Shown piece after piece: positions 1 to 64,000 of a stretch of 64,000 bases of DNA; within the stretch, counting starts at the first letter, position 1; every line of letters starts with the position of its first letter. Location of the stretch: NCBI GenBank assembly GCA_949524905.1, contig CATINC010000017.1, positions 124,001 through 188,000 of the forward strand. Direction: 5' to 3'. The position numbers and the translations under genes are program-made. The notes below the pieces were generated by a model that worked only from the letters and a program-made list of their open reading frames with translations, searched no databases and had not been told where the DNA came from. Source of the stretch: Opitutia bacterium UBA7350 (GTDB lineage Bacteria; Verrucomicrobiota; Verrucomicrobiia; Opitutales; Coraliomargaritaceae).

Positions 1-2606
1 CGAGGTGCTACAAAGGTCCATCCTCCCATATTTTGGGGTTCTTCTTGGCACCAAACAATCTCAGCGTCTTTGGGATATTTATCGATGAGTCTTTTCAGGA
101 GTTTGCTATTAAAAGGGTAGAATTGTTCTAATCGAAGGAGGGCAGTATCTTTGATTTTTTGCTCGGTACGGAAGGCTTTGAGATCGTAGTAAACTTTTCC
201 AGAACATAGGATGATGCGCTGTGTATTTTTTTTCGTGATACTGGAATCGTCAATTATGGACCAGAATTCATCGTCGGTAAAGTCGGCTATTTTAGAAACA
301 CATTCCTTGTGCCGAAGGAGACTTTTAGGTGACATGATGATAAGTGGCTTTTTAAAAGCACGTTTCATCTGTCGACGAAGGACATGGAAAAGTTGAGCGG
401 GTGTGGTTAGGTTGCAGACTTGAATGTTATTTTCAGCACAGGCCTGAAGAAAGCGCTCCAGGCGAGCAGAGGAGTGCTCCGGTCCCTGACCTTCATAACC
501 GTGGGGTAGGAGCATAACGATCCCACTTAAGCGTCCCCACTTCGATTCGCTACTGGTAATAAATTGGTCAATAATAACCTGCGCGCCATTAACAAAGTCG
601 CCAAACTGGGCTTCCCATATGCAAAGCATTTGCGGGTAATCGAGCGAGTAACCATAATCAAATCCGAGGACGGCAGCTTCCGAAAGCAGGGAGTTGTGAA
701 CGCAGAATTGAGCCTGATCTTCGCTAAGGTCTAAGAGGTTGCAGTAGCGCTCGCGGGTTTCTTCATCATAAACGACAGCATGTCGGTGGCTAAAGGTGCC
801 ACGTTTGGAGTCTTGCCCGCTTATTCGAACGGGGGTTCCGTCTAGAAGGAGGCTTCCAATGGCAAGTGCTTCTCCAAGTCCCCAGTCGATGCCACTATCG
901 TCCGCGAAAGATTTAAACCGGGCAGTCATTTGTCGCTGAACTTTTCGATTCAGGTGGAAACCGTCAGGAAATTCAGTGTGTTTTTTGACAATGTGTGCGA
1001 GTGTTTCTTTAGATACACTGGTCTGGTATCCTTTGTAATTATAGGGGGCCTGCTCGGTAGCGCTGGATCCTTCGAAGGGATCTAAGGGCGCTTTTGCTTC
1101 AAGGGCTTTAGCGGCGGTGAGGGCTTGTTCCAGTTTTTGTAGGTATTGCTCTACAAGCTCATTGACTTCTTTTTGTTCGAATTCGCCGTTGGCAATAAGT
1201 CGCTCGGCGAAGGAGCGACCGATGGGGGGCATGCTTGAAATCTTTTTGTAAAGGACAGGTTGAGTAAATGCGGGTTCGTCCGATTCATTGTGACCATGCT
1301 TGCGCCAGCAATACATATCAATGACCACGTCGCAGCTAAAGGTTTGGCGATAATCGAAGGCAGTCTCTACGGCAGCAATAACGGCAAGAGGATCGTTGCC
1401 GTTGACATGGAAAATAGGGGCTTCAACGATTTTAGCGACATCGGTACAATATCGACTGGAGCGAGCATCCTGGGGTCCAGTGGTAAAGCCAATCTGATTG
1501 TTGACAACGATGTGAATGGTCCCACCGGTGCGATAACCTCCCAGTTGTGAAAAGTTGAATACTTCCGCTACTATTCCTTGTCCGGCAATAGCTGCATCAC
1601 CGTGAATCAGGATCGGTAATACTCGCTTGCGCTCAAGATCTCCTCGGATGCGCTGCCGAGCGCGGGCTTTGCCCTGTACGACGGGATCGACCGCTTCTAG
1701 GTGACTTGGGTTTGCGGCTAATCGCAGTTCTACTTCATGGCCATTTGAGGTTTTGCGGCGTGTTTCAAATCCCAAATGATATTTCACGTCGCCATCGCCA
1801 TAAATTGCATCGGGAACATAATTTTCTGAAAACTCGCGAAGAATATAATCAAAGGATTTTCCAAGAAAATTTCCAAGGACATTGAGTCGACCGCGGTGAG
1901 CCATCCCCATGACGATTTCATCTACTTGGTTTTTCTCTGAGCGCTCAAGAATACTCTCTAAGCAAGCAATTAGAGTTTCGCCGCCTTCAAGGGAAAAGCG
2001 TTTTTGTCCAACAAAGCGAGTTTGAAGAAAATGCTCAAAGGTTTCTGCTTCAATGATTGCGCGCAAAATACGCTTTTTTTCTTCTTTGGAAAATCGGGGT
2101 ATGAAACACTCGGGTTCAATCCGAGCCTGAATCCAGCGACGCTTGGGTGTTTCTTGAATATGAATATACTCTGAGCCTATGGTGTGGCAGTAGGTTTTTT
2201 CCAAACGTTCTATCATTTCGCGTAAGGTCATTTCTACGCCACCAAGATAGTTACCAGTGTAAAAGGAACGATCCAAGTCGGCTTCGCTGAAGCCAAGACG
2301 CTCTAGGGTTAGGCGTGGATTCGTTGGACGTTCCTTTGCAAGGGGATTGATTTTGGCAATGGTATGGCCATTGGAGCGATAGGCGTAAATGAGCCCGATT
2401 GCACGCGCCTGTTTAGAGGACTGGTTATCGTCTACTGGCGCCTTAGTACCATTCTTCCCGACAGGGCTTGCATTATGAGCTAATTCAAAGCCCTCAAAGA
2501 AAGCTCGCCACTCGTCGTCCAATTTAGACGGCTCGGTTGACCAAATGCTGTAGTTTTGGTCGATCAAGTCTGCGTTCCAACGACTTGCGATACTTGAGTG
2601 CTTCAT
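1..2606 (-). CDS. sucA: 2-oxoglutarate dehydrogenase E1 component (3' end cut by window)
   Basis: This is the thiamine-diphosphate-dependent E1 subunit that decarboxylates 2-oxoglutarate in the TCA cycle and passes the succinyl group to the E2 subunit. The protein starts at ATG 2604-2606 ([20 protein letters not shown]) and stays open to base 1, giving about 868 residues. The family is usually 900-950 residues, so only a short C-terminal part is missing. Visible family motifs include [21 protein letters not shown] and [15 protein letters not shown], which belong to the ThDP and substrate site region. The N-terminal E2-binding segment is present. It is divergent from the small gene at 2756. 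The leader just before the ATG (aaaagcgg) has no clear ribosome binding site. sucB would be expected beyond the window edge but cannot be seen. Confidence 0.96.
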
Positions 2607-2755
2607 CCGCTTTTAATATTTTTTTATTAAATTAACACAGTCTCTATGAGTTTCAATTTATGAATGCACGGATTGTTTATTATTCAAAATACTAATACTA
2701 GGATTATTATTTTGGGTTGAGCTTTTAAGTGTAGTCCTTTACCTTTGAAATAATT

Positions 2756-2968
2756 ATGCTTTTCGATCAATTGAAAGCGGATCTTGAAATTATAACTCAA
2801 GTAGCACCTTTGCCAGATGGTGAACCTTTGTTTGAGGTCTTGCGTCGGTTAGATCAAGCGGTTGAGGAGGACTCCTTGCCCTCTCAATTAGAACACTACC
2901 TTTCACGGCGCAGTTACCTTAAAGCCTTAGCATGGCTTGAAAATCCAGAGCTGACGCATGAAAAATGA
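2756..2968 (+). CDS. Small conserved-looking hypothetical protein (70 aa)
   Basis: This is a 70-residue acidic, helical protein (MLFDQLKADLEIITQVAPL at the start) with no signal peptide or membrane segment. I do not recognise the family. It is likely real because its stop codon overlaps the start of the next gene in an ATGA arrangement (2965-2968), which indicates translational coupling with the SUI1-like factor. It follows a 149-bp AT-rich intergenic region shared with divergent sucA. There is no Shine-Dalgarno sequence before ATG 2756; the leader ends in aaataatt. Confidence 0.6.
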   Translation: MLFDQLKADLEIITQVAPLPDGEPLFEVLRRLDQAVEEDSLPSQLEHYLSRRSYLKALAWLENPELTHEK

Positions 2969-3351
2969 GTGATCAAACGAAAAATAGGCGATCCACTGCT
3001 GGCGGAAGTGAGCTTAATTCTAACCCTTTCGGAGGGCTAAAGTCTGGAGCTTTTCCAGAGAGAGCGGTTTCGCGGGAACGAGAATCCAAAAATTCCCCCA
3101 CCAATGCGGGTCGAGTAGAATTACGTCGCGAAAAATCTGGTCGTGGTGGCAAAACGGTGACTACCATCAGCGCATTTGCGACACAACACACACAAAGGGA
3201 TTTAGAGATACTCTTAAAAGAATTAAAGCAAGCCTGTGCTTGCGGGGGGGTGCGTAGGGAGCGTGTGCTGGAGCTACAGGGAGATTTACGCGAGGCGATC
3301 TTTGCAGAGTTAGCAAATCGTGGATTTAAGCCAGCGCTTGCGGGTGGGTAG
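2965..3351 (+). CDS. SUI1/eIF1-family translation initiation factor (YciH-like)
   Basis: This is a 128-residue protein. Residues 1-50 are a charged, low-complexity and probably disordered leader. Residues from about 51 match the SUI1/eIF1 fold, with RVELRREKSGRGGKTVTTI, then the KELKQACACGG loop, the LQGD strand and a C-terminal FKPALAGG. In archaea and eukaryotes the family helps select start codons. Bacterial YciH homologues bind the 30S subunit and are thought to discriminate against improper initiation complexes. It is translationally coupled to the 70-aa gene upstream through a 4-bp ATGA overlap. Its presence is notable because most genes in this window lack Shine-Dalgarno sequences. Confidence 0.88.
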   Translation: MSDQTKNRRSTAGGSELNSNPFGGLKSGAFPERAVSRERESKNSPTNAGRVELRREKSGRGGKTVTTISAFATQHTQRDLEILLKELKQACACGGVRRERVLELQGDLREAIFAELANRGFKPALAGG

Positions 3352-3387
3352 CTCTAAACGATTGATTAAGCTATCTCGATGATCATC

Positions 3388-4644
3388 CTACAGGTCAGCT
3401 TTGCCGATTTTAGCAAAGTCTTTTCCCGTTGGATGTTGATAAGCTTGAAGTTCAAAATCAGGGAGTGCTGAAATTAAGTGGTCGAAGAAATCACTTTGGA
3501 TGCCCTCATAAGTCAGCCACTCGGTATCGTTAGTAAATGCGTATATTTCAAGTGGAAGACCTGTTTCTGTAGGGGGCAACTGGCGAACCATAAGGGTCAT
3601 CTCTTTATGGATTTTTGGATGCTGACTGATATAAGCGAGGCAGTAGGCGCGAAAGGTACCAATATTGGTAAGACATCGGCCATTCACTAGATCACTTGGG
3701 TCAATTTTATTGGAAGCATTCTGGCTTTTGATTTCAGCCGTTTTGTGGTCCAAATAATCTTTGATTAAATGAACTTTACGTAGACGCTCAAGGAGCTCGG
3801 TGTCTAAAAATCGAATGCTCCCTAAATCAATCAAAATAGAGCGCTTGATTCGCCGGGCACCAGTTTCGCTCATTCCGCGCCAATTTTTAAATGATTCGCT
3901 GATCAGAACGTAGCTAGGAATAGCGGTAATCGTCTTATCCCAGTTTTGTACCTTCACGGTCGTGAGCGAAACATCGATGACGGAACCGTTGGCATCGCGA
4001 CCCGGCATTTCAATCCAGTCATCTACCATAACCATGTTGTTGATCGAAAGCTGGAAGCCAGCAACCAAACCGAGGATCGCATCCTTAAATATTAGAAGGA
4101 GAATTGCGGTGATGGCTCCAAGGCCTGAAAACAAAACCAGAGGAGATTTTTCCAGTAGGGCGGCAAGGATAAAGATTAAACCAATTAAATTAGTTGCAAG
4201 CTTTGTAGCCTGAATGAAACTTTTGGCAGGATAGCGCTTGCCGATGGGAGCACTTTCCCACGCCCAGCGCATGAAGTTTAAAACGCCATCAATAACGAGG
4301 AGAACAATGACGATAAAGTAGACATGGACTACGATTCCTAAAAAAGCTGTAAATTTCGGATCCCCAGAAAAAACTAACGAAGCGAGGAGGTGGATTGTAA
4401 TTGCAGGGCTTAAGTGACAGCAACGATACAGTACTTTGTACTTAATCAGCATATCATCCCAGTTGGTCTTACTATGCCGGATGATAGGGTAAACAATAAC
4501 ACGCACTATTAATCGTATAAGATAATATGTTATCACGGCGAGCAAGCCAATGCTCAATAGGCCGATCGCTACGGCGAGTAAGCTTGCTGTCTGGCTTGAT
4601 AAGCCACGGTCCAAGGCCCACAAGGTTAAGTTTTCGGTATTCAC
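3388..4644 (-). CDS. MscS-family mechanosensitive channel, YbdG-like
   Basis: This is a 418-residue inner-membrane protein, close to the length of E. coli YbdG (about 415). It has roughly five N-terminal membrane segments, followed by the pore helix and MscS beta domain. The segment GLVAGFQLSINNMVMVDDW and the stretch TTVKVQNWDKTITAIPSYV are typical of the YbdG branch, which gates at low tension during osmotic downshock. The start is a GTG at 4642-4644; no in-frame ATG lies nearby and the N-terminal WALDRG region fits the family. It converges on the SUI1-like gene with about 36 bp between stops and no obvious terminator. It is divergent from the LolA-like gene. Confidence 0.9.
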   Translation of the reverse strand: MNTENLTLWALDRGLSSQTASLLAVAIGLLSIGLLAVITYYLIRLIVRVIVYPIIRHSKTNWDDMLIKYKVLYRCCHLSPAITIHLLASLVFSGDPKFTAFLGIVVHVYFIVIVLLVIDGVLNFMRWAWESAPIGKRYPAKSFIQATKLATNLIGLIFILAALLEKSPLVLFSGLGAITAILLLIFKDAILGLVAGFQLSINNMVMVDDWIEMPGRDANGSVIDVSLTTVKVQNWDKTITAIPSYVLISESFKNWRGMSETGARRIKRSILIDLGSIRFLDTELLERLRKVHLIKDYLDHKTAEIKSQNASNKIDPSDLVNGRCLTNIGTFRAYCLAYISQHPKIHKEMTLMVRQLPPTETGLPLEIYAFTNDTEWLTYEGIQSDFFDHLISALPDFELQAYQHPTGKDFAKIGKADL

Positions 4645-4762
4645 GATAAGAAAATGATTAAGTAAAAATAAATTCCTGATGTATCCATATTGAAGTACAA
4701 AAACATTTAAATGTATTATTTAGTGGAACAATGAAAATATTGGGGTGTATTGCAAGGTAGTT

Positions 4763-5488
4763 ATGTCTGTACGTTTACTTATCATTTTGATTCACCTAGG
4801 TTTATTTTTAGGCGTTTCCACAGGACAAGAATCACAATTACTGGATATCCTTAAGCGGCATGAGCTTACTAGAACGAGTCTTATCCATTCCGATGGTACA
4901 AAGACATTAATTTTAAAAGGTTTCCATCGTAAAAATGATGAGGTTCTAGAGATAATAATGAAACGTAAAGATCCAAACAAACTACGTGTTGATTATGAAC
5001 AAAATGGCTTTGCGGTGACCATTGCTTACAATGGTGAAACGGGATGGCAGCGAAAAGAAAAAGGTGATTTTGTTAACGTTGATACCTATATTCCAGGAGA
5101 ATTTGATTGGCTCAAATTAACAGCTGATTTCAGGGGTTACTTGCTCAGGTTTTTAGCTGGCGAGGTGGGAATCGAAGTAGATTTACTTGAAAACGTGGAA
5201 TTTAGGGGCCGTAAATTGTATTCTATCAGCACATCTCACCCAGATGCGCACATTAATTATTATTTAAATTCAAGCACCTACTACCTTGAGAAAATGGAGG
5301 TGCTCAAACCTGATGGCAGCTTGTTAGAAGAAATATTATTCAGTGATTATCGAATGGTCGATGGAATACCTATATCTTATCGGCAGGATTTTAAAAATTC
5401 AGATGGCCAACCGTATACGTACCGTTGGGATAAGGTAATCATAAATGCGGTCGTCTACGACTTCATTTTTGAAAAACCGAAATATTGA
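4763..5488 (+). CDS. Secreted LolA/outer-membrane lipoprotein-sorting-like protein
   Basis: This is a 241-residue protein with an N-terminal signal peptide (LLIILIHLGLFLGVSTGQ, cut near residues 21-23). A region of beta strands follows that resembles the LolA/LolB half-barrel. It contains an ITIAYNGETGW-like segment typical of LolA-like DUF families and a C-terminal strand run ending in YDFIFEKPKY. ATG 4763 is preferred over GTG 4745 because it gives a compact signal peptide and is preceded by aaggta at about 4754-4759, one of the few ribosome-binding-like sites in the window. The likely role is periplasmic binding of an acylated or hydrophobic ligand. The exact function is unknown. Confidence 0.6.
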   Translation: MSVRLLIILIHLGLFLGVSTGQESQLLDILKRHELTRTSLIHSDGTKTLILKGFHRKNDEVLEIIMKRKDPNKLRVDYEQNGFAVTIAYNGETGWQRKEKGDFVNVDTYIPGEFDWLKLTADFRGYLLRFLAGEVGIEVDLLENVEFRGRKLYSISTSHPDAHINYYLNSSTYYLEKMEVLKPDGSLLEEILFSDYRMVDGIPISYRQDFKNSDGQPYTYRWDKVIINAVVYDFIFEKPKY

Positions 5489-5498
5489 TATCTAACTT

Positions 5499-6173
5499 CT
5501 AGTTGGTTTTGTCATTATCTGGTTCGCTACGCAGTAGGTAACTTGCCTTTAAAGTTGTCACGGTTTCTTCCAAGTAGGCTTTAAAATTAGTAAAGCGAGG
5601 TACTATTCCCCGTGTTTCAAACAGGCTTTGTTTGAGCGCAGATGAGGTGCAAAGCGTGTGAATAGCAAGATCTAAGACACCTTCAGGTTCATCGACCGAC
5701 TTGAGGAATTGAATTAGCTCTTTAGGTATGGCAGCTCCAAATTTAATTTGTAGTTTAATTAAGCTGATTATTTCTGGTGCAATGGTTTCAACTATATCAA
5801 AAGAACCGCCTGGTTCGCTAGTGAATGGGCGAATTTGAGCCATGCGAAAAGGCTTTTCTTGTGTGATGGCCTCAAGAGCAACGCGGGTAAGGCCCTGAAG
5901 GATTAGGTTAGCCGTGCCATCTTCATTGGTTTTACAGGCGCGAATCACCCCAATCCCGGCAATTATGCAAGGCGTTTCATTTTCTGGATCTGCTTCTGCT
6001 GAAGCATCGAGAGCAGCTACCGCAAAAACACGGTCGGTTCTTAAAACCTCAGCTAACATTTGCCGATACCGCTCTTCAAAAATATAAAGTGGCATCATGG
6101 CATGTGGGAATAGCACCGCACCGCTCATAGTCATGACGGGTACTTCACGCGGGATCTCTATTTCCTGTTGCAT
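5499..6173 (-). CDS. Lon N-terminal (substrate-binding) domain protein
   Basis: This is a 224-residue soluble protein made of a single LON substrate-binding domain without ATPase or protease parts. The N-terminal strand VPVMTMSGAVLFPHAMMPL and the following IFEERYRQML helix are diagnostic. Stand-alone LON-domain proteins are common in bacteria, but their function is unresolved. It lies 14 bp downstream of the helix-hairpin-helix gene at 6188-6472 and probably shares its transcript. There is no ribosome binding site before ATG 6173. It converges with the LolA-like gene with only 10 bp between stops. Confidence 0.88.
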   Translation of the reverse strand: MQQEIEIPREVPVMTMSGAVLFPHAMMPLYIFEERYRQMLAEVLRTDRVFAVAALDASAEADPENETPCIIAGIGVIRACKTNEDGTANLILQGLTRVALEAITQEKPFRMAQIRPFTSEPGGSFDIVETIAPEIISLIKLQIKFGAAIPKELIQFLKSVDEPEGVLDLAIHTLCTSSALKQSLFETRGIVPRFTNFKAYLEETVTTLKASYLLRSEPDNDKTN

Positions 6174-6187
6174 TTAAAAGATATAAT

Positions 6188-6472
6188 TTAAGCCCAGTAG
6201 TCTGGATGTAGTTGTTGAGGATCTGGATTTGTAGTTTCAGCAAAATACACGGCCATGCGAAAAAAGCGAACGCGATCCATAGGAAGGCTATCATTTTTTT
6301 GCAAAGCCTCTTCAAATAGTACCTCCGGCGCACGACCTTGTAATTCAAAAACCTCTCGAATACCCAAATCCAGCAAATTACGCGTTGCTTCTACACTCAT
6401 ACGAGGAATTTGCATCAGAGGTGCGTTCAAGGCCTCATAATCAACTTTTTTTTTGCGTCGCGGTTCTAGCAT
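6188..6472 (-). CDS. Small helix-hairpin-helix (Cdd1/pathogenicity-locus-like) protein
   Basis: This 94-residue protein carries a helix-hairpin-helix-like core (PRMSVEATRNLLDLGIREVF, then ELQGRAPEVLFEE) and a C-terminal segment with FFRMAVYFAETT. That combination resembles the Cdd1 family, often annotated as pathogenicity locus and predicted to bind DNA. The Cdd1 cysteines are not conserved here, so the assignment is moderate. It is the first gene of a two-gene unit with the LON-domain protein. It is divergent from dnaK, with 247 bp between the two starts; the palindromes there could serve either direction. Confidence 0.6.
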   Translation of the reverse strand: MLEPRRKKKVDYEALNAPLMQIPRMSVEATRNLLDLGIREVFELQGRAPEVLFEEALQKNDSLPMDRVRFFRMAVYFAETTNPDPQQLHPDYWA

Positions 6473-6545
6473 TATTCTTATTTCAAGCTTTCCAGGGTAA
6501 AACTCAAATCTTCAATCCCAATTTTTCATGCCTAAACCTCCTAAC

Positions 6546-6597
6546 TGTGACACCACTTTGTCTCACATATTCAAGTTGTCACAGAAAAGTGTGACAA
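6546..6597. promoter_or_regulatory. Cluster of TGTGACA palindromes upstream of dnaK
   Basis: A perfect inverted repeat TTGTCACA-N6-TGTGACAA spans 6576-6597. A third copy of the TGTGACA heptamer lies at 6546-6552, paired less well with TCACA at 6563-6567. The block sits about 95-150 bp upstream of the -24/-12 motif, the usual distance for an enhancer-binding-protein site, and about 20 bp upstream of the sigma-70-like -35 element. The regulator is unknown; the site could also act on the divergent gene at 6472. Confidence 0.55.
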
Positions 6598-6616
6598 TAC
6601 GTCGCTTTTTGAAGCC

Positions 6617-6645
6617 TTGAGAATAGGCGTTAAGGTCCTTATATA
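6617..6645 (+). promoter_or_regulatory. Putative sigma-70 promoter for dnaK
   Basis: TTGAGA at 6617-6622 and TATATA at 6640-6645 are separated by 17 bp, a good match to a vegetative promoter. Transcription would start near 6652 and leave a leader of about 68 nt before dnaK. It overlaps no gene. This is a motif call by eye in AT-rich sequence, so it is tentative. Confidence 0.45.
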
Positions 6646-6692
6646 TTTTTAAAACGATATTTATCAACGTCTTATGATATTTTTACAGAGAG

Positions 6693-6708
6693 TGGCACGA
6701 GCATTGCA
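6693..6708 (+). promoter_or_regulatory. Exact -24/-12 (sigma-54, RpoN) promoter motif before dnaK
   Basis: TGGCACG-N4-TTGCA matches every conserved position of the sigma-54 consensus, with the GG and GC dinucleotides 10 bp apart as required. The expected start point is around 6718-6720, essentially at the dnaK ATG (6720). Use of this promoter would therefore give a leaderless mRNA, unless a later start codon is used. Candidate activator sites lie upstream at 6546-6597. Confidence 0.55.
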
Positions 6709-6719
6709 AACAGATTGTC

Positions 6720-8666
6720 ATGTCTAAAATTATAGGTATCGATTTAGGAACAACCAATTCTTGCATGTCCGTGATGGAAGGTGGGGAACCCGTTGTTATC
6801 CCCAATTCCGAAGGTGCTCGTACGACGCCCTCGATTGTTGCATTCGCCAAAAATGGCGAGCGACTCGTAGGTCAGGCGGCTAAACGCCAAGCGGTAACAA
6901 ATCCCAGCAACACCATATTTTCTGCCAAACGTTTTATCGGGCGCAAATACAATGAAGTTCAGGAAGAATCCGCCAGCTTACCATATAAAGTAGTCGCAGG
7001 AAAAAATGGCGACGCGTATATCGAGTGTGAAGTCGAGGGCAAGACTGAGACCTTCGCACCCGAACAGATCGCAGCTATGGTACTGCAAAAGCTCAAAGCT
7101 GATGCGGAGTCATACCTTGGAGAAAAAGTAACCGAAGCTGTTATAACCGTCCCCGCATACTTTAACGATGCTCAGCGTCAGGCGACCAAAGATGCAGGCC
7201 AAATTGCAGGTCTGGAGGTCAAGCGTATCATTAATGAACCTACTGCTGCTGCGCTTGCCTATGGTCTCGATAAGGGACAGGACGAGGTAATCGCAGTCTA
7301 CGACCTCGGCGGTGGTACTTTCGATATTTCCATTCTCGAGATAGGTGACGGTGTCTTTGAAGTCAAAGCGACCAATGGCGACACTCACCTTGGTGGTGAT
7401 AACTGGGACAGCGCCCTCATCAATTTCCTTGTAGAGGAATTTAAGAATGAGCAAGGCATTGACCTTCGCTCCGACAAGATGGCACTTCAACGCTTAAAAG
7501 AAGAAGGTGAAAAAGCTAAAATTGCGCTTTCCTCAACCCAAAGCACCGATATCAACTTGCCTTTCATTACTGCCGATGCTTCCGGGCCGAAGCATCTTAA
7601 TATTACACTGAGCCGCTCAAAGCTAGAGCAGATCTGTGACCAGCTCTACAAGCGCACCATCCCTCCCTTTGAATCTTGCCTCGCTGACTCTGGTCACAGC
7701 GCCTCTGATATCGGCGAACTTGTGCTTGTCGGCGGTATGACCCGTGCGCCTAAGGTTCTTGAAATTGCCAAAGGCCTTGCGGGTAAAGATCCTCACCAGG
7801 GGGTTAATCCCGATGAAGTTGTTGCCATTGGTGCTGCAATTCAGGGCGGGGTTCTACAAGGCGACGTACGCGATGTTTTGCTCCTTGACGTGACTCCACT
7901 GACGCTCGCGATCGAGACCGCCGGCGAAGTAGCTACGCCCATGATTGAGCGCAATACCACCATTCCTTCCAAGAAGAGCCAAACCTTCTCTACTTACGCC
8001 GACAACCAAACCGCAGTAGATATTAAAGTCCTACAAGGTGAACGTCCTATGGCTAAGGATAACAAAATGCTTGGTAACTTTCGTCTCGACGGAATTCCCG
8101 CCGCCGCACGTGGGGTCCCCCAAATCGAAGTGACCTTCGACATCGACGCCAACGGTATCCTTAATGTCAGTGCTAAGGATCAAGGCACTGGAAAAGAGCA
8201 AAAAATTACGATTTCCGGATCCTCCGGCCTCGATAAGGACGAAGTTGAGAAACTTAAACGTGAGGCTGAGGCCCATGCTGCTGAGGATGAAAAAATTAAA
8301 GCAGGTGTCGAAGCACGCAATGAACTCGACAACATCGTTTACCAATCCGAAAAGCAGATAGAGGAACTGGGTGAAAAGATTCCCGCCGATAAAAAGACGG
8401 AACTCGAAGAAGCCATCAAGGAGGGTAAAGCCGTCCTTGAAAACAGTGACGCTAGTGTAGATGCCCTCAAAGCGCCTAAGGAAAAAATCATGACGATTAT
8501 GCAATCCTTTGCGCAGGACCTCTACGGTCAGGCGGGTGCCGAAGGCGCTACTGGTCCTCAACCCGGCAATTCTGAGGCTGAAGGGGAGAGTGCTTCTAAA
8601 GCGCCCGATACCGACACCGTCGATGCTGATTTCGAAGTTATCGATGACGATAAAAAAGAGAGCTAA
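6720..8666 (+). CDS. dnaK: Chaperone DnaK (Hsp70)
   Basis: This is a 648-residue ATP-dependent Hsp70 chaperone, full length for the family (about 640). The N-terminal nucleotide-binding domain starts with [18 protein letters not shown] and contains the phosphate-binding [14 protein letters not shown] around residue 195. The interdomain linker is [13 protein letters not shown]. The substrate-binding domain and helical lid follow, ending in an acidic tail [15 protein letters not shown]. No Shine-Dalgarno sequence precedes ATG 6720. It is followed 46 bp later by groES and then groEL; grpE, dnaJ and hrcA are not nearby. Codon use favours C-ending codons and CTC/CTT leucine, unlike the flanking genes, as expected for a highly expressed gene. 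Confidence 0.98.
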
Positions 8667-8712
8667 AAATTCATAATCATTAATTATAACTCACTAACAA
8701 CAATACAGAACT

Positions 8713-8988
8713 ATGAAAATCAAACCACTCGGAGAACGCGTTCTTTTAAAACGCATTGAAGAAGACGAACAAGTTCGCGGCGGCATCATCATTCCCGATT
8801 CCGCTAAAGAAAAGTCACAGGAAGCTGAAGTCGTTGCGCTTGGCACCGGCAAAGCGGATGACCAACCCTTCCACGTGAAGGTGGGCGACAAAGTGCTCCT
8901 GCCAACCTATGGCGGCAGCCAAGTAAAAATCGACGGTGTAGAATACACCTTAATCAATGAAGAAGATATCCTCGGTGTAGTTGCCTAG
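8713..8988 (+). CDS. groS: Co-chaperonin GroES (Hsp10)
   Basis: This 91-residue protein forms the heptameric lid of the GroEL cavity. It begins [20 protein letters not shown], has the mobile loop that binds GroEL ([18 protein letters not shown]) and ends with the roof and C-terminal strands [14 protein letters not shown]. It lies between dnaK and groEL in the same orientation, 42 bp from groEL, with no terminator or CIRCE element in either gap. The start is ATG 8713, without a ribosome binding site. Confidence 0.97.
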
Positions 8989-9018
8989 GTTCTTCCCTAA
9001 ACAAATAAGCATTCTTAA

Positions 9019-10683
<1,665 letters not shown>

Positions 10684-10728
10684 CCTCCCGGCACATCGCC
10701 GAGCCACAAACTCAGCATCTAACTTCCA

Positions 10729-10754
10729 AGCCCTCCTAACGGAGGGCTTTTTTT
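10729..10754 (+). terminator. Intrinsic terminator after groEL
   Basis: AGCCCTCC (10729-10736), loop TAAC and GGAGGGCT (10741-10748) form a perfect 8-bp GC-rich stem, followed by a run of T to 10754. It lies 45 bp after the groEL stop and should end the chaperone transcript. Confidence 0.92.
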
Positions 10755-11101
10755 GTGCAAAATTGGAATTAAAGAAATTATCAGGCGGTCTGTTTAAAGC
10801 GTTGTACTTAAAGATAAGGATGAGGGACCGCAAGCTGCGAGTTTTGTGTGAAAACTATCATATGGATTGAGGGCGCTTTAAGGCTTTAACTTTATGCTAG
10901 TCGGAGCGGGTTCTTTCAGATAGCTTGCACTTTCTTAACCGCTAATTTGGCGGTTTTTTGCTTCAAGGGGGATCCCGAATTTCTTGCGGCATTTTTATTT
11001 TAACGCCTTGAGTGCGCAGCACTCAGCTATCTAAGGTTTCGCAGGATCGGGTCTCGTTTTTATTAATTCGATGCCTGTGGAGCAGATACAGGACTCTATT
11101 T
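10755..11101. other. Gene-free region before the helicase, with a second hairpin
   Basis: These 347 bp hold no convincing gene. Short open frames here lack coding character. The region contains a terminator-like hairpin at 10937-10959 and would form the leader of the helicase gene, or could contain an independent small RNA ending at that hairpin. I see no tRNA or known riboswitch. Confidence 0.5.
10937..10959 (+). terminator. Terminator-like hairpin in helicase leader (possible attenuator)
   Basis: AACCGC (10937-10942) pairs with GCGGTT (10950-10955) across a 7-nt loop and runs straight into six T residues (10954-10959). It is about 180 bp beyond the groEL terminator and 143 bp before the helicase ATG. 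It would therefore end either a small RNA or an attenuated helicase leader. The stem is only 6 bp. Confidence 0.55.
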
Positions 11102-12421
11102 ATGAAATTTTCTGAACTCGGACTTCGTCCGGAATTGGTCGAAGCTGTTGAAGCTAAGGGCTACACCACACCATCACCGATTCAAGCGCGCGCAATTCCC
11201 GCAGTGCTTGAGGGTCGCGATGTTTTGGGTGGAGCGCAAACAGGTACGGGTAAAACGGCGGCTTTCAGTTTGCCAATGTTGCAGTTGCTAGCGGCTTCGG
11301 AATTTAAGGGTCAGCATAAACGTCCTAGGGCTTTGGTTTTGGCGCCAACGCGTGAGTTGGCGGCACAGGTGCACCAGAGTATAAAAGATTACGGGGATCG
11401 CATGAATTTGCGCTCGGTGGTCATTTTTGGTGGAGTGGGTTTTCAGCCGCAGATTGATCGTTTGCGGCATGGTCTGGATATCATTGTGGCGACGCCGGGT
11501 CGTTTGTTGGATTTGTGCCAACGTGGCGAGGCGCAGCTTTCGGGGGTTGAGATTTTGGTCTTGGATGAGGCGGATCGGATGTTGGACATGGGCTTTATTC
11601 ACGATATCAAGAAAGTCTTAAAGTTAGTGCCTCGGGAACGGCAGAATCTCTTTTTCTCGGCGACGTATTCAAACGAGGTGAAAAAGCTGGCAGATTCGAT
11701 GTTACAAAATCCGGTCGAGGTCGAAGTAGCGGCTCGCAATGCTACCGCAGATCGGGTGGATCAGGAAGCTTATGAGGTGGGTCAAAAAGCGAAGGCGCAA
11801 TTTCTTGCGGACATGATTCAAATAGGGGATTGGTCGCAGGTTTTGGTCTTTACTCGTACGAAGCACGGAGCCAATCGCTTGGCGAAACATTTAGATGGAC
11901 AGCGTATCGCGGCGATGGCGATTCACGGTAATAAGAGTCAGTCGGCGCGCGAGAAGGCCTTGAGTTTATTTAAGTCAGGTCGGATTCGAGTTTTGGTAGC
12001 GACCGATATAGCGGCACGGGGTTTGGATATCGCGGATTTGCCGTATGTTGTGAATTATGAACTCCCCAACATTCCAGAGGATTACGTACACCGGATTGGA
12101 CGCACGGGTCGTGCCGGAAAAGCGGGTCAGGCGGTCTCACTCGTGAGCGATATTGAGGAGGGTTATCTTTGGGACATCGAAAAATTACTTAAGAAGGAAA
12201 TTCCACGCTATAAACTTAATAGCGGGGGTGAGAAGGTAGCGGTTTCAAAACCGGCGACGCGTTCAAATTTAAAACGTCCTGCACCCGGGCAAAATCGTCA
12301 AAGCCGTGGCGGTAGCGGTCGTGGTGGCAATAACGGTGGCAGACAAGGTGGCGGACGTTCGGGTTCTGCTCGCTCAGGTGGCGGTTCTCCACCCCGTCGT
12401 TCGCGTGGGCGGAATCGCTAA
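11102..12421 (+). CDS. rhlE: DEAD-box ATP-dependent RNA helicase, RhlE type
   Basis: This 439-residue RNA helicase probably acts in ribosome assembly or RNA decay and is often cold-induced. The Q motif region ([14 protein letters not shown]), Walker A AQTGTGKT (residues 45-52), [12 protein letters not shown] (about 155), the SAT motif and [13 protein letters not shown] (about 330) are all present. The C-terminal 60 residues form a Gly/Arg/Ser-rich RGG-like tail likely to bind RNA. ATG 11102 is chosen because [15 protein letters not shown] is the normal RhlE start. An upstream in-frame GTG at 11012 would add an atypical 30-residue leader. Leucine codons are mostly TTG/TTA, unlike the preceding chaperone genes. 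It converges with uxaC. Confidence 0.93.
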
Positions 12422-12459
12422 CTATTCGACGTCAGCCGGATGCTTTTTTGTATCTGTTG

Positions 12460-13854
12460 CTAAAGCTTAAAATAAGCCTTGGCGTTATGATGACAGATGC
12501 CGTTGATGAGATTTTGCATCGGCGCGTCGGCAGGTATGCGTCCACTTTCAATATCTTGACCCAAGAGGTTACAAAGGAGGCGGCGGAAATACTCGTGCCG
12601 AGGGTAAGACATGAAGCTGCGGGAGTCCGTTAGCATGCCAATGAAGCGGGCTAGGAGACCAAGATTGGAAAGGGCATTGAGTTGTTGGGTCATACCTTCA
12701 AGTTGATCGAGGAACCACCATCCACTGCCAAATTGAACTTTGCTGGGCACGCCGGCCTCAAAAAAGTTGCCACACATTGTGGCAAAGGCGTAATTTTTAG
12801 CGGGGTCGAGATTATATAGTATGGTTTTGGGAAGTTTATCGCGAGCGGAAAGTTCGCCAAGCATTAGGGCGAGACCTTTGATTTGATCGCGGTCGTCAAT
12901 AGAGTCGCACCCAGCATCCGAACCGTCGTGTTTAAAGACCGCTTGGTTGACGTTGCGGATGGCTCCGAGATGGAGTTGCATAACCCATTCTTTTTCTGTG
13001 TAACGCTCGCCGAGCCAGCAAAGCATATAGCCCATAAATGCATCCGCTTGTTGATTGCTGAGGGCTTGACCGCAGCGAGCCTTTCCAAAGGTGGCAGCAG
13101 CCTCTGTTGTAGAAGCAATGGATTGCGGGCAGGCTGGGAGTCCATGGTCGGAAGCGACGCAACCGCGGGCATTGAAGTACTCGATGCGCTGAGTGAGGGC
13201 GCATTGAAACTGTTCGAGATTACTGCAGTCAAGGCCGCTCACGGTTGCAAGTTCGTCAGTCCATTCATTCCAGCTAGTGCTATTTTCAATAGCTACCGCG
13301 CGGTCAGGTCGAAAAGTCGGTAAGACGCGAGCAGGGCATCCAGAATGCTCCAGTTGCTTGTGGTGTTGAAGGTCTTCGGTCGGGTCATCGGTGGTGCCGA
13401 TCATTTCCACTTTAAATTTTTCGAGTATGCCCCATGTGGAAAGGGCATCGTCTGCAAGCGCTTCGTTTGCCTCCTCCCAGATAGCGGGTGCGGTTTTTTC
13501 ATTTAAGAGCGTATCGATATTAAAGTAACGCTTTAGCTCAAGATGCGTCCAATGATAGAGAGGATTACGCAGGGAGTACGGAACGGTGCGGGCATAAGCG
13601 AGAAATTGGTCGTAAGGCTTCGCCTCGCCAGTGCGGTAAGTATCGGCTTCACCATTGAGGCGCATCGCACGCCATTTGTAGTGGTCGCCCGCTAGCCAAA
13701 TGTCGTAGAGGCAATTGAATCGACGGTTTGCCGCGAGGTCAGCGGGGTTGAGGTGACAATGATAGTCGATGATGGGTTGAGACGCTGCATAAGAGTGGTA
13801 CAAATCCTGAGCAGTATCACTCTCGAGTAGGAAATCTTCGTGGATAAAGGTCAT
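12460..13854 (-). CDS. uxaC: Glucuronate isomerase (uronate isomerase)
   Basis: This 464-residue enzyme matches the UxaC length of about 470. It interconverts D-glucuronate with D-fructuronate and D-galacturonate with D-tagaturonate. The amidohydrolase-like metal motif DYHCHLNPADLAANRRF occurs near residue 30, and AWRxxRxNGEA-type helices and TDSRSFMSYPRHEYFRR near the C-terminus are typical. It is the last gene of a tight five-gene operon, 17 bp after the sugar kinase. Its place there defines the operon as a uronic-acid pathway, probably fed by glucuronic acid removed from algal polysaccharide. Confidence 0.96.
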   Translation of the reverse strand: MTFIHEDFLLESDTAQDLYHSYAASQPIIDYHCHLNPADLAANRRFNCLYDIWLAGDHYKWRAMRLNGEADTYRTGEAKPYDQFLAYARTVPYSLRNPLYHWTHLELKRYFNIDTLLNEKTAPAIWEEANEALADDALSTWGILEKFKVEMIGTTDDPTEDLQHHKQLEHSGCPARVLPTFRPDRAVAIENSTSWNEWTDELATVSGLDCSNLEQFQCALTQRIEYFNARGCVASDHGLPACPQSIASTTEAAATFGKARCGQALSNQQADAFMGYMLCWLGERYTEKEWVMQLHLGAIRNVNQAVFKHDGSDAGCDSIDDRDQIKGLALMLGELSARDKLPKTILYNLDPAKNYAFATMCGNFFEAGVPSKVQFGSGWWFLDQLEGMTQQLNALSNLGLLARFIGMLTDSRSFMSYPRHEYFRRLLCNLLGQDIESGRIPADAPMQNLINGICHHNAKAYFKL

Positions 13855-13871
13855 GGCGCAAAGAAGTTAAT

Positions 13872-14981
13872 TTAGCGGTCGACGCGAGCGCTGCCCCCTA
13901 TGAGTAGTTTCTCGACTTCGGCGAGGCTTGCCATGGAGGGGTCGCCGGGAGTTGTCATCGCGAGAGCACCATGCGCACAACCGTAACTCACCGCTTGTTG
14001 AGGGTCGTTATGCTCCAAGAAGCCATAGATGAGGCCACTTGCAAAACTGTCGCCGCCGCCAACTCGGTCGTAGATTTCGAGGATTTCACTACCCTGAAAT
14101 TTACGTGTGGGTTCATAGAATTCACCGTCGTGCCAAACAAGGGCACTCCATTCATTCAGGGTAGCAGTCTTGGCAGTTCTAAGGGTGGTGGCAGTGGCTT
14201 TGAAGTTTGGAAATTCTTTTACGGCCTTTGCGATCATACGCTTGAAACTTTCTGCTTCGATCTGAGTGAGGTTTTCATCCACGCCCTCAATTTCAAATCC
14301 AAGACAGGCGCTGAAGTCTTCTTCGTTGCCGATCATGACGTCAACATATTGTGCAATCTCGCGGTTAACCGCTTGGCATTTTTCAATACCTCCAAAGTCC
14401 TTCCAAAGCGAAGGGCGGTAGTTGAGGTCGTAACTAACAAGGGTTCCATGTTTCTTGGCAATTTTGATAGCTTCAATGACAACTTCAGGTGTGCTCTTTG
14501 AAAGGGCTGCATAAATTCCGCCGGTGTGAAACCACTGTGCTCCAATTTCCCCAAAGATTTGTTCCCAATCGATATCGCCTGCCTGCATCTGGCTTGCAGC
14601 GGTATGACCGCGGTCAGGAGTGCCGCGTGCTCCCCGAATCCCGAAGCCACGTTCGGTAAAATTAAGACCATTGCGCACTTTGCGACCGAGGCCATCGTAA
14701 TCTTTCCATTGGATGAAATTGGTATCGACTCCGCCCTGCATAATGAAGTCCTCCACCAAGCGGCCAATGGGATTGTCTGCAAAGGCCGTAACCGCCGCGG
14801 TTTTTAGGCCGAAGCAACGGCGAAGACCGCGGGCGACATTGTATTCACCGCCGCCTTCCCAGGCGTTGAACTGACGTGCGGTATGAACACGTCCCTCGCC
14901 AGGGTCGAGTCTCAACATGATCTCGCCTAGGGAGATACAGGCATAACGGCAGCTTTCTGGGTTTTTAATTTCAAGAGACAT
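13872..14981 (-). CDS. kdgK: PfkB-family sugar kinase, probable 2-dehydro-3-deoxygluconokinase
   Basis: This 369-residue ribokinase-family enzyme begins MSLEIKNPESCRYACISLGE. The in-frame ATG 14981 is preferred over an upstream start that would add 13 atypical residues. The substrate-side GGGEYNVARGL motif near residue 55 and the catalytic DRVGGGDSFASGL motif near residue 325, with the catalytic Asp in GGGD, are both present. The VGGGDSF variant is common in KDG kinases. KDG kinase would phosphorylate 2-keto-3-deoxygluconate to KDPG. It lies 11 bp after the Ldh_2 gene and 17 bp before uxaC. No KDPG aldolase is visible in the window, so substrate assignment rests on context. Confidence 0.8.
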   Translation of the reverse strand: MSLEIKNPESCRYACISLGEIMLRLDPGEGRVHTARQFNAWEGGGEYNVARGLRRCFGLKTAAVTAFADNPIGRLVEDFIMQGGVDTNFIQWKDYDGLGRKVRNGLNFTERGFGIRGARGTPDRGHTAASQMQAGDIDWEQIFGEIGAQWFHTGGIYAALSKSTPEVVIEAIKIAKKHGTLVSYDLNYRPSLWKDFGGIEKCQAVNREIAQYVDVMIGNEEDFSACLGFEIEGVDENLTQIEAESFKRMIAKAVKEFPNFKATATTLRTAKTATLNEWSALVWHDGEFYEPTRKFQGSEILEIYDRVGGGDSFASGLIYGFLEHNDPQQAVSYGCAHGALAMTTPGDPSMASLAEVEKLLIGGSARVDR

Positions 14982-14992
14982 GGCATTAAATG

Positions 14993-16063
14993 TTAAGTGT
15001 TTAAGGGTACGGCACCGCACTCAGTGGCGATTAAATTTAAAGCTTCTATTTCGGCATCAGAAAAAAGAAGGCCGCCAGCGTCATGGCATTTTTTAGCCCA
15101 TCCAGCCTCTAGTTGCCCAGGAAGGAGGCAGTTTTCATTTCCGTGACCGAGAATGTCCTGAATGACAGCTTTAACATTTGCTGCTTGATTACGGTTTTGA
15201 GCGAAGATGCCTGAATTGAGGGCATCGGGATGGATCACCTTAAAATAAAAAGTGGGGGTTCGTTTTTCTCCAGGAGGAATTTCACGACTGCGTAGCGTTG
15301 GTAAGCTCCCGCCGATGAAACCTGCTACGATTTCATTAATGAGAGAGAGTCCATATCCTTTATGTTCTCCGAAAGGGATGAGGGCTTCAACTTTGGCAGG
15401 ATCGGCGGTGAGGTTTCCTTTGGCGTCTACCGCAGAGCCCTTAGGAAGCTCTGAACCCTCGCGCAAAAATTGCTGGACTCGGCCCATTGAGACCACACTG
15501 GTAGCCCAGTCGATAACGATAGGAAAACCGATGGCTTCGCAGGTAGGGAAACCCCAACTGTGCGGGTTGGTTCCGAGAGTCGGAAATTTACCCTTATAAG
15601 GAACGACTTCGGCGAGCGCGGCAGTACAATTGGTGTAGGCGATGTAGCCGCGTTTGGCGGCATCCATGACGTAACCTCCGCCCCATAGGTAGTGGAAAGC
15701 GTTGTCCACCGAGACTTGCCCGATACCGTATTGCTCGGCTAGTTCAATGGCACGGTTCATTGCAGCGTATGCGGTTGCTTGTCCAAGTTTTTTATTAGCA
15801 TTCCAGACCTCACTCGCACCAAAACGATTATCAACCACCTCAATTTCAGCGCCAGGAACGCAACCGCCGGCTTCACTACCAAAGAGGTGATCCAGGTGTA
15901 AAGCTTTTATGGCGTTGTGGGTGCGAATGCCGTGACAGGTTGCGTATTCAGAGAAGCGTGCCGCAGCTTCGGCTTCGGAGGTGTCGAAGCCACGCTGCAG
16001 GTAAGCGGCTTTTACAATAGCGTTATGGTCGGCGGGTGCGATGACTTGGAAATTTTCTGTCAT
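14993..16063 (-). CDS. Malate/L-lactate dehydrogenase family (Ldh_2) oxidoreductase
   Basis: This 356-residue protein belongs to the Ldh_2 family of NAD(P)-dependent dehydrogenases, which includes ureidoglycolate, L-sulfolactate, malate and 2,3-diketogulonate-type enzymes. Typical features are the catalytic-His region CHGIRTHNAIK, the TNPHSWGFPT segment and PFGEHKGYGLSLINEIVAG. It sits in the uronate operon between the 2-hydroxyacid dehydrogenase and the KDG kinase with 11-12 bp gaps. A role in reducing a keto-uronate, or in oxidising a hydroxyacid from the same substrate, is plausible but not proven. It is not a classical FAD or NAD lactate dehydrogenase. Confidence 0.85.
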   Translation of the reverse strand: MTENFQVIAPADHNAIVKAAYLQRGFDTSEAEAAARFSEYATCHGIRTHNAIKALHLDHLFGSEAGGCVPGAEIEVVDNRFGASEVWNANKKLGQATAYAAMNRAIELAEQYGIGQVSVDNAFHYLWGGGYVMDAAKRGYIAYTNCTAALAEVVPYKGKFPTLGTNPHSWGFPTCEAIGFPIVIDWATSVVSMGRVQQFLREGSELPKGSAVDAKGNLTADPAKVEALIPFGEHKGYGLSLINEIVAGFIGGSLPTLRSREIPPGEKRTPTFYFKVIHPDALNSGIFAQNRNQAANVKAVIQDILGHGNENCLLPGQLEAGWAKKCHDAGGLLFSDAEIEALNLIATECGAVPLNT

Positions 16064-16075
16064 GGGTGATGGCGT

Positions 16076-17056
16076 TTAAATGAGTGCTTTCGGCGGTGGA
16101 CATTTGTTAACCTGTGCGTGGGGTGCTTCTCCACGGAGCAGCATAAGGAGGTTTTCGGTAGCTTTAGTGGCCTGACGAATGACACTCTCATGAGTACGGG
16201 AACCGATATGCGGCGTGATGAGGGAGTTTGGGGCATGTAACAAAGGGTGATCAGCGGATGCAGGTTCGATATCAAGAACATCGGCACCGTAGCCCCCAAT
16301 ACGTCCCTCTTGGAGCGCCCTCACCATAGCATCTACCTCCACAAGTTCACCGCGGCTGCAATTTATGACTACCGCGGTGGGTTTCATTTGTGAGATGGAA
16401 TCTTTGGAGATAAGTCCCTCGGTTTCTGGGGTGAGGTTCGTATGCAGTGAAATGAAATCACTTTCACTAAAAATCGGATCAAGATCCATCGCGCGTTGAA
16501 TCTTATGTTCTTGGGCAAAAGCTTCGGGCCAGTAGATATCTTGGGCAATTACTTTCATCCCAAAGGCGTTTGCTCGTAGTGCCACTTCTCGACCAATACG
16601 ACCCAAGCCAATGATGCCAATCGTTTTGCCCGAGATTTCGTGGCCGGTCTGGCGTTTCCAGAGCCCTTCTTTGGTCCATTGTACATGCTCAATTAGGCGC
16701 TTACTCAAGGAAAGCATGAGCATAAAGCAATGCTCCGCTACGGTGGTGTGATTGACCCCCGGAGTGAAGGCCACCGGAATTCCCTTTTCGCTGGCAAACG
16801 CCACTGCGATTTTATCCACTCCGATCCCATATTTCGAAATTATTTTCAGACGGGGCAGGGCTTTCTCGATGACCGCTTTGCTGATGACGTCATCACCGCA
16901 AAGAAAAGCATCGAAATCACCTGCCAACTCAAGCATGCGTCCCTCTGAAAGCGGGCCGCGCTCGGTCACGATTTTCGCACTGGAACTTGCCAGTAGGGCA
17001 TGGTGTGGTCCTGGAGTGTCTTGATAAGAAGTCGTCGTCAGTAGAATACGTGTCAT
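16076..17056 (-). CDS. D-isomer-specific 2-hydroxyacid dehydrogenase
   Basis: This 326-residue NAD-dependent dehydrogenase resembles phosphoglycerate and glyoxylate/hydroxypyruvate reductases. The Rossmann motif GIIGLGRIGREVALRA is centred near residue 155, and catalytic Arg/Glu/His positions lie in INCSRGELVEVDAM, EPASADHPL and the C-terminal TPHIGSRTHES. It lacks the C-terminal ACT domain of biosynthetic SerA, so a catabolic role is more likely. It is second in the uronate operon, 14 bp after the SDR gene. The substrate may be a uronate-derived 2-keto acid. Confidence 0.88.
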   Translation of the reverse strand: MTRILLTTTSYQDTPGPHHALLASSSAKIVTERGPLSEGRMLELAGDFDAFLCGDDVISKAVIEKALPRLKIISKYGIGVDKIAVAFASEKGIPVAFTPGVNHTTVAEHCFMLMLSLSKRLIEHVQWTKEGLWKRQTGHEISGKTIGIIGLGRIGREVALRANAFGMKVIAQDIYWPEAFAQEHKIQRAMDLDPIFSESDFISLHTNLTPETEGLISKDSISQMKPTAVVINCSRGELVEVDAMVRALQEGRIGGYGADVLDIEPASADHPLLHAPNSLITPHIGSRTHESVIRQATKATENLLMLLRGEAPHAQVNKCPPPKALI

Positions 17057-17070
17057 ATAAGTATGTTGTG

Positions 17071-17877
17071 TTAGACTCCGGAATAAATACCGAAGCCGCC
17101 GTCAATGTGGAGTACTTGTCCGGTTACAAAGCGGGCCGCGTTGGACAGGAGGAAATGAATTGCTCCACAGACTTCCTCCGCTTCGCCAAAACGCCCCATT
17201 GGAGTCTGGTCGATGATTTGTTGCCCACGCTCAGTGAGCGTGCCGTCCTCTTTTAGTAAGAGGGCGCGGTTTTGATCGCCTACAAAGAAGCCAGGGCAGA
17301 CTGCGTTCACTCGAATGGTGTCGCCATACTTTTTGGCAAAGTCCGTTGCCATCCATCGCGTCAAGTTATCCACTGCAGCTTTGGCATTGGAATAGCCAAG
17401 TACTCGAGTGAGCGCCTGAGTCGAACTGGCAGAAGAAAAGTTCACAATCGAGCCGTGGCCTTGCTTGGAGAAATGTTGACCGAAAATCAATGAGGGCAGG
17501 AGGGTTCCATGCAAATTCAACCGGAGTACCTGATCGTAATCGTTCAGATCTAGATCAAAAATGGTTTTGTCTGGTGTAATGGTGGCACCTGGCATGTTGC
17601 CGCCAGCTCCGTTTACAAGGCCGTCCAGACGATTGTATTTTTCAAGAATCGCCTGCAAGGCGTTTTCCAGTGCGGCACGATCAGTAACATCGCAGGGGAA
17701 AGCGGTTGCCTCCGAGTCCAGACCTTCGATGGCCGTCTCCAGTTTGGACTTTGTTCGGCTAATGAAAGCCACTCGTGCGCCCTGCTTGGCAAGATACCGG
17801 GCCGCTGTGCCTGCGAGCGCACCACTTGCTCCGGTCACTGCAATAACTTTACCTGCGAGATCAAATGTTTCATTCAT
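17071..17877 (-). CDS. SDR-family oxidoreductase, probable D-mannonate/fructuronate reductase
   Basis: This 268-residue classical short-chain dehydrogenase has the cofactor motif TGASGALAGTAARYLAKQG, the NGAGGN strand, and the catalytic Ser (NFSSASSTQ) with YSNAK as the Tyr-Lys pair. ATG 17877 (MNETFDLAGKVIAVTG) is preferred because extension to 17997 adds 40 atypical residues and would overlap the divergent regulator. As first gene of the uronate operon it most likely reduces D-fructuronate to D-mannonate, the step after UxaC, as SDR-type mannonate oxidoreductases do in other bacteria. Mannonate dehydratase (UxuA) is not in the window. Confidence 0.82.
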   Translation of the reverse strand: MNETFDLAGKVIAVTGASGALAGTAARYLAKQGARVAFISRTKSKLETAIEGLDSEATAFPCDVTDRAALENALQAILEKYNRLDGLVNGAGGNMPGATITPDKTIFDLDLNDYDQVLRLNLHGTLLPSLIFGQHFSKQGHGSIVNFSSASSTQALTRVLGYSNAKAAVDNLTRWMATDFAKKYGDTIRVNAVCPGFFVGDQNRALLLKEDGTLTERGQQIIDQTPMGRFGEAEEVCGAIHFLLSNAARFVTGQVLHIDGGFGIYSGV

Positions 17878-17912
17878 CGGTTTAAGATAGCGCTTTTCCC
17901 AAAAAAAACATA

Positions 17913-17948
17913 TTGCAAAATAAAACAAAAAATTGCATAAATGCGCAA
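17913..17948. promoter_or_regulatory. Direct-repeat operator for the XylR-like regulator
   Basis: In the 71-bp divergent gap, ATTGCA occurs twice in the same orientation, with TTGCA at 17913-17917 and 17933-17937, 20 bp apart. AraC-type proteins bind such direct repeats about two helical turns apart. The second copy is also half of a loose TTGC/GCAA inverted pair reaching 17948. The site would control both the regulator and the uronate operon. Confidence 0.5.
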
Positions 17949-19058
17949 ATGTCTCGCAATCGAAAAGTTCTGATGCTTCTTGGTAGCTACGATGCACTTG
18001 CGCACGCTGGCATAGCTAGGGCTGCACGCGAGTTGAATTGGCACCTCGATGTAAGCCTCCTCAAAACCTTTCAATTTCCGGTTCGCTGGGAGGGCGAGGG
18101 TATCATCACCTCCCTTAACCAAAGTCAGCGTCTACTTTCCTTCATTCGTAGAGCCAAACTGCCCACCGTTGATTTATCTACTTGGCGCAGTGATATTAAA
18201 TGTGCTCGTGTCGCTGCTGATAACGAAGCCATCGGGCGGGCTGCGGCAGAACACCTAGTCGCGCTTGGACATCAGAATTATGCTTGGTTTGCGCTGAGTC
18301 GTAATCCAGTGGGAGAAGCTCGCTTCAAGGGTTTTCGGGAAGCCTTACCTTCTACTGTTCAACTTGCCCGCCTTGACGGACGCGGAGCACAGTTGCATGA
18401 GACAACCTATAAACGTCTGAAATCCAGAGCAGTTCCCTTGGCGGTTTTTTGTAAGAGCGACGATGAGGCTGCCTGGCTTCTGAACCTTTGCCTTAATCAT
18501 CAAATTCGGATACCTGAAGAGATCGCGATTTTGGGCGTGGATAATAACCCTCTTATTTGTGAGTACCAACCAGTCCCGCTTTCCTCCGTCAATCATGACC
18601 TCGAACGCATTGGCTATGAAGGCGCCCTTCGCTTGGATGCTTTGATCGAAGGCGCGCAATTTCCCGGACCACTTCTCATCCCTCCCCGTAGTGTGACTCA
18701 ACGCCAGAGTACCGATGAACTAGCGGTATCAGATCCTGCGGTGCGCATTGCTCTGGAATACATGCAGACCCAACTACGTCGATCCATTGGAACCGAGGAT
18801 ATTGCTCGTGTTGCCGGAATCTCTCGACGCAGTCTCGAAATCCGCTTCAAGGAACAAATGCATGTAAGTGTCCACGAAAGACTTATCGAGACCCGCCTCT
18901 ACAATGCCATGCAACTCTTTGCGGATAAAAGCCACTCTATTACCGACATTGCTGCTCTTAGCGGTTTCTGTAATGCTCCGCATTTTACCCGAACTTTTAA
19001 GAAAAAACACGGTACCACGCCTTTAAAATACAGGAAGCAATTTTTCCAAATGGATTGA
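17949..19058 (+). CDS. XylR-like regulator: sugar-binding domain fused to AraC DNA-binding domain
   Basis: This 369-residue regulator joins an N-terminal LacI/periplasmic-binding-like ligand domain (about residues 5-260, with AADNEAIGRAAAEHL and ILGVDNNPLICEY) to a C-terminal AraC helix-turn-helix pair (about 270-369, with IGTEDIARVAGISRRSLEIR). This is the XylR-type architecture, which usually activates pentose or uronate genes when sugar binds. ATG 17949 is chosen over TTG 17913. It is divergent from the uronate operon, its likely target, and the direct repeats at 17913-17948 are its probable binding site. Confidence 0.9.
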   Translation: MSRNRKVLMLLGSYDALAHAGIARAARELNWHLDVSLLKTFQFPVRWEGEGIITSLNQSQRLLSFIRRAKLPTVDLSTWRSDIKCARVAADNEAIGRAAAEHLVALGHQNYAWFALSRNPVGEARFKGFREALPSTVQLARLDGRGAQLHETTYKRLKSRAVPLAVFCKSDDEAAWLLNLCLNHQIRIPEEIAILGVDNNPLICEYQPVPLSSVNHDLERIGYEGALRLDALIEGAQFPGPLLIPPRSVTQRQSTDELAVSDPAVRIALEYMQTQLRRSIGTEDIARVAGISRRSLEIRFKEQMHVSVHERLIETRLYNAMQLFADKSHSITDIAALSGFCNAPHFTRTFKKKHGTTPLKYRKQFFQMD

Positions 19059-19111
19059 GGCGCATTGGGTAAGTGGGCCTAGGTCTTTGGGGTATATTTT
19101 TGGAGTGAGAT

Positions 19112-22100
19112 CTAAGGTTTGAGGGTGACAGCAATGACATCGACGAGATCAGACTGCATTTCCTTAGAAAGTTTTATTTTGAGCGTGTCTTTTTGAAGCT
19201 CGAATGGAAGAGCGGCATTGTCGGAAAGCAAAAGCACGGATTTTACGCCATGAACACCTTTCAGCGTAAGGATTTCATCTTTACGTTCTTTTTGGTCCTC
19301 CGGAAAGGGGCCTTTCCAGGAATGTTTTTTGTACTTGGGTTGGTGAAAGAGGTATCGGGTATTTCCTTTTGAGGTGGCGTGGGTTGAAGCAGACTCTCCG
19401 ATCGGCAGAGGTTTTGTTTGCATGACGGCGGGGCGATGTGTGCGCATCCAATTTGCAACCACAGCCATATTTTCGTATGACTCGGGAGAAAGTTCACCAT
19501 TCTTGTCAGGACCAATACTGAGTAGATAATTGATTCCTAAGGAGCGGCATCGTGCAAGGTCGCCTAGGATTTTAGCATTATCTCGGAAACGGGCCCAGGA
19601 ATTGTAACCCCAGGTATAAGTCCATTTGTCGCAAAACTCAGCCCATTCACTGGTAGGGCGTTTAAGATTCAAGTGAGTCTCATAGGTTCGGAAGTCACCT
19701 TTATTGTGAAGGCGGGGATTCATAACGACTCCAGGTTGTAGTTGAAGAATACGTTCGCGACTGATCGCAACTTTACCATCGGCATCCGTTATGCGGCCAT
19801 CAAACCAGAGGAGGTCAATTTTCCCGTAGCGGGTAAGTAATTCCTCCACCTGATTACGCACAAGAATGGCGTATTGATTTTGGTGGGCGATTTTTCCTTC
19901 TGCGTCTAGGAATTTTTTTCGGGGTTGAAGATCTGCGTTTAATTGCGGCAACTCTGGGTTTAATTTAGCAGTGCGATAATACATGAAATTCATGTAGTTG
20001 CGGTCAAAATACCAATTTGGAGGGGAGTAATAGAGCCCTACTTTTAGGCCGTGCTTGCGACAGGCTTCAATGAAGGGGCGGACAAGGTCGCGACCCTTAG
20101 CGTATAATTTTGTGTTAAATGTGTTGGCATCACTAGGCCACAAAGAAAAGCCCTCGTGGTGTTGAACGGTTAAAACGGCATAGGTAAAGCCGGCTTTTTT
20201 TGCCGCGGTAATCCATTTTTCGGGATCATACGTTTTTGGGGATGGGTTAAATGATTTTGCGAGGTCGAAGTATTGGTTGGGTGTTATGAGGGCGTCTCCT
20301 TCTTTTTGGTAATCTTGCTCATGGAGGATGCGCTCTCGTTCGGCAGGATCCTCAATGCGTGTATCGCGATACTTCATCCCCTGGATCATAGGCCAGGAGA
20401 CATCTTTAAGATTTCCAACTGTATGGAGCCCCCAATGAATGAAGAGACCAAAGCCTGCTTTTGGAAACCACTGGGCATCCGGGTGTGAATTTTGCTTAAA
20501 AGGGGCCGACTCTTGTTTGACGCCAATCATCTCATGTTGTGCCTTTGCTTGGCTGGTATGGATGCTGTCTTCCCACGCGGGTACGTATTTTCGGAAAGTA
20601 TCGGTATAGGTGCCGATTTTATCTAGGGGGATAGGAGAAAAATCCGGAATTTTTTGATAAAGGGTGGAGTTCTCGGGCAAGCTAAAGTCGAGCCGAGCAA
20701 GGTCTTTGAATTCGAGTGCATCAAAGACAGCATTGTTTTGTTGGGTAACTTTTGGTTCACCGTTTGTTTTATAGATATCACGACAATTGACATAGGCATT
20801 CATCGAGACGCGATTGCGTTTTGGCTGACTGGGATGGTCCTCGAGAATGTTTACGAGGGTTGGGTAGCGTTCGCTGTAAGGTGGAGACTGATAGCGCACG
20901 GCTTTGAGGCGGTTTGTGTAAAGGCCATCCGGTGCGGTGGCAGCTTTGAAGAATTTTTTATTCCAGGTGGTAAAGGGAGAACTCGCGTAGAGAGCATAGC
21001 GGCAATCTACAAAGATATTTTGCTCAATGATGTTGTCGTTTCCGCCGTTGATGACGACTGCAGCACGATCGCGTCCAACACGGAAAAAGAGATTTCCGTA
21101 AACGTGTGTGCCACAGGCCCAGTCATCGATATAAATACCGGAGGATCCGCGGGTCCGCTCCGATTCGATGCCACCAGAGGCCACAGCGACGTGATGCACA
21201 AAGTTGTGGTAAATCTTGTTGCCAAATTCGGAGGGGTCACGCCCCATGTAGAACCATCCTCCTTCGTTACTTTCCTGCATAACATGGTGGACATGATTCT
21301 GGCGAATGATGTGGTCATTGCCATGCAGGTAGATTGCCATATCTGGAGCCTGATGAATGTGGTTATTCTCAATAATATTGCCGACTCCTTCAAGGTTGAT
21401 GCCAGCTCGATAGGTACGGTCGAGGCGATTGTAGTGTCGGATGTCACAATTTCGAACGACGTTATTTCCAGGTTCAAGGGTTAGCCGGTCGCCGCCGCCC
21501 ATACTAATCCCGCCGGCTCCAGTGTTGTAAATATCACAGCTTTCAATGAGATGATGACTGCCGGAATTTCTATTAAAGGTGCTGTTTTCGTAGATATGCT
21601 CGTGCCAGCTACCTAACTGATAAGAAATGGGTTTTCCGGTGAAATTGTGGCGGTATATTTTATCTGGCGCGATTCCCTGACCCATGCAGATGGCAACAGT
21701 CCCGAGGTTGCGTAACTTGCAACCTTGAATTTTTATATGACTACCTCCTTCGGTATAGATACCGATACCTCGAGAATTTTCAATATTGAGATTTCTAAAA
21801 ACAACATGCTCGACATTTTCCAGAATGATCAAGGGATCTTCCATTAAGGATATTGCCAGATCCTCGGTGAGATTTTCACGATGGGGATAAAAGTATAGGA
21901 TGCCGTTTTGCCGATCGACATAATATTCGCCGGGGTGATCGAGTTCTTCCAAGAGATTTTTTACAAAATAATTGGAATATTCGGTGCCTGCTTTAACACC
22001 GTATAAATGAGCACCTGCTAGTTCAATTTCATTTGCGCTAGCATCAATGGATTTTATTCGCAGGGTGTCATCCGCCCAGGCGGTACCAAAATTACCAGAC

Positions 22101-22825
22101 ACGAATATATCATCTTTAAATTCCCATAAATCATGGCGTTTATCGAGATAATTAAACCTAGCACCACGGTTGGAGAAGTCGCCATTTTTAGGTATAGAAC
22201 CCGGATCGATTACTGTGCCAATCGGTGTGAATCCTTGGTTAGGCCAACGAGCCAAGTGGTAGGCATGGTCTCCGATGAATAGTTCAAGGCCCGGATTTTG
22301 GTATGGGCGTCGGAATCCCCGAGTTTTAACTTCCCCGTAATGGTGAATGCCTAAACTTTGAAGGTTTATTTTCCGGATGTGTGCACGTGCAAATGGATCT
22401 ATAATACGATCGAGAATCTCCGGATCATGGATAGGCTGAGTTTTGGAGAAGGGGATATGGGTGCCTCCCAAAATTTTTACAGTGTCGGGCTCAAGCGCCG
22501 CATAGATGATTTCGGACCCCTCAAATCCGGAATCCCTCGAATCGAGCTTAAGGGACTGGCTTAAGGCATATTGCCCTGGGAGTAACCATATGTGTGCGGG
22601 TCCATCTTTTTTATTCAGTACGCGTAGGGCGTCACGTGCACGATTAAGTGTTTTGAAGGCTCGGTTTTTGCTACGCCCATCGGCAGTATCATCGCCGCCT
22701 GGACTGATGAAAAATTCAATGGGTTCGTTAGCTGCAAATAAACTATAGGAGGGTATCAAATGACATCCTAAAGTTGCTAGGAAATAACAGAATACTCGGG
22801 TGAGGATTTTTGCTGACTGCTTCAC
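19112..22825 (-). CDS. Secreted two-domain glycosidase: GH141-like beta-helix fused to GH29 alpha-L-fucosidase
   Basis: This 1237-residue protein has an N-terminal signal peptide ending near residue 32 (SYSLFAANE). Residues about 33-740 form a right-handed beta-helix glycosidase similar to GH141, the family of the RG-II alpha-L-fucosidase BT1002 (FFISPGGDDTADGRSKNRAF, then many N-rich coils). Residues about 778-1237 are a GH29 alpha-L-fucosidase with FPKAGFGLFIHWGLHT, TVQHHEGFSLW and the LLWFDGR segment, whose Asp near residue 1008 is the expected nucleophile. It is the last gene of the six-gene operon, 15 bp after GH95. Both halves read in one uninterrupted frame, so this is a true fusion. 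It probably removes differently linked fucoses from one polysaccharide. Confidence 0.9.
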   Translation of the reverse strand: MKQSAKILTRVFCYFLATLGCHLIPSYSLFAANEPIEFFISPGGDDTADGRSKNRAFKTLNRARDALRVLNKKDGPAHIWLLPGQYALSQSLKLDSRDSGFEGSEIIYAALEPDTVKILGGTHIPFSKTQPIHDPEILDRIIDPFARAHIRKINLQSLGIHHYGEVKTRGFRRPYQNPGLELFIGDHAYHLARWPNQGFTPIGTVIDPGSIPKNGDFSNRGARFNYLDKRHDLWEFKDDIFVSGNFGTAWADDTLRIKSIDASANEIELAGAHLYGVKAGTEYSNYFVKNLLEELDHPGEYYVDRQNGILYFYPHRENLTEDLAISLMEDPLIILENVEHVVFRNLNIENSRGIGIYTEGGSHIKIQGCKLRNLGTVAICMGQGIAPDKIYRHNFTGKPISYQLGSWHEHIYENSTFNRNSGSHHLIESCDIYNTGAGGISMGGGDRLTLEPGNNVVRNCDIRHYNRLDRTYRAGINLEGVGNIIENNHIHQAPDMAIYLHGNDHIIRQNHVHHVMQESNEGGWFYMGRDPSEFGNKIYHNFVHHVAVASGGIESERTRGSSGIYIDDWACGTHVYGNLFFRVGRDRAAVVINGGNDNIIEQNIFVDCRYALYASSPFTTWNKKFFKAATAPDGLYTNRLKAVRYQSPPYSERYPTLVNILEDHPSQPKRNRVSMNAYVNCRDIYKTNGEPKVTQQNNAVFDALEFKDLARLDFSLPENSTLYQKIPDFSPIPLDKIGTYTDTFRKYVPAWEDSIHTSQAKAQHEMIGVKQESAPFKQNSHPDAQWFPKAGFGLFIHWGLHTVGNLKDVSWPMIQGMKYRDTRIEDPAERERILHEQDYQKEGDALITPNQYFDLAKSFNPSPKTYDPEKWITAAKKAGFTYAVLTVQHHEGFSLWPSDANTFNTKLYAKGRDLVRPFIEACRKHGLKVGLYYSPPNWYFDRNYMNFMYYRTAKLNPELPQLNADLQPRKKFLDAEGKIAHQNQYAILVRNQVEELLTRYGKIDLLWFDGRITDADGKVAISRERILQLQPGVVMNPRLHNKGDFRTYETHLNLKRPTSEWAEFCDKWTYTWGYNSWARFRDNAKILGDLARCRSLGINYLLSIGPDKNGELSPESYENMAVVANWMRTHRPAVMQTKPLPIGESASTHATSKGNTRYLFHQPKYKKHSWKGPFPEDQKERKDEILTLKGVHGVKSVLLLSDNAALPFELQKDTLKIKLSKEMQSDLVDVIAVTLKP

Positions 22826-22840
22826 TGATATTGATTAAAT

Positions 22841-25381
22841 TTAATGGGTTACAATGTGATGAACTTCTCCGTTGATTCGCACGGAGAGTTTTTTTTGATT
22901 GGGGGACAGAACCTCATAGTGGGTGACTTTGCTATCTTCCCAGTGCAAATTAACCGTAAGATTTCCGCGTGCTCGAAGACCGGTTGCAGATCCGTTTTTC
23001 CATGCCTTGGGGAGAGCTGGTAAAAATTCAAGGGTATCTTCATGTGATTGAAGAAGCATCTCAGCAATCGCGGCAGTCGCACCGAAGTTTCCATCTATTT
23101 GCATGGGTGGATGCAGTCCGAAAAGGTTTGGGCAGGTGTTTCTTTGGGAAAAGAGTTGTTGGAGCATCTGATATGCTTTGTCTGGATCTTGAAGTCGGGC
23201 ATAAAGTGCTGCGCGCCAAGCAAAAGACCATTCACGGACGTCACTCTGCGGTTTGATGCCCCTTGCGTCGAGGGAGACTTTTGCGGCCTCAGCCAGTTCC
23301 GGTGTTTTATGGATACTAATTTGCTGCCCGGGAAATACAGCAAATAGATGAGAAGTATGGCGATGCCGGTCACTGGGAGAATCAAGGGCATTAACTTCTC
23401 GTTTATCGTCTAAGCCCAAGCCCTCAATGAGTAGACAATGATTCAACAAGGGAAGGAGGCTGGGGTCTTTTGCGCTGAGTAAATCTAAGTTTGTAAAGAC
23501 GGGGTTCTGTAAATGTTTGGCGAGGCAGCTTTCCCTCGCAAGTGATGACCACTGAATCAGTTTATTTAAGCCTTCAAAGAGAGCGGAGGTATCGGATGGA
23601 GATTGTTGAAGTCGATTCTGATGTTGCGGATTGAATGAGTGCCACACAAAATGTGCCACAGGGTCAGTGCTTGAATCGGCTTTAATGAGACGTTCGATGA
23701 GCGATGCTGCAGTCTTTTTAAAGTCAGTCTTTGGTTTAAAGGAGCGTGGACTTTTTTCATGCATCCATTCCTTCAGTTGTCCCCAGCTTCCGATGGATGG
23801 TGCTAAAAGTTTATTCTTAAGTTGAGCGACATGGTCTCGGAATTCGTTGTCCAATTTCAGGATATCTGCGGCTTGAATGTAATGAGTGAAGAGGTCGTAA
23901 ACGATTTGTTGGCTGTGGCTGATTCCATCCTCAACAGGGCCGTGCTCGGGTGACCAATCTTTCGGAACAACCAGCCTTCCGTTAGTGAGGGGCTTCAATT
24001 GTCGGTCCCAGAATTGACAGGTCTCCTTCATAATAGGATAGGCCACCTCGCGCAAAAAATCCTCGTTTTGATTAAAAGCGTAATGTTCCCAGAGGTGTTG
24101 GCAGTACCAAGCATTAGCGGTCTTGTTCCATTTCCAACCCATGCCTCCGGTGATGTTATGGGAAGTGCGAAGTGCGAAACCAACAGAGTTTGGCTTGCCT
24201 TCAGAGTCGTAAAATTCTCTAGCGGTAGCGGTTAGTTCTCGCCAAGAGGGGAGTTGGCTTTTGATGAGATCAAAAAAAGGCGTATGGCACTCGCTCAGAT
24301 TGGTGATTTCTGCCGGCCAGTAATTCATCTGGACGTTTATGTTGGTGTGGTAGTCGCTATTCCATGCGGGATTATTTCTGTAATTCCAAAGTCCTTGCAG
24401 ATTTGCGGGAAGACCCCCTGGGCGGGAGGAGGCAATCAAGAGGTAGCGCCCGTATTGAAAAAAGAGCCTTTCGAATTCGGGGTCTGGGCTGTGGAAGGCT
24501 TGAAGCTTGCGTTTATCGGTAGGCAAAGCGCGTTGGATGATACTGGAACTTCCAAGGTTTAGATTGACCCGTCCAAAGAGGGCACGGTAGTCCGCAAGAT
24601 GAGCTTCCTTGAGACTGACATATCGGGTCGTGCTTGCATGATTAATTTGTTGATTGAGTCGATAGTGTGGGGCTTCCCCGGTATATTTGCTTTCAAAGTC
24701 GGGCTTATAGTCGGTGCCGCAAGCGATTAAAATACGAAGGGCATCACAGTTTTTGAAATCCAAGCGAACGGAATTTTCTAAGGAGATTGGCACGATGCTG
24801 CCGCCTTCATTAATAAGTAAAATCTGCCATTCAAATTTGCGTCCATTTTCAAGTGTGCCAGACGCTATGATTTTGTTGTGACCTGCAAGCACGTACGATG
24901 CCTGATGTGAATCTATCAATTCAACGCTGCCATGATAGGCTTCGGCCTGACTGGCACTAAATCGAGCGACCAGCAGATCGTCGGGATGGCTGCAGAAAAA
25001 TTCTCGCTCATAGTGGACACCATTCGAGTCATAACTTACCTTCACTAATGCTTTTGAAAGGTCCAATCCTCGATGGTAATTACTGGTATTCTGATGATCT
25101 GGCAGGTGTATGACGGCATCCCCAAAAAACTGATAAGATCCCATCTTCTGTTGATCACCAGACCAGAGGCTGTCTTCACTGAGAATCAGGCGTTCACGGG
25201 CGGGATTTCCGACAACCAATGCTCCCATACGTCCATTGCCGATCGGCAAAGCTTCGGTGATGGGTTTGAGTTCCGAGGCGGGGTGCTCGTACCACATCAA
25301 GAGCGTGGGGTCGGCATAAACCAGAGAAGCTAATAAACTAGAGACAGCGAAAAAGCGTGCGTATGAAAACGCGGTATTCAT
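22841..25381 (-). CDS. GH95-family glycosidase (alpha-L-fucosidase/alpha-L-galactosidase)
   Basis: This 846-residue exported enzyme has a signal peptide to about residue 23. The N-terminal beta-sandwich contains the family signature EALPIGNGRMGALVVG, followed by the (alpha/alpha)6 barrel. Active-site segments of GH95 are visible: NINVQMNYWPAEITNLSEC with its paired Asn residues, WSPEHG with Glu near 478, and QIDGNFGATAAIAEML with Asp near 762. GH95 inverts alpha-1,2-L-fucosidic or alpha-L-galactosidic bonds. It overlaps the upstream acetylesterase gene by 4 bp (25378-25381), so the two are translationally coupled. It would work with the GH29/GH141 fusion in fucose release. Confidence 0.93.
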   Translation of the reverse strand: MNTAFSYARFFAVSSLLASLVYADPTLLMWYEHPASELKPITEALPIGNGRMGALVVGNPARERLILSEDSLWSGDQQKMGSYQFFGDAVIHLPDHQNTSNYHRGLDLSKALVKVSYDSNGVHYEREFFCSHPDDLLVARFSASQAEAYHGSVELIDSHQASYVLAGHNKIIASGTLENGRKFEWQILLINEGGSIVPISLENSVRLDFKNCDALRILIACGTDYKPDFESKYTGEAPHYRLNQQINHASTTRYVSLKEAHLADYRALFGRVNLNLGSSSIIQRALPTDKRKLQAFHSPDPEFERLFFQYGRYLLIASSRPGGLPANLQGLWNYRNNPAWNSDYHTNINVQMNYWPAEITNLSECHTPFFDLIKSQLPSWRELTATAREFYDSEGKPNSVGFALRTSHNITGGMGWKWNKTANAWYCQHLWEHYAFNQNEDFLREVAYPIMKETCQFWDRQLKPLTNGRLVVPKDWSPEHGPVEDGISHSQQIVYDLFTHYIQAADILKLDNEFRDHVAQLKNKLLAPSIGSWGQLKEWMHEKSPRSFKPKTDFKKTAASLIERLIKADSSTDPVAHFVWHSFNPQHQNRLQQSPSDTSALFEGLNKLIQWSSLARESCLAKHLQNPVFTNLDLLSAKDPSLLPLLNHCLLIEGLGLDDKREVNALDSPSDRHRHTSHLFAVFPGQQISIHKTPELAEAAKVSLDARGIKPQSDVREWSFAWRAALYARLQDPDKAYQMLQQLFSQRNTCPNLFGLHPPMQIDGNFGATAAIAEMLLQSHEDTLEFLPALPKAWKNGSATGLRARGNLTVNLHWEDSKVTHYEVLSPNQKKLSVRINGEVHHIVTH

Positions 25382-26967
25382 TTGGAAGCGCGATATAATT
25401 TTATGGGTGGGGCATCCGTGCGAAAAGGGGAAGCAGGTAAACCCTCACGATTGTAGAGGTTTACCTCTGGAATCTTTTTCCATCCGTAGCGAACGGCTAT
25501 GGGCTTTGCGACATTATTACTAGAAATGACAACGGTATTACCTTCAATACGGGCATGGGCCTTAACAAAAGATTTCCCATCACCTGAAAGTGTGAAGCCT
25601 CTGAGTGGGCCATCTTTAGCAAGGAGTCCTGAACCGCAATGGGTAAAGGTCAGGATCGCTTCACGACCCTCAAGCTGCATGGATTTATAAAGAGGGCCCG
25701 AATAAGTGATCGCCTCATCGTAGGCAAGTGCTCGAGCTGCCAGCGCGAGCCGTTCGCCAACAGGTCGTTTGTTGGTAGGATGAATATCGCCTGGGTCTCC
25801 AACATCGGTAGTAACCGCCATGGCAGTGTTACTGACGGTCTGGAGAGTTTGGAATTGAGCTTCGCGGATTTCTGGATTCATCCAATTGTGTGGTGCAATT
25901 TGCACGAAGAGAAAAGGAAAGTTACCAAGACCCCATTCGGCACGCCAACTATCGATCATAGCAGAGAAGCGCTGGTTATAACTCAATGCTTCGGGTATAC
26001 CTGAGTTGGATTCACCCTGATACCAGATAACTCCTTTTATCCCGTATGGGATAATGGGATGAATCATCCCATTAAAGAGCCCGGTGGGGCGATTCTTGCT
26101 GGTTGCAGGATTTACGGGTGGGCGGGGTGGTTTCGGCTTTTTTTTGCCTGCTTCCTCGGCGGCGCGGTATGCTTCTTGCCATCCCGCCATGAGGTCAGGT
26201 TCAGACGCTTGGTAAGCTGTAAGTCGTGCTGGGTAGGTTTGGATTTCCTTTAATTGCTTTTCAAGAGTTTTTGGGAAAAAGCGTTTCTGTATTTCATATG
26301 AAGTCCAAGCCTGCACGGGAGTTCCGCCCCAAGTAGCGTGAATAATACCAATTGGGACATCGATAGCTTGAAATAATTCTGATGCGAAAAAATAACCGAC
26401 TGCCGAGAAATCTAAAACGGATTCAGGGTTACAGACCTTCCATTCTCCGCTGACTTCACTTAAACGGGTATCGGAATTAGCACGCGCGACTTGGAATTCC
26501 CGAATCTTTGGATATGTAGCACGAGCTGCCTCCGCTAAGTAATGATCGATGGGTTGTTGACCTGCTCGAAGCCCAAGCTGGCGCTCCATATTCGATTGAC
26601 CGCTACAGATCCAAACTTCGCCCACCATAAGGTCTTTAAGGCGAATGATATTTTCACCCTGAATCGTCATGGTATCTGGTCCTCCGGCAGGCATTGCGGG
26701 AAGCTGCAGGTGCCATTTTCCATTCCTAGTGGTGGTGGAAGTTTGATGCTTCCTAAAAGTCACCTCAATAACTTCACCCTCGTCGGCGGTGCCCCAAATT
26801 GAAATGGGAATGCCCCGTTGAAGAACGGCATGATCGCAGAAAAGCGGATTGAGGCGAAGTTCAGCCTGAGATTTGCTTAGAGGGCAGAGCGCTAGCGCCA
26901 GAAAAGTAAGAGCGCAAGTGATTCGGTATAAAGGCGATCGTTTGCAGTAAATGTACTTTAGGTTCAC
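25378..26967 (-). CDS. Secreted sialate O-acetylesterase-family (SASA) carbohydrate esterase
   Basis: This 529-residue exported SGNH-type esterase has a signal peptide ending near residue 35 (CPLSKSQAE). The catalytic Ser is in ICSGQSNMERQL near residue 125, the GVIWYQGESNS block is near residue 310, and the Asp-His pair DIHPTNKRPVGERL is near residue 395. Family members remove acetyl groups from sialic acid or plant and algal glycans. Here the neighbours point to O-acetyl groups on a fucan. It overlaps both its upstream sulfatase and downstream GH95 genes by 4 bp, a chain of ATGA-coupled cistrons. Confidence 0.93.
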   Translation of the reverse strand: MNLKYIYCKRSPLYRITCALTFLALALCPLSKSQAELRLNPLFCDHAVLQRGIPISIWGTADEGEVIEVTFRKHQTSTTTRNGKWHLQLPAMPAGGPDTMTIQGENIIRLKDLMVGEVWICSGQSNMERQLGLRAGQQPIDHYLAEAARATYPKIREFQVARANSDTRLSEVSGEWKVCNPESVLDFSAVGYFFASELFQAIDVPIGIIHATWGGTPVQAWTSYEIQKRFFPKTLEKQLKEIQTYPARLTAYQASEPDLMAGWQEAYRAAEEAGKKKPKPPRPPVNPATSKNRPTGLFNGMIHPIIPYGIKGVIWYQGESNSGIPEALSYNQRFSAMIDSWRAEWGLGNFPFLFVQIAPHNWMNPEIREAQFQTLQTVSNTAMAVTTDVGDPGDIHPTNKRPVGERLALAARALAYDEAITYSGPLYKSMQLEGREAILTFTHCGSGLLAKDGPLRGFTLSGDGKSFVKAHARIEGNTVVISSNNVAKPIAVRYGWKKIPEVNLYNREGLPASPFRTDAPPIKLYRASK

Positions 26968-28358
26968 TTCTTTTTCAAATAGCGGGTTTCTGCACCAGAC
27001 TGCTCGAGGTAATCAAGCATCATGCCGTAAAGTTTTGCGGTGAGTTTTGGTTGTTTGAGCGCGAGATTTTTGGTCTCACCCAAATCCTGGGACAGATCAA
27101 AGAGTTCGAGGCGGTCTTCTCTCCAGGTCTTAACGAGTTTATGGTTGCCCAGGATAAGCGCACTCTGAGGCAAGCGGTCGGCGGCATGGTGAAAAAAGAG
27201 GAAGGGGCGTGGGCGCTCAATCCTGCCGTCTCCGCTTAAAAGCGGTTTCAGACTCGCGCCTTCTACTTTTTCAGGTAACCGCTGTGAGTAATCTGCCCAG
27301 TCCGCAAAGGTGGGGAAAAGATCCAGGCCGCTCACTGGTTCGGAGCATCGAGCTCCTGGAGTGATATCAGGACCGGCAATGATTAAAGGGATGCGAATGC
27401 CGCCTTCATACATGGTGCTTTTATAGCCTCGCAGGGGGTGATTACGCGGAAGGGCAGCGTGGGGTTGCCCAGGGACGCGCTTCGTGCCACCATTGTCAGA
27501 CATAAAGACCAAGTAGGTATAGTCTTCGATGCCAAGTGCTTGAACTTTGTCTATTATGAGACCCAGTCCGGTATCCAGATCCTCGGTCATTGCAGCAAAT
27601 TCTGGCATCGTATGCCGAGTGTCATCATTGGCATCGGGGTATTGGTCGAAGGTTTTTTGCTGATAGTAAACCGAAAGATGGACGGCGTAGTGGGAAAGTT
27701 GAATAAAAAATGGATTTCCTGCTCGGGTTTGTTTCTCCATGAAATCACAGCTCTGCTGCGTAAGGCTGAATATTTTTTTGGGATCCTCGGCGGGGTGGGC
27801 ATCCCGTTCACGCTTCCGTTCTTTTTGGACATCGTAGCCGCCCTCGTTGTTTGATGTGATTCCATCACTGTGGTCATAACCCATTTCCTGTGGGCTAATC
27901 TTGTCGTAACGAAGATCCCATTTGCCGAAATGAGCGGTCTGGTATTTTGGATCGGCACGCTTGAGCATTTGAACGAGGTTCAGTTGCTTGCGGTAGGTGC
28001 GGGTCCAATTTTCGCGATCCCGATTATACATATGGTGAACCACGTCCTGCCCGATTTGGAGACTGCGTCGAGTGGGGCAACAGAAGGGCGCAGGGGCATA
28101 AGCATGACTAAAGGTCATCCCATTTGCGGCGAGACGTTCAAGATTAGGTGTGCGGTAATAATTGCTCCGAGTGCGTGCATCATCTGGTAGCATTTGCAAA
28201 GAAGTTCCCACCCAACTCTGGTCATCCGTTAAAATAAAGATGATGTTAGGGGACTTTTGGGGACTGGAATGCAGAATGGATGCGATGCCCCCAAGGAGGA
28301 TGCCTCCCATTAAAACGAACTTCAGGTAGCTTGGATCAAAGGGTCTCAGGTTTTTCAT
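26964..28358 (-). CDS. Secreted type I sulfatase (formylglycine-dependent)
   Basis: This 464-residue sulfatase has an N-terminal signal or anchor segment (residues 13-32) and then PNIIFILTDDQSW with the metal-binding Asp pair. The active-site motif is CCPTRRS, fitting C-x-P-x-R, so the first Cys near residue 93 must be converted to formylglycine by a maturase not encoded in this window. The second metal site FMSDNGG and a GGIRIPLIIAGP region are present. It hydrolyses sulfate esters, presumably on a fucan or galactan. It is coupled by 4-bp overlaps with the FAD oxidoreductase upstream and the esterase downstream. The S1 subfamily cannot be set by eye. Confidence 0.93.
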   Translation of the reverse strand: MKNLRPFDPSYLKFVLMGGILLGGIASILHSSPQKSPNIIFILTDDQSWVGTSLQMLPDDARTRSNYYRTPNLERLAANGMTFSHAYAPAPFCCPTRRSLQIGQDVVHHMYNRDRENWTRTYRKQLNLVQMLKRADPKYQTAHFGKWDLRYDKISPQEMGYDHSDGITSNNEGGYDVQKERKRERDAHPAEDPKKIFSLTQQSCDFMEKQTRAGNPFFIQLSHYAVHLSVYYQQKTFDQYPDANDDTRHTMPEFAAMTEDLDTGLGLIIDKVQALGIEDYTYLVFMSDNGGTKRVPGQPHAALPRNHPLRGYKSTMYEGGIRIPLIIAGPDITPGARCSEPVSGLDLFPTFADWADYSQRLPEKVEGASLKPLLSGDGRIERPRPFLFFHHAADRLPQSALILGNHKLVKTWREDRLELFDLSQDLGETKNLALKQPKLTAKLYGMMLDYLEQSGAETRYLKKK

Positions 28359-29986
28359 ACCTGTGGTCGTTCGAGAATTTGTCCTTTTTCGAGCAATTTG
28401 TTGCGCAATTTTGTGTAGTCGACTTTTTGTACGGGGATATCCTCACGGATTGCCATAGAGGCAGCAATCCCCGCCGATTCTCCAAGGATCATCCAGACGG
28501 GTTCCATGCGGAGCGAGGTCATCGCAATATGGCTGGCAGAACAACAGACTGGAACAAAGAGATTGGTGCAATCTGAAGCTTTTGGAATGATCGAGCGGTA
28601 TGGAATTTTGTAGATGCCATCGTGGACGGGATCGAGCCGCAGCATGGAAAATTCACCCCCATTGAGGACAACTTTGCCATTGAGTGGGAACATCGCATAA
28701 GGCCAGTCATCCACTCCGTATGAAGCTAGACCAACCGAATCGGAAGGATCTGTTTTTCCTTCCATGTCTTTTTGGCAAACAACATAATCGGAAACCATTC
28801 GGCGGCATTCCCGAACATAAAGCTGATGCGGTAAACCGCCAGTATCATCGAAGTAATCTGGCATGAAGCCGACTTTGCGAGCGTTCACACGTTTATCGGC
28901 TGGGACACTGGGATCTGTTCTCAAGAAATGGGTAAAGCCTAGTAGGTGGTTTTGGAGGAATTTCCAAATGCGGGCACGCTCGGCATAGTCTCCCTCTGGA
29001 TAATTGGCATTGGAGCCGTAGACGGTATTGGTGTATAAGCTGCGTGCTTGGTTACCTGTGCCGATTCCGTGGACGTGTCCGCCACATTTTTCGTAGACCC
29101 CAAGTTTGCGAGTGCGGCGTCCCAGGAGGGAAATTTTATTTTGGTAGGCACGACGATAAACTTCGTAAGTGCGGGGGTCGTAGTCCTCTGGAGCACCAAT
29201 GGGAATTTGATCGGGCTCTTTAGTAAACTTCCAGCGAAAACCATAGCCCATAGTAAGTTTGTCGGCACTCCCGATGGGATTCATTTTAATGTCCTGTACG
29301 AGCGGAATGAGCCCACTCGAGGGATTTCCGGGCCGAACATAGGGATCAATGTCATATTCTACCATATTGGGCGGTACGCCCCCAAGTGATTCACCGTATT
29401 CTTCAGCTGCTTCGCGTCCATAGGTGTAGGATACCCCTGAACGCGCCATTAATTCTCCTTCATAGCTACAGTCGATAAAGACATCTGCCTCTACACGCAT
29501 GGAGTGTTTTACGATCGCTCGAGGTATGGGACACCCGAGTTGATCTGGCGGGGCGTGTTCAAGCTCGATAGATTTAATTTTTTTACCAGCTTTACGGAGG
29601 CTAGCGAGTCGGTGCTCGTAGACCACCTGAATAGCATATTTTTCTATGATCTCTTGAAACATTTTCCGGTAAACGGTATCGTCAAACTTACTGTTTAAGG
29701 TTTTGCGAGTGGTTCCTCCAACAGCCCGGCGACGCCCCCAATCGATATGCATGAGACCACCGCCTGTCATACCACCTAACCATCTTGAGGGTTCGACAAT
29801 AACAACGCGCATGCCTTCGCGTCTGGCAGCGACTGCTGCCATGATACCACTGGCAGTCGCGCCGTAGACACAAAGATCGGTATGGGTAGTTCCCAAAGCA
29901 GTATCACGCGTCTCAGCGCTCAAATAAGTGCCAAGGAGTGAACAACCACCGATTGCAATAAATTCTCTACGATTAATCTCTTTCAT
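28355..29986 (-). CDS. Tat-exported FAD-dependent oxidoreductase (FAD_oxidored family)
   Basis: This 543-residue protein starts MKEINRREFIAIGGCSLLGT, a twin-arginine signal (RREF), implying export in folded, cofactor-bound form. The FAD-binding dinucleotide fold is DLCVYGATASGIMAAVAARR and is followed by EPSRWLGGMTGGGL. The family is often annotated as xanthan-lyase-like FAD oxidoreductase and is frequently found with sulfatases and fucosidases in Planctomycetes and Verrucomicrobiota, but its reaction is not established. It may oxidise a sugar hydroxyl on the substrate. It is second in the six-gene operon, 22 bp after GH35. Confidence 0.88.
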   Translation of the reverse strand: MKEINRREFIAIGGCSLLGTYLSAETRDTALGTTHTDLCVYGATASGIMAAVAARREGMRVVIVEPSRWLGGMTGGGLMHIDWGRRRAVGGTTRKTLNSKFDDTVYRKMFQEIIEKYAIQVVYEHRLASLRKAGKKIKSIELEHAPPDQLGCPIPRAIVKHSMRVEADVFIDCSYEGELMARSGVSYTYGREAAEEYGESLGGVPPNMVEYDIDPYVRPGNPSSGLIPLVQDIKMNPIGSADKLTMGYGFRWKFTKEPDQIPIGAPEDYDPRTYEVYRRAYQNKISLLGRRTRKLGVYEKCGGHVHGIGTGNQARSLYTNTVYGSNANYPEGDYAERARIWKFLQNHLLGFTHFLRTDPSVPADKRVNARKVGFMPDYFDDTGGLPHQLYVRECRRMVSDYVVCQKDMEGKTDPSDSVGLASYGVDDWPYAMFPLNGKVVLNGGEFSMLRLDPVHDGIYKIPYRSIIPKASDCTNLFVPVCCSASHIAMTSLRMEPVWMILGESAGIAASMAIREDIPVQKVDYTKLRNKLLEKGQILERPQV

Positions 29987-30008
29987 AATTAGAACGATTT
30001 AGCTGTGG

Positions 30009-31970
30009 TTATTTTTTAAGTTTCTGAGAGAAATCCAAATCGGTGCGTAGTTTTGAGAGGATGGGTTTCTCCAGTCCTTGCACAATTGGAGTTTCCGTTT
30101 CGAGATATTCCAGCACAATGATTTCATTACGGCCTTTTTTGAGCCATACTCCTGGGCAATAAAGGGTCTGTTGGGGTCCGATCTTCCAATATCGACCGAG
30201 GTTGTGTCCGTTGATCCAAAGCATACCTTTTCCGAGTTTACGGGTATCAATGAAAGTGTCGCCGGTTTGGTCCAGTTTGAACTGACCACGTCGGAAAACA
30301 GGGCCTTTAGTTTTGGAATCGGTTTCAGAAAATTGAATCTTAGAAAGATGAGCGTCGTCAAGTGGTAGGAGAAAGATTTCCCATTTTTGTAATTCATTTT
30401 CAACACCGCCGCTTGTCCATTTAATCGGTGTGATGAGTCCCTTATAATCAATCATTTGAACGCCCCAATTTGGACGTCCCATGGGTTCGACTACAAGATC
30501 AAGGACCATGGCCTTGGGGCGTGCTGGGATTTCAAGCTGAAAGATACGACGACGACGATCCATGATGCCACTGGGTTGGCCATCCAATAAAACATAGGCA
30601 AAGTCTCGCACGGAGGCGGCACTTAGTAGGCCTGCTGGACCCGCAGGTAAGGTTGTGCGATAGACAATGGAGCCGTAGCCTTGATCGTAAAACTCCATTG
30701 TCTTGGGATCGCGTGTGCGAATTGGTTGAACTTTGGGGCCAATGATGGGGGCAGTCTCATTGAGCACGATTTCAGGTATCGCGAGGGTGGGGATCGCAGG
30801 TGGGATGGGAGGTATTTGCGATCCTTCTGCTAGACGACTTTTAAATAGTTGGCGAAAGGCCATAAATTTTTTTGTGGCGCGACCCGACTCAGAAATGGGG
30901 GCATCGAAATCGTAGGAGGTGGTGTCGGGGCGATAGGCATCATCACCTTTATCATTGGGATATTCGGCAGTTTCTTTTGCGGTGTAAGAACCGGCGGTAA
31001 ATCCAAAATTTGTCCCACCGCAACCCATGTAGAGGCAGAAGGAGTGATCATTATCGATCATGTAGGCCATGTCGTTGACACGCAGATCAATTGCACCGGT
31101 CTTGTGGGGCTCTCCCCAGAAGTCGAAACCAGAGACGTAGTATTCTCCATTTGCATAGGGTCCAGTAGGCTTGAAACGGCGAAGGATCTCAAAGGATTCT
31201 GCCGCTTTACGGCTTCCAAAATTAACGGTCTGGATGAGATCATCGCGGTAGCTGTCGATAAAGCGCTGTCCGCCTTTGGTTGGGTTGCAGGAAATCAAAG
31301 GAATCTCAAAACCGGCATCAAGGTAAAGTTGTCGCATGGCCTTGAGGTAGGGCTGATCACGGTAAGGGAATTCGTTTTCAACTTGGCATAGAATAATGGG
31401 GCCGCCCCGAGTAACTTGAAGGGGTGCCAACTCGCGTGCGACAGCTTTGAGGTAGCGCTCGGATGCTGCCATATAATGCGGGTCGGTGGTTCGTAGTTGA
31501 ATGCCTTGGTGCTGGAGCAACCACCAAGGATGTCCGCCCATTTCCCACTCGGAGCAAACATAGGGACCAGGGCGAATGATGACCCAGAGCCCTTCCTCTT
31601 GTGCGAGGCGACAAAATTTCGCGTAATCATTGAAGCCTTCAAAGTTAAACTCGCCGGGACGCGGTTCCACCTGATTCCAGAAAATGTAGAACGAGACCGT
31701 GTTTAAACCCATCGCTTTGACCATTTTTAGACGATGGCGCCAATATTCCGGCGGTATACGGTTGGGATGAATCTCGGTCGCGTGGTAAAAGAAGGGGGTT
31801 CCGTCTAATTGAAAGGCTTGATCGGAAATACCAAAATCAAAGCTATGGTCTTTAGCAGCTTCAACAGCGGGACTACGTACAATTTTTTTTTGAGAAGGAT
31901 TAGAACTGCAAACCCCGGAGAATAAGGACAGATTTGTGAGAATAAGGAGGAACCTAAGCAAAAGTTTCAT
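30009..31970 (-). CDS. Exported GH35 beta-galactosidase
   Basis: This 653-residue enzyme has a signal peptide ending near residue 22. The GH35 TIM barrel begins with the FFYHATEIHPNRIPPEYW segment (GH35 consensus around the SGxxHYxRxP region). The acid/base Glu is in CQVENEF near residue 199, and the nucleophile is the Glu of YANGEYYVSGFDFWGEPH near residue 274. C-terminal jelly-roll domains contain GMLWINGHNLGRYWKIGPQ. It removes terminal beta-linked galactose. It is the first gene of the six-gene operon reaching to 19112. A terminator at 32012-32042 separates it from the PEP-CTERM gene, so its own promoter should lie in 31971-32011. Confidence 0.93.
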   Translation of the reverse strand: MKLLLRFLLILTNLSLFSGVCSSNPSQKKIVRSPAVEAAKDHSFDFGISDQAFQLDGTPFFYHATEIHPNRIPPEYWRHRLKMVKAMGLNTVSFYIFWNQVEPRPGEFNFEGFNDYAKFCRLAQEEGLWVIIRPGPYVCSEWEMGGHPWWLLQHQGIQLRTTDPHYMAASERYLKAVARELAPLQVTRGGPIILCQVENEFPYRDQPYLKAMRQLYLDAGFEIPLISCNPTKGGQRFIDSYRDDLIQTVNFGSRKAAESFEILRRFKPTGPYANGEYYVSGFDFWGEPHKTGAIDLRVNDMAYMIDNDHSFCLYMGCGGTNFGFTAGSYTAKETAEYPNDKGDDAYRPDTTSYDFDAPISESGRATKKFMAFRQLFKSRLAEGSQIPPIPPAIPTLAIPEIVLNETAPIIGPKVQPIRTRDPKTMEFYDQGYGSIVYRTTLPAGPAGLLSAASVRDFAYVLLDGQPSGIMDRRRRIFQLEIPARPKAMVLDLVVEPMGRPNWGVQMIDYKGLITPIKWTSGGVENELQKWEIFLLPLDDAHLSKIQFSETDSKTKGPVFRRGQFKLDQTGDTFIDTRKLGKGMLWINGHNLGRYWKIGPQQTLYCPGVWLKKGRNEIIVLEYLETETPIVQGLEKPILSKLRTDLDFSQKLKK

Positions 31971-32011
31971 ATTATATGGAATAATTGCGGACTTTGTTCG
32001 TATCTTGTCAT

Positions 32012-32042
32012 AAAAAAAGCTAGCAAAATGAGCAGCTAGCTT
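32012..32042 (-). terminator. Intrinsic terminator of the PEP-CTERM gene
   Basis: Read on the minus strand, AAGCTAGC (32042-32035), a 10-nt loop and GCTAGCTT (32024-32017) form a perfect 8-bp stem, followed by a T-run opposite the A residues at 32012-32018. It lies just after the PEP-CTERM stop and before GH35. Confidence 0.88.
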
Positions 32043-32078
32043 TGTCTATGACGGTTGCTTTCTAGGTAGGATTAAATC

Positions 32079-32930
32079 CTACTTACGTCGCCTTATTAAG
32101 GTAACTATTAGAGCTATGCTACCAATGAATAGTGCATAGGTAGTTGGTTCGGGAACCGCGTTAGGTGTTACCGAATCCCATGTTGTCCCAATGCGAAATT
32201 CGTCAAAATATACCGTACCATTGGTATTTTTGCTGGAAAGTACTAGATTGGTAGGAACAGAACTGTTGAATCCTGCATTTGTTGCAATATTTGAGCCTTC
32301 AGAGCTTAATACTGGATCCCAGAAAAAATCCAGATTGTGACCCGTACCTGAAGAATTAACATTAATCTTTAGGACCGCCAAGTGTGTGTTGGTGTCGGTC
32401 GCCGCGATCTGTGCAGAGGTGCTGTTTTCTCTAAGATAGAAACCAGTGCTATCGATACGAATAGCAGGATCGTACCAATCAGCTCCGCCTCGACCTAAAA
32501 CTATACGAGCTTGTTTGGTAACATCAGTTACTTGAAGCAGGAAGCTCATGTAGTAGGTTTGGTCGACAGCAAAATTGATTACATTGGAGTCGAAACTGCG
32601 ATAAGACATACCAGCACCAGTACGCCAAACCGAATTTCCGGAAGTGCTGAGGGTATTACCAGCACCATCGCTGTAACTTAGGGAGCTTGGCGGCGTTGTT
32701 CCCATTCTAAAAGTGCCGCCTGAGTGCTGCCATGATCCAGAGAAGCCTGCAATAGTAGGATCTTGACCTGCCTGGAGACGGTAATTGGCGTCAGTTCCAC
32801 CCGTATACTCGCCAGCAGCTTGGTCTGTACCAGCGGTAAAGCTATCGTATGCTAAAAGTTCAGCCTGTAAGCTTGTATAGGAGATGAGTAATAAAGGTAT
32901 CAGGAATAGCGTTAAACTTTTTGCTTTCAT
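32079..32930 (-). CDS. PEP-CTERM-anchored extracellular jelly-roll-like protein
   Basis: This 283-residue exported protein has a signal peptide (residues 1-23) and a Ser/Thr/Gly-rich beta-sandwich body resembling LamG-like modules (SYRSFDSNVINFAVDQTYYM). The C-terminal sorting signal VPEPTTYALFIGSIALIVTL is followed by RRRK. PEP-CTERM proteins are processed by exosortase and attached to or released from the cell surface; the exosortase is not in this window. A carbohydrate-binding role is suggested by its place beside the glycosidase operon but is inferred. Upstream lies a LacI-type operator (33014-33025), so it may be induced with the GH2 operon. Confidence 0.88.
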   Translation of the reverse strand: MKAKSLTLFLIPLLLISYTSLQAELLAYDSFTAGTDQAAGEYTGGTDANYRLQAGQDPTIAGFSGSWQHSGGTFRMGTTPPSSLSYSDGAGNTLSTSGNSVWRTGAGMSYRSFDSNVINFAVDQTYYMSFLLQVTDVTKQARIVLGRGGADWYDPAIRIDSTGFYLRENSTSAQIAATDTNTHLAVLKINVNSSGTGHNLDFFWDPVLSSEGSNIATNAGFNSSVPTNLVLSSKNTNGTVYFDEFRIGTTWDSVTPNAVPEPTTYALFIGSIALIVTLIRRRK

Positions 32931-33001
32931 GCTAGGGTAGGTAGGTTGTGTTTTATCTTAATATTAAAATGAGTGTACTATTTGATCGCGTCAATAAAAA
33001 A

Positions 33002-33025
33002 GTTACAAAAAAATGTAACGTAGCA
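33002..33025. promoter_or_regulatory. LacI-type operator upstream of the PEP-CTERM gene
   Basis: TGTAACGTAGCA at 33014-33025 is a near-palindrome with a central CG, resembling TGTTACGTTACA before the GH2 gene. A second inverted pair, GTTACA-A6-TGTAAC, covers 33002-33019. The site is 72-95 bp upstream of the PEP-CTERM ATG and just downstream of the lacI-type gene, whose product probably binds it. Confidence 0.5.
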
Positions 33026-33059
33026 TTTTATACTCACACTTGGTATCTATCGTTGTGTT

Positions 33060-34127
33060 TCATTGGATCAGTTTTGGGGCAACTAATGCGGTAATATTTT
33101 TATTTGGAAGCTTGAGGACTCGCTGTACGAGTCGCTCTACGGCTGTTTCAATAAGTTCTGGGAAGCACAGGTCAATGAGGATGGGTTTTGGATCCAATTG
33201 TCCAACAAGGTTTGGAGTGACTCCGGCAATAATGAGCCGCAGTTTACCGTCGTCGAGTAGTCCGGCCTTTTTTAAGGATTGATGAACTAGGGGTGCTCTT
33301 TGTTCGACGAGTAGGAATATTCCAATTGGAGCTTTTGCATTGGATGCTTTGAGCGATGCAGTAATCTCAGTAATTTCCTGAAAAATGGTCAGGGGAGCGG
33401 GCCAACATTGACTGGGATTTGGGCGAATTTTAGCGGCTGCAAAGGTTTCCGTGCTCATTCCATCGCTGGCGGCCCGGTCAAGCAGCGCGCGACCTCTCAA
33501 GTTGAGGGCCTCATGGAGGGATTCACTGGTATCAATAACTGCAAAATGTTGGCAGCCAGCACTTTTCAGGGTTCGGTAGGCGAGGGCACCGACGGCAACA
33601 TCATTGGTGCTGATATGCTCCACGCTGGAGACAGGATGTCCTGGCGTAAATAGGTGCACCACCGGAATGAGCGTTGCCAGCTTCGCAATCATTTCCCTCC
33701 GTTGCCTCACAACCGAACCCGAACCGGAGGGTACGTAAAGGATGGCACCGTCTACTTGGCGAGAACGTACACAAAGTGGGATGTCGTCGATGCCGGTCAT
33801 TTGGTCGATAAGAAAATTGAGATTTCGCTTGAGGCAGGCGTTCTGTAGGTCACCGAGCAACATCGATAGAATGGGTTCCTCCATAGAATTTTTGGTTTCT
33901 CCGATGGAAATGAGCGCGAGACTGCCGTGTCGCAATTTGGGTATGGCAGAGGCGTGTAGACCGCCTCCCTGGCGCCCATTGGGTCGCGAATAACCCAATT
34001 CATCAATGATCTTGCGGACACGGGCGGCGGTTTTTGGTTTCACGGCGGAACTACCATTCATCACGCGGGAGACCGTTGCTCGTGAGACCTGCGCCGCTTT
34101 TGCAAGGTCTGTTACAGTTACATTCAT
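33060..34127 (-). CDS. LacI-family transcriptional regulator
   Basis: This 355-residue regulator has a textbook N-terminal LacI helix-turn-helix and hinge (VTVTDLAKAAQVSRATVSRV, MNGSSAVKPKTAARVRKII), followed by a periplasmic-binding-protein-like effector domain with HISTNDVAVGALAYRTLKSAG. It is divergent from the GH2-SSS-GH141 operon with 136 bp between starts and lies upstream of the PEP-CTERM gene. Candidate operators occur on both sides (33014-33025; 34192-34216; 34224-34235), suggesting repression of both neighbours and of itself until an oligosaccharide or galactoside binds. Confidence 0.93.
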   Translation of the reverse strand: MNVTVTDLAKAAQVSRATVSRVMNGSSAVKPKTAARVRKIIDELGYSRPNGRQGGGLHASAIPKLRHGSLALISIGETKNSMEEPILSMLLGDLQNACLKRNLNFLIDQMTGIDDIPLCVRSRQVDGAILYVPSGSGSVVRQRREMIAKLATLIPVVHLFTPGHPVSSVEHISTNDVAVGALAYRTLKSAGCQHFAVIDTSESLHEALNLRGRALLDRAASDGMSTETFAAAKIRPNPSQCWPAPLTIFQEITEITASLKASNAKAPIGIFLLVEQRAPLVHQSLKKAGLLDDGKLRLIIAGVTPNLVGQLDPKPILIDLCFPELIETAVERLVQRVLKLPNKNITALVAPKLIQ

Positions 34128-34191
34128 AGAATAAGTGTATGCGGTTTAATTATGCTTGAGACCAGTTTAAATTTATGAAACAAAGTTCTAA

Positions 34192-34235
34192 TTGTAATAA
34201 TGCCTATACATTACAAAAATTATTGTTACGTTACA
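34192..34235. promoter_or_regulatory. LacI-type operators between the regulator and GH2
   Basis: Two palindromic elements lie in the divergent gap: TTGTAAT-N11-ATTACAA at 34192-34216 with perfect 7-bp arms, and TGTTACGTTACA at 34224-34235, a 12-bp LacI-style palindrome with central CG and one mismatch. The second is 28 bp upstream of the GH2 start, a good position for repression. Confidence 0.6.
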
Positions 34236-34263
34236 TTTGATGATTTCATCCCATTTTTAAACG

Positions 34264-37200
34264 ATGTCAACTGAATCAGATTCATGCCTACCGGCCAAAG
34301 ATACCTTTGCTGCAATTGCTACGATGGAGTTAAGCGGAGAGCGGAGAGGCATGGAGTCACCGGAACGAGTGCCATGTTTGGAGACGGTTTTACCGCTTAA
34401 AGAATGTGAGGAAGCGGAGCTTAGCTTGCCGCGGACTCAAAAGATCGACACGCCTGAGGCTCTGGAAGTCGCTCTAAAGGCCGAGCGCATCCGTATGGCT
34501 CCATACATGAGGAATCTTGCTCCAGAATTGCCGGCTACTCGAATTTTACAAATCTTCCAGCAGGCAGACTGGCGAATTGAGGGATCACGCTCGGGCGAAT
34601 CATTACAGGAGGCTCTGGCGGGTGAAGGAAAATGGGAATCTGTTTCCATACCTCATTATGGACCACCACTTGGAAAAGCTTCTACGCTCTACCGAGTGAC
34701 GTTTGATCTTCCGGAATCTTTTGCGACAAAGGAATCACTTTTCTTGTGCTTTGATGCCGTCGATTATCGCTGCCAGCCTTATTTGAACGGGGTTTGCTTA
34801 GGCGAACATGAGGGGATATTTGAGCCCTTTGAATTTGAGATCAGCACGATCATCAAAGCTGAGGGCAACGTGCTGCTTGTGCGCGTTGAAAATGACTTTA
34901 CTATGTTGGGTGAGGCTTTCAAGGAAGGTCAGGCAGATGGCGATAAAATATACGCGGCGACTGGATTGGGTTATGACGACCCAGAACGGGGTTGGCACCA
35001 TTGCCCAGCAGGCATGGGAATTTGGCAGCCTTTTCGAATTGAGGGGCGTTCACGGCTCGCCGTGGCAGATGTTTATGTTCAACCATCGCCTGCGCTGGAT
35101 GCGGTTGAATTATACATTGAGGTGGATAATTATGGAAAAAGTCACGCAGAGGATGTGGGTTTCCAAATTTCAATCTACGGACAAAATTTTGAAGCCACGG
35201 TGTACGCGGACCGCTGGTATAGCCCAAATACTCAACCCGAGGCGGGCTTTGGTGATTTAGACAAGGAGTTAGAGCAATCGATTCCCTTATTGGCGGGTTC
35301 GGGTCGTAACTATTTTAAATTGACGCTTTCGGTACCAGAAGCGCGCATCTGGGAACTGGAGACGCCTTGGCTCTATCAAGCGCAAGTTCGTCTATTGAAC
35401 GGAGATGGCGACTTGCTTGACGCTGCCAGTCAACAATTTGGGATGCGAAGTTTTGTGCAAGATGAGACCACTTCGCCCAAGGGGAAATTTTACCTGAACG
35501 GGCGAGAAATCCGACTACGTGGTGCCAATACCATGGGGAATCTTGACCTGTGTGTTTTTCGCAACGATACCCTCCAATTGATTGATGATATTCTCCTAGC
35601 GCGTTTGTCGCACATGAATTTTTTGCGGCTCACACAGCACCCCGTCCAGAAGCAGGTTTACGAATACTGTGATCGTTTAGGGATGTTGTTGCAAACGGAT
35701 TTGCCGCTCTTTGGAACCCTGCGGCGTAATCAATTTCTGGAATGCGTGCGACAGGCGGGAGCAATGGAAAAACTCGTACGCTCACATCCTTCTAATATAT
35801 TGGTTTCGTTTATCAATGAACCTTTTCCCAATGGGCGAAGTAAGCCCCACCGCTTTCTTGAGCGCGATGAGATGCAGTTATTTTACAAACTAGCAATTGA
35901 AGAGGTGCATCGTCACAACAAGGAGCGAGTGATCAAATGTGTGGACGGGGATTATGATCCTCCGGCGGCGTTCGGAATGCCGGATAACCATTGTTATTGC
36001 GGCTGGTATCTGGGGCATGGCGTGGACTTAGGTCAATTGTATGCAGGTTATTGGTTGCCAGTAAAGTCAGGTTGGCATTATGGATGCGGAGAATTTGGGG
36101 CCGAGGGCTTGGACTCGCTGGCGGTCATGAAGAAGCATTATCCGAAAGGATGGTTGCCGGCAACTTTGGAAGCTGACTGGAATCCCGGGATCATTCCTAA
36201 AGCACAAAGCTCTAACTTTCATGGTCTGTGGTATGACACGCCCACCGATGTTGAAAGCTGGATTACTGCGAGTCAGGAGCATCAGGAATGGGTAAATCGT
36301 TTGATGACCGAGACCTTCCGCAGGATGCCGGGAATGAATACTTTTGCAGTTCATTTATTTATCGATGCATGGCCCGCGGGATGGATGAAGACCCTTATGG
36401 ATGTGAATCGAATTCCGAAGAAATCCTGGTTCAGTTATCGCGATGCTTTGACGCCTCTGGCAGTTTCCTTGCGCTGTGACCGCACTGCGGGAGTGGCGGG
36501 AGAAACGATCTCGGTTGAGCCTTGGGTCGTGAATGATTTAGAGCGGGTGCCGGATGATTGCGAACTAGGTTATACCATTAGCTGCGCTTCCCGGGTTTGG
36601 TATGAGGGAAAATCACCTGCCAAGATCGCTGCGGTGATGCCGCAAAGCCAGGGTGCACTGAAGTTTCAACTGCCTGAGGTGACTACCTTGAGTACTTGTA
36701 TCATTCATCTATCTCTGATGGATGCCGAGGGTCAGGCATTGCACGATACGAAATTAAATATAGATGTTTATCCTAATGTTGAAGTTCCGAAGGAAGGAGT
36801 TCGCGTACACGTACTGGGGGACGCGCCGGCCGGGTATGAGTGGTTGCGTGAACTAGGACATGCCAGCTCCAAAAAGACGGCAATTCAAGATGCTGAGGTA
36901 ATTCTCATCACGGATATAAAGGCCTACCTGAGGTTAGCCGAAACAGTGGATGCGGTTGTGCGCGGAGGTGCAGTTGCTTTCTTTTTTCCACTGCCGGTCG
37001 GAAGCCACCGCATTGGTGCATCCACGGTTGAAATTAAAAAAGCAGGCATGGGCCCGAGGCATTTTGTTTCCTGCCAGACTGGTCATCCTATGGTGGTGGA
37101 TTTTAAAAAAGATGCTTTTAAGTTTTGGTATGATGAAAGTTGCGGCTATCCCAGTCCAATGCTCAAAACTACTTTTATAGGTGAACGCTGGAAATGTATT

Positions 37201-37401
37201 TTAGAAACGAGTGACGGTGGTTGGGAACGATCTTGGGGGCCAGCAATGGCTTCGGCTGAAAAAGGACATGGCCAGGGTAAGTGGCGGATTTGCCAGGTAG
37301 ATCTGCAGCACCGCATTAAAACAAATCCAGCGGCGAGGATCTTCGCGAGTCGTTTGCTCGAGCCGATCCAGACTGAAGCGTCCGCCGCCATCGTTACCTA
37401 G
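34264..37401 (+). CDS. Cytoplasmic GH2-family glycosidase
   Basis: This 1045-residue enzyme has no signal peptide. An N-terminal extension of about 90 residues without recognisable fold precedes the GH2 jelly-roll domain (ILQIFQQADWRIEG, then STLYRVTFDLPESF). The immunoglobulin-like domain and the TIM barrel follow (LNGREIRLRGANTMGN). The acid/base Glu lies in SFINEPFPNG near residue 518 and the nucleophile Glu in YGCGEFGAEG near residue 610. A long C-terminal region (about 740-1045) has further beta domains. GH2 includes beta-galactosidase, beta-glucuronidase and beta-mannosidase; the exact activity cannot be read here. It heads a three-gene operon with an SSS transporter, suggesting cleavage of imported oligosaccharide. 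Confidence 0.88.
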   Translation: MSTESDSCLPAKDTFAAIATMELSGERRGMESPERVPCLETVLPLKECEEAELSLPRTQKIDTPEALEVALKAERIRMAPYMRNLAPELPATRILQIFQQADWRIEGSRSGESLQEALAGEGKWESVSIPHYGPPLGKASTLYRVTFDLPESFATKESLFLCFDAVDYRCQPYLNGVCLGEHEGIFEPFEFEISTIIKAEGNVLLVRVENDFTMLGEAFKEGQADGDKIYAATGLGYDDPERGWHHCPAGMGIWQPFRIEGRSRLAVADVYVQPSPALDAVELYIEVDNYGKSHAEDVGFQISIYGQNFEATVYADRWYSPNTQPEAGFGDLDKELEQSIPLLAGSGRNYFKLTLSVPEARIWELETPWLYQAQVRLLNGDGDLLDAASQQFGMRSFVQDETTSPKGKFYLNGREIRLRGANTMGNLDLCVFRNDTLQLIDDILLARLSHMNFLRLTQHPVQKQVYEYCDRLGMLLQTDLPLFGTLRRNQFLECVRQAGAMEKLVRSHPSNILVSFINEPFPNGRSKPHRFLERDEMQLFYKLAIEEVHRHNKERVIKCVDGDYDPPAAFGMPDNHCYCGWYLGHGVDLGQLYAGYWLPVKSGWHYGCGEFGAEGLDSLAVMKKHYPKGWLPATLEADWNPGIIPKAQSSNFHGLWYDTPTDVESWITASQEHQEWVNRLMTETFRRMPGMNTFAVHLFIDAWPAGWMKTLMDVNRIPKKSWFSYRDALTPLAVSLRCDRTAGVAGETISVEPWVVNDLERVPDDCELGYTISCASRVWYEGKSPAKIAAVMPQSQGALKFQLPEVTTLSTCIIHLSLMDAEGQALHDTKLNIDVYPNVEVPKEGVRVHVLGDAPAGYEWLRELGHASSKKTAIQDAEVILITDIKAYLRLAETVDAVVRGGAVAFFFPLPVGSHRIGASTVEIKKAGMGPRHFVSCQTGHPMVVDFKKDAFKFWYDESCGYPSPMLKTTFIGERWKCILETSDGGWERSWGPAMASAEKGHGQGKWRICQVDLQHRIKTNPAARIFASRLLEPIQTEASAAIVT

Positions 37402-37455
37402 ACTGTTAGAACTTTTTAGAGAGAGTGAATTATAAAATAAAAAGCCAATAAGATC

Positions 37456-39639
37456 ATGCTACTTTACGGACTACCCTTACTTGATATACTTGTTATCGTC
37501 GCATATTTCCTTGTGGTGCTGTGGATTGGCTATCGGGCCATGCAACGCATCAATAGTTCGGAGGATTATTTTCTAGCAGGGCGAAAATTTGGTAAGGGGA
37601 TTCAAACTTTTGCTGCTTTTGGGCAGGGAACCAGCGCGGAATCGGCAGTTACAACTACTACGATGGTAAGTACTAACGGGGCCGCCGGCATCGGTATGAG
37701 CCTGATCAGTGGAATTATTACGATGCCCGTTTTTTGGATGACGACCATGTGGTATCGCCGCTTGCGTTACCTCAGTCTGGCAGAATTTTTTGTAGAGCGA
37801 TACGGTTCAAAACGCATGGCAGGCTTTTATGCCGTCATCCAAACCCTACTCTTTATGATTGTTGCGGCGACTGGATTTACCGCGATGTCAAAGACCGTGG
37901 CGGCAATAGCGGAAAAGCCAGAGGTCGCTCTTACTCAGATCGAACAGGAAGAACGAGCTTTGGCGACCGAGCTACAGGGATTACAGGAGAAGGATTATCG
38001 CTTATTAACGGAGAAGGAGTTGGATCGAATGGACGAACTAGGGGCGATGAGTCCACGCTCAAATTTCAGTACCATTAATCGCACTTATTTAACGCTAGGG
38101 CTTGCAATTGTCATTTTGCTTTATGCGGTTTCGGGTGGTTTAGAAGCGGCTTTCATAACGGATATGATTCAGGGGATCTTTATCATTTTGCTAACTCTGA
38201 TGCTCATTCCCTTTGCGATGGCAAAGATCAATTCAGTATATGAAGTGGAAGGGGTCATGGGAACCTTTACCGCCTTTCATGAAAATCTTCCGGAGGCGTT
38301 TTTTCAAGTGCTGGGTTCCCCAAGTCTTCCACAGTTCACTTGGTATTTCATCGTCGCTTTTGGTCTATTGTTCATGGTCAATACTGGAGTGCAAGCCAAC
38401 CAGCTCACGGCAGCAGGTTCTGCAAAAGATGATGAAACCGCTCGTATCGGATTTTTGACAGGCATTTTCATTAAGCGTTATTGCAGCGTTATTTGGGGCT
38501 TTCTCGCAATGATGACCCTGTTGCTTTATGGTGCGAAGGTGAGTGACCCGGACATGGTATGGGGGATGGCGACCCGCGATCTTTTGCCGACGGGTCTGGT
38601 GGGTCTTATGATTGCTTGCTTGATGGCAGCGCTGATGTCGACCGCTGACGCGCTTATGCTGACGAGTTCCTCGCTTTTGACGAACAATGTCTACAAGCCT
38701 CTTTTTCCAAACAAAAGTGATCGCCACTATATTTTCATGGGGCGTTTATTTTGCCTAGCTTACATTATTGGCGGGGTTTCAATTGCATTGGTGCTGGATG
38801 ATGTCTTTACGCTTTTTCTGTTTATGATTACCTTTAATTCGGTGATTGCGGCGGCCTTTTGGTTGGGGATGGTCTGGCGGCGAGCGAGTCGATCTGCCGC
38901 ATGGGTTTCTATCATTGTAACGACACTTTTTACCTTACTTTTGCCGATATTCTTACCGCTTTTGCCGGGTGTTCGTAGTGATGAAAATTTATTAAAGGAA
39001 ACCGAGGGATATGCGGTGGAGCGGGTTTATGTCTCAAAAGAATACGACGTGCGCTCGCGTGCAAGTGAGATTGCGGTATGGGATGCGTTGAATGCGGCTG
39101 GTAAAGCGGAGGGGTTGCGTCCTCAAGCCCTCGCTCTGGGGGAAAAATTTGTTAAGAATGACTATGTTCAGTCTCGCAGCATCTTCTGGCAAAAAGGCAT
39201 CGTTAAGGATTCAAATGGAGTGAGTGTGGGGAGTGGCATGTTAAAGGTTGAGTTGGTTTTGCTAGATTGGTTGGGTTTCAAACTAGAAGAGAATAAATAC
39301 GCACTCAATGAGACCATTACCGCAGTCTGCAGATTGGTGATTCCGTTTGGATTACTGGTCTTTATATCCTGCTTCACTCGGGGTGAGGAATCGAGGCGCT
39401 TGGATTTTTTCTTTGCTCGACTTCGCACGCCTGCTTTGGCGGATCATGAGCGGGACGCAATTGAAGTAGACCGTGTCCGCCAAAATCCAGCACGGTGCGA
39501 TGAACTGCGTCTCTTTCCTGGGACAAACTGGGAATTTCGTAAATGGACAAGTGCTGACTGGAAAGGGCAGGGAATGGTATTCTTAGCAGGCGGTGGCGTG
39601 ATAGTCCTGCTATACTTGCTTTTAACGATCGGCGGCTGA
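37456..39639 (+). CDS. SSS-family sodium:solute symporter with large soluble insertions
   Basis: This 727-residue membrane protein starts MLLYGLPLLDILVIVAYFLV and shows the SSS core (ISSTDYFLAGR-like segment SSEDYFLAGRKFGKG; MSTADALMLTSSSLLTNN). It is longer than typical 500-600-residue members because of a charged loop of about 60 residues around 145-210 (EEERALATELQGLQEKDYRL region), a soluble segment around 515-610 and a cytoplasmic C-terminal stretch before a last membrane helix. It probably imports a sugar or oligosaccharide for the cytoplasmic GH2 enzyme encoded 54 bp upstream. The GH141-like gene follows after 16 bp. Confidence 0.9.
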   Translation: MLLYGLPLLDILVIVAYFLVVLWIGYRAMQRINSSEDYFLAGRKFGKGIQTFAAFGQGTSAESAVTTTTMVSTNGAAGIGMSLISGIITMPVFWMTTMWYRRLRYLSLAEFFVERYGSKRMAGFYAVIQTLLFMIVAATGFTAMSKTVAAIAEKPEVALTQIEQEERALATELQGLQEKDYRLLTEKELDRMDELGAMSPRSNFSTINRTYLTLGLAIVILLYAVSGGLEAAFITDMIQGIFIILLTLMLIPFAMAKINSVYEVEGVMGTFTAFHENLPEAFFQVLGSPSLPQFTWYFIVAFGLLFMVNTGVQANQLTAAGSAKDDETARIGFLTGIFIKRYCSVIWGFLAMMTLLLYGAKVSDPDMVWGMATRDLLPTGLVGLMIACLMAALMSTADALMLTSSSLLTNNVYKPLFPNKSDRHYIFMGRLFCLAYIIGGVSIALVLDDVFTLFLFMITFNSVIAAAFWLGMVWRRASRSAAWVSIIVTTLFTLLLPIFLPLLPGVRSDENLLKETEGYAVERVYVSKEYDVRSRASEIAVWDALNAAGKAEGLRPQALALGEKFVKNDYVQSRSIFWQKGIVKDSNGVSVGSGMLKVELVLLDWLGFKLEENKYALNETITAVCRLVIPFGLLVFISCFTRGEESRRLDFFFARLRTPALADHERDAIEVDRVRQNPARCDELRLFPGTNWEFRKWTSADWKGQGMVFLAGGGVIVLLYLLLTIGG

Positions 39640-39655
39640 TTTTTTGTTTATTTAA

Positions 39656-42067
39656 ATGGTTATGAGGAATCGATTGTTTCAAAATCTCCACTGGTTAATT
39701 CAAGCTTTTCTGCTTGGGGCTTTCATGACTTACCTTGGTTGCGGGAAAGTGCCTTCCAAGGCTCAAGAAGAGGATTCTCTCCAGCAGCCATCTGTGAGTG
39801 AAACTCCGCTGACGACGGCTACTGCGGAGACAACAGCAGGGCAAAAAGACAAGTCAGGTGTTTCAAATACTTCTGAAAAGAATCGCCCGTTACATGTTGC
39901 TCTGGATGCTGCAGAGGGTGGCGATGGATCGGAGCGGGCGCCCTTTATCTCGATTGAAGCGGCGCTTACTTTTATTAAGGCTAATGGCTCAGCCGCTGGC
40001 ACAACAGTTTATTTGCACAATGGAGTATATCGCCTGCCAAAGACACTCACTCTTTCCAGATCTTTTTCAGGTAGAGAAGATGCACCCTTTACAATTGAAG
40101 CGCTTGAGGCTGGAAAGGTAACTTTGACGAGATCGGTTGAAGTACCTGCCGAGCGATTCTTGCGATTGAAGGATCCTACTAGGATCAATCTTTTGGGGCG
40201 GCAGGCGAAGTTGGCAGTTCGGGTTGTAGATTTGAGCGATCTATCCGTTGCAAAATCATTCAGTGGTTCCGGAGGGCGGTTCATCGTCACCTGTAATGGG
40301 CATAATTTAATGCAGGCACGTTGGCCAAATAAAGGCTTTGCCCATATGGATGACATTCTTGATAGCGGGGTTGTTTTTACGGAGGGCAGGACCCTCGGCA
40401 CACGCCCAAAAGGAAGTGTGGAAAAGCCAATCGGTGGGGTCTTTAATTCTCAAGAGCAGTGGCAGGGAGACTGGGCAGCGGAGTTAGCTCTGAGCATGGG
40501 GCATCCCAAGGTTTTTGGCTACTTCTACTATGATTGGCACTTTGAAAAGAATCAGTTGGCAAAAATAACTCCGCAGCAAGAGTTGCAACTGGTAGGATCG
40601 ACTCGTTACGGAGTGGGGGGGCATGAAAAAATCCCACGCCGTTTCTATGTCTCGGGCTTGCTTTCAGAATTAGATCAACCGGGCGAGTGGTTCTTCGACT
40701 CAAAAACAAAACATTTATATGTGTGGCCTATTGGGCGCGAAGCGAATCTTGAAATAGGGGGTAATGGGAAGTTGATTCATTTTAAGGACGCGGAATTCGT
40801 TGCGCTTAAGGGTTTGGTTCTGGAAGGTGCAAAAGAGGGTGTCTTTATAGAAGGGGGCAAAAACGTTGTTATTGCGGGTTGCAAGCTCAGGAACCTATCC
40901 CGATATGGCATTTACTTGTCTGGGGGTCGAAGCCATCGCGTGCAGTCGTGTGATATCTATAATGTGGATGTGCCGATTGAGGCACGTGGGACAATGCCGA
41001 ATGATTATGAGTGGGATAATTCGGGTGATTTACCTAAAATCATTCCAGATGCTTATACCATTACTAACAACCATATTTATAATTGCCGCAGTAATCGTGG
41101 GGTGCGCCTTGAGGGTGTAGGCATATTATTTTCGCACAATCTGGTGCACGATCTTCCGGGTCACGCTGTCTATTGGGGTGGAAATGATAACATTTTCGAA
41201 TACAATGAATACTTCAACTTACTGAAAGAATTGGGCGATGGCGGGGTGACTTATACCGGAGCGCAATGGCACAGTCACGGAAATGAGCAGCGCTTTAATT
41301 TTACCCATCACATCTTTTCATTGCCCGGGGCGCATCCGGTCAATGGCTTCTATATTGACGACCTCGATCAAGGAGACCGAATCCATGGTAATGTATTTTT
41401 CAAAGTGGGTTACCGCAGTGTTATTTTCAACGGGGGTTCAGCCGTTGAGGCCACCAACAATATCTTTATTTCAAATTACATCAACGTCTACCAGACTGGT
41501 ATATGGGGTGAAGGTTATAAGGAGAAGCGACCACTTTATGATGCCGGTCATTTAAAAAGAGGCGATAAGGTAGACTTCTGGTGGCGCACAGAACAGGTGG
41601 TCGGTCCGGGCGGATGGGCGCATGCTCCGTGGGACAAAGCTTACCCTCAATTTCAGCGAGCCATGGAGGCAGACCCTTACGCACCCCATTTCACGCTTAT
41701 TGCCAGCAATTATGAAATGATGACTGAGAAAGATGCGATTTGGCTGCGAGAGGTGCCAGATGGTTCGGTAGATTTTGAGCCGATGTTGCCCATTCAGGCG
41801 GACGCTTTTGTTAATCCTTACGCTATGGATTTTTCCTTTAAGCCTGAGTTTGAAGGTGCTTCTGGGTTTGAGCGCATCCCTTTCGAGAAAATTGGACTGG
41901 TGGCGGACCATTATCGTCGCGACCCGCCAAACAAAGCGCGGTATCGAACGCAAGTTCGCCTCAAAAACTTATCGCGTTCATCATACGATCCTGAAGCCAC
42001 TTACGATCCTAAGACCATGAATGACTTGCTTTACCCTTCACCTGCTTACCTGCGAGGCAAAGATTAA
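39656..42067 (+). CDS. Exported GH141-like beta-helix glycosidase, possible lipoprotein
   Basis: This 803-residue protein has an N-terminal hydrophobic segment ending in MTYLGCGK; the Cys near residue 29 could be lipidated, though the lipobox is imperfect. A Ser/Thr/Glu-rich linker (about 30-80) leads to a right-handed beta-helix domain closely related in layout to the N-terminal half of the fusion at 19112-22825. Both share an ARWPNKGF/ARWPNQGF segment, a DQPGEWF/DHPGEYY turn and GVGILFSHN-type helix coils. It is probably a GH141-like fucosidase or xylanase. Start ATG 39656 is used; ATG 39662 is equally possible. It is the last gene of the LacI-regulated operon and converges on a sulfatase. 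Confidence 0.82.
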   Translation: MVMRNRLFQNLHWLIQAFLLGAFMTYLGCGKVPSKAQEEDSLQQPSVSETPLTTATAETTAGQKDKSGVSNTSEKNRPLHVALDAAEGGDGSERAPFISIEAALTFIKANGSAAGTTVYLHNGVYRLPKTLTLSRSFSGREDAPFTIEALEAGKVTLTRSVEVPAERFLRLKDPTRINLLGRQAKLAVRVVDLSDLSVAKSFSGSGGRFIVTCNGHNLMQARWPNKGFAHMDDILDSGVVFTEGRTLGTRPKGSVEKPIGGVFNSQEQWQGDWAAELALSMGHPKVFGYFYYDWHFEKNQLAKITPQQELQLVGSTRYGVGGHEKIPRRFYVSGLLSELDQPGEWFFDSKTKHLYVWPIGREANLEIGGNGKLIHFKDAEFVALKGLVLEGAKEGVFIEGGKNVVIAGCKLRNLSRYGIYLSGGRSHRVQSCDIYNVDVPIEARGTMPNDYEWDNSGDLPKIIPDAYTITNNHIYNCRSNRGVRLEGVGILFSHNLVHDLPGHAVYWGGNDNIFEYNEYFNLLKELGDGGVTYTGAQWHSHGNEQRFNFTHHIFSLPGAHPVNGFYIDDLDQGDRIHGNVFFKVGYRSVIFNGGSAVEATNNIFISNYINVYQTGIWGEGYKEKRPLYDAGHLKRGDKVDFWWRTEQVVGPGGWAHAPWDKAYPQFQRAMEADPYAPHFTLIASNYEMMTEKDAIWLREVPDGSVDFEPMLPIQADAFVNPYAMDFSFKPEFEGASGFERIPFEKIGLVADHYRRDPPNKARYRTQVRLKNLSRSSYDPEATYDPKTMNDLLYPSPAYLRGKD

Positions 42068-42104
42068 ATTCATGGGGGAGGGTGGTCCTGTGCGTAATTA
42101 CACT

Positions 42105-43676
42105 TTATTTTGGCGATGCGCTACCCCACCAGTCTTCATTAGGCACAAAATCAGGTCTAAGATAAGCGGCACTTCTTTTTTCTAACCAATCATGCACTTT
42201 GTTGGCATGATGCTCGAGGTATTCTTCCAATAGTTCAGTTTTAAAACGTGGGTCTCGCTGTGGCATTTTTGCACTGGTTTCATCGAGCCACCGATCGAGT
42301 TTCTTTCTTAGCTCTATAACCTGCTCGGGTTTTTTGGTTGCCAAATCAACACGCTCACCCATGTCAGTAAGGAGGTCGTAAAGCTCATCCCGACCATCCT
42401 CATGGTAGTGAATGAGTTTGTAATTCCCACTTCGAATGACGGAAGAGGGTTCACCACCCTGATTGCCGTAGTGGGGATAATGCCAAAAAAGATCCCGATC
42501 TGGAAGAGGTTCACCTCTCAGGAGCGGTGCTAGGCTAAGGCCATCCTTATGTTGTTCCGGTCGTGTCGGGAGGTTGGCTAATTCCAGCAAAGTGGGATAT
42601 ATATCCATATGAATAGCAAGCGCATCTGTAGTCGCATTTGAAAGCGCGTAGCCCGGCGCATGAAGATAGAAAGGCGCACGGGTACCACCCTCCCATTGGC
42701 GCCCTTTGCCGCCGCGTAAGGGAAAGCTACAGGTTGCATAGGCATCACCCGAGACCACGCCTCCGTTGTCGGAGGTAAAAATAACAATGGTATTTTTGTC
42801 CAATCCTGATGCTTTTAGTTGTGCCATTACGAGGCCTACGGCGTCGTCAAGGGTTTCCATCATCCCAGCATAAATAGGATTATCCTGGGCTGTTCGCACT
42901 GCACGTCTGCGGTCAAACTCAAAGCGGTCATTGTTTTTATGTAGCCCCATTTGCTCTGCTTTATCGCGATATTTTTTCCAGAGGCTCTGAGTTGTTTCCA
43001 CCGGGGCATGCACTGCGTAAAATGATAGAAATGCTAGAAAAGGTTGGCTCTTAGCGCTTTTTATAAAGTCGGCAGTATCCTGCGCTAGGCGCAGGGTTAG
43101 GGATTCGCCCTCCGCGCCCGTGTCCATTTTGGGGTTTTTCCATGGACCAAAAAAACCGCCCCAACCCCCCGGACCGCCCGAGGATATCCCGCCAATATTT
43201 TTATCAAATCCATGGTCTTCGGGTAAAGAACCTTCCGCTCCGAGATGCCATTTGCCCGCAAAGAAGGTGGTGTAGCCAGCCTCCTTGAATGCCTCCGCTA
43301 GCGTCACTTCCTCTGCGGGTAAATTCCTCTGGTAAGTACTGGTTAATACGGGATAACGAGCCTTATTGCCGTAGCCACTCGCAGAGCCAATCCATTGTGT
43401 AATACCGTGCCGCGGAGTTGCTTTACCGGTCATTATACTAGCACGCGATGGGCTACAAACTCTGGAGGCGCAATATGCTTGATTAAAGCGCAAGCTGGAT
43501 TGCGCTAGGAGATCAATGTGGGGGGTTTCATGAAATACACTTCCCTCGATTGCCAGATCAGAACGTGCGAGGTCATCGACTAAAAAAATTAGAATGTTAG
43601 GTTGTGTCTGCGTCTGGCAATAGAGGATTCCTGCTAAAAAAAGAAAGGGGCTTACTATGGAAAGGGGGTGGAGCAT
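42105..43676 (-). CDS. Secreted type I sulfatase (formylglycine-dependent)
   Basis: This 523-residue exported sulfatase has a signal peptide (residues 1-22) then PNILIFLVDDLARSD with metal-binding Asp residues. The formylglycine motif is CSPSRASIMTGK near residue 75, with Cys to be converted. GKWHLGAEGSLPEDHGF and the FTSDNGG metal site are present. It is longer than the other sulfatase (464 aa), and the two share little beyond the core motifs, so they probably cut different sulfate positions. It is transcribed alone, 165 bp downstream of fucU on the same strand, and converges with the GH141-like gene. Confidence 0.94.
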   Translation of the reverse strand: MLHPLSIVSPFLFLAGILYCQTQTQPNILIFLVDDLARSDLAIEGSVFHETPHIDLLAQSSLRFNQAYCASRVCSPSRASIMTGKATPRHGITQWIGSASGYGNKARYPVLTSTYQRNLPAEEVTLAEAFKEAGYTTFFAGKWHLGAEGSLPEDHGFDKNIGGISSGGPGGWGGFFGPWKNPKMDTGAEGESLTLRLAQDTADFIKSAKSQPFLAFLSFYAVHAPVETTQSLWKKYRDKAEQMGLHKNNDRFEFDRRRAVRTAQDNPIYAGMMETLDDAVGLVMAQLKASGLDKNTIVIFTSDNGGVVSGDAYATCSFPLRGGKGRQWEGGTRAPFYLHAPGYALSNATTDALAIHMDIYPTLLELANLPTRPEQHKDGLSLAPLLRGEPLPDRDLFWHYPHYGNQGGEPSSVIRSGNYKLIHYHEDGRDELYDLLTDMGERVDLATKKPEQVIELRKKLDRWLDETSAKMPQRDPRFKTELLEEYLEHHANKVHDWLEKRSAAYLRPDFVPNEDWWGSASPK

Positions 43677-43841
43677 AGTGTTTGCTGGAACTGGTTAAAT
43701 GAATTTAAGGATATAGATTTATAGAGCGGCTTCTCTTGAATTTTTCTTATTGAAAGGATTTTGAAAAGAGCAGCACGACGATGTTTTAGAAAAAGTTGAT
43801 CATGAACGAGTGAACTTCGCAGAAGTTGGCTTCTCAGTCAT

Positions 43842-44270
43842 TTATGGGGTCACGCCTTTTTTGAGGAGGAGGTTACCGTATTTAGCGGTCTCTCCGGTCA
43901 TGACTATCGCGAAGGATTCTTGGGCGAGGTCGTAGAATTCAAAGCGGCCGACTCGTGCAATAGCGGGGGCCTGGGGGGCGTGTTTTTCGATGGCGGCACG
44001 GTAGTCGGTTTCAACTTTAAGATCGAGGGTATCGCCTTCGACGGCCGCCATCATGATGAGGGGATCGGGTACGTAGGCGTCGAGTTCAAAGAGGGGGAGG
44101 ATGCCATTGAGGAGATCGGGTATGCTGAGTCCGTCGGCGCGGAGGATGTTTTCGTTGAGGGTTTCGCCAGGAAAATGGGCATCCGCAAGGATGATGGTAT
44201 CGCCGTGACCCATGCGTGCGAGGGTGGCGAGGAGTTCGGGAGAGAGGAGAGGTGAAATTCCTTTGAGCAT
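43842..44270 (-). CDS. fucU: L-fucose mutarotase FucU (RbsD/FucU family)
   Basis: This 142-residue protein, against 140 in E. coli FucU, interconverts alpha- and beta-L-fucose so that the isomerase receives the right anomer. The family signature [16 protein letters not shown] is near residue 20 and the substrate-loop Tyr residues occur near the C-terminus ([20 protein letters not shown]). It is the last gene of the fucose operon, 4 bp after the nucleotidyltransferase-kinase gene. The GC-rich codon use matches that of the preceding operon genes. Confidence 0.93.
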
Positions 44271-44274
44271 ATTA

Positions 44275-45363
44275 TTATGAGGTGGATTTTAAATAAGGTT
44301 CGATGGCGAGGGCAGCTTCGTTGTTTGTGACGAAAGCGTCGCGATCTTTTTGTTCGGCAAAGAGATAGAGGGCGTAACCGCCGTAACCGCCGCCACAGTA
44401 TTTCGCCGCAAGAGCGCTGGCTTCCTCAGGCAAGGCTTGCATGCCTTCGTTGAGTTGGGTTTGGTAACTGATTTGAATAGCTTTCGCTAGTTGTTGGAGA
44501 TCGTTATCATCAACGGCTCGGGCCGCAAGTTTACCCGCCGTTTCGATACGGTCGTAATCGCGTTGGATATCTACGGTGCTGGGGGTGTTGTGATCGGAGC
44601 CAGTATAGAGGAGCGCCATCTTTCCTTGGAGGAGTTCGCCGTCTCGTTTGAGTGCTAGCTCTGGTCGAGGACCACTTTTCCAGACGCAGAGTCCGGTTTC
44701 GGTAATAATAGCAGGATCCTGCCAGCCGACGCCAAGGTCGAGTTCGCTCAGGACCCCAGATTTTCCGTTAAGAAGAGCCCAAGCGCCGCTGCCGCCAAGT
44801 CCGGAACGTTTCTCGTATTGCCAGTCTTGTAGTGAAACGGTTGGGGAGACTGCACAATTAACGATAAAAGCGCCTTGGCGGGCAAAGCGAGGTACGTCGA
44901 GCCAGCCGCCACCAAAATCTACGCGAACGGGGGCGTGATCGGGGGCTTGAATCCACTTAACGATTCCGGAGGTTGAAACGGTTTTAAATTTGGGCGGGGT
45001 CTTTGGAAGTTTAATGTATTGAGTGCCGATTTCTTGACAGAGCGCCTTTTTGATTCCTTCGTGCTGATCATCTTCGGTGACCGCAAGAATATCGGGGCGG
45101 ATGCGGCGAAAATGATCCTGAAAGTCGAGGCCAAGGGTATCGTTTTCTCCAACTAACGCGTCATCGACCACGGAGAGGTTGCGAAGGAGTTCGAGTTTAT
45201 GTTCCTGCGGAAGAGAGGAGCGTCGTTCTTTATGCTGCCAAAGGACATCATCTGAAGCAAAACAAACGGTGAGGTGATCACCAAGGGCGCGGGCTTCGCT
45301 GAAGAATTGAATATGACCTGCGTGGATGATGTCGTAACAGCCAGATACAAATATTTTTTTCAT
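44275..45363 (-). CDS. Nucleotidyltransferase-GHMP sugar kinase fusion in the fucose operon
   Basis: This is a 362-residue cytoplasmic protein with two domains. Residues about 1-137 are a cytidylyltransferase-like fold ([20 protein letters not shown] with the HxGH nucleotide motif; VSTSGIVKW as the ISTTxI equivalent). Residues about 142-362 are a compact GHMP kinase with the substrate motif [19 protein letters not shown] loop [12 protein letters not shown] and [15 protein letters not shown]. The first kinase motif resembles the fucokinase half of FKP proteins. It may phosphorylate L-fucose or L-fuculose, possibly followed by nucleotidyl transfer; this is inferred. No other fucose kinase is in the window. 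It sits between the SGNH hydrolase and fucU with 13- and 4-bp gaps. Confidence 0.82.
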
Positions 45364-45376
45364 AAGTTCGTTGGTA

Positions 45377-46030
45377 TTATGAGCGATTATGTTTCCAGTC
45401 GAATCCGATGCTGTCGAGGAAAGCTTTGGCGAGGATTAAGTGCCCTGTTTGATTTGGGTGAACCCGATCTTCAGCGAGGGTTTCCGAGGGTCGATATTTT
45501 AGGTAGGTATCGAAGGCTGCCTGCGTGTCAACGAGATGAGCGTTGAATTTAGCAGCAAGTTTTTTAACGATGGACCCGTAAGTATCCATCATGGCGCGCA
45601 TGGGATCGGTGGGCTTGCTCTCGATTAAGAACGGTGTAGCGAGTATTGGTTTTGTTTTCTTTGGAAGGTTTTGAAGGAGCTCGCGGTAGGTGGTTTCAAA
45701 TTGCTCTGGTGTGACGGGGGTTAGATCGTCGGGGGTGTCGAATTGTCGCCAGACGTCGTTGATGCCGATCATGAAGGAGAGCCAGTCGGGTTTATATATC
45801 TGGATGTCCTTTTGCCAACGGTCACGCAGGTCCGTTACACGGTTTCCATTTATGCCAGTATTTAAGATGCGGATCGCAGTTTTAGGATAGCTAGATGCGA
45901 GGAGGCAATCGATTAGTTTGACATATCCGTTTCCTAAGCCAGAGCCTGCACCGAGCGGATAGGAGCGTCCGCAATCGGTAATGGAATCTCCGGTGAAGAG
46001 GAGGGTTTGTCCTGTTTTAATTTGGAGCAT
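45377..46030 (-). CDS. Cytoplasmic SGNH/GDSL hydrolase
   Basis: This 217-residue esterase-like enzyme begins MLQIKTGQTLLFTGDSITDC; ATG 46030 is chosen because the longer frame overlaps fucI and lacks similarity. The SGNH blocks are all visible: GDSITD (Ser), GINGNRVTD (Gly/Asn), MIGINDVW (GxND) and the C-terminal DRVHPNQTGH (Asp-His). There is no signal peptide, so it should act inside the cell, perhaps deacetylating imported O-acetyl-fucose. It lies 4 bp after fucI and 13 bp before the kinase fusion, so it clearly belongs to the fucose operon. Confidence 0.88.
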   Translation of the reverse strand: MLQIKTGQTLLFTGDSITDCGRSYPLGAGSGLGNGYVKLIDCLLASSYPKTAIRILNTGINGNRVTDLRDRWQKDIQIYKPDWLSFMIGINDVWRQFDTPDDLTPVTPEQFETTYRELLQNLPKKTKPILATPFLIESKPTDPMRAMMDTYGSIVKKLAAKFNAHLVDTQAAFDTYLKYRPSETLAEDRVHPNQTGHLILAKAFLDSIGFDWKHNRS

Positions 46031-46034
46031 TTTT

Positions 46035-47819
46035 TCAGCGATACAATGGTCCGTAGGTCTGGCAAGCACGGAAGTCGGCTGCTTCAAGGTCGGCAGTGCC
46101 AAAGGCACGCCAAGCGCTGGGACGGAAGACGCGGGATTTCTCGATATTGTGCATATATACTGGAATGCGAAGCATCGCAGCGAGGCTGATATAGAGGTGT
46201 CCTACGTGTCCAGCCGTCATGACGCAGTGGTTGGCACCCCAACTGTTCATAACTTCATAGGTTGAGCTGAAGGCGCCCGAGCCCGTCAGGCGCGGAGCAA
46301 ACCAAGTGGTCGGCCAAGTGGGATTCGTACGTTGATCAAGAGCATCATGTATGGCGTCGGGAAGATCTACGGTCCAGCCTTCAGCAATTTGAAGGCAAGG
46401 ACCCAGACCAGCAGCGAGGTTTAGTCGAATCATCGTGGCATCCATGCCACCCTTAGTGCGGTAAAGAGTACTCATGCCTCCGCCAGGGAAGTACTCGCTA
46501 ACGGATGGGTGCCAGGTGGTGTTTTTTAAGCTGGCATGCATTTCTTCATCGGTGATTTCCCAATGGGGCTTCATGGTGGGTTTGCCATCTGTGCCGGTCT
46601 GATCGCCGGTGCCGTCAAGGGCAGCGGGTCCGGAGTTAATAAGGTGTAGGAGTCCGTCTTCGGCGGCGCCCTTGAGTTGGTAATTGTTGGCAACGCGAGC
46701 TACGGCATCGGGACTCCAGTAGGTGCGAAGATCGGCGAAGATTTGGGCACTGTTGGTGAGAAGTTGCCCGAAGAGCATACCAGCTCCATTGAGGGCGTCG
46801 TTTTCGGTAGCAACGATGTAGGGTGGGCGTTTCCCATTCCAGTCGAAGGAGGTGTTGAGAATGGCTTCCATGAAGTCGCCGTTTGGGAAGTGGTCGGTCC
46901 ATTGGCGCTGACCTTGAAAACCGGCTGCGATTGCATAGTGCCCCTGTGCTTGTTCGCCGAGTCCCATCTGGGCGAGCTTGGGGTTTCCGATCATGAGGTC
47001 GCGGGCGATGAGTGCCATTTTGATGGAATCCTCCCACTCCCTGTCGAGTTGTTTACGGCTGCGTTTTTGATCTTCGCTGTTGTAGTCGTCACCTTCGGGG
47101 CAATGAGCTTTGACCCACTCGAGGGCTTTTTTAAATTCTTCTGGGTCATAAGTGCCTTTGCTCATGCGTCCGACGAACTCAGTCATATCTATAGTTTCCA
47201 AGCGCATCCCGAGATGGTTTTCCCAAAAAGATGGGTCAACGACTGAACCTGCAATGCCCATGGAGGTGCCACCCATGGAGAGGTAAGCCTTACCGCGTAT
47301 GTAAGCTACCACGAGGCCGGCGCGGGCAAAGTTGAGGAGTTTTTCGATAACGTCTTCAGGGATATGGGTATCACCTGCTTCTTGTACGTCTTCACCGTAA
47401 ATACCAAATGCAGGGAGGCCTTTCTGGGTGTGTCCGGCAAGGGCTGCGGCGAGGTAAACTGCACCCGGTCGCTCGGTACCATTGAATCCCCAGACAGCTT
47501 TAGGACGATGGGGATCCATGTCCATAGTTTCAGAGCCGTAGCACCAGCAGGGTGTTACCGTCACACTGAGACCAACGCCGTCGCGTTGAAATTTTTCTTC
47601 ACAAGCAGCAGCTTCAAGTACGCCGCCGATATTGGAATCTGCAATCACGCATTCTACTGGCGATCCGTCAAGGTTACGGAGGTGATCGGTGTAGAGATCA
47701 GCGAGGCTTTGTGCCATTGCCATGGTACTGTCTTCGAGCGACTCGCGCACGCCGCCAAGACGGCCGTCTATGGTTGGACGGATGCCTATTTTGGGAAATT
47801 TGAAGGGATAGTTTTCCAT
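46035..47819 (-). CDS. fucI: L-fucose isomerase
   Basis: This 594-residue enzyme, close to 591 in E. coli, converts L-fucose to L-fuculose and acts as a Mn-dependent hexamer. ATG 47819 ([20 protein letters not shown]) is the correct start; a longer frame runs antisense-free into fucP sequence but has no family similarity. Metal and catalytic residues occur in [16 protein letters not shown], and the Glu/Asp pair is typical of FucI. The [20 protein letters not shown] segment is also characteristic. It is second in the fucose operon, 17 bp after fucP. Confidence 0.97.
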
Positions 47820-47836
47820 GGTTATTTTGATTTTAA

Positions 47837-49324
47837 TTATCGTAGCGGTTTTGGTCGTGCGTGCTGATATATTGCAAAAATGGCATAAGCTGCAATGGCG
47901 ATAAAACAGAGGATGGGTAGGAAGAAGGAACCGCGAACACCGGTGGTGCCCATAAAGGTTTCCATGTCCATAATACCTCCTTGGAGGCGTGGCATGAAGG
48001 CACCGCCGACAATGGCAAGAATGAGCCCAGCGGAGGCGATTTTCGCATCTGGGCCGAGTCCTTCTAAGGCAATACCGTATATCGTTGGAAACATAAGAGA
48101 CATGCATGCGGATATTGCCATAAGGGAATAAAGCCCAGCCATAGCTTCTAGGTAGATTGCACCTAAGGTGGCAAGAATGGCTGCACCGGCAAGGGTAGCT
48201 AAAAGAATACTTGGGTTCACATATTTGAGGAAGAAAGTGCAAACGAAACGGCTTGAGAGGAAAAGAACCATAGCGCCGATGTTGTGGTTTTGAGCGGTGG
48301 CTTTGTCCATGCCGAGGGTTTCTTGAGCGTACTGGATAATAAAGGTCCAGCACATGATTTGAGCGCCTACGTAAAAGGCTTGGGCGATGACACCGCCTAC
48401 ATAGAGTGGATTTTTTCTAAGTCGGTGGAGGATTTCACGGAGGCTAGAGTGCTCACGTGCGTCATCCGCGGTAACGGTATCCGGGAGTTTAGAAAAGAGA
48501 AAAATAAAGAATACTCCAATAACGACAAAACCGATGACCTTATAAGGAGTGGAAACAATTTCTAAGTCGTGTTGTTGCAGTTCAGAATGCGATTTTCCAA
48601 TAAAGGTGGTGAGCTCACCACTTTTATAATCGGCTAGGGTTTGCTCGAGTCCTGCTTCGGGGTGGGTAGCGACATATTCCGCAAGTAATGGGTCTTGGGC
48701 GCTTTCCTTTTGCTTTGCTTGGAAAATAGGAAGGACGTAATGTTCATTTTGTACAATGGCATTGTTGTTGTCCTTGCTTTGGTAGCCCTTAAAGTCGGTA
48801 CGCAATTCTTCTACCTGTAAGTTAGATAAAATAAAGATACTAGCGACGGTCATGCCGGTGAGGGAACCGATGGGATTGAAAGCCTGAGCGAGGTTAAGTC
48901 TGCGGGTGGCGGTTTCAGTCGGTCCCATTGAGAGTATGTAGGGATTGGCGGTGGTCTCCAGGAAAGCCAGACCAAAGGTAAGGATATAGAGAGCCGCGAG
49001 GAAAAGGTTGAAGCTTGCCATGGAAGCCGCCGGCACACAAATCATAGCGCCGATGGCGTAAAGCGCTAATCCTAGTAGGATGCCTGCTTTATATGAAAAG
49101 CGTCGAATGAAGAGGGCAGCGGGAATAGCCATGGTTCCGTAACCGCCATAGAAGGCCATTTGAACCCAGCTGCTCTGAGCGTTGTTGATGACAAAGACAT
49201 CCTTAAAGGCAGCGACCAATGGATTTGTGATATCGTTAGCAAAACCCCAAAGTGCGAACAGAGTGGTTACGAGGATAAAAGAGAAGCAGTATTTCCGTGG
49301 TATAACTGGCAATGATTTAGACAT
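47837..49324 (-). CDS. fucP: L-fucose:H+ symporter FucP (MFS) with an enlarged loop
   Basis: This 495-residue, 12-helix MFS permease starts [20 protein letters not shown]. The [16 protein letters not shown]-like segment ([20 protein letters not shown]) is the classical FucP motif with Asn and Asp, and [13 protein letters not shown] is also conserved. It is longer than E. coli FucP (438 aa) because the loop between about the fifth and sixth helices has expanded by roughly 50 residues, with a charged insert ([20 protein letters not shown]). ATG 49324 is used; frames starting upstream are atypical. It is the first gene of the fucose operon and is divergent from an AraC regulator. Confidence 0.93.
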
Positions 49325-49453
49325 GGGGAGATGTGTGAATATAATTCTATCTGAAAAAGTAATCTGATGTTTATATATTAGTAAAATTACCGCTTGCGCA
49401 ATAGTACTATTCATGACCACATATGGATATTATTGAACAACTTTTTTTGAAGG

Positions 49454-50308
49454 ATGAAGAAGCTTGGCAAGGAACTGGAGTTATCGCCACAGATCAAACA
49501 AGGTCATTATGCAAATTTTTCTCGGGCTACGCAGAATGACACAGACATATTTATGGCAGGTTATGAGGAATGTGCGCCTGATTACCGCATCAAACGAGCA
49601 GAATTTCCATTTTGGATTATGGAGTTCATTGTGGGTGGAATCGGCTATTTTAAAAATAATGAAGCCATGCAGGTTCTGGGTCATGGGTCCGTTTTTTGTT
49701 ATGGACCGGGGATGGGTTTTGAATTTTGGAATCAATCAGACCGGCCTTTTAAAAAGTATTTTTTGGTAGCAGGAAGTGATCGTTGTCCGGCAGCTTGGTT
49801 GGAGGCAGGCCTACGTTTAGGAAAAGTGCGCCAAATGCAGGCGGTTGCACCTGTTATAACGATTTTTGACCAGATTTTAAAGGAAGGAGAACTACGAGAT
49901 GGACAGACACATTCGGTGATGCGTTCGCTGCATCCATTATTGTTGGCTCTGATTGAACGGCATCAAGGTGTTAATGAAAAAGAAGCGACGGGATCGCGAA
50001 AGGCCTATGAGTTGACAATGGCGGCACTTCAGCAGGATTACCGTAAGCTCAACAGTTTGGCGGATCTAGCCGAGCGCTCAGGATACAGTGGAGAATATCT
50101 GTGCCGTATTTTTAGAAAGTATCATGGCGAAACTCCTTACCGAGTGCTTACGCAACGGAAAATGACGGCAGCTTGGTTATTGTTGAGGGATAGACGCCTA
50201 CAGGTTGGATCTGTGGCGCGAGAGATAGGTTTTGAAGATCCCTTGCATTTTTCACGGGTCTTCCGTCGAGTGATGGGTTGTGCGCCAAGTTTGGTCGGTC
50301 AAGGTTAA
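49454..50308 (+). CDS. AraC-family transcriptional regulator of the fucose operon
   Basis: This 284-residue regulator has an N-terminal cupin-like sugar-sensing domain (about 1-165; FWIMEFIVGGIGYFKNNEAM) and a C-terminal AraC helix-turn-helix pair (about 185-284; LNSLADLAERSGYSGEYLCR and VGSVAREIGFEDPLHFSRVF). It is divergent from fucP across 129 bp of AT-rich sequence, so it most likely activates the fucose operon in response to fucose or fuculose. The short gaagg directly before ATG 49454 is too close to be a normal ribosome binding site. I saw no convincing operator in the gap. Confidence 0.9.
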   Translation: MKKLGKELELSPQIKQGHYANFSRATQNDTDIFMAGYEECAPDYRIKRAEFPFWIMEFIVGGIGYFKNNEAMQVLGHGSVFCYGPGMGFEFWNQSDRPFKKYFLVAGSDRCPAAWLEAGLRLGKVRQMQAVAPVITIFDQILKEGELRDGQTHSVMRSLHPLLLALIERHQGVNEKEATGSRKAYELTMAALQQDYRKLNSLADLAERSGYSGEYLCRIFRKYHGETPYRVLTQRKMTAAWLLLRDRRLQVGSVAREIGFEDPLHFSRVFRRVMGCAPSLVGQG

Positions 50309-50726
<418 letters not shown>

Positions 50727-50783
50727 ATTAGGGTTGCGATGTTGTGGGCGAGGGATTTGCTGGCAAGCTCGGAAGCTGACTGG

Positions 50784-52157
50784 TTAAGGATTTTTCTGAG
50801 AACTGCGGGCGCTCTTAATTTCTTTTTCACCACGTATGATACGGTACTTGCCTTCATAAAAGCGCACATAATCTTTGAGTTGTTGCTCTGCTTGCTTGTC
50901 AAAGATTTCGTCTTCAGCGAGGAAAAGTACGACATTTATGGACGGCACAGGTTTATCGTATTGGAGGTAGAGTTCCTCATTCAGTTCGCGGAAGTATTGG
51001 GTGATGTCTTTAGAATCAACATCGGGGTAGGGTCGGTGTCCGGGGTGACGCGTATTCCATTTGAGTCCTAAGTCATTGTAGGCACTGTATACGCCCCATC
51101 TGCGATCGATAACGCGGGGCGGTTGTCCTTTGGCTTTACGTTCGGCGTTGATGCGATTGAGTTCATTGCGGATACGCTGCTCCATCTGTGGCACTTCTTG
51201 TTCGTGCTTGGTAAGTTGTTCTATGTACGCACGGGAGTTTATTTTTGTCTCCCATGCTTCTTCTTCTTGGGGATTCATTTTGCGGCGAACAGATTCAAAA
51301 CCACGATGATAACCCGTTATGAAGAAGATGGTATCGATGCCTTGTTCGAGGGCATACTGAGTTATAAAAGCGGTTTCGTTGCCGCGGTAATGCAATGTTA
51401 AGAAAGGTTGCAGGTATTCATCTTTGAGAGCTTTTAAAGTGGGCTTGGCGGCGCGGTAGTTACTTTCTAGTCCAGGGTTATTGGCATTGGAATTAATGGG
51501 CGCAATCCATTTGACCAGTTTGCTATGAGAATCGGAACTAGCGGTTACCAAATTTTTTTGGAAGAGCAACGTCTTGGTGCGATCTTGCAACATGACATTA
51601 AAAAGGGTTCCAGCACTGAGGTTACCAACCCTGTCGGTTATTTCATCTTTGATGAGTCGGTAGCTATTGAGCCCGCCTTTTTTGTCGGTCAACATTTGTC
51701 GGTTGGTATCAATTACGAAAAGAATACGCTCGGCACGGGCTTTTAGTCCGAAGACGTTGACCTGTGAGGAACCGAAGTCGAGTTTCCCGCGGCCAGTCCC
51801 CATTAGATTGGAGGCACCGCCAAAGCCACCGATACCAGCATTAATCGTAAAGGAATCGCTTTCGCTGGGGAGATCAACTGCAATATCTGCCACGGCAATG
51901 TTGCCGACTTTTTTCATACGCAGGTCTCGCATGGGTTTGATTTGAGGCTTTGGTTTGATTTCAACTTTGACCTCGGGTGGAGGTTTTTCTTCGTTAATTT
52001 CTGGCGGTTCTTCAAACTGGGCCTCATCGGGGATTATGTATCTGACAACAGTAATGCCACCAAGAACGAAGAGTCCTAAGACGTGAATGGCTGCGCTGAC
52101 CACCAATACTTTGACGAGCATGGGGTTCATTTTGCGGCTTTTTTGTTGATTTATCAT
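50784..52157 (-). CDS. TonB-like membrane anchor with a VWA-like domain
   Basis: This is a 457-residue protein. A short cytoplasmic N-terminus and one membrane helix (VLVVSAAIHVLGLFVLGGIT) lead to a Pro/Glu/Lys-rich stretch (EEPPEINEEKPPPEVKVEIK), exactly the layout of TonB/TolA anchors. The periplasmic part is different: from about residue 140 it starts RAERILFVIDTNRQML, resembling a von Willebrand A domain with a degenerate MIDAS (DxSxS not intact). A charged, coil-rich C-terminal half follows (about 280-457). No TonB C-terminal beta domain is visible. It is the last gene of the ExbB-ExbD-ExbD operon. A second start at 52130 is possible. Its function is unknown. Confidence 0.75.
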   Translation of the reverse strand: MINQQKSRKMNPMLVKVLVVSAAIHVLGLFVLGGITVVRYIIPDEAQFEEPPEINEEKPPPEVKVEIKPKPQIKPMRDLRMKKVGNIAVADIAVDLPSESDSFTINAGIGGFGGASNLMGTGRGKLDFGSSQVNVFGLKARAERILFVIDTNRQMLTDKKGGLNSYRLIKDEITDRVGNLSAGTLFNVMLQDRTKTLLFQKNLVTASSDSHSKLVKWIAPINSNANNPGLESNYRAAKPTLKALKDEYLQPFLTLHYRGNETAFITQYALEQGIDTIFFITGYHRGFESVRRKMNPQEEEAWETKINSRAYIEQLTKHEQEVPQMEQRIRNELNRINAERKAKGQPPRVIDRRWGVYSAYNDLGLKWNTRHPGHRPYPDVDSKDITQYFRELNEELYLQYDKPVPSINVVLFLAEDEIFDKQAEQQLKDYVRFYEGKYRIIRGEKEIKSARSSQKNP

Positions 52158-52177
52158 TTAAGTAGGATGCACGCAAA

Positions 52178-52612
52178 CTATTGATTATAAGCGGCAAAGG
52201 AAACTTTTTTAACTTTAGCTTTGGCGCAGGCGTTAAGGACATCGACGGCGCGCTGGTGCGGTGAATCTGGGTCAGCATGAATTTTTACGACCGTCTCAAT
52301 ACCGGCGCGATCGGAGGATTGTTTGAGGCGGCTAAGGGTTCGAGTAAAGCGTGGCATATCGCGGTCATCAGCTCCATCCATGGGGGCTCCATTCAGGAGG
52401 ATAAGACCGTTAGGATATACATCGACGATGTGTTCACTGGGCAGTTGAAGATCTTCGGCGGGGGGAGTATTGCTGGGGAGTCGAATGCCGATGTCTGCTT
52501 CTTGGGTCAGTGGTAGAAACATAAAATAAATGAGAAGCAAGAAGACCACGTCGATCATGGGCGTGATATCGACTTTATCTTCGGACTGAAGGATGGGGTT
52601 GACTTTACTCAT
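52178..52612 (-). CDS. exbD: ExbD/TolR-family protein (second copy)
   Basis: This 144-residue inner-membrane protein has one N-terminal helix containing the proton-path Asp (DITPMIDVVFLLLIYFMFLP) followed by a periplasmic TolR/ExbD domain (EHIVDVYPNGLILLNGAPMD and RAVDVLNACAKAKVKKVSF). It should form the proton-driven motor with ExbB. It starts 2 bp after the first ExbD gene ends, and the VWA-like anchor follows after 20 bp. Confidence 0.93.
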   Translation of the reverse strand: MSKVNPILQSEDKVDITPMIDVVFLLLIYFMFLPLTQEADIGIRLPSNTPPAEDLQLPSEHIVDVYPNGLILLNGAPMDGADDRDMPRFTRTLSRLKQSSDRAGIETVVKIHADPDSPHQRAVDVLNACAKAKVKKVSFAAYNQ

Positions 52613-52614
52613 GG

Positions 52615-53019
52615 CTAATCCTGAGAAGAGGCAAAGATGAGGTCAAAGATTCCGGCTTGGGCGCAGGCATCCATGACTCGGTTGACGTAGCGGTGCGGGG
52701 TTGTGCTGTCGGCGCGAAGATAAAGTTTTAGCCCTGGGAGTTCTTCGCGAGTTTTTGTGAGCGCCTGAGGGAGCGTTTCGTAGGTTTCTGAAGCGGCGCC
52801 GTAGAAAACCTCTCCATCGGCATTGACGGAGATATACTGGCGCTCGCCAGGATCTTCTGGAATAGTCGCTTCTTCAGCGGTGGGCAACTCAAGTTTTACT
52901 AACTCGGCGCTGATAAAACTCATCAGCGTCATAAAGAAGGCGATCAGGAGAAAGACCACGTCGATCATCGGAGTGAGTTCAAACTCCGGATCGGCATCAT
53001 CTGGGGTCCATAATTTCAT
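52615..53019 (-). CDS. exbD: ExbD/TolR-family protein (first copy)
   Basis: This 134-residue ExbD homologue starts MKLWTPDDADPEFELTPMID, with the conserved Asp in the single membrane helix (LTPMIDVVFLLIAFFMTLMS) and a periplasmic domain with QYISVNADGEVFYGAASE. ATG 53019 is chosen because a longer frame reads through the ExbB gene region and has no family features. It lies 25 bp after exbB and 2 bp before the second ExbD copy; the two copies are clearly diverged and probably pair as a heteromeric motor subunit. Confidence 0.93.
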   Translation of the reverse strand: MKLWTPDDADPEFELTPMIDVVFLLIAFFMTLMSFISAELVKLELPTAEEATIPEDPGERQYISVNADGEVFYGAASETYETLPQALTKTREELPGLKLYLRADSTTPHRYVNRVMDACAQAGIFDLIFASSQD

Positions 53020-53044
53020 ATCAATAAATGGAAGTGGTAAGGTT

Positions 53045-53839
53045 TTAAGGCTGGCTGGCGGCTTTAGTGAGGGTGAACTCGATGTCACCAACCACACGAG
53101 CGGTACGAGAGGTGATTTTTCCGTATTTGTTTTTGAAGTAGAAGAAGAAGAACATGGCAGGAATTCCAACAATCATACCCGTGGCAGTGGTAATGAGAGC
53201 TTCAGAGATATTACCAGCCAGAGCTTGTGCGCTACCTGCGCCTTCTGCTTCGATTACATTAAAGGCTTTAACCATACCAGAAACCGTACCGAGCAGCCCT
53301 ACCATGGGAGATAGCGAACCAACCACGCTTAGGTAGTTGATGTAGACGAATGGGCCTGCGAGTTCCTCGGAAGAGGCTTCTTCGATAGCTTCCTTGATGG
53401 GTTCAGGATTATATTTATTGAGATCAACACGGTTGAGTCCAGCGGCGATGATATTGGTGGCAGGGGCAGGATTTTCTTCACAGATAGAGCGAGCTTTGTC
53501 TAGGTTGAGTGCTTCAACGGCTTGATCGATTTCCAGGAGGGCTTCGGTTTTAAGGATGACTGAGGGCCGCACTGCCATGTAGTTGTAGCCGATTAGGGCA
53601 AGGCCCGCGATGGAGAAAAAGGTGAGGGGGTACATTGCCCAACCACCGGCTTTGAATTGATCGATCAGGGTCTTGCTGTTTGTTAACTCTGCTTCATCGG
53701 CCAGGTTTACTTCAGCGACTTCGGTTGTAGCGACTGCATCTTGGGCAAAGATGTTATTTGGAGTCAGCCACAGAGCCAAAATAACCATGCAGGTCATGCC
53801 AAAAATAGAGTAAAGGTAGTTTGGTTTGAGTGTTTTCAT
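53045..53839 (-). CDS. exbB: MotA/TolQ/ExbB proton channel family protein
   Basis: This 264-residue membrane protein has an N-terminal signal-like segment and a loop, then three helices of the MotA/TolQ/ExbB channel. Conserved features are GLLGTVSGMVKAFNVI in the second helix and GNISEALITTATGMIVGIPA before the third. An unusual signal-peptide-like extension (MVILALWLTPNNIFAQD) precedes the usual N-terminus, as often seen in this phylum. It uses the proton gradient with the ExbD subunits. It lies 44 bp after the 383-aa TPR gene. Confidence 0.94.
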   Translation of the reverse strand: MKTLKPNYLYSIFGMTCMVILALWLTPNNIFAQDAVATTEVAEVNLADEAELTNSKTLIDQFKAGGWAMYPLTFFSIAGLALIGYNYMAVRPSVILKTEALLEIDQAVEALNLDKARSICEENPAPATNIIAAGLNRVDLNKYNPEPIKEAIEEASSEELAGPFVYINYLSVVGSLSPMVGLLGTVSGMVKAFNVIEAEGAGSAQALAGNISEALITTATGMIVGIPAMFFFFYFKNKYGKITSRTARVVGDIEFTLTKAASQP

Positions 53840-53883
53840 AATTATAGGTGATTAAAATAAGCGTACGATATTGTTAATGTAAG

Positions 53884-55035
53884 CTAAAGGGCTTGTTCAG
53901 TTTTAGGTAAGGCGTTTAAGGCTTCGTTTGTTCGTTTTGCCCAAGGGGATGCAGGGTAGAGGGCAACGATTTCAAGCCAAACATTTTTAGCGGCTATTGG
54001 TTCTTGAGCGCGTAGGTAGCAATCGCCGATGAGGTAAAGCATTTCAGGTACCCAGGAGTAAGAAGTCTGGGCGCGAACGAATCCACGCGTTAAGGTATCG
54101 AGCGCTTCATTGTAGTTTCCAAGGCGATGCATTCGGGAACCATAGAGGAGTTTGTAAAGTGAGAAGAGTGGGTCATTTGGTTTCGGTTCTTCAATGCTAT
54201 TGATGAGGGGGGCAGCCTCTTCTAATCGGTTCGCTAAAATAAGGCTGTAAGCATGCCAAAGGTCGATGTTCCTCTTGGCAACTGGATCAACTACTTGCTG
54301 AATTGTGCGGTACAGGGGCACAACTGCGTCGTAATACCCAGCGCCTCGCAGGGCATCTGCGACTTCGATGAGTGGGCTTAAGTTTGCGGAGTAATCACCT
54401 TGGACTGGCAGTAATTTAGCGACACGAGCAAGGCTCTCAAAATCCTCTACTTCTTGGTATTTGAGGAGAAGGCTTTGGGTATTTTCGGAGTATTTAAAAT
54501 CAACTTGGTCAAGCTCAATGCGTTGAATGAGGTCTTCTGCTTCGGCAAGTTCTCCTGCGTTGATAAGCGATTTTATGAGCAGGCGCACGGGTTGATGTAG
54601 TTGGATGAAACTTTCGGGGACGCGGTGAAATTTTATAAGGGGGTATACTTTTGGGCGGAGTCGTTTTGCTGCGCCGAGATGGTTTCCGCTGTCGATTAGC
54701 TGGTATGCCTGGGGCAAAGATTTGATTTGAAAATTGAGCGTTTTAACCATGCTTTCGCTCACGGGTTGGGAAACTTCTGCGATACTAGAGCGGCCATCGC
54801 GGTCGGTCATTTTTAATTGAGCTACAAGCATATTATTGCGGTAGGCTACAAATTTAAGCATCTGCCGATTGCCGTTATTATTTTGCTCAATGAAGACGGG
54901 CTCATTACCGAATTGCTTCCAGTAGGGATTCTCTGCGCTCAAAACAAAGGGAACCAGTAAGGTGAATAGGAGCAGGCCAACGGGATAATTCGACAAGAGC
55001 GATTGGCGGAGTGTTGCTGGCTGAAAATGAGTCAT
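53884..55035 (-). CDS. Exported TPR-like protein of the ExbBD operon
   Basis: This 383-residue protein has a signal peptide (about 1-34, ending VPFVLSAENP). Residues 35-120 form a domain that starts with NPYWKQFGNEPVFIEQNNN. The rest is an array of helical repeats of TPR/Sel1 type (YDAVVPLYRTIQQVV, NYNEALDTLTRGFVRAQTSY, AKNVWLEIVALYPASPWAKR). It probably acts as a periplasmic scaffold. It starts 9 bp after the 1001-aa TPR gene and precedes exbB. Confidence 0.78.
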   Translation of the reverse strand: MTHFQPATLRQSLLSNYPVGLLLFTLLVPFVLSAENPYWKQFGNEPVFIEQNNNGNRQMLKFVAYRNNMLVAQLKMTDRDGRSSIAEVSQPVSESMVKTLNFQIKSLPQAYQLIDSGNHLGAAKRLRPKVYPLIKFHRVPESFIQLHQPVRLLIKSLINAGELAEAEDLIQRIELDQVDFKYSENTQSLLLKYQEVEDFESLARVAKLLPVQGDYSANLSPLIEVADALRGAGYYDAVVPLYRTIQQVVDPVAKRNIDLWHAYSLILANRLEEAAPLINSIEEPKPNDPLFSLYKLLYGSRMHRLGNYNEALDTLTRGFVRAQTSYSWVPEMLYLIGDCYLRAQEPIAAKNVWLEIVALYPASPWAKRTNEALNALPKTEQAL

Positions 55036-55044
55036 TTTTGAAAA

Positions 55045-58000
55045 TTAAATAGAGTCGTATTTTTCTTGAAGGCTGGCATAGAGTTCGCTTGGGATGTTGC
55101 CTATGAGCTGATCTAAGGCTTCACTGAGCGTAAGTTTGGCACCTTGGGGGTCGTTGAGTTTTAACAAAGCGTCTGCATCTGCTAAGTATGCTTGTGCGGC
55201 CACTTCGGGGAAATTGGAATAGCCCAAGAAGGTGCGCTCGAAAAATCCGTGGGCTTGTTCATGCGCTTCTTCAGCCATGTAGGCAGTACCAATTTGTAGA
55301 AGGGCACGAGCGTGAGCGATGCCACGCCAGTCCGGTACGCGTAGGATATACTGGTATTTTTCACGCGCTTGATCTCCTTTGCCAAGTTGGCTGAGTAACT
55401 CGCCTTGACGCAAGATTACTGCCGGTATTTGCGGGGAACCTGGGAAAGAGGCCTCAATGGATTCTAAGTGCTGTAAGGCAGTCTTCAGATCTTGGTCGCC
55501 GACCCGAACATCAGCTAGACGAAGGTGCGCAACAATAGCAGCATCATCAGAGGGATAAGATTTGAGTAGCTGATTCCAGGTTTTTTCAGCAAAATTGATG
55601 TCCTTTGAACGTTTGTAATCGGCAACATAAAGTAGGAGGCGAGGGCTGAGTTTTTGAGTAAACTCATCGTCATAGGGTTTTATAGGAGCGAGTTCTTTTC
55701 CTCTACGGTAAAGACCCATCAACATACGGCACTCGGCAACACGATCTCCGTTAGCTTGGAAACGTTTGAGAAGTTCGCGGTAAAGCATTTCGGGAGTCTT
55801 TTTTGGGAAGCCTGCTAATTCTGATCGATAGTCTGGTACCATCGACTCCATTGGGCCAAGGTCGTCCATGAGCTCAATTGTGAAGTTAGGATGGTTGCGC
55901 AATTTATTGTAGAGACTTGGGTCGATTTCTTCATCGTAATAGAAGACCTCAAATAGGGCGCCGCGGTCAGCCAGCATCGTTTCCCGGAAAGCAAGGTCGT
56001 CGCGCATTTGGTCGAGGAAGGCTACCGTACGGGTGAGGCGCTTATGGTTAAAATAGTATTTTTCAGCGTAGTTCTCAATGAGTGCGTCTACCCCTTGATT
56101 AGAGGCATTTCCAGCGAACTGCTCGATGGTTTTGCGGTAGAGCGCAAGCATGGCGTTGGGTTGATTTAGGAATTCGTAGGCGCGCCCTACTTGTAGGTAA
56201 GCATCGGTGAGGCGACCGGATTCACCAAAACGTTCGGCATAGGTTTTAAAATGCTGTAACATGCCGGCATAGTCGGCTTTGGCTTCTAGGATGTCCCCAA
56301 TTCGAAAAGCTACTGCGTCGTGCATCGATTGAGACTGGGTTTTTTCATCCGCCTGCCTGAAATAAGTGAGCGCTACTTCAAAGTCACCCGCGATACTTTC
56401 GATTTCACCAAGAAAGTAGAAGGCTTGGTCTAAAGAGGGACTTTTTTGGTATTTTTCAGTGAAAGAAAGGAGGGTCGTGCGAGCATCATTGTATGCTTCA
56501 ACATAGAATTGGCAGATGCCCTTACGAAGGGTGCTGTCCTCTGCATAGAGGCTAGTGGGGTATTGTTCAAGGAGCTCGGAAAAATTATCAAGAGCAGGTT
56601 GAAATTCTGTGAGCTGCAGATGTGCAAGTCCTTGCCAGAAGTAAAGTCCATCAGCGAAGGTAGGATTTGTGTGCATTTTGCGCCAGCGGCGGCACTGCTC
56701 AATGATTTCCGGCAGAAGATCTCGCTCGATCATGTAACCGCTCCAAAGAGCAAGGAAATTGGAGGAGAAGGGGTCACTTGGAAAGCGATTAAGGAAGTCG
56801 ACGACAACCTCAATGAGTTCTTCAGTCTGTTTTAATTTCTGAAGCTTATCAACAAGCCCGGCGGTTACGTCTGAGTAAAAATCGCCCTCCGGGTACTGGC
56901 TGCGGTATGAGCGCCCAAGCTCCAAAAGAACAGAATCCTTGTTTACTTTATTAGCACCTGAAAAGGCTGCGTAATGAAAGAATTCGCTTTGCTTGTCGTC
57001 GGGGTTTTCCTTGAGGAGGTCATAGAACATCCAGAAGGATTCGTAGGGACGGTTTGTTTTAGAAAAATTACGTGCACGGCGCACAAGGAGTTCGTTGCGC
57101 AGTGTCGGCAAAGCTCTGAGTTTAGAGAGGGTGTTTTCTAAAACCTTAATTTCTTGTTTTAACTCAATAATGCGGTCTGAGTTTCGCTTGAGTGCTTCGT
57201 AGGTCTCAATGCGTTTGGTTTTTTCGGTAAGATTTTGCTCGTGAAACTCAATCATCAAGTCGGTTGTTTTGATGAGATTAAGCAAGATGGAAGCATCAGA
57301 AAGGCGCGCCTCGTTGTTCATCGTGTCACTTGCTTTGAGCAGTGCTACATTGATGCGAGGCTGGTAACGAGCATCAAATTCTTTTGCGAGATAGGGCAAA
57401 AGTTCCATCGCTGCATCCAGTTGTTTGGCATCGAGATAAGCCTCAAAACTAGCGGCAGCCGCCAGGCCGCGATCATTAACGGATCGTGCGGTTTTGCTCA
57501 ATCGGTTGAAGTAAGGGAGTCCTTCGCTTAATTGATTTTTATAATAGAGCGTTTGGCATAAATCTTTTAGGACTTTGTTTTCTTCTGAGTAGCTGAGATT
57601 GATAGAAGCTATTTTGCCAGAGAGCAGGGCTTTAATGAGTTCAACAGCTTCATCGGTGCGCTTTAAAACGCGGAGAACATCAATGCGCTTAAGCGTGGCT
57701 GCTTTTACATATTTAGAATCAGGGTAATCGTTTTCCAGTCGATCAAACCAAGAAAGTGCTTTACTGAGCTCGGCATCAGATCCGGTAGTGGTAAAATTTT
57801 GAATATAGGCAGAACCAATCAGGAAAACGGGGTAGTCGATTTCAACGTCTGAATCAGGTGCACCTTCAACGCGCTTTACCAACTCTTGTAAGATTGGAAG
57901 GGCGGCAACTAGGTTTCCGTTAGCAACATACGCAGATGCCTGTGATTTAACCTCCGAAAAAGCCATTTGGGCATATTCCTGAGAATGAAGGCCAGGCAAG

Positions 58001-58050
58001 CTAAGAGTGAGTGCTAGAAGAGCTAAAACTTTAGTAGGGTGGGGAATCAT
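55045..58050 (-). CDS. Large exported TPR-repeat protein (first gene of the ExbBD operon)
   Basis: This 1001-residue exported protein has a signal peptide ending near residue 24 (LPGLHSQEY) followed by about 20 helical TPR units, several of BamD/YbgF type (LYFWQGLAHLQLTEFQPALD, SLDQAFYFLGEIESIAGDFE, SPQIPAVILRQGELLSQLGK). It has no catalytic motif. Its length and repeats suggest a periplasmic or outer-membrane scaffold that couples to the proton motor. It heads the six-gene unit TPR-TPR-ExbB-ExbD-ExbD-VWA anchor. Confidence 0.85.
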   Translation of the reverse strand: MIPHPTKVLALLALTLSLPGLHSQEYAQMAFSEVKSQASAYVANGNLVAALPILQELVKRVEGAPDSDVEIDYPVFLIGSAYIQNFTTTGSDAELSKALSWFDRLENDYPDSKYVKAATLKRIDVLRVLKRTDEAVELIKALLSGKIASINLSYSEENKVLKDLCQTLYYKNQLSEGLPYFNRLSKTARSVNDRGLAAAASFEAYLDAKQLDAAMELLPYLAKEFDARYQPRINVALLKASDTMNNEARLSDASILLNLIKTTDLMIEFHEQNLTEKTKRIETYEALKRNSDRIIELKQEIKVLENTLSKLRALPTLRNELLVRRARNFSKTNRPYESFWMFYDLLKENPDDKQSEFFHYAAFSGANKVNKDSVLLELGRSYRSQYPEGDFYSDVTAGLVDKLQKLKQTEELIEVVVDFLNRFPSDPFSSNFLALWSGYMIERDLLPEIIEQCRRWRKMHTNPTFADGLYFWQGLAHLQLTEFQPALDNFSELLEQYPTSLYAEDSTLRKGICQFYVEAYNDARTTLLSFTEKYQKSPSLDQAFYFLGEIESIAGDFEVALTYFRQADEKTQSQSMHDAVAFRIGDILEAKADYAGMLQHFKTYAERFGESGRLTDAYLQVGRAYEFLNQPNAMLALYRKTIEQFAGNASNQGVDALIENYAEKYYFNHKRLTRTVAFLDQMRDDLAFRETMLADRGALFEVFYYDEEIDPSLYNKLRNHPNFTIELMDDLGPMESMVPDYRSELAGFPKKTPEMLYRELLKRFQANGDRVAECRMLMGLYRRGKELAPIKPYDDEFTQKLSPRLLLYVADYKRSKDINFAEKTWNQLLKSYPSDDAAIVAHLRLADVRVGDQDLKTALQHLESIEASFPGSPQIPAVILRQGELLSQLGKGDQAREKYQYILRVPDWRGIAHARALLQIGTAYMAEEAHEQAHGFFERTFLGYSNFPEVAAQAYLADADALLKLNDPQGAKLTLSEALDQLIGNIPSELYASLQEKYDSI

Positions 58051-58147
58051 TTTTTGCTCGAAAGAATAGCAAAGGTTATAAATTAGAGAGTATGCCTTTT
58101 CTGTAAAGGCTATTTGGAGAATAATAAGGGATCTCTTCGGCGAGTGA

Positions 58148-60079
58148 TCAACTTTTACTTGGGAAAGCTTCTACGGCGGTCTCCCAGGCTACAGATTTTT
58201 TGGCGAGCTGTTCCGCAATTTCTGCGGCACGTCGATTAATTTTGACCGCAATTCCAGCGTCTTCGTATGTCTTGGGATCTTCTAGTTTTAGGGAAATTTC
58301 TGCCTGTTCTGCTTCTAGTGCAAGCATTTCTAATTCAAGGGTCTTGATCTTATGCTCCTGTTTTTGTCGAGCTTGGCTGACTGCCTGACGTGCCTCCGCT
58401 TCTCGTCTTCGTCGTTCCTTTGCGCTGACTTTTGTAGAATTTTCATTTGCCCTCTGCTCGGGCGGTCGAGCATTAGCCAATCCTGCGATTAACCCACTTT
58501 TTTCAGAGGTGAGACCCGATTTATTGAGGTAGTAATCATAATCGCCTGCATAGGGGGTAAGTTTACCAGCATTGATATGGAAGGTGCGATTGGCGATCGC
58601 ACGGATAAAGTGAACATCGTGACTGACGAAGCAAATGGTTCCGGCGTAGTCGCGAAGGGCTTGAATCAGGGCGTCGATACTGGCGAGGTCAAGGTGGGTG
58701 GTCGGTTCGTCAAGTAAAAGAAAGTTAGGTGGAGCAAGGAGAAGTTTCACAAGGGCGAGTCGGCTTTTTTCGCCACCGCTGAGCACTTCGACCTTTTTGT
58801 AGACATCGTCACCACGAAAAAGAAAGGCGCCGAGGAGATTGCGGACTTCCTGGTCGCTCAATGGGCTATTCATGCGTTCACGAGCCTCATCTAAAACAGA
58901 GCGCTTGAGGTCTAGTACTTCAACGCGTTGTTGCGAGAAATAGCCGATAGAGACATTGTGACCTCGTTCGCAGAGTCCACCCTGAATGGGTACGAGGTCT
59001 GCTAGGATTTTCAAAAGGGTGGACTTGCCCGCACCGTTGGGTCCGACTAGGACGATGCGTTCACCTTTTTCAATACGAAGGTTGAGCGCATCGTACACAA
59101 GGTGATCGCCATATGCTTGACGTACATTTTCTAGTGTTGCGATGCGTTGACCGCTACGAGGTGGTTGAGGAAATTTGAAGTGGATACCGCGTTCCTCAGT
59201 TTCAGGCGCTTCGAGGCGTTCCATTTTTTCCAGTTGCTTGAGGCGGGACTGAGCCTGAGAGGCTTTGTTGGCTTTGGCTCGAAAGCGGGCAACAAAAGTT
59301 TCTAGGTGAGCAATTTCACGTTGTTGGTTAGCGTAAGCAGCGGCGTATTGTGCGTCTCGATGGGCCTTTTCGCGGAGGTAGTCATCGAAATTACCTTGGT
59401 ATCGATGGAGGTTTTTGTGGCGGATTTCGATGATGCCATTACAGATATTATTGAGGAAAGCTCGGTCGTGTGAGATCGTAAGAATTGCGCCGCGATAGTT
59501 TCTTAATTGTTCTTGAAACCAAGTGAGGGTCTCAAGATCGAGATGGTTGGTTGGCTCGTCTAGCATTAGGAGGTCTGGCTGCATAACAAGTAGTCGGGCA
59601 AGATGTGCGCGCATGACCCAGCCACCGCTCAATGTATGAGTGGGTTTTTCAAAATCGCTCTCTCGGAAAGCAAGCCCAGCGAGGATGCTTTTAGCGCGTG
59701 CTTCTAAAGAATGTCCTTCGTGTTCGATAAATTGCTCGGTTGCATCGATTCGTTTTTGAGAATCGGGATTGGGGTTTGTGCGCAGAATATCATATAAGGC
59801 AGCAATTTCAGGGGTTATTCCGGCGGCGAGCTCGAGGATAGTTTCATCTCCACTGGGAACACTTTCTTGAGGCAGGTAGCCGATTCGAACGCCGCGTTCT
59901 ATTTCGATGCCACCGCTGTCAGACTCTATTTGTTGAAGGATGATTGAAAAGAGGGTAGTTTTTCCTGCACCGTTAGGCCCAACTAGCCCAAGGCGCTCAC
60001 CGTAATTCATCCGAAGGGAGAGCTCCTTGAAGAGGAGTTTGTGGCCGAAGCCTTTGCTGACTTTGTTGACAGTGAGCAT
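58148..60079 (-). CDS. ABC-F family ATP-binding protein
   Basis: This 643-residue soluble protein contains two ABC ATPase domains and no membrane helices. First Walker A is GLVGPNGAGKTTLFS, with LSGGW signature and LMLDEPTNHLDLET; second is VLVGPNGAGKSTLLKIL, with VLSGGEKSRLAL and LLLDEPTTHLDLAS. A charged linker and a C-terminal coiled coil (residues about 555-640) are typical of the Uup/YheS subgroup. ABC-F proteins act on ribosomes, relieving stalls or drug effects. It is divergent from the YIP1-like gene, with 61 bp between starts. The exact subfamily is uncertain. Confidence 0.93.
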   Translation of the reverse strand: MLTVNKVSKGFGHKLLFKELSLRMNYGERLGLVGPNGAGKTTLFSIILQQIESDSGGIEIERGVRIGYLPQESVPSGDETILELAAGITPEIAALYDILRTNPNPDSQKRIDATEQFIEHEGHSLEARAKSILAGLAFRESDFEKPTHTLSGGWVMRAHLARLLVMQPDLLMLDEPTNHLDLETLTWFQEQLRNYRGAILTISHDRAFLNNICNGIIEIRHKNLHRYQGNFDDYLREKAHRDAQYAAAYANQQREIAHLETFVARFRAKANKASQAQSRLKQLEKMERLEAPETEERGIHFKFPQPPRSGQRIATLENVRQAYGDHLVYDALNLRIEKGERIVLVGPNGAGKSTLLKILADLVPIQGGLCERGHNVSIGYFSQQRVEVLDLKRSVLDEARERMNSPLSDQEVRNLLGAFLFRGDDVYKKVEVLSGGEKSRLALVKLLLAPPNFLLLDEPTTHLDLASIDALIQALRDYAGTICFVSHDVHFIRAIANRTFHINAGKLTPYAGDYDYYLNKSGLTSEKSGLIAGLANARPPEQRANENSTKVSAKERRRREAEARQAVSQARQKQEHKIKTLELEMLALEAEQAEISLKLEDPKTYEDAGIAVKINRRAAEIAEQLAKKSVAWETAVEAFPSKS

Positions 60080-60140
60080 ATTATTATAGATGCATACGGA
60101 GACTTGCTAGATGGGCAAGGTACGTATTCTTATATCTTAC

Positions 60141-60698
60141 ATGAGCAGTGAAGGCAGGACGCAATCTTATCTGTTGAGTATTTGGTATCAACCGAGCCGT
60201 ACTTTACGGGGATTACGGAAGAGTGGTGCTGGTCACGGGGCGGCCTTGTTAGTGGCTGGAGTATTTGGCTTTTTTAATAGCGCACGCATCTATCTTGGCG
60301 CCGAGGAGAAATCATTCCTGTGGCTATTTCTCGGAGTTTTTATTGGTATTGGGATGTTGTATTTAATGGCGCAATTGGTGCGGAATTTTTCGCGTTGGTT
60401 TGGTGGGCAAGCTAATTGCCGCATTGTCCGAGTGGGTTTGGGTTTATCGCTATTACCCTGGACCTTGCTTTCGGGCGTATTGCTTTACTTATTGATGGTA
60501 GAAACGAATGCAGAACGCCTGCAAGCTCTCTTGCCTGTGATAATGATCGGTTTTATTTACGGCTTTATTATTCTATTACTGTCTGCACGGTCTGCGCTCG
60601 AGGTGTCGCCTTTGCGAACCTTTGCTTCGCTTATGCTTGCAGGCTTAGTGGCTTTTTTCTCAATTACTTTTGTGCTTAGTTTTTTTGTCAAACTCTGA
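60141..60698 (+). CDS. Small YIP1-like integral membrane protein
   Basis: This 185-residue protein has about five hydrophobic segments (e.g. GAALLVAGVFGFFN, FLWLFLGVFIGIGMLYLMA, LLPWTLLSGVLLYLLM) and a short polar N-terminus, resembling YIP1-family proteins. The function is unknown. ATG 60141 is chosen to leave 61 bp for the divergent ABC-F gene; ATG 60111 would add ten residues. Its stop is 17 bp before recN, so the two may share a transcript. Confidence 0.6.
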   Translation: MSSEGRTQSYLLSIWYQPSRTLRGLRKSGAGHGAALLVAGVFGFFNSARIYLGAEEKSFLWLFLGVFIGIGMLYLMAQLVRNFSRWFGGQANCRIVRVGLGLSLLPWTLLSGVLLYLLMVETNAERLQALLPVIMIGFIYGFIILLLSARSALEVSPLRTFASLMLAGLVAFFSITFVLSFFVKL

Positions 60699-60715
60699 GC
60701 GCAAGAGTTCTCGCG

Positions 60716-62377
60716 ATGTTACAATATCTCAAAATCTCCAATTTAGCTTTACTGGATTCAGTCACGCTTGAAATTGACGCTGGTTTTACCGCAGTCACGG
60801 GAGAGACAGGCGCGGGTAAGAGTGTTTTACTGGGAGCATTGGGTATGCTTTCAGGTGGCCGAACCGACAAAGGTAAGATTCGGCAAGGGGCAGATTTACT
60901 GGAGGTTGAAGCGGCTTTGTATTTTGAGGATGCGGAATTAATGAATGCGCATTTATTGGACTTAGAACTTTCACCTTGTGAAGATGGGGTGCTTGTTTTG
61001 CGCCGAACGATTCATCGCAGCAAGATGCCTAAAATCCAAATCAATGGTTCTTTGGCAACGCTCTCGCAATTACAGGCATTAGGGGAAATGTGGATTGATT
61101 TCCATGGTCCGGGTGAACCACAAAAGTTGTTTAAGGAACGGCACCAATTGCGTATGCTGGACGCTTACGCTCATCAAGGTGTGGCACTGGCGGAATATCA
61201 GGAATGTTACCATGCATGGCGTGCTGCTTTAAACGAAATTGAGACCCTTGAATCAAGTGATCGCTTGGATGAGGGGGCGTCTGATTATGTTCGCCAGCAA
61301 ATTGTGCAGATGGATGCAGTCGATTTAAGCGCGGAATCAATCGAGGCTTTGGAGCGTGATTTTAGTCGGATGTCGCAAGCGCAAGCATTGATTCAGTTAG
61401 CGCGACAATGCGAGGGCGCAGTCAATGAAGAAGATGGGCTTGCGGAACGCTTGAGTCGCTTGGTCGCTCAGACGCAAAGATTAGCGGAGTTGGATTCGGA
61501 TTCGAAATCTTTATCTGAGCGAGCGCATAGTTTGCAGCTGGAGTTGCAGGATTTGGGTGAAGAGATTGGACGCATGGCGAGTAATTTTGATTATGATACC
61601 GAGGCCATTGAATTAATAAATGAACGGATGCAATTATGGCAGGAATTGCGGCGGAAACATGGCGGGACGATTGAGATGGTGCTGGCAAAGCGCGAAGCAC
61701 TCGCAAAAAAGCTGGCAGTACAGGATGATTTGGAGGGGGTATTGAATGAGCGCCGCGCTGTTGCCGATAAAATGGAGGGAGATTTGCGCAAACGCGCAAA
61801 AGCTATAACTGCGAAGCGTACGGTAGCGGCAAAGGCACTGGGTAAAAAAGCAAAGTCATTGTTAGGGGCCCTTGGTTTCAAGAAGGTACAGCTTGCGATT
61901 GAGATTATTCCGCTTGCAGCATTGGCGGATTGTGGAGATTGCGCATGTCGTTTCATTTTTGCGGCGAACGCGGGTCAGGAAATGCAACCGCTCAACAAGA
62001 TTGCATCGAGCGGTGAAACAGCTCGGGTAATGTTGGCGCTAAAAACAGTCTTAGCAGAAGCGGATGCGACGCCACTGTTGGTATTTGATGAAGTGGACGC
62101 AAATGTGGGTGGTGAAGTAGGTCGAGCGGTGGGTGCTGAATTAGCTCGGTTAGGTAAAAAACATCAGGTTTTTTGTGTGACGCATCTGCCGCAAGTTGCT
62201 GCCCAAGCACAGCAACATTTTCTTGTAAGCAAGATACAGGATTTGAATTCAACTGCAGTTGAAATTGGACCAGTTCACGGAAAGCAGCAGGATCGAGTTG
62301 ATGAGTTGGCTCGGATGCTTGGAGACCGCAACTCAGACTCCGCAAGGGTGCACGCAAGGGAATTGCTAAGAAATTGA
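60716..62377 (+). CDS. recN: DNA repair protein RecN
   Basis: This 553-residue SMC-like ATPase, as in other bacteria, acts in double-strand break repair. The N-terminal Walker A is VTGETGAGKSVLLGAL, the middle is a long coiled coil (about 150-380), and the C-terminal half has the signature IASSGETARVMLALK and Walker B LLVFDEVDANVGGEVG followed by VFCVTHLPQVAAQA. It starts at ATG 60716 and ends 10 bp from the stop of the convergent PPIase-like gene. Confidence 0.97.
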   Translation: MLQYLKISNLALLDSVTLEIDAGFTAVTGETGAGKSVLLGALGMLSGGRTDKGKIRQGADLLEVEAALYFEDAELMNAHLLDLELSPCEDGVLVLRRTIHRSKMPKIQINGSLATLSQLQALGEMWIDFHGPGEPQKLFKERHQLRMLDAYAHQGVALAEYQECYHAWRAALNEIETLESSDRLDEGASDYVRQQIVQMDAVDLSAESIEALERDFSRMSQAQALIQLARQCEGAVNEEDGLAERLSRLVAQTQRLAELDSDSKSLSERAHSLQLELQDLGEEIGRMASNFDYDTEAIELINERMQLWQELRRKHGGTIEMVLAKREALAKKLAVQDDLEGVLNERRAVADKMEGDLRKRAKAITAKRTVAAKALGKKAKSLLGALGFKKVQLAIEIIPLAALADCGDCACRFIFAANAGQEMQPLNKIASSGETARVMLALKTVLAEADATPLLVFDEVDANVGGEVGRAVGAELARLGKKHQVFCVTHLPQVAAQAQQHFLVSKIQDLNSTAVEIGPVHGKQQDRVDELARMLGDRNSDSARVHARELLRN

Positions 62378-62387
62378 TGTGCAGATC

Positions 62388-64000
62388 TTAATTTTGAGCA
62401 GTCGGGATGCCGTGCTCTACCAACTCACTAGCAAGGCCATTCATACGAATCATGGAGTTGTTGTATTTGAGGAAGTTGGTTGCCTGCTGTAAGATGGAGT
62501 CTTCGGTCGTGATTTCAGGTATTTCAAGCTCGGCAAGATAAACAAAGAGGCCAGATGAACCTGTTTGTAGCATTGGAGAAAGTTCAGCTTCCTGTAGATC
62601 TGCCGCCGCTTGAAGAGCAGTTCGGTTGAGTGTTTCTGGAGCCTCAAATAATTTGAAGCTTTGATATGTTTCAACGTTAAGCCCAAGTTTAGCCGCAGCT
62701 TCTGTGAAGTTTGCCCCCGAAGCGAGTTCAGCTTCTAATTTTGCCCCAAGGTTGATGCCGTGCTCATAAAAGAGGCGACGTTTCTCCTCGGCAGCATGAT
62801 TTTCTTTTACCTGTTTGGCTACAGTCTCAAACGGGGGGAGTTCTACGGATATTCGGTCTTGGTATATGAGGACGGCATAACCTTCATCAAACGAATGCGG
62901 GTCGGAAAAATAACGGGCATCACTCAAGGCAAAGGCACTGTTCAGCATGGCTGAGGGTAATTCACGTGACCCAGTATCGGAAATACTGAATGCTTCAATT
63001 GGTATAAGGCTCAGTCCGGTCGATTTAAGGGAATCATCAAATTCAGGACTCTCTTTGAGGATTGCTTTATTGTAGAGTTCGTAAGCAAAATTTTGAGCTG
63101 TTTCATTGGCAAGGCGATTGGCTTGAGTTTTGCGCAGATCGATTGCTACGGCATCGCGAACATCCTCAAATTTAACTACTGGGATTTCCGCACCGGGGTC
63201 GCTTTTTGGTCGTTCAGTGAGATAGGCCTCTACGAAGCGGGCTCGATTTTTAATGAAGTGCTCGCGTACGTTATCTTCTTCAAGTTCGCCTATTTGTGGG
63301 AGGAAGGAATCGGCTCTAAAATGCAAGTAGCTTGCTTTGATGCGCTCTGGGGTTTCATAGCGGTCTGCATTTTTATGGTAGAAATCTTTTAATGCTTCTT
63401 CTGGGGCTTCGATTTCCGGATCGAAGTCAGCGTAATCAATGCTAGCGGTATTAAGAGTGTAGCTGGATTGGTATCTTTGAGCCTGCAAACGTGCATCTTC
63501 TTTAAAGAAATAACCCGGACCAGCAAGGGCACTGGATATTTGCTCTATGCGGTAATCTTCTTCAAGAACACGAACTAGGATATCTTCAGGAAGGATTGGG
63601 TTGCTATCGATCGTATCAAGGAAGCGAGTGAGGCGATCGCGATCGAATTTTCCGGAGGGATTGTTAAAGAGTGGTTTTTTACTTAAATAAGCACGGATTT
63701 GCTCTTGGTCGGGTGTCGGGATGCCAATGTCGTCTGCTAGAGAAAGGATAGCGATCCGTGAGAGCATTTGGTTGCTAAGCTGTTGTTGGTCTGAGCTTTT
63801 GATTTGATTGAGTTCGTTGCTCAAAGAGAGGCGTAAGCCGATGGGGCGCATCTCGCGTTGGGAATTTAGATCGTAGCCATAGTAATCCATGGCCTCATAG
63901 TTGGAGCGATTAGTGGTGCACCCGGGGGTGTTGCCGATGGTGCCTACAAAAGCGACAATTACGACTGCAAGAAGCGTGATAAAAATCCAGCGTCCGTGGC
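62388..64000 (-). CDS. Membrane-anchored SurA/PpiD-like chaperone (5' end cut by window)
   Basis: The frame is open to the window edge. Before the internal ATG at 63890 it reads a hydrophobic helix (RWIFITLLAVVIVAFVG), so the true start lies beyond base 64000. About 537 residues are visible. The layout is N-terminal anchor, SurA-N-like helical domain (LSNQMLSRIAILSLADDIG), a middle region with FDRDRLTRFLDTIDSNPILP, and a C-terminal part where the parvulin domain is weak or degenerate. PpiD/SurA proteins help fold outer-membrane and secreted proteins. It lies next to recN, tail to tail. Confidence 0.82.
   Translation of the reverse strand, partial: HGRWIFITLLAVVIVAFVGTIGNTPGCTTNRSNYEAMDYYGYDLNSQREMRPIGLRLSLSNELNQIKSSDQQQLSNQMLSRIAILSLADDIGIPTPDQEQIRAYLSKKPLFNNPSGKFDRDRLTRFLDTIDSNPILPEDILVRVLEEDYRIEQISSALAGPGYFFKEDARLQAQRYQSSYTLNTASIDYADFDPEIEAPEEALKDFYHKNADRYETPERIKASYLHFRADSFLPQIGELEEDNVREHFIKNRARFVEAYLTERPKSDPGAEIPVVKFEDVRDAVAIDLRKTQANRLANETAQNFAYELYNKAILKESPEFDDSLKSTGLSLIPIEAFSISDTGSRELPSAMLNSAFALSDARYFSDPHSFDEGYAVLIYQDRISVELPPFETVAKQVKENHAAEEKRRLFYEHGINLGAKLEAELASGANFTEAAAKLGLNVETYQSFKLFEAPETLNRTALQAAADLQEAELSPMLQTGSSGLFVYLAELEIPEITTEDSILQQATNFLKYNNSMIRMNGLASELVEHGIPTAQN

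Follow-up and report, generated by a model that had tools for sequence, protein, structure and literature searches.

Control of dnaK by HrcA/CIRCE or by RpoH is textbook heat-shock regulation. The locus studied here raises the question whether dnaK can be placed under an activator-dependent sigma-54 (RpoN) promoter instead. The sequence analysed was a 64-kb stretch of the genome of Opitutia bacterium UBA7350, referred to as the window. A literature search, with most subscription papers outside its scope, returned no publication on sigma-54 control of dnaK in Verrucomicrobia, and the papers found contained no description of how these bacteria control the gene.

Materials and methods

For the phylum set, 115 Verrucomicrobiota genomes were drawn, and 109 of them contributed a dnaK upstream region. 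The set was assembled without the five genomes lacking a DnaK match, without the second dnaK of G128 and without G015, whose DnaK match has no N-terminus and whose upstream region stands in the family set as L015. The family/order set contained 47 dnaK upstream loci. Among the 57 relatives, genomes without a dnaK DNA match or matched only inside the gene were left out; at L025 the match begins inside dnaK, so that it has no upstream region. Promoters were scored within 200 nt by counting 11 defined bases, with GG and GC obligatory in place. G059 (10 nt upstream only) and L027 (26 nt) were counted as misses. Upstream sites were sought in the dnaK upstream regions by a palindrome-constrained motif search that was started 40 times at random and given no motif in advance.

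Results

The locus and its promoter box

Features of the locus are collected in Table 1. The dnaK start is secure because DnaK equivalog models match from residues 1-3, and dnaK, groES and groEL likely share one operon. A gene for a stand-alone Lon-type N-terminal domain (5499-6173, - strand) is oriented divergently to dnaK, and a 94-aa gene separates the two. Among named dnaK loci, the nearest were Opitutia/Opitutales drafts with 75 and 73% DnaK identity (records of the own genome are possibly absent from this listing).

Table 1. Coordinates of observed and predicted features at the dnaK locus (window positions).
Feature	Position	Strand	Basis
Distal enhancer half-sites, TGTGACA-N6-TGTCTCA	6546..6565	+	sequence; similar repeats in relatives
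Further inverted half-site, TGTGACA (TGTCACA on +)	6577..6583	-	sequence
Proximal 17-bp enhancer palindrome, TGTGACA-ATA-CGTCGCT, proposed EBP-A site	6590..6606	+	16.4 bits, unsupervised profile
IHF-like site, TATCAACGTCTTA (WATCARN4TTR, 9/9)	6662..6674	+	fixed offset in family
Sigma-54 -24/-12 promoter, TGGCACG-N4-TTGCA	6693..6708	+	exact match and conservation
Predicted transcription start, about 6719	6718..6720	+	predicted from -12 C at 6707 and usual sigma-54 spacing
dnaK	6720..8666	+	DnaK equivalogs above cut-off
groES	8713..8988	+	46 bp after dnaK; likely same operon
groEL	9031..10683	+	42 bp after groES; likely same operon

A preliminary description of the window had reported an exact sigma-54 motif before dnaK. 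This was confirmed: TGGCACGAGCATTGCA at 6693-6708 on the + strand matches TGGCACG-N4-TTGCA exactly. The box has GG at -24 and GC at -12 with ten bases between them (consensus TGGCAC-N5-TTGCW), and 27 nt separate it from the dnaK ATG at 6720, counted from the T of TGG to the A of ATG. The pattern TGGCAYN5TTGCW matched once in the window versus 0.20 expected, and seven times in the 1.67-Mb genome (reversed pattern, 0). Considering same-strand ORFs only, four of the other six genomic matches were located within such ORFs and two beside short ones only. With up to two mismatches allowed, the five window matches were at chance level (5.8). A single 12-base match is near chance genome-wide and is weak evidence alone; the bare word proves little because four of the six other matches sit inside ORFs, and the case therefore rests on position and conservation. 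A chance motif, which the single match could not reject, was rejected by conservation across the phylum.

At least 10 of the 11 defined bases were present in 91 of the 109 phylum regions, versus none in reversed sequences and a mean of 0.66 (maximum 3) in 50 shuffles. The full 11/11 was reached in 57 regions (reversed 0, shuffle mean 0.06) and at least 9/11 in 100 (reversed 5, shuffle mean 4.3). Among 73 dnaK loci titled as other phyla, one scored at least 10/11. Within the phylum, 23 of 32 families held at least one genome at this level. In the family/order set, 45 of 47 loci scored at least 9/11; loss of the motif in close relatives, named beforehand as evidence against the promoter, was not seen. 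Across 30 family genomes, the -24/-12 box was the most conserved block of the dnaK upstream region. By eye, the upstream neighbour gene varied among relatives while the elements before dnaK persisted, for example with an apparent tRNA gene in L018. The box at 6693-6708 is very probably a working sigma-54 promoter.

Eighteen of the 109 phylum genomes scored below 10/11. The three f36 genomes kept TGGCAC-N5-GTG and lost GC. Two order genomes (G096 and G135) had a damaged -24 GG, G139 had the upstream palindrome only, and G165 had neither promoter nor palindrome. TGGCAC-N5-GTG(T/A) was observed before dnaK at L226, L214 and L237 (G090, G103 and G140), where the -12 GC is replaced and the palindrome stays; G090 and G103 gave two rpoN-domain matches each. 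At L110, L155 and L161 (titled Bacteroidetes, Chitinophagales and Flavobacteriales), TGGCAT-N5-TTGA was located about 44-62 nt before dnaK and is perhaps a variant sigma-54 box.

Spacing to the start codon

At sigma-54 promoters, the -12 box is usually followed by +1 at a distance of about 12 nt. Here the -12 C is at 6707, and this spacing would place +1 at the ATG or 0-2 nt before it, in agreement with the earlier prediction that the start point falls on the ATG. In the family/order set, the box-to-start distance was 27 nt in 33 of 47 loci and 28-30 nt in nine more; at three further loci it was 36, 64 and 65 nt. At the 36-nt locus (G047) an ATG is located a few codons upstream of the aligned start, and hence also close to the box. 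Shine-Dalgarno-like words were found at 9 of 57 loci with the box 26-31 nt from the start versus 69 of 87 with the box farther away (Fisher p 2e-14, with relatedness ignored and four genomes counted twice). In the majority of other families, dnaK is preceded by a leader that contains a Shine-Dalgarno; the 27-nt spacing also occurs in three of four f23 genomes and at one dnaK copy of G128 (f27). Leaderless mRNAs begin no more than a few nt before their start codon and lack a Shine-Dalgarno. In the window's order, the 27-nt spacing suggests such a dnaK mRNA, as the preliminary description had proposed for the window, and the sequences fit this proposal: the 27-nt distance prevails, and Shine-Dalgarno-like words are rare where the box is this close to the start.

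The upstream palindrome

All eight top runs shown of the motif search yielded TGnGACAnnnTGTCnCA, with the general 17-bp form TGnGACA-N3-TGTCnCA. Palindromes of at least 10 bits were present in 131 of 143 pooled regions, with a median start 104 nt before the -24 box (the pooled palindrome and spacing counts include G004, G011, G048 and G054 twice, once from the family/order set and once from the phylum set). The best-scoring site in the window is the proximal palindrome at 6590-6606, at a distance of 103 nt from the -24 box. TGTGACA occurs four times in all 64 kb, three of these at 6546-6596. Within 300 nt, 97 of 109 phylum genomes reached at least 10 bits versus 4 in reversed sequences and 4 of 73 other-phyla loci; phylum and order counts include training regions, and reversed sequences, other phyla and EBP-A promoters (see below) were outside training. 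Promoter (at least 9) and palindrome occurred jointly in 90 of 109 phylum genomes. The palindrome-to-box distance was 101-105 nt in 27 of 28 family-list loci and 113 nt at L031, which belongs to another family. The palindrome thus falls in the range of about 80-200 bp upstream in which sigma-54 activator sites are placed.

Five of the six f35 genomes had a palindrome below 10 bits despite an 11/11 promoter. At the f35 loci L239, L243, L244, L251 and L261, repeated TGGCACGG/TGTGCCA words were seen instead of TGTGACA palindromes, perhaps reflecting a shifted activator specificity. The RpoN domain at these f35 genomes also scored lower than in most others.

The IHF-like site

The IHF consensus is WATCARN4TTR. 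Of the 30 family genomes, 15 had a site matching at least 8 of its 9 defined bases at exactly the window's position, -30/-31 relative to the -24 T; averaged across all offsets, the number was 0.23 per offset. In the whole set, matches of at least 8/9 were only weakly enriched (59 of 136 vs a shuffle mean of 30) and 9/9 matches were better separated (14 vs 1.9). The candidate site is convincing solely as a fixed offset in the window's family.

RpoN, activators and heat-shock regulators

The genome encodes one rpoN, whose protein has all three canonical RpoN domains including the DNA-binding domain, so that a lack of rpoN cannot be held against the promoter. Matches to rpoN were obtained in 114 of the 115 phylum-draw genomes and in 52 of 57 relatives. 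G047 was rejected as a refuting rpoN-less relative: it is a 91% complete draft that kept an 11/11 promoter and a 13.2-bit palindrome, and a missing contig is the likelier explanation of its lack of a match.

The genome contains two true sigma-54 activators and one ClpC-type AAA protein. EBP-A (L033, G000:C13; 456-475 aa depending on the start) has a receiver with Asp, an AAA+ domain with GAFTGA and a Fis-type HTH_8, as in NtrC/AtoC-type response regulators. Its best NCBIfam model is AtoC, and it is not claimed as AtoC because its 482 bits fall below the equivalog cut-off of 714. EBP-A was found in 111 of 115 phylum genomes (E below 1e-110), as a single copy in most. G058, G123, G163 and G139 gave no match at this threshold; the first three kept the promoter, and in G058 a strict palindrome was listed despite the missing match. 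The second activator, L032, is located beside hisB and has a different helix-turn-helix from EBP-A. An AtoS-like kinase gene directly precedes EBP-A in G073, and a kinase-like ORF takes that place in G109. EBP-A and htpG (Hsp90) form a divergent gene pair in the three genomes that belong to the window's genus (L033 2481-2574 in G000:C13). This neighbourhood was rejected as a general rule, as only these three of 30 EBP-A loci showed it and the other 27 did not.

When trained on dnaK regions only, a palindrome profile reached 10 bits or more upstream of EBP-A in 34 of 56 genomes, compared with 1 of 1120 control windows. By group, the palindrome preceded EBP-A in 34 of 42 genomes in the order and 0 of 14 outside it; in the family it mostly begins 18 nt before the EBP-A start codon. 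A strict palindrome pattern that matched only dnaK and EBP-A in the own genome was discounted, as it was drawn knowing both sites (reversed control, 1). In G042, a reduced genome of 0.9 Mb (L316 470-1648; L054), EBP-A ends at 392 aa, before the helix-turn-helix, and is the sole activator kept among matches at 1e-30. In this single event the dnaK promoter TGGCACGAAATTTGCT was kept at 11/11 and the palindrome was lost (best score -5.2 bits). The earlier suggestion that the dnaK unit might answer an enhancer-binding protein is supported, as far as sequence comparison goes, by palindromes about 104 nt upstream and by a conserved activator whose own gene has the same site.

HrcA was found in 0 of 115 phylum genomes (7 of 14 control genomes positive), and no RpoH equivalog scored above cut-off in these 115 (2 of 14 controls). 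A divergent sigma-70-family heat-shock factor may be present in these genomes. No CIRCE was found in the window with up to three mismatches allowed. The proposed RpoN dependence of dnaK gains support from the presence of rpoN, from the phylum-wide conservation of the motif and from the negative searches for HrcA, CIRCE and an RpoH equivalog. A clpC-like gene just 3' of a possible McsB-type kinase gene (L322 748-3228, G000:C4) represents another protein-quality unit.

Alternative explanations

The box could be a minor, condition-specific start, with main dnaK transcription by a housekeeping sigma from TTAAAA-18-TATGAT (6649-6678) and a leader of about 35 nt. This site is a 9/12 sigma-70-like match, and passages on Chlamydia describe tandem sigma-66/sigma-54 promoters at hrcA (PMC7482065, PMC8762339). 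However, sigma-70-like sites were no commoner than in shuffles (2 vs 3.1), the conserved word overlapping the site fits the IHF-like site, and A2 and T6 of the -10 hexamer were kept in only 4 of 30 family genomes, where the -24/-12 box is best conserved. The sigma-70 promoter was rejected as not conserved, and main transcription from it appears improbable. Still less probable is a reading of the box not as a promoter but as an operator, with a repressor on the conserved GCA...TGC repeat, or as a word present by chance. GCA-N7-TGC is indeed an inverted repeat, and GAGTGCTAA-like words are found near the box in some relatives. Against this, conservation does not follow the symmetry of the repeat (TGGCA to the left; TGC and then mostly T to the right), the sigma-54 form fits 91 of 109 genomes and the box is coupled to the upstream palindrome at a fixed spacing. 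Reading the GAGTGCTAA-like words as half-CIRCE was rejected: the other half is missing, the window has no CIRCE and no HrcA was found in the 115 genomes.

A real sigma-54 promoter might also be served by another activator, either L032 or one common to many promoters, that binds the palindromes while EBP-A serves other genes. L032 exists in the same genome, and outside the order none of the 14 genomes examined had the own-gene palindrome of EBP-A. Within the order, however, 34 of 42 genomes have the dnaK-type palindrome at the EBP-A gene. Among activators, EBP-A is the one found nearly throughout the phylum, and G042, which kept only EBP-A at 1e-30 and without its helix-turn-helix, lost the palindrome. 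We regard a different activator as unlikely, to about the same degree as main transcription from the housekeeping site.

Discussion

We consider it quite probable that a sigma-54 promoter drives dnaK, and probably groES-groEL, from a leaderless transcript, with EBP-A acting at the palindromes and an IHF-like bend between. RpoN-RNA polymerase would sit at the -24/-12 box as a closed complex. EBP-A would bind the TGTGACA palindromes (6546-6606) and be carried to the polymerase by a bend at the IHF-like site (6662-6674), and ATP hydrolysis would open the complex; dnaK and probably groES-groEL would then be made as one leaderless mRNA. EBP-A may likewise bind the palindrome of its own gene, over the start codon, probably in autorepression. 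The signal is probably protein-folding or heat stress, relayed by an AtoS-like histidine kinase; no result of the sequence tests points to nitrogen. The comparative-sequence part of this explanation is the promoter box, the palindrome, their spacing, the presence of rpoN and EBP-A and the lack of HrcA and of RpoH above cut-off. From these we infer EBP-A binding, the role of IHF, the start site, the signal and the operon.

E. coli glnA/NtrC and pspA/PspF have an enhancer about 100 bp upstream, sometimes an IHF bend, a -24/-12 box and an AAA+ activator. The layout proposed here is the same, whereas the target is the main chaperone operon and a 5' leader appears to be missing. HrcA/CIRCE and RpoH (sigma-32) regulons share the target genes; here the searches for HrcA, CIRCE and an RpoH equivalog were negative, and control would be by activation through an enhancer-binding protein. 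The nearest likeness is with Chlamydia. There, according to passages of PMC7482065 and PMC8762339, the published sigma-54 promoter at the hrcA operon forms a tandem pair with a sigma-66 promoter under HrcA/CIRCE repression, and the activator CtcC lacks a DNA-binding domain. Common to both systems are a PVC host, a sigma-54 promoter at the operon that contains dnaK and an AtoC-like response regulator as activator, in the present case a proposed one. Unlike in Chlamydia, HrcA is absent here, EBP-A has a Fis domain and enhancer palindromes, and dnaK is the first gene and apparently leaderless. The own-genome EBP-A has HTH_8 and differs in this from the chlamydial CtcB/CtcC system, in which the activator lacks a DNA-binding domain; EBP-A of G042, without its helix-turn-helix, parallels CtcC as described in part of PMC7482065.

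Passages of PMC4989314 describe AtoC as conserved across the PVC superphylum and HrcA as absent from Verrucomicrobia, with which the count of 0 in 115 agrees. A 2025 survey reported in its available passages that GroEL, GroES, GrpE, DnaJ and DnaK groups are enriched for predicted sigma-54 promoters in Planctomycetota and Bacteroidota and that Bacteroides grpE and groES are sigma-54-dependent (PMC12316311). Those passages name Opitutia for motility rather than for chaperones and mention no dnaK activator, enhancer site or leaderless transcript. The phylum-wide Verrucomicrobiota dnaK promoter, its enhancer, its likely activator and its leaderless form are new within the literature searched.

In most of Verrucomicrobiota, the usual heat-shock regulators have apparently been replaced at dnaK by an activator-dependent sigma-54 promoter. 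A broader reading, for and against which we see equal chances, is that EBP-A and its kinase form a single ancestral sigma-54 switch of the two-component type, dedicated to the main chaperone gene and standing in for HrcA and RpoH across the phylum. The chaperone transcript would have become leaderless among Opitutales-like lineages and, possibly on separate occasions, elsewhere in the phylum, and the HTH-less activator of Chlamydia would be a reduced remnant of this system. The result connects the reports on Chlamydia, Planctomycetota and Bacteroidota and would add a phylum-wide case of a central chaperone operon depending on sigma-54. It names a testable promoter, enhancer, transcription factor and target for cultivated strains, including gut Akkermansia. 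If the broader reading is true, the heat-shock response of these bacteria would be positively controlled and ATP-driven. The leaderless arrangement raises the question of translation under stress, as with such a transcript a stress chaperone may use a separate route of translation initiation.

Follow-up and report, generated by a model that had tools for sequence, protein, structure and literature searches.

What does a kinase fused to a nucleotidyltransferase do in the middle of an L-fucose utilization operon? The question is raised by a 362-aa protein encoded in the window, that is, the whole 64,000-nucleotide stretch of the Opitutia bacterium UBA7350 genome analyzed here. The fusion gene lies in a minus-strand row of genes in the order fucP, fucI, GDSL hydrolase, fusion, fucU and sulfatase, with the following features:

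Positions 42105-43676, minus strand: sulfatase downstream of fucU (PF00884, E 7.4e-52)
Positions 43842-44270, minus strand: FucU, L-fucose mutarotase (NCBIfam NF011949, 204 bits against a cut-off of 141; Pfam PF05025)
Positions 44275-45363, minus strand: nucleotidyltransferase-GHMP kinase fusion of 362 aa, with its ATG at 45363 and the span including the stop codon
Positions 44287-44940, minus strand: C-terminal compact GHMP kinase domain of the fusion, residues 142-359, from profile and fold
Positions 44968-45363, minus strand: N-terminal HxGH nucleotidyltransferase domain of the fusion, residues about 1-132, with HAGH at 14-17 and STS at 130-132 (PF01467)
Positions 45377-46108, minus strand: GDSL/SGNH hydrolase (PF13472, E 2.5e-24)
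Positions 46035-47819, minus strand: FucI, L-fucose isomerase, 594 aa (TIGR01089 981.6 bits and NF008220 1007 bits, both above cut-off)
Positions 47837-49420, minus strand: FucP, L-fucose permease (TIGR00885, 489.8 bits, above cut-off)
Positions 49454-50308, plus strand: divergent AraC-family regulator (PF12833, PF00165, PF02311)

The fusion is a complete open reading frame running from 45363 to 44275 on the minus strand, the plus reading of the same span being full of stops, and it is present as a single copy in the genome (1.67 Mb in 17 contigs, 99.97% complete). Its placement between FucI and FucU in the initial annotation is right as to position, except that the GDSL hydrolase gene (45377-46108) intervenes between fucI and the fusion; from its listed GTG start that gene would run into fucI, and it more likely begins at the ATG at 46027. 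To judge from its position, the divergent AraC-family gene is a probable regulator of the fuc operon. A FucK kinase of the FGGY type would fill the step between FucI and the aldolase in this operon, and the window does lack a classical fuculokinase, as had been stated: it contains no FGGY match, and the three FGGY matches of the genome lie on other contigs. The family match of FucP is split into two stretches (PRK10133 first at residues 42-202, TIGR00885 best at 269-513), which suggests that the two halves are separated by an insert of about 65 residues. Elsewhere in the window, positions 19112-36000 hold dense large open reading frames that by eye resemble fucosidase, sulfatase, beta-galactosidase and acetylesterase genes, consistent with a locus for a fucose-rich polysaccharide; a hexuronate pathway is probably encoded at positions 12460-17056, where two dehydrogenases and a PfkB protein resembling KDG kinase accompany a glucuronate isomerase (above cut-off).

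The N-terminal part of the protein is assigned to the HxGH (CTP_transf_like) superfamily by its Pfam score (residues 6-104, E 1.7e-11, 44.9 bits against a cut-off of 21), the HAGH motif at 14-17 and S130. The Pfam scan of the fusion found this family alone, with no PF07959 and no FGGY_N or FGGY_C. Residues 1-128 were aligned by VIA-align to 3glv, 5x3d and 2b7l with Z 16-17, and by profile and fold the nearest groups are HldE/HldC, TagD and Fom1, a set of ATP and CTP users. HxGH nucleotidyltransferases are known to use CTP or ATP, so that GTP use by the fusion would be unusual. Among NCBIfam models, RfaE/HldE domain II scores best (E 7.9e-17) but stays well under its cut-off. HldE has the same kind of nucleotidyltransferase domain and likewise unites kinase and nucleotidyltransferase in one chain, but the domain order is reversed relative to the fusion, and the HldE kinase is of the PfkB type whereas that of the fusion is of the GHMP type; membership in HldE was rejected on score (46 bits against a cut-off of 521) and kinase type.

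For the C-terminal part, no GHMP Pfam family was matched by residues 140-362 at E 0.001, and phmmer aligned residues 143-173 to FKP fucokinase with E 0.14. A profile search retrieves FKP, heptose kinases and mevalonate kinase; VIA-align places mevalonate kinase, WcbL heptokinase, galactokinase and FKP in a tie (Z 17.5-18.2). In Foldseek, the AlphaFold model matches best to 9iip (E 5.1e-9), a structure of FKP fucokinase containing fucose-1-phosphate, followed by small nucleotidyltransferases such as 3glv and HldC. The model, built from an alignment of 57 of the 80 named loci described below plus the window protein, has a mean pLDDT of 84.3 and a pTM of 0.63, and its predicted residues 191-211, just past the start of the phosphate loop, are mostly below 50. 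Kinase motifs are located at 147-158, 188-194 (GLGGSGA), 211-217 (GVGWQDP) and 321-326 (KYCGGG); residues 142-359, with Z 17-18 to GHMP kinases and the motifs at 147-158, 188-194 and 321-326, belong to the GHMP superfamily.

According to a study of FKP (PMC11982464), its sugar-contact or catalytic residues are R592, W599, D601, T602, Q761 and D762, the E751A and D762A mutants are dead, and the adenine is modelled between Asp644, Met645, Pro666 and Ile669. R592, W599, D601, Q761 and D762 align to R147, W154, D156, Q215 and D216 of the fusion, all five invariant in alignment A1 (21 sequences: the window protein and 20 loci from whole-protein searches), and the position of T602 is occupied by V157. 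The invariant E207 is a plausible counterpart of FKP E751, and on the alignment G325-G326 fall within the glycine loop that carries A900 in FKP. The distance from R147 to the phosphate-loop start at 188 is 41 residues, against 120 in FKP (592 to 712), so much of the FKP adenine region (644-669) has no counterpart in the fusion. Between motifs 1 and 2 the kinase is shorter than that of FKP by some 80 residues, and it may be nucleotide-poor or altered. Overall, the description of the protein as a cytidylyltransferase-like domain joined to a compact FKP-like GHMP kinase is borne out by the CTP_transf_like match, the top Foldseek match and the retained FKP contacts.

The fusion is a genuine gene under purifying selection in both domains, with dN/dS relative to the homologue at locus L061 of 0.043 for the nucleotidyltransferase part and 0.075 for the kinase part. 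Full-length homologues (62-100% identity) were found in 28 of 57 related genomes; a chance open reading frame or a dead fusion was ruled out by these homologues, the invariant residues and the dN/dS values. A contig scan yielded 355 relatives among 421 candidate stretches, the best 80 of the 355 being kept as named loci. H14, G16, H17, K45, R47 and S130 are invariant in 78 of 78 sequences from these best 80 of 355 relatives; as the patterns RVDF[AG]GGW and GVGWQDPA served to find the 80 loci, conservation within these two motifs follows from the search itself in this 78-sequence count, though not in A1. Loci L065, L116 and L124 were left out of the residue counts owing to X or stop codons. Most of the best 80 of 355 loci are from Verrucomicrobiota, and the other records carry the labels Planctomycetota, Myxococcales, Fibrobacteres, Sumerlaeota, Rhodothermales and Desulfobacterales. 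Since the majority of the loci come from MAGs, labels may be wrong in some cases.

A sample of 387 genomes of the phylum was searched with the window protein at E <= 1e-20, which defines the fusion in this sample. Matches were found in 100 genomes, 60 with full-length homologues (the close form) and 40 with matches over the first 160-230 residues only (the distant form), in which the kinase half was profile-checked in 8 sequences. For these 8, homology of the distant form extends through both domains (hhalign probability 100, 325 columns, 25% identity); the distant form keeps the arginine, GGW.D and QD motifs, and its kinase shows a comparable shortening. Several genomes of genus g54 (e.g., G073, G079, G159 and G274; g54, like f51 and f43 below, is a coded taxon label) carry two fusion copies, both 55-59% identical to the window protein, and G162 carries one. 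In a divergent relative from the same genus (L155:5232-6844, G329), an independent nucleotidyltransferase of 144 aa, from the same superfamily, directly follows the fusion, as if the nucleotidyltransferase role had moved or doubled.

G162, which we take to be the type strain of Akkermansia muciniphila, carries its homologue directly before murJ; this homologue aligns gap-free with the window protein over 359 residues (1-359) at 58% identity. Amuc_1591, named in one paper of the literature covered, also lies before murJ (PMC13313206), and we infer that the G162 homologue (L141) is Amuc_1591. In that report, Amuc_1591 is altered in all 12 D-arabinose-resistant mutants (V176G, G326E, frameshift), growth of D-arabinose-treated Akkermansia is restored by L-fucose or mucin, and in June 2026 the protein was proposed as a fucose nucleotidyltransferase feeding LPS; sensitivity to D-arabinose via this gene, relieved by L-fucose, is described there for Akkermansia only (PMC13313206). 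Since the homologue is 58% identical without gaps and precedes murJ, V176 and G326 carry over to the window protein, where both residues are identical; both are also invariant in A1. Leishmania AFKP80 is described as producing both GDP-D-Arap and GDP-fucose (PMC5481574), an analogy that fits D-arabinose acting as a false substrate. The two domains of Amuc_1591 stand in the same order with the same residue numbering as in the window fusion, although Amuc_1591 is away from fuc genes and the window gene is inside the fucP-fucI-fucU operon. The window fusion is of the Amuc_1591 kind. The idea behind the initial annotation's suggestion of a possible new fucose-activating enzyme had already appeared in print, where this homologue with 58% identity was proposed as a fucose nucleotidyltransferase (PMC13313206).

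FKP, through which bacterial L-fucose salvage to GDP-fucose is usually sought, was scored in the same sample by PF07959 at E <= 1e-10. It is present in 60 of the 387 genomes and the fusion (close and distant forms) in 100, yet no genome carries both, against 15.5 expected (Fisher p 3e-9, a value inflated by relatedness, for which the counts by genus and family correct in part). The two occur in 47 and 39 genera and share 2, against 9.3 expected (p 0.0014), and in both shared genera FKP and the fusion are found in different species. Among the 17 members of family f51 in the matches listed, 8 and 6 carry them and none is shared (P 0.007); in family f43 the counts carry no information on the exclusion (P 0.33). 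The genome of the window has no PF07959 match at E 1e-10. No published report of the exclusion was found in literature searched under names other than the exclusion itself, and a word search of a paper on FKP evolution (PMC12732313) returned no Verrucomicrob, Akkermansia, cytidylyltransferase or nucleotidyltransferase.

The first gene of GDP-fucose synthesis is gmd, and Gmd and Fcl together make GDP-fucose. Among the best 80 of 355 loci, gmd and/or fcl lie within 10 kb of the fusion in 9, which belong to Akkermansiaceae, one Planctomycetales genome and MAGs with Fibrobacteres and Myxococcales labels. In the phylum sample, where adjacency was read by eye and is a lower bound (five places were checked, in L171-L175), fewer than 200 bp separate the close form from gmd in at least G320, G294, G350 and G258, the distance being about 2.6 kb in G418; the distant form adjoins gmd in at least G217, G129 and G147, and FKP is beside or near gmd in at least G363, G067, G168, G059 and G087. 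In L147, L174 and L175 the distant form directly precedes gmd, L147 also having a GT11 gene, and FKP-sized open reading frames (965 and 939 aa) directly adjoin gmd in L172 and L173. The genome of the window has a gmd-fcl pair and can thus make GDP-fucose de novo, so that salvage is not obligatory. It also matches GT11 and GT10 once each, at a spacing of about 1 kb; these families of GDP-fucose-using fucosyltransferases were matched in none of 14 control genomes.

The initial annotation proposed to look for loci with the fusion beside fucI; fucose-catabolism genes are exceptional neighbors: genes for FucI, FucP or FucU are near the fusion in 5 of the best 80 of 355 loci (L061, L062, L064, L065 and L073, the last an Akkermansiaceae MAG), so the gene context in the window is a local one. 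Adjacency to fucI as the defining context was accordingly rejected. The gene tyrS is near the fusion in 21 of the same best 80 of 355 loci and is commoner than gmd/fcl in Opitutales, and gives no functional hint. The distant form occurs directly after fucI in L145:7881-9023 and L146:6704-8140, and directly before gmd-fcl in L147:7605-8777.

The fusion is probably a bifunctional enzyme of L-fucose salvage that corresponds to FKP in function, and its product is most likely GDP-L-fucose. Weighing against this reading are gmd or fcl near only 9 of the best 80 of 355 loci, V157 in place of T602, the customary CTP or ATP of HxGH domains, the shortened kinase with low model confidence at that very place, the VIA-align tie and the de novo route to GDP-fucose. 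L-fucose itself is very likely the sugar activated, and, if so, GDP is the likely nucleotide, favored by the gmd-fcl linkage, the exclusion with FKP and the GT10/GT11 genes, while the nearest relatives of the nucleotidyltransferase domain itself argue for CTP or ATP instead. The earlier suggestion of a salvage enzyme with a non-FKP nucleotidyltransferase is thereby supported, through the FKP exclusion, the gmd linkage, GT10/GT11 and gmd-fcl genes in the genome and the missing FKP match. The other suggestion, an alternative L-fuculose kinase of fucose catabolism in which the nucleotidyltransferase domain would be inactive or regulatory, appears highly improbable. It is invited by the window's lack of an FGGY kinase and the gene's position among fucP, fucI and fucU, and also by the distant form, which directly follows fucI in two loci and accompanies FucI across genomes (35/40); FKP, which is no fuculokinase, is equally tied to FucI (52/60). 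The close form does not follow the isomerase: FucI is found with it in 33 of 60 genomes against 205 of 387 overall (p 0.78), being absent from the other 27 of 60, some of them drafts such as G002 with the fusion on a 6717-base contig. A RhaB-type FGGY kinase, FucI and the fusion share one cluster in L064 and L065, and Akkermansia has an FGGY kinase for fucose (L142; PMC7459334). FucK has FGGY domains, the window fusion has none, and the FGGY kinases elsewhere in the genome include a RhaB-type (rhamnulokinase-type) one that has a RhaD aldolase-dehydrogenase and another class II aldolase as neighbors. With the invariant motifs and purifying selection in the nucleotidyltransferase domain added to the co-occurrence counts and the FGGY kinases in the same clusters, replacement of fuculose kinase was rejected as the main reading.

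The kinase-nucleotidyltransferase might act on a different sugar found together with fucose in glycans of algae or cell surfaces, such as D-arabinose, L-galactose or a heptose, but this is improbable. The nucleotidyltransferase part is closest to heptose-1-phosphate nucleotidyltransferases by profile and fold, WcbL heptokinase ties with FKP in VIA-align, and D-arabinose is toxic through Amuc_1591, but L-fucose rescues this toxicity (both PMC13313206), both forms of the fusion occur with fucose-uptake or isomerase genes and gmd-fcl, and W154 and D156 match FKP sugar contacts. The same two-step L-fucose enzyme could instead release CDP- or ADP-L-fucose as a donor for unknown fucosyltransferases, which we regard as unlikely. 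It would agree with the grouping of the nucleotidyltransferase with HldE/HldC, TagD and Fom1, and CDP-alpha-D-fucofuranose, a different sugar, is in print (title of PMC12369002). Linkage to gmd and fcl as makers of GDP-fucose, exclusion with FKP, whose product is GDP-fucose, and the presence of GT10 and GT11 genes all speak against it. No mention of CDP-fucose, ADP-fucose or CDP-L-fucose was found in the literature covered, which takes in few subscription papers and these spellings only. A bolder version has the fusion replacing FKP in several bacterial phyla, the shortened kinase using an unusual donor (pyrophosphate released by the nucleotidyltransferase, or the same NTP) and the nucleotidyltransferase making undescribed CDP- or ADP-L-fucose; we give it a slim chance.

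Returning to GDP-L-fucose salvage, from the architecture, the conserved residues, the homology to Amuc_1591, the gene neighborhoods and the FKP exclusion, all of them direct observations, we infer a substrate, an order of reactions and a nucleotide that would work as follows. FucP would import fucose, and FucU would supply the beta anomer by speeding up the conversion to it. FucI would direct most of the fucose to catabolism, while the fusion would divert a share to an activated form. Its C-terminal FKP-type kinase would phosphorylate the C1-OH of beta-L-fucose to give beta-L-fucose-1-phosphate, with D216 as the putative general base and the phosphate handled by R147, S192 and the glycine loops. 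The N-terminal HxGH domain would join L-fucose-1-phosphate to the nucleotide with release of pyrophosphate, and the GDP-L-fucose product would enter the Gmd/Fcl pool to be used by the GT10 and GT11 fucosyltransferases for surface glycans.

Compared with FKP of Bacteroides fragilis, the fusion has a homologous kinase half with the same sugar contacts except T602 (PMC11982464), the same proposed overall reaction and, in other members of the phylum, the same genomic slot beside gmd. FKP combines a PF07959 nucleotidyltransferase with a beta-helix in about 950 aa, whereas the fusion has a small HxGH domain in 362 aa; lacking PF07959, it is an analogue and not a member of FKP. Beyond the existing Amuc_1591 proposal, the present analysis contributes the exclusion with FKP, the shared gmd slot, the occurrence outside Verrucomicrobiota, a second form that is more distant, and the shortening of the kinase.

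The way in which FKP and the fusion exclude each other renders the function directly testable, and a 362-aa enzyme replacing one of 950 aa could aid the production of fucosylated glycans. If the proposed function is correct, a search for fucose salvage based on FKP misses a quarter of the sampled phylum genomes (100/387), among them the marine bacterium of the window, with its fucose operon and sulfatases, and Akkermansia, in which surface L-fucose is linked to this gene.
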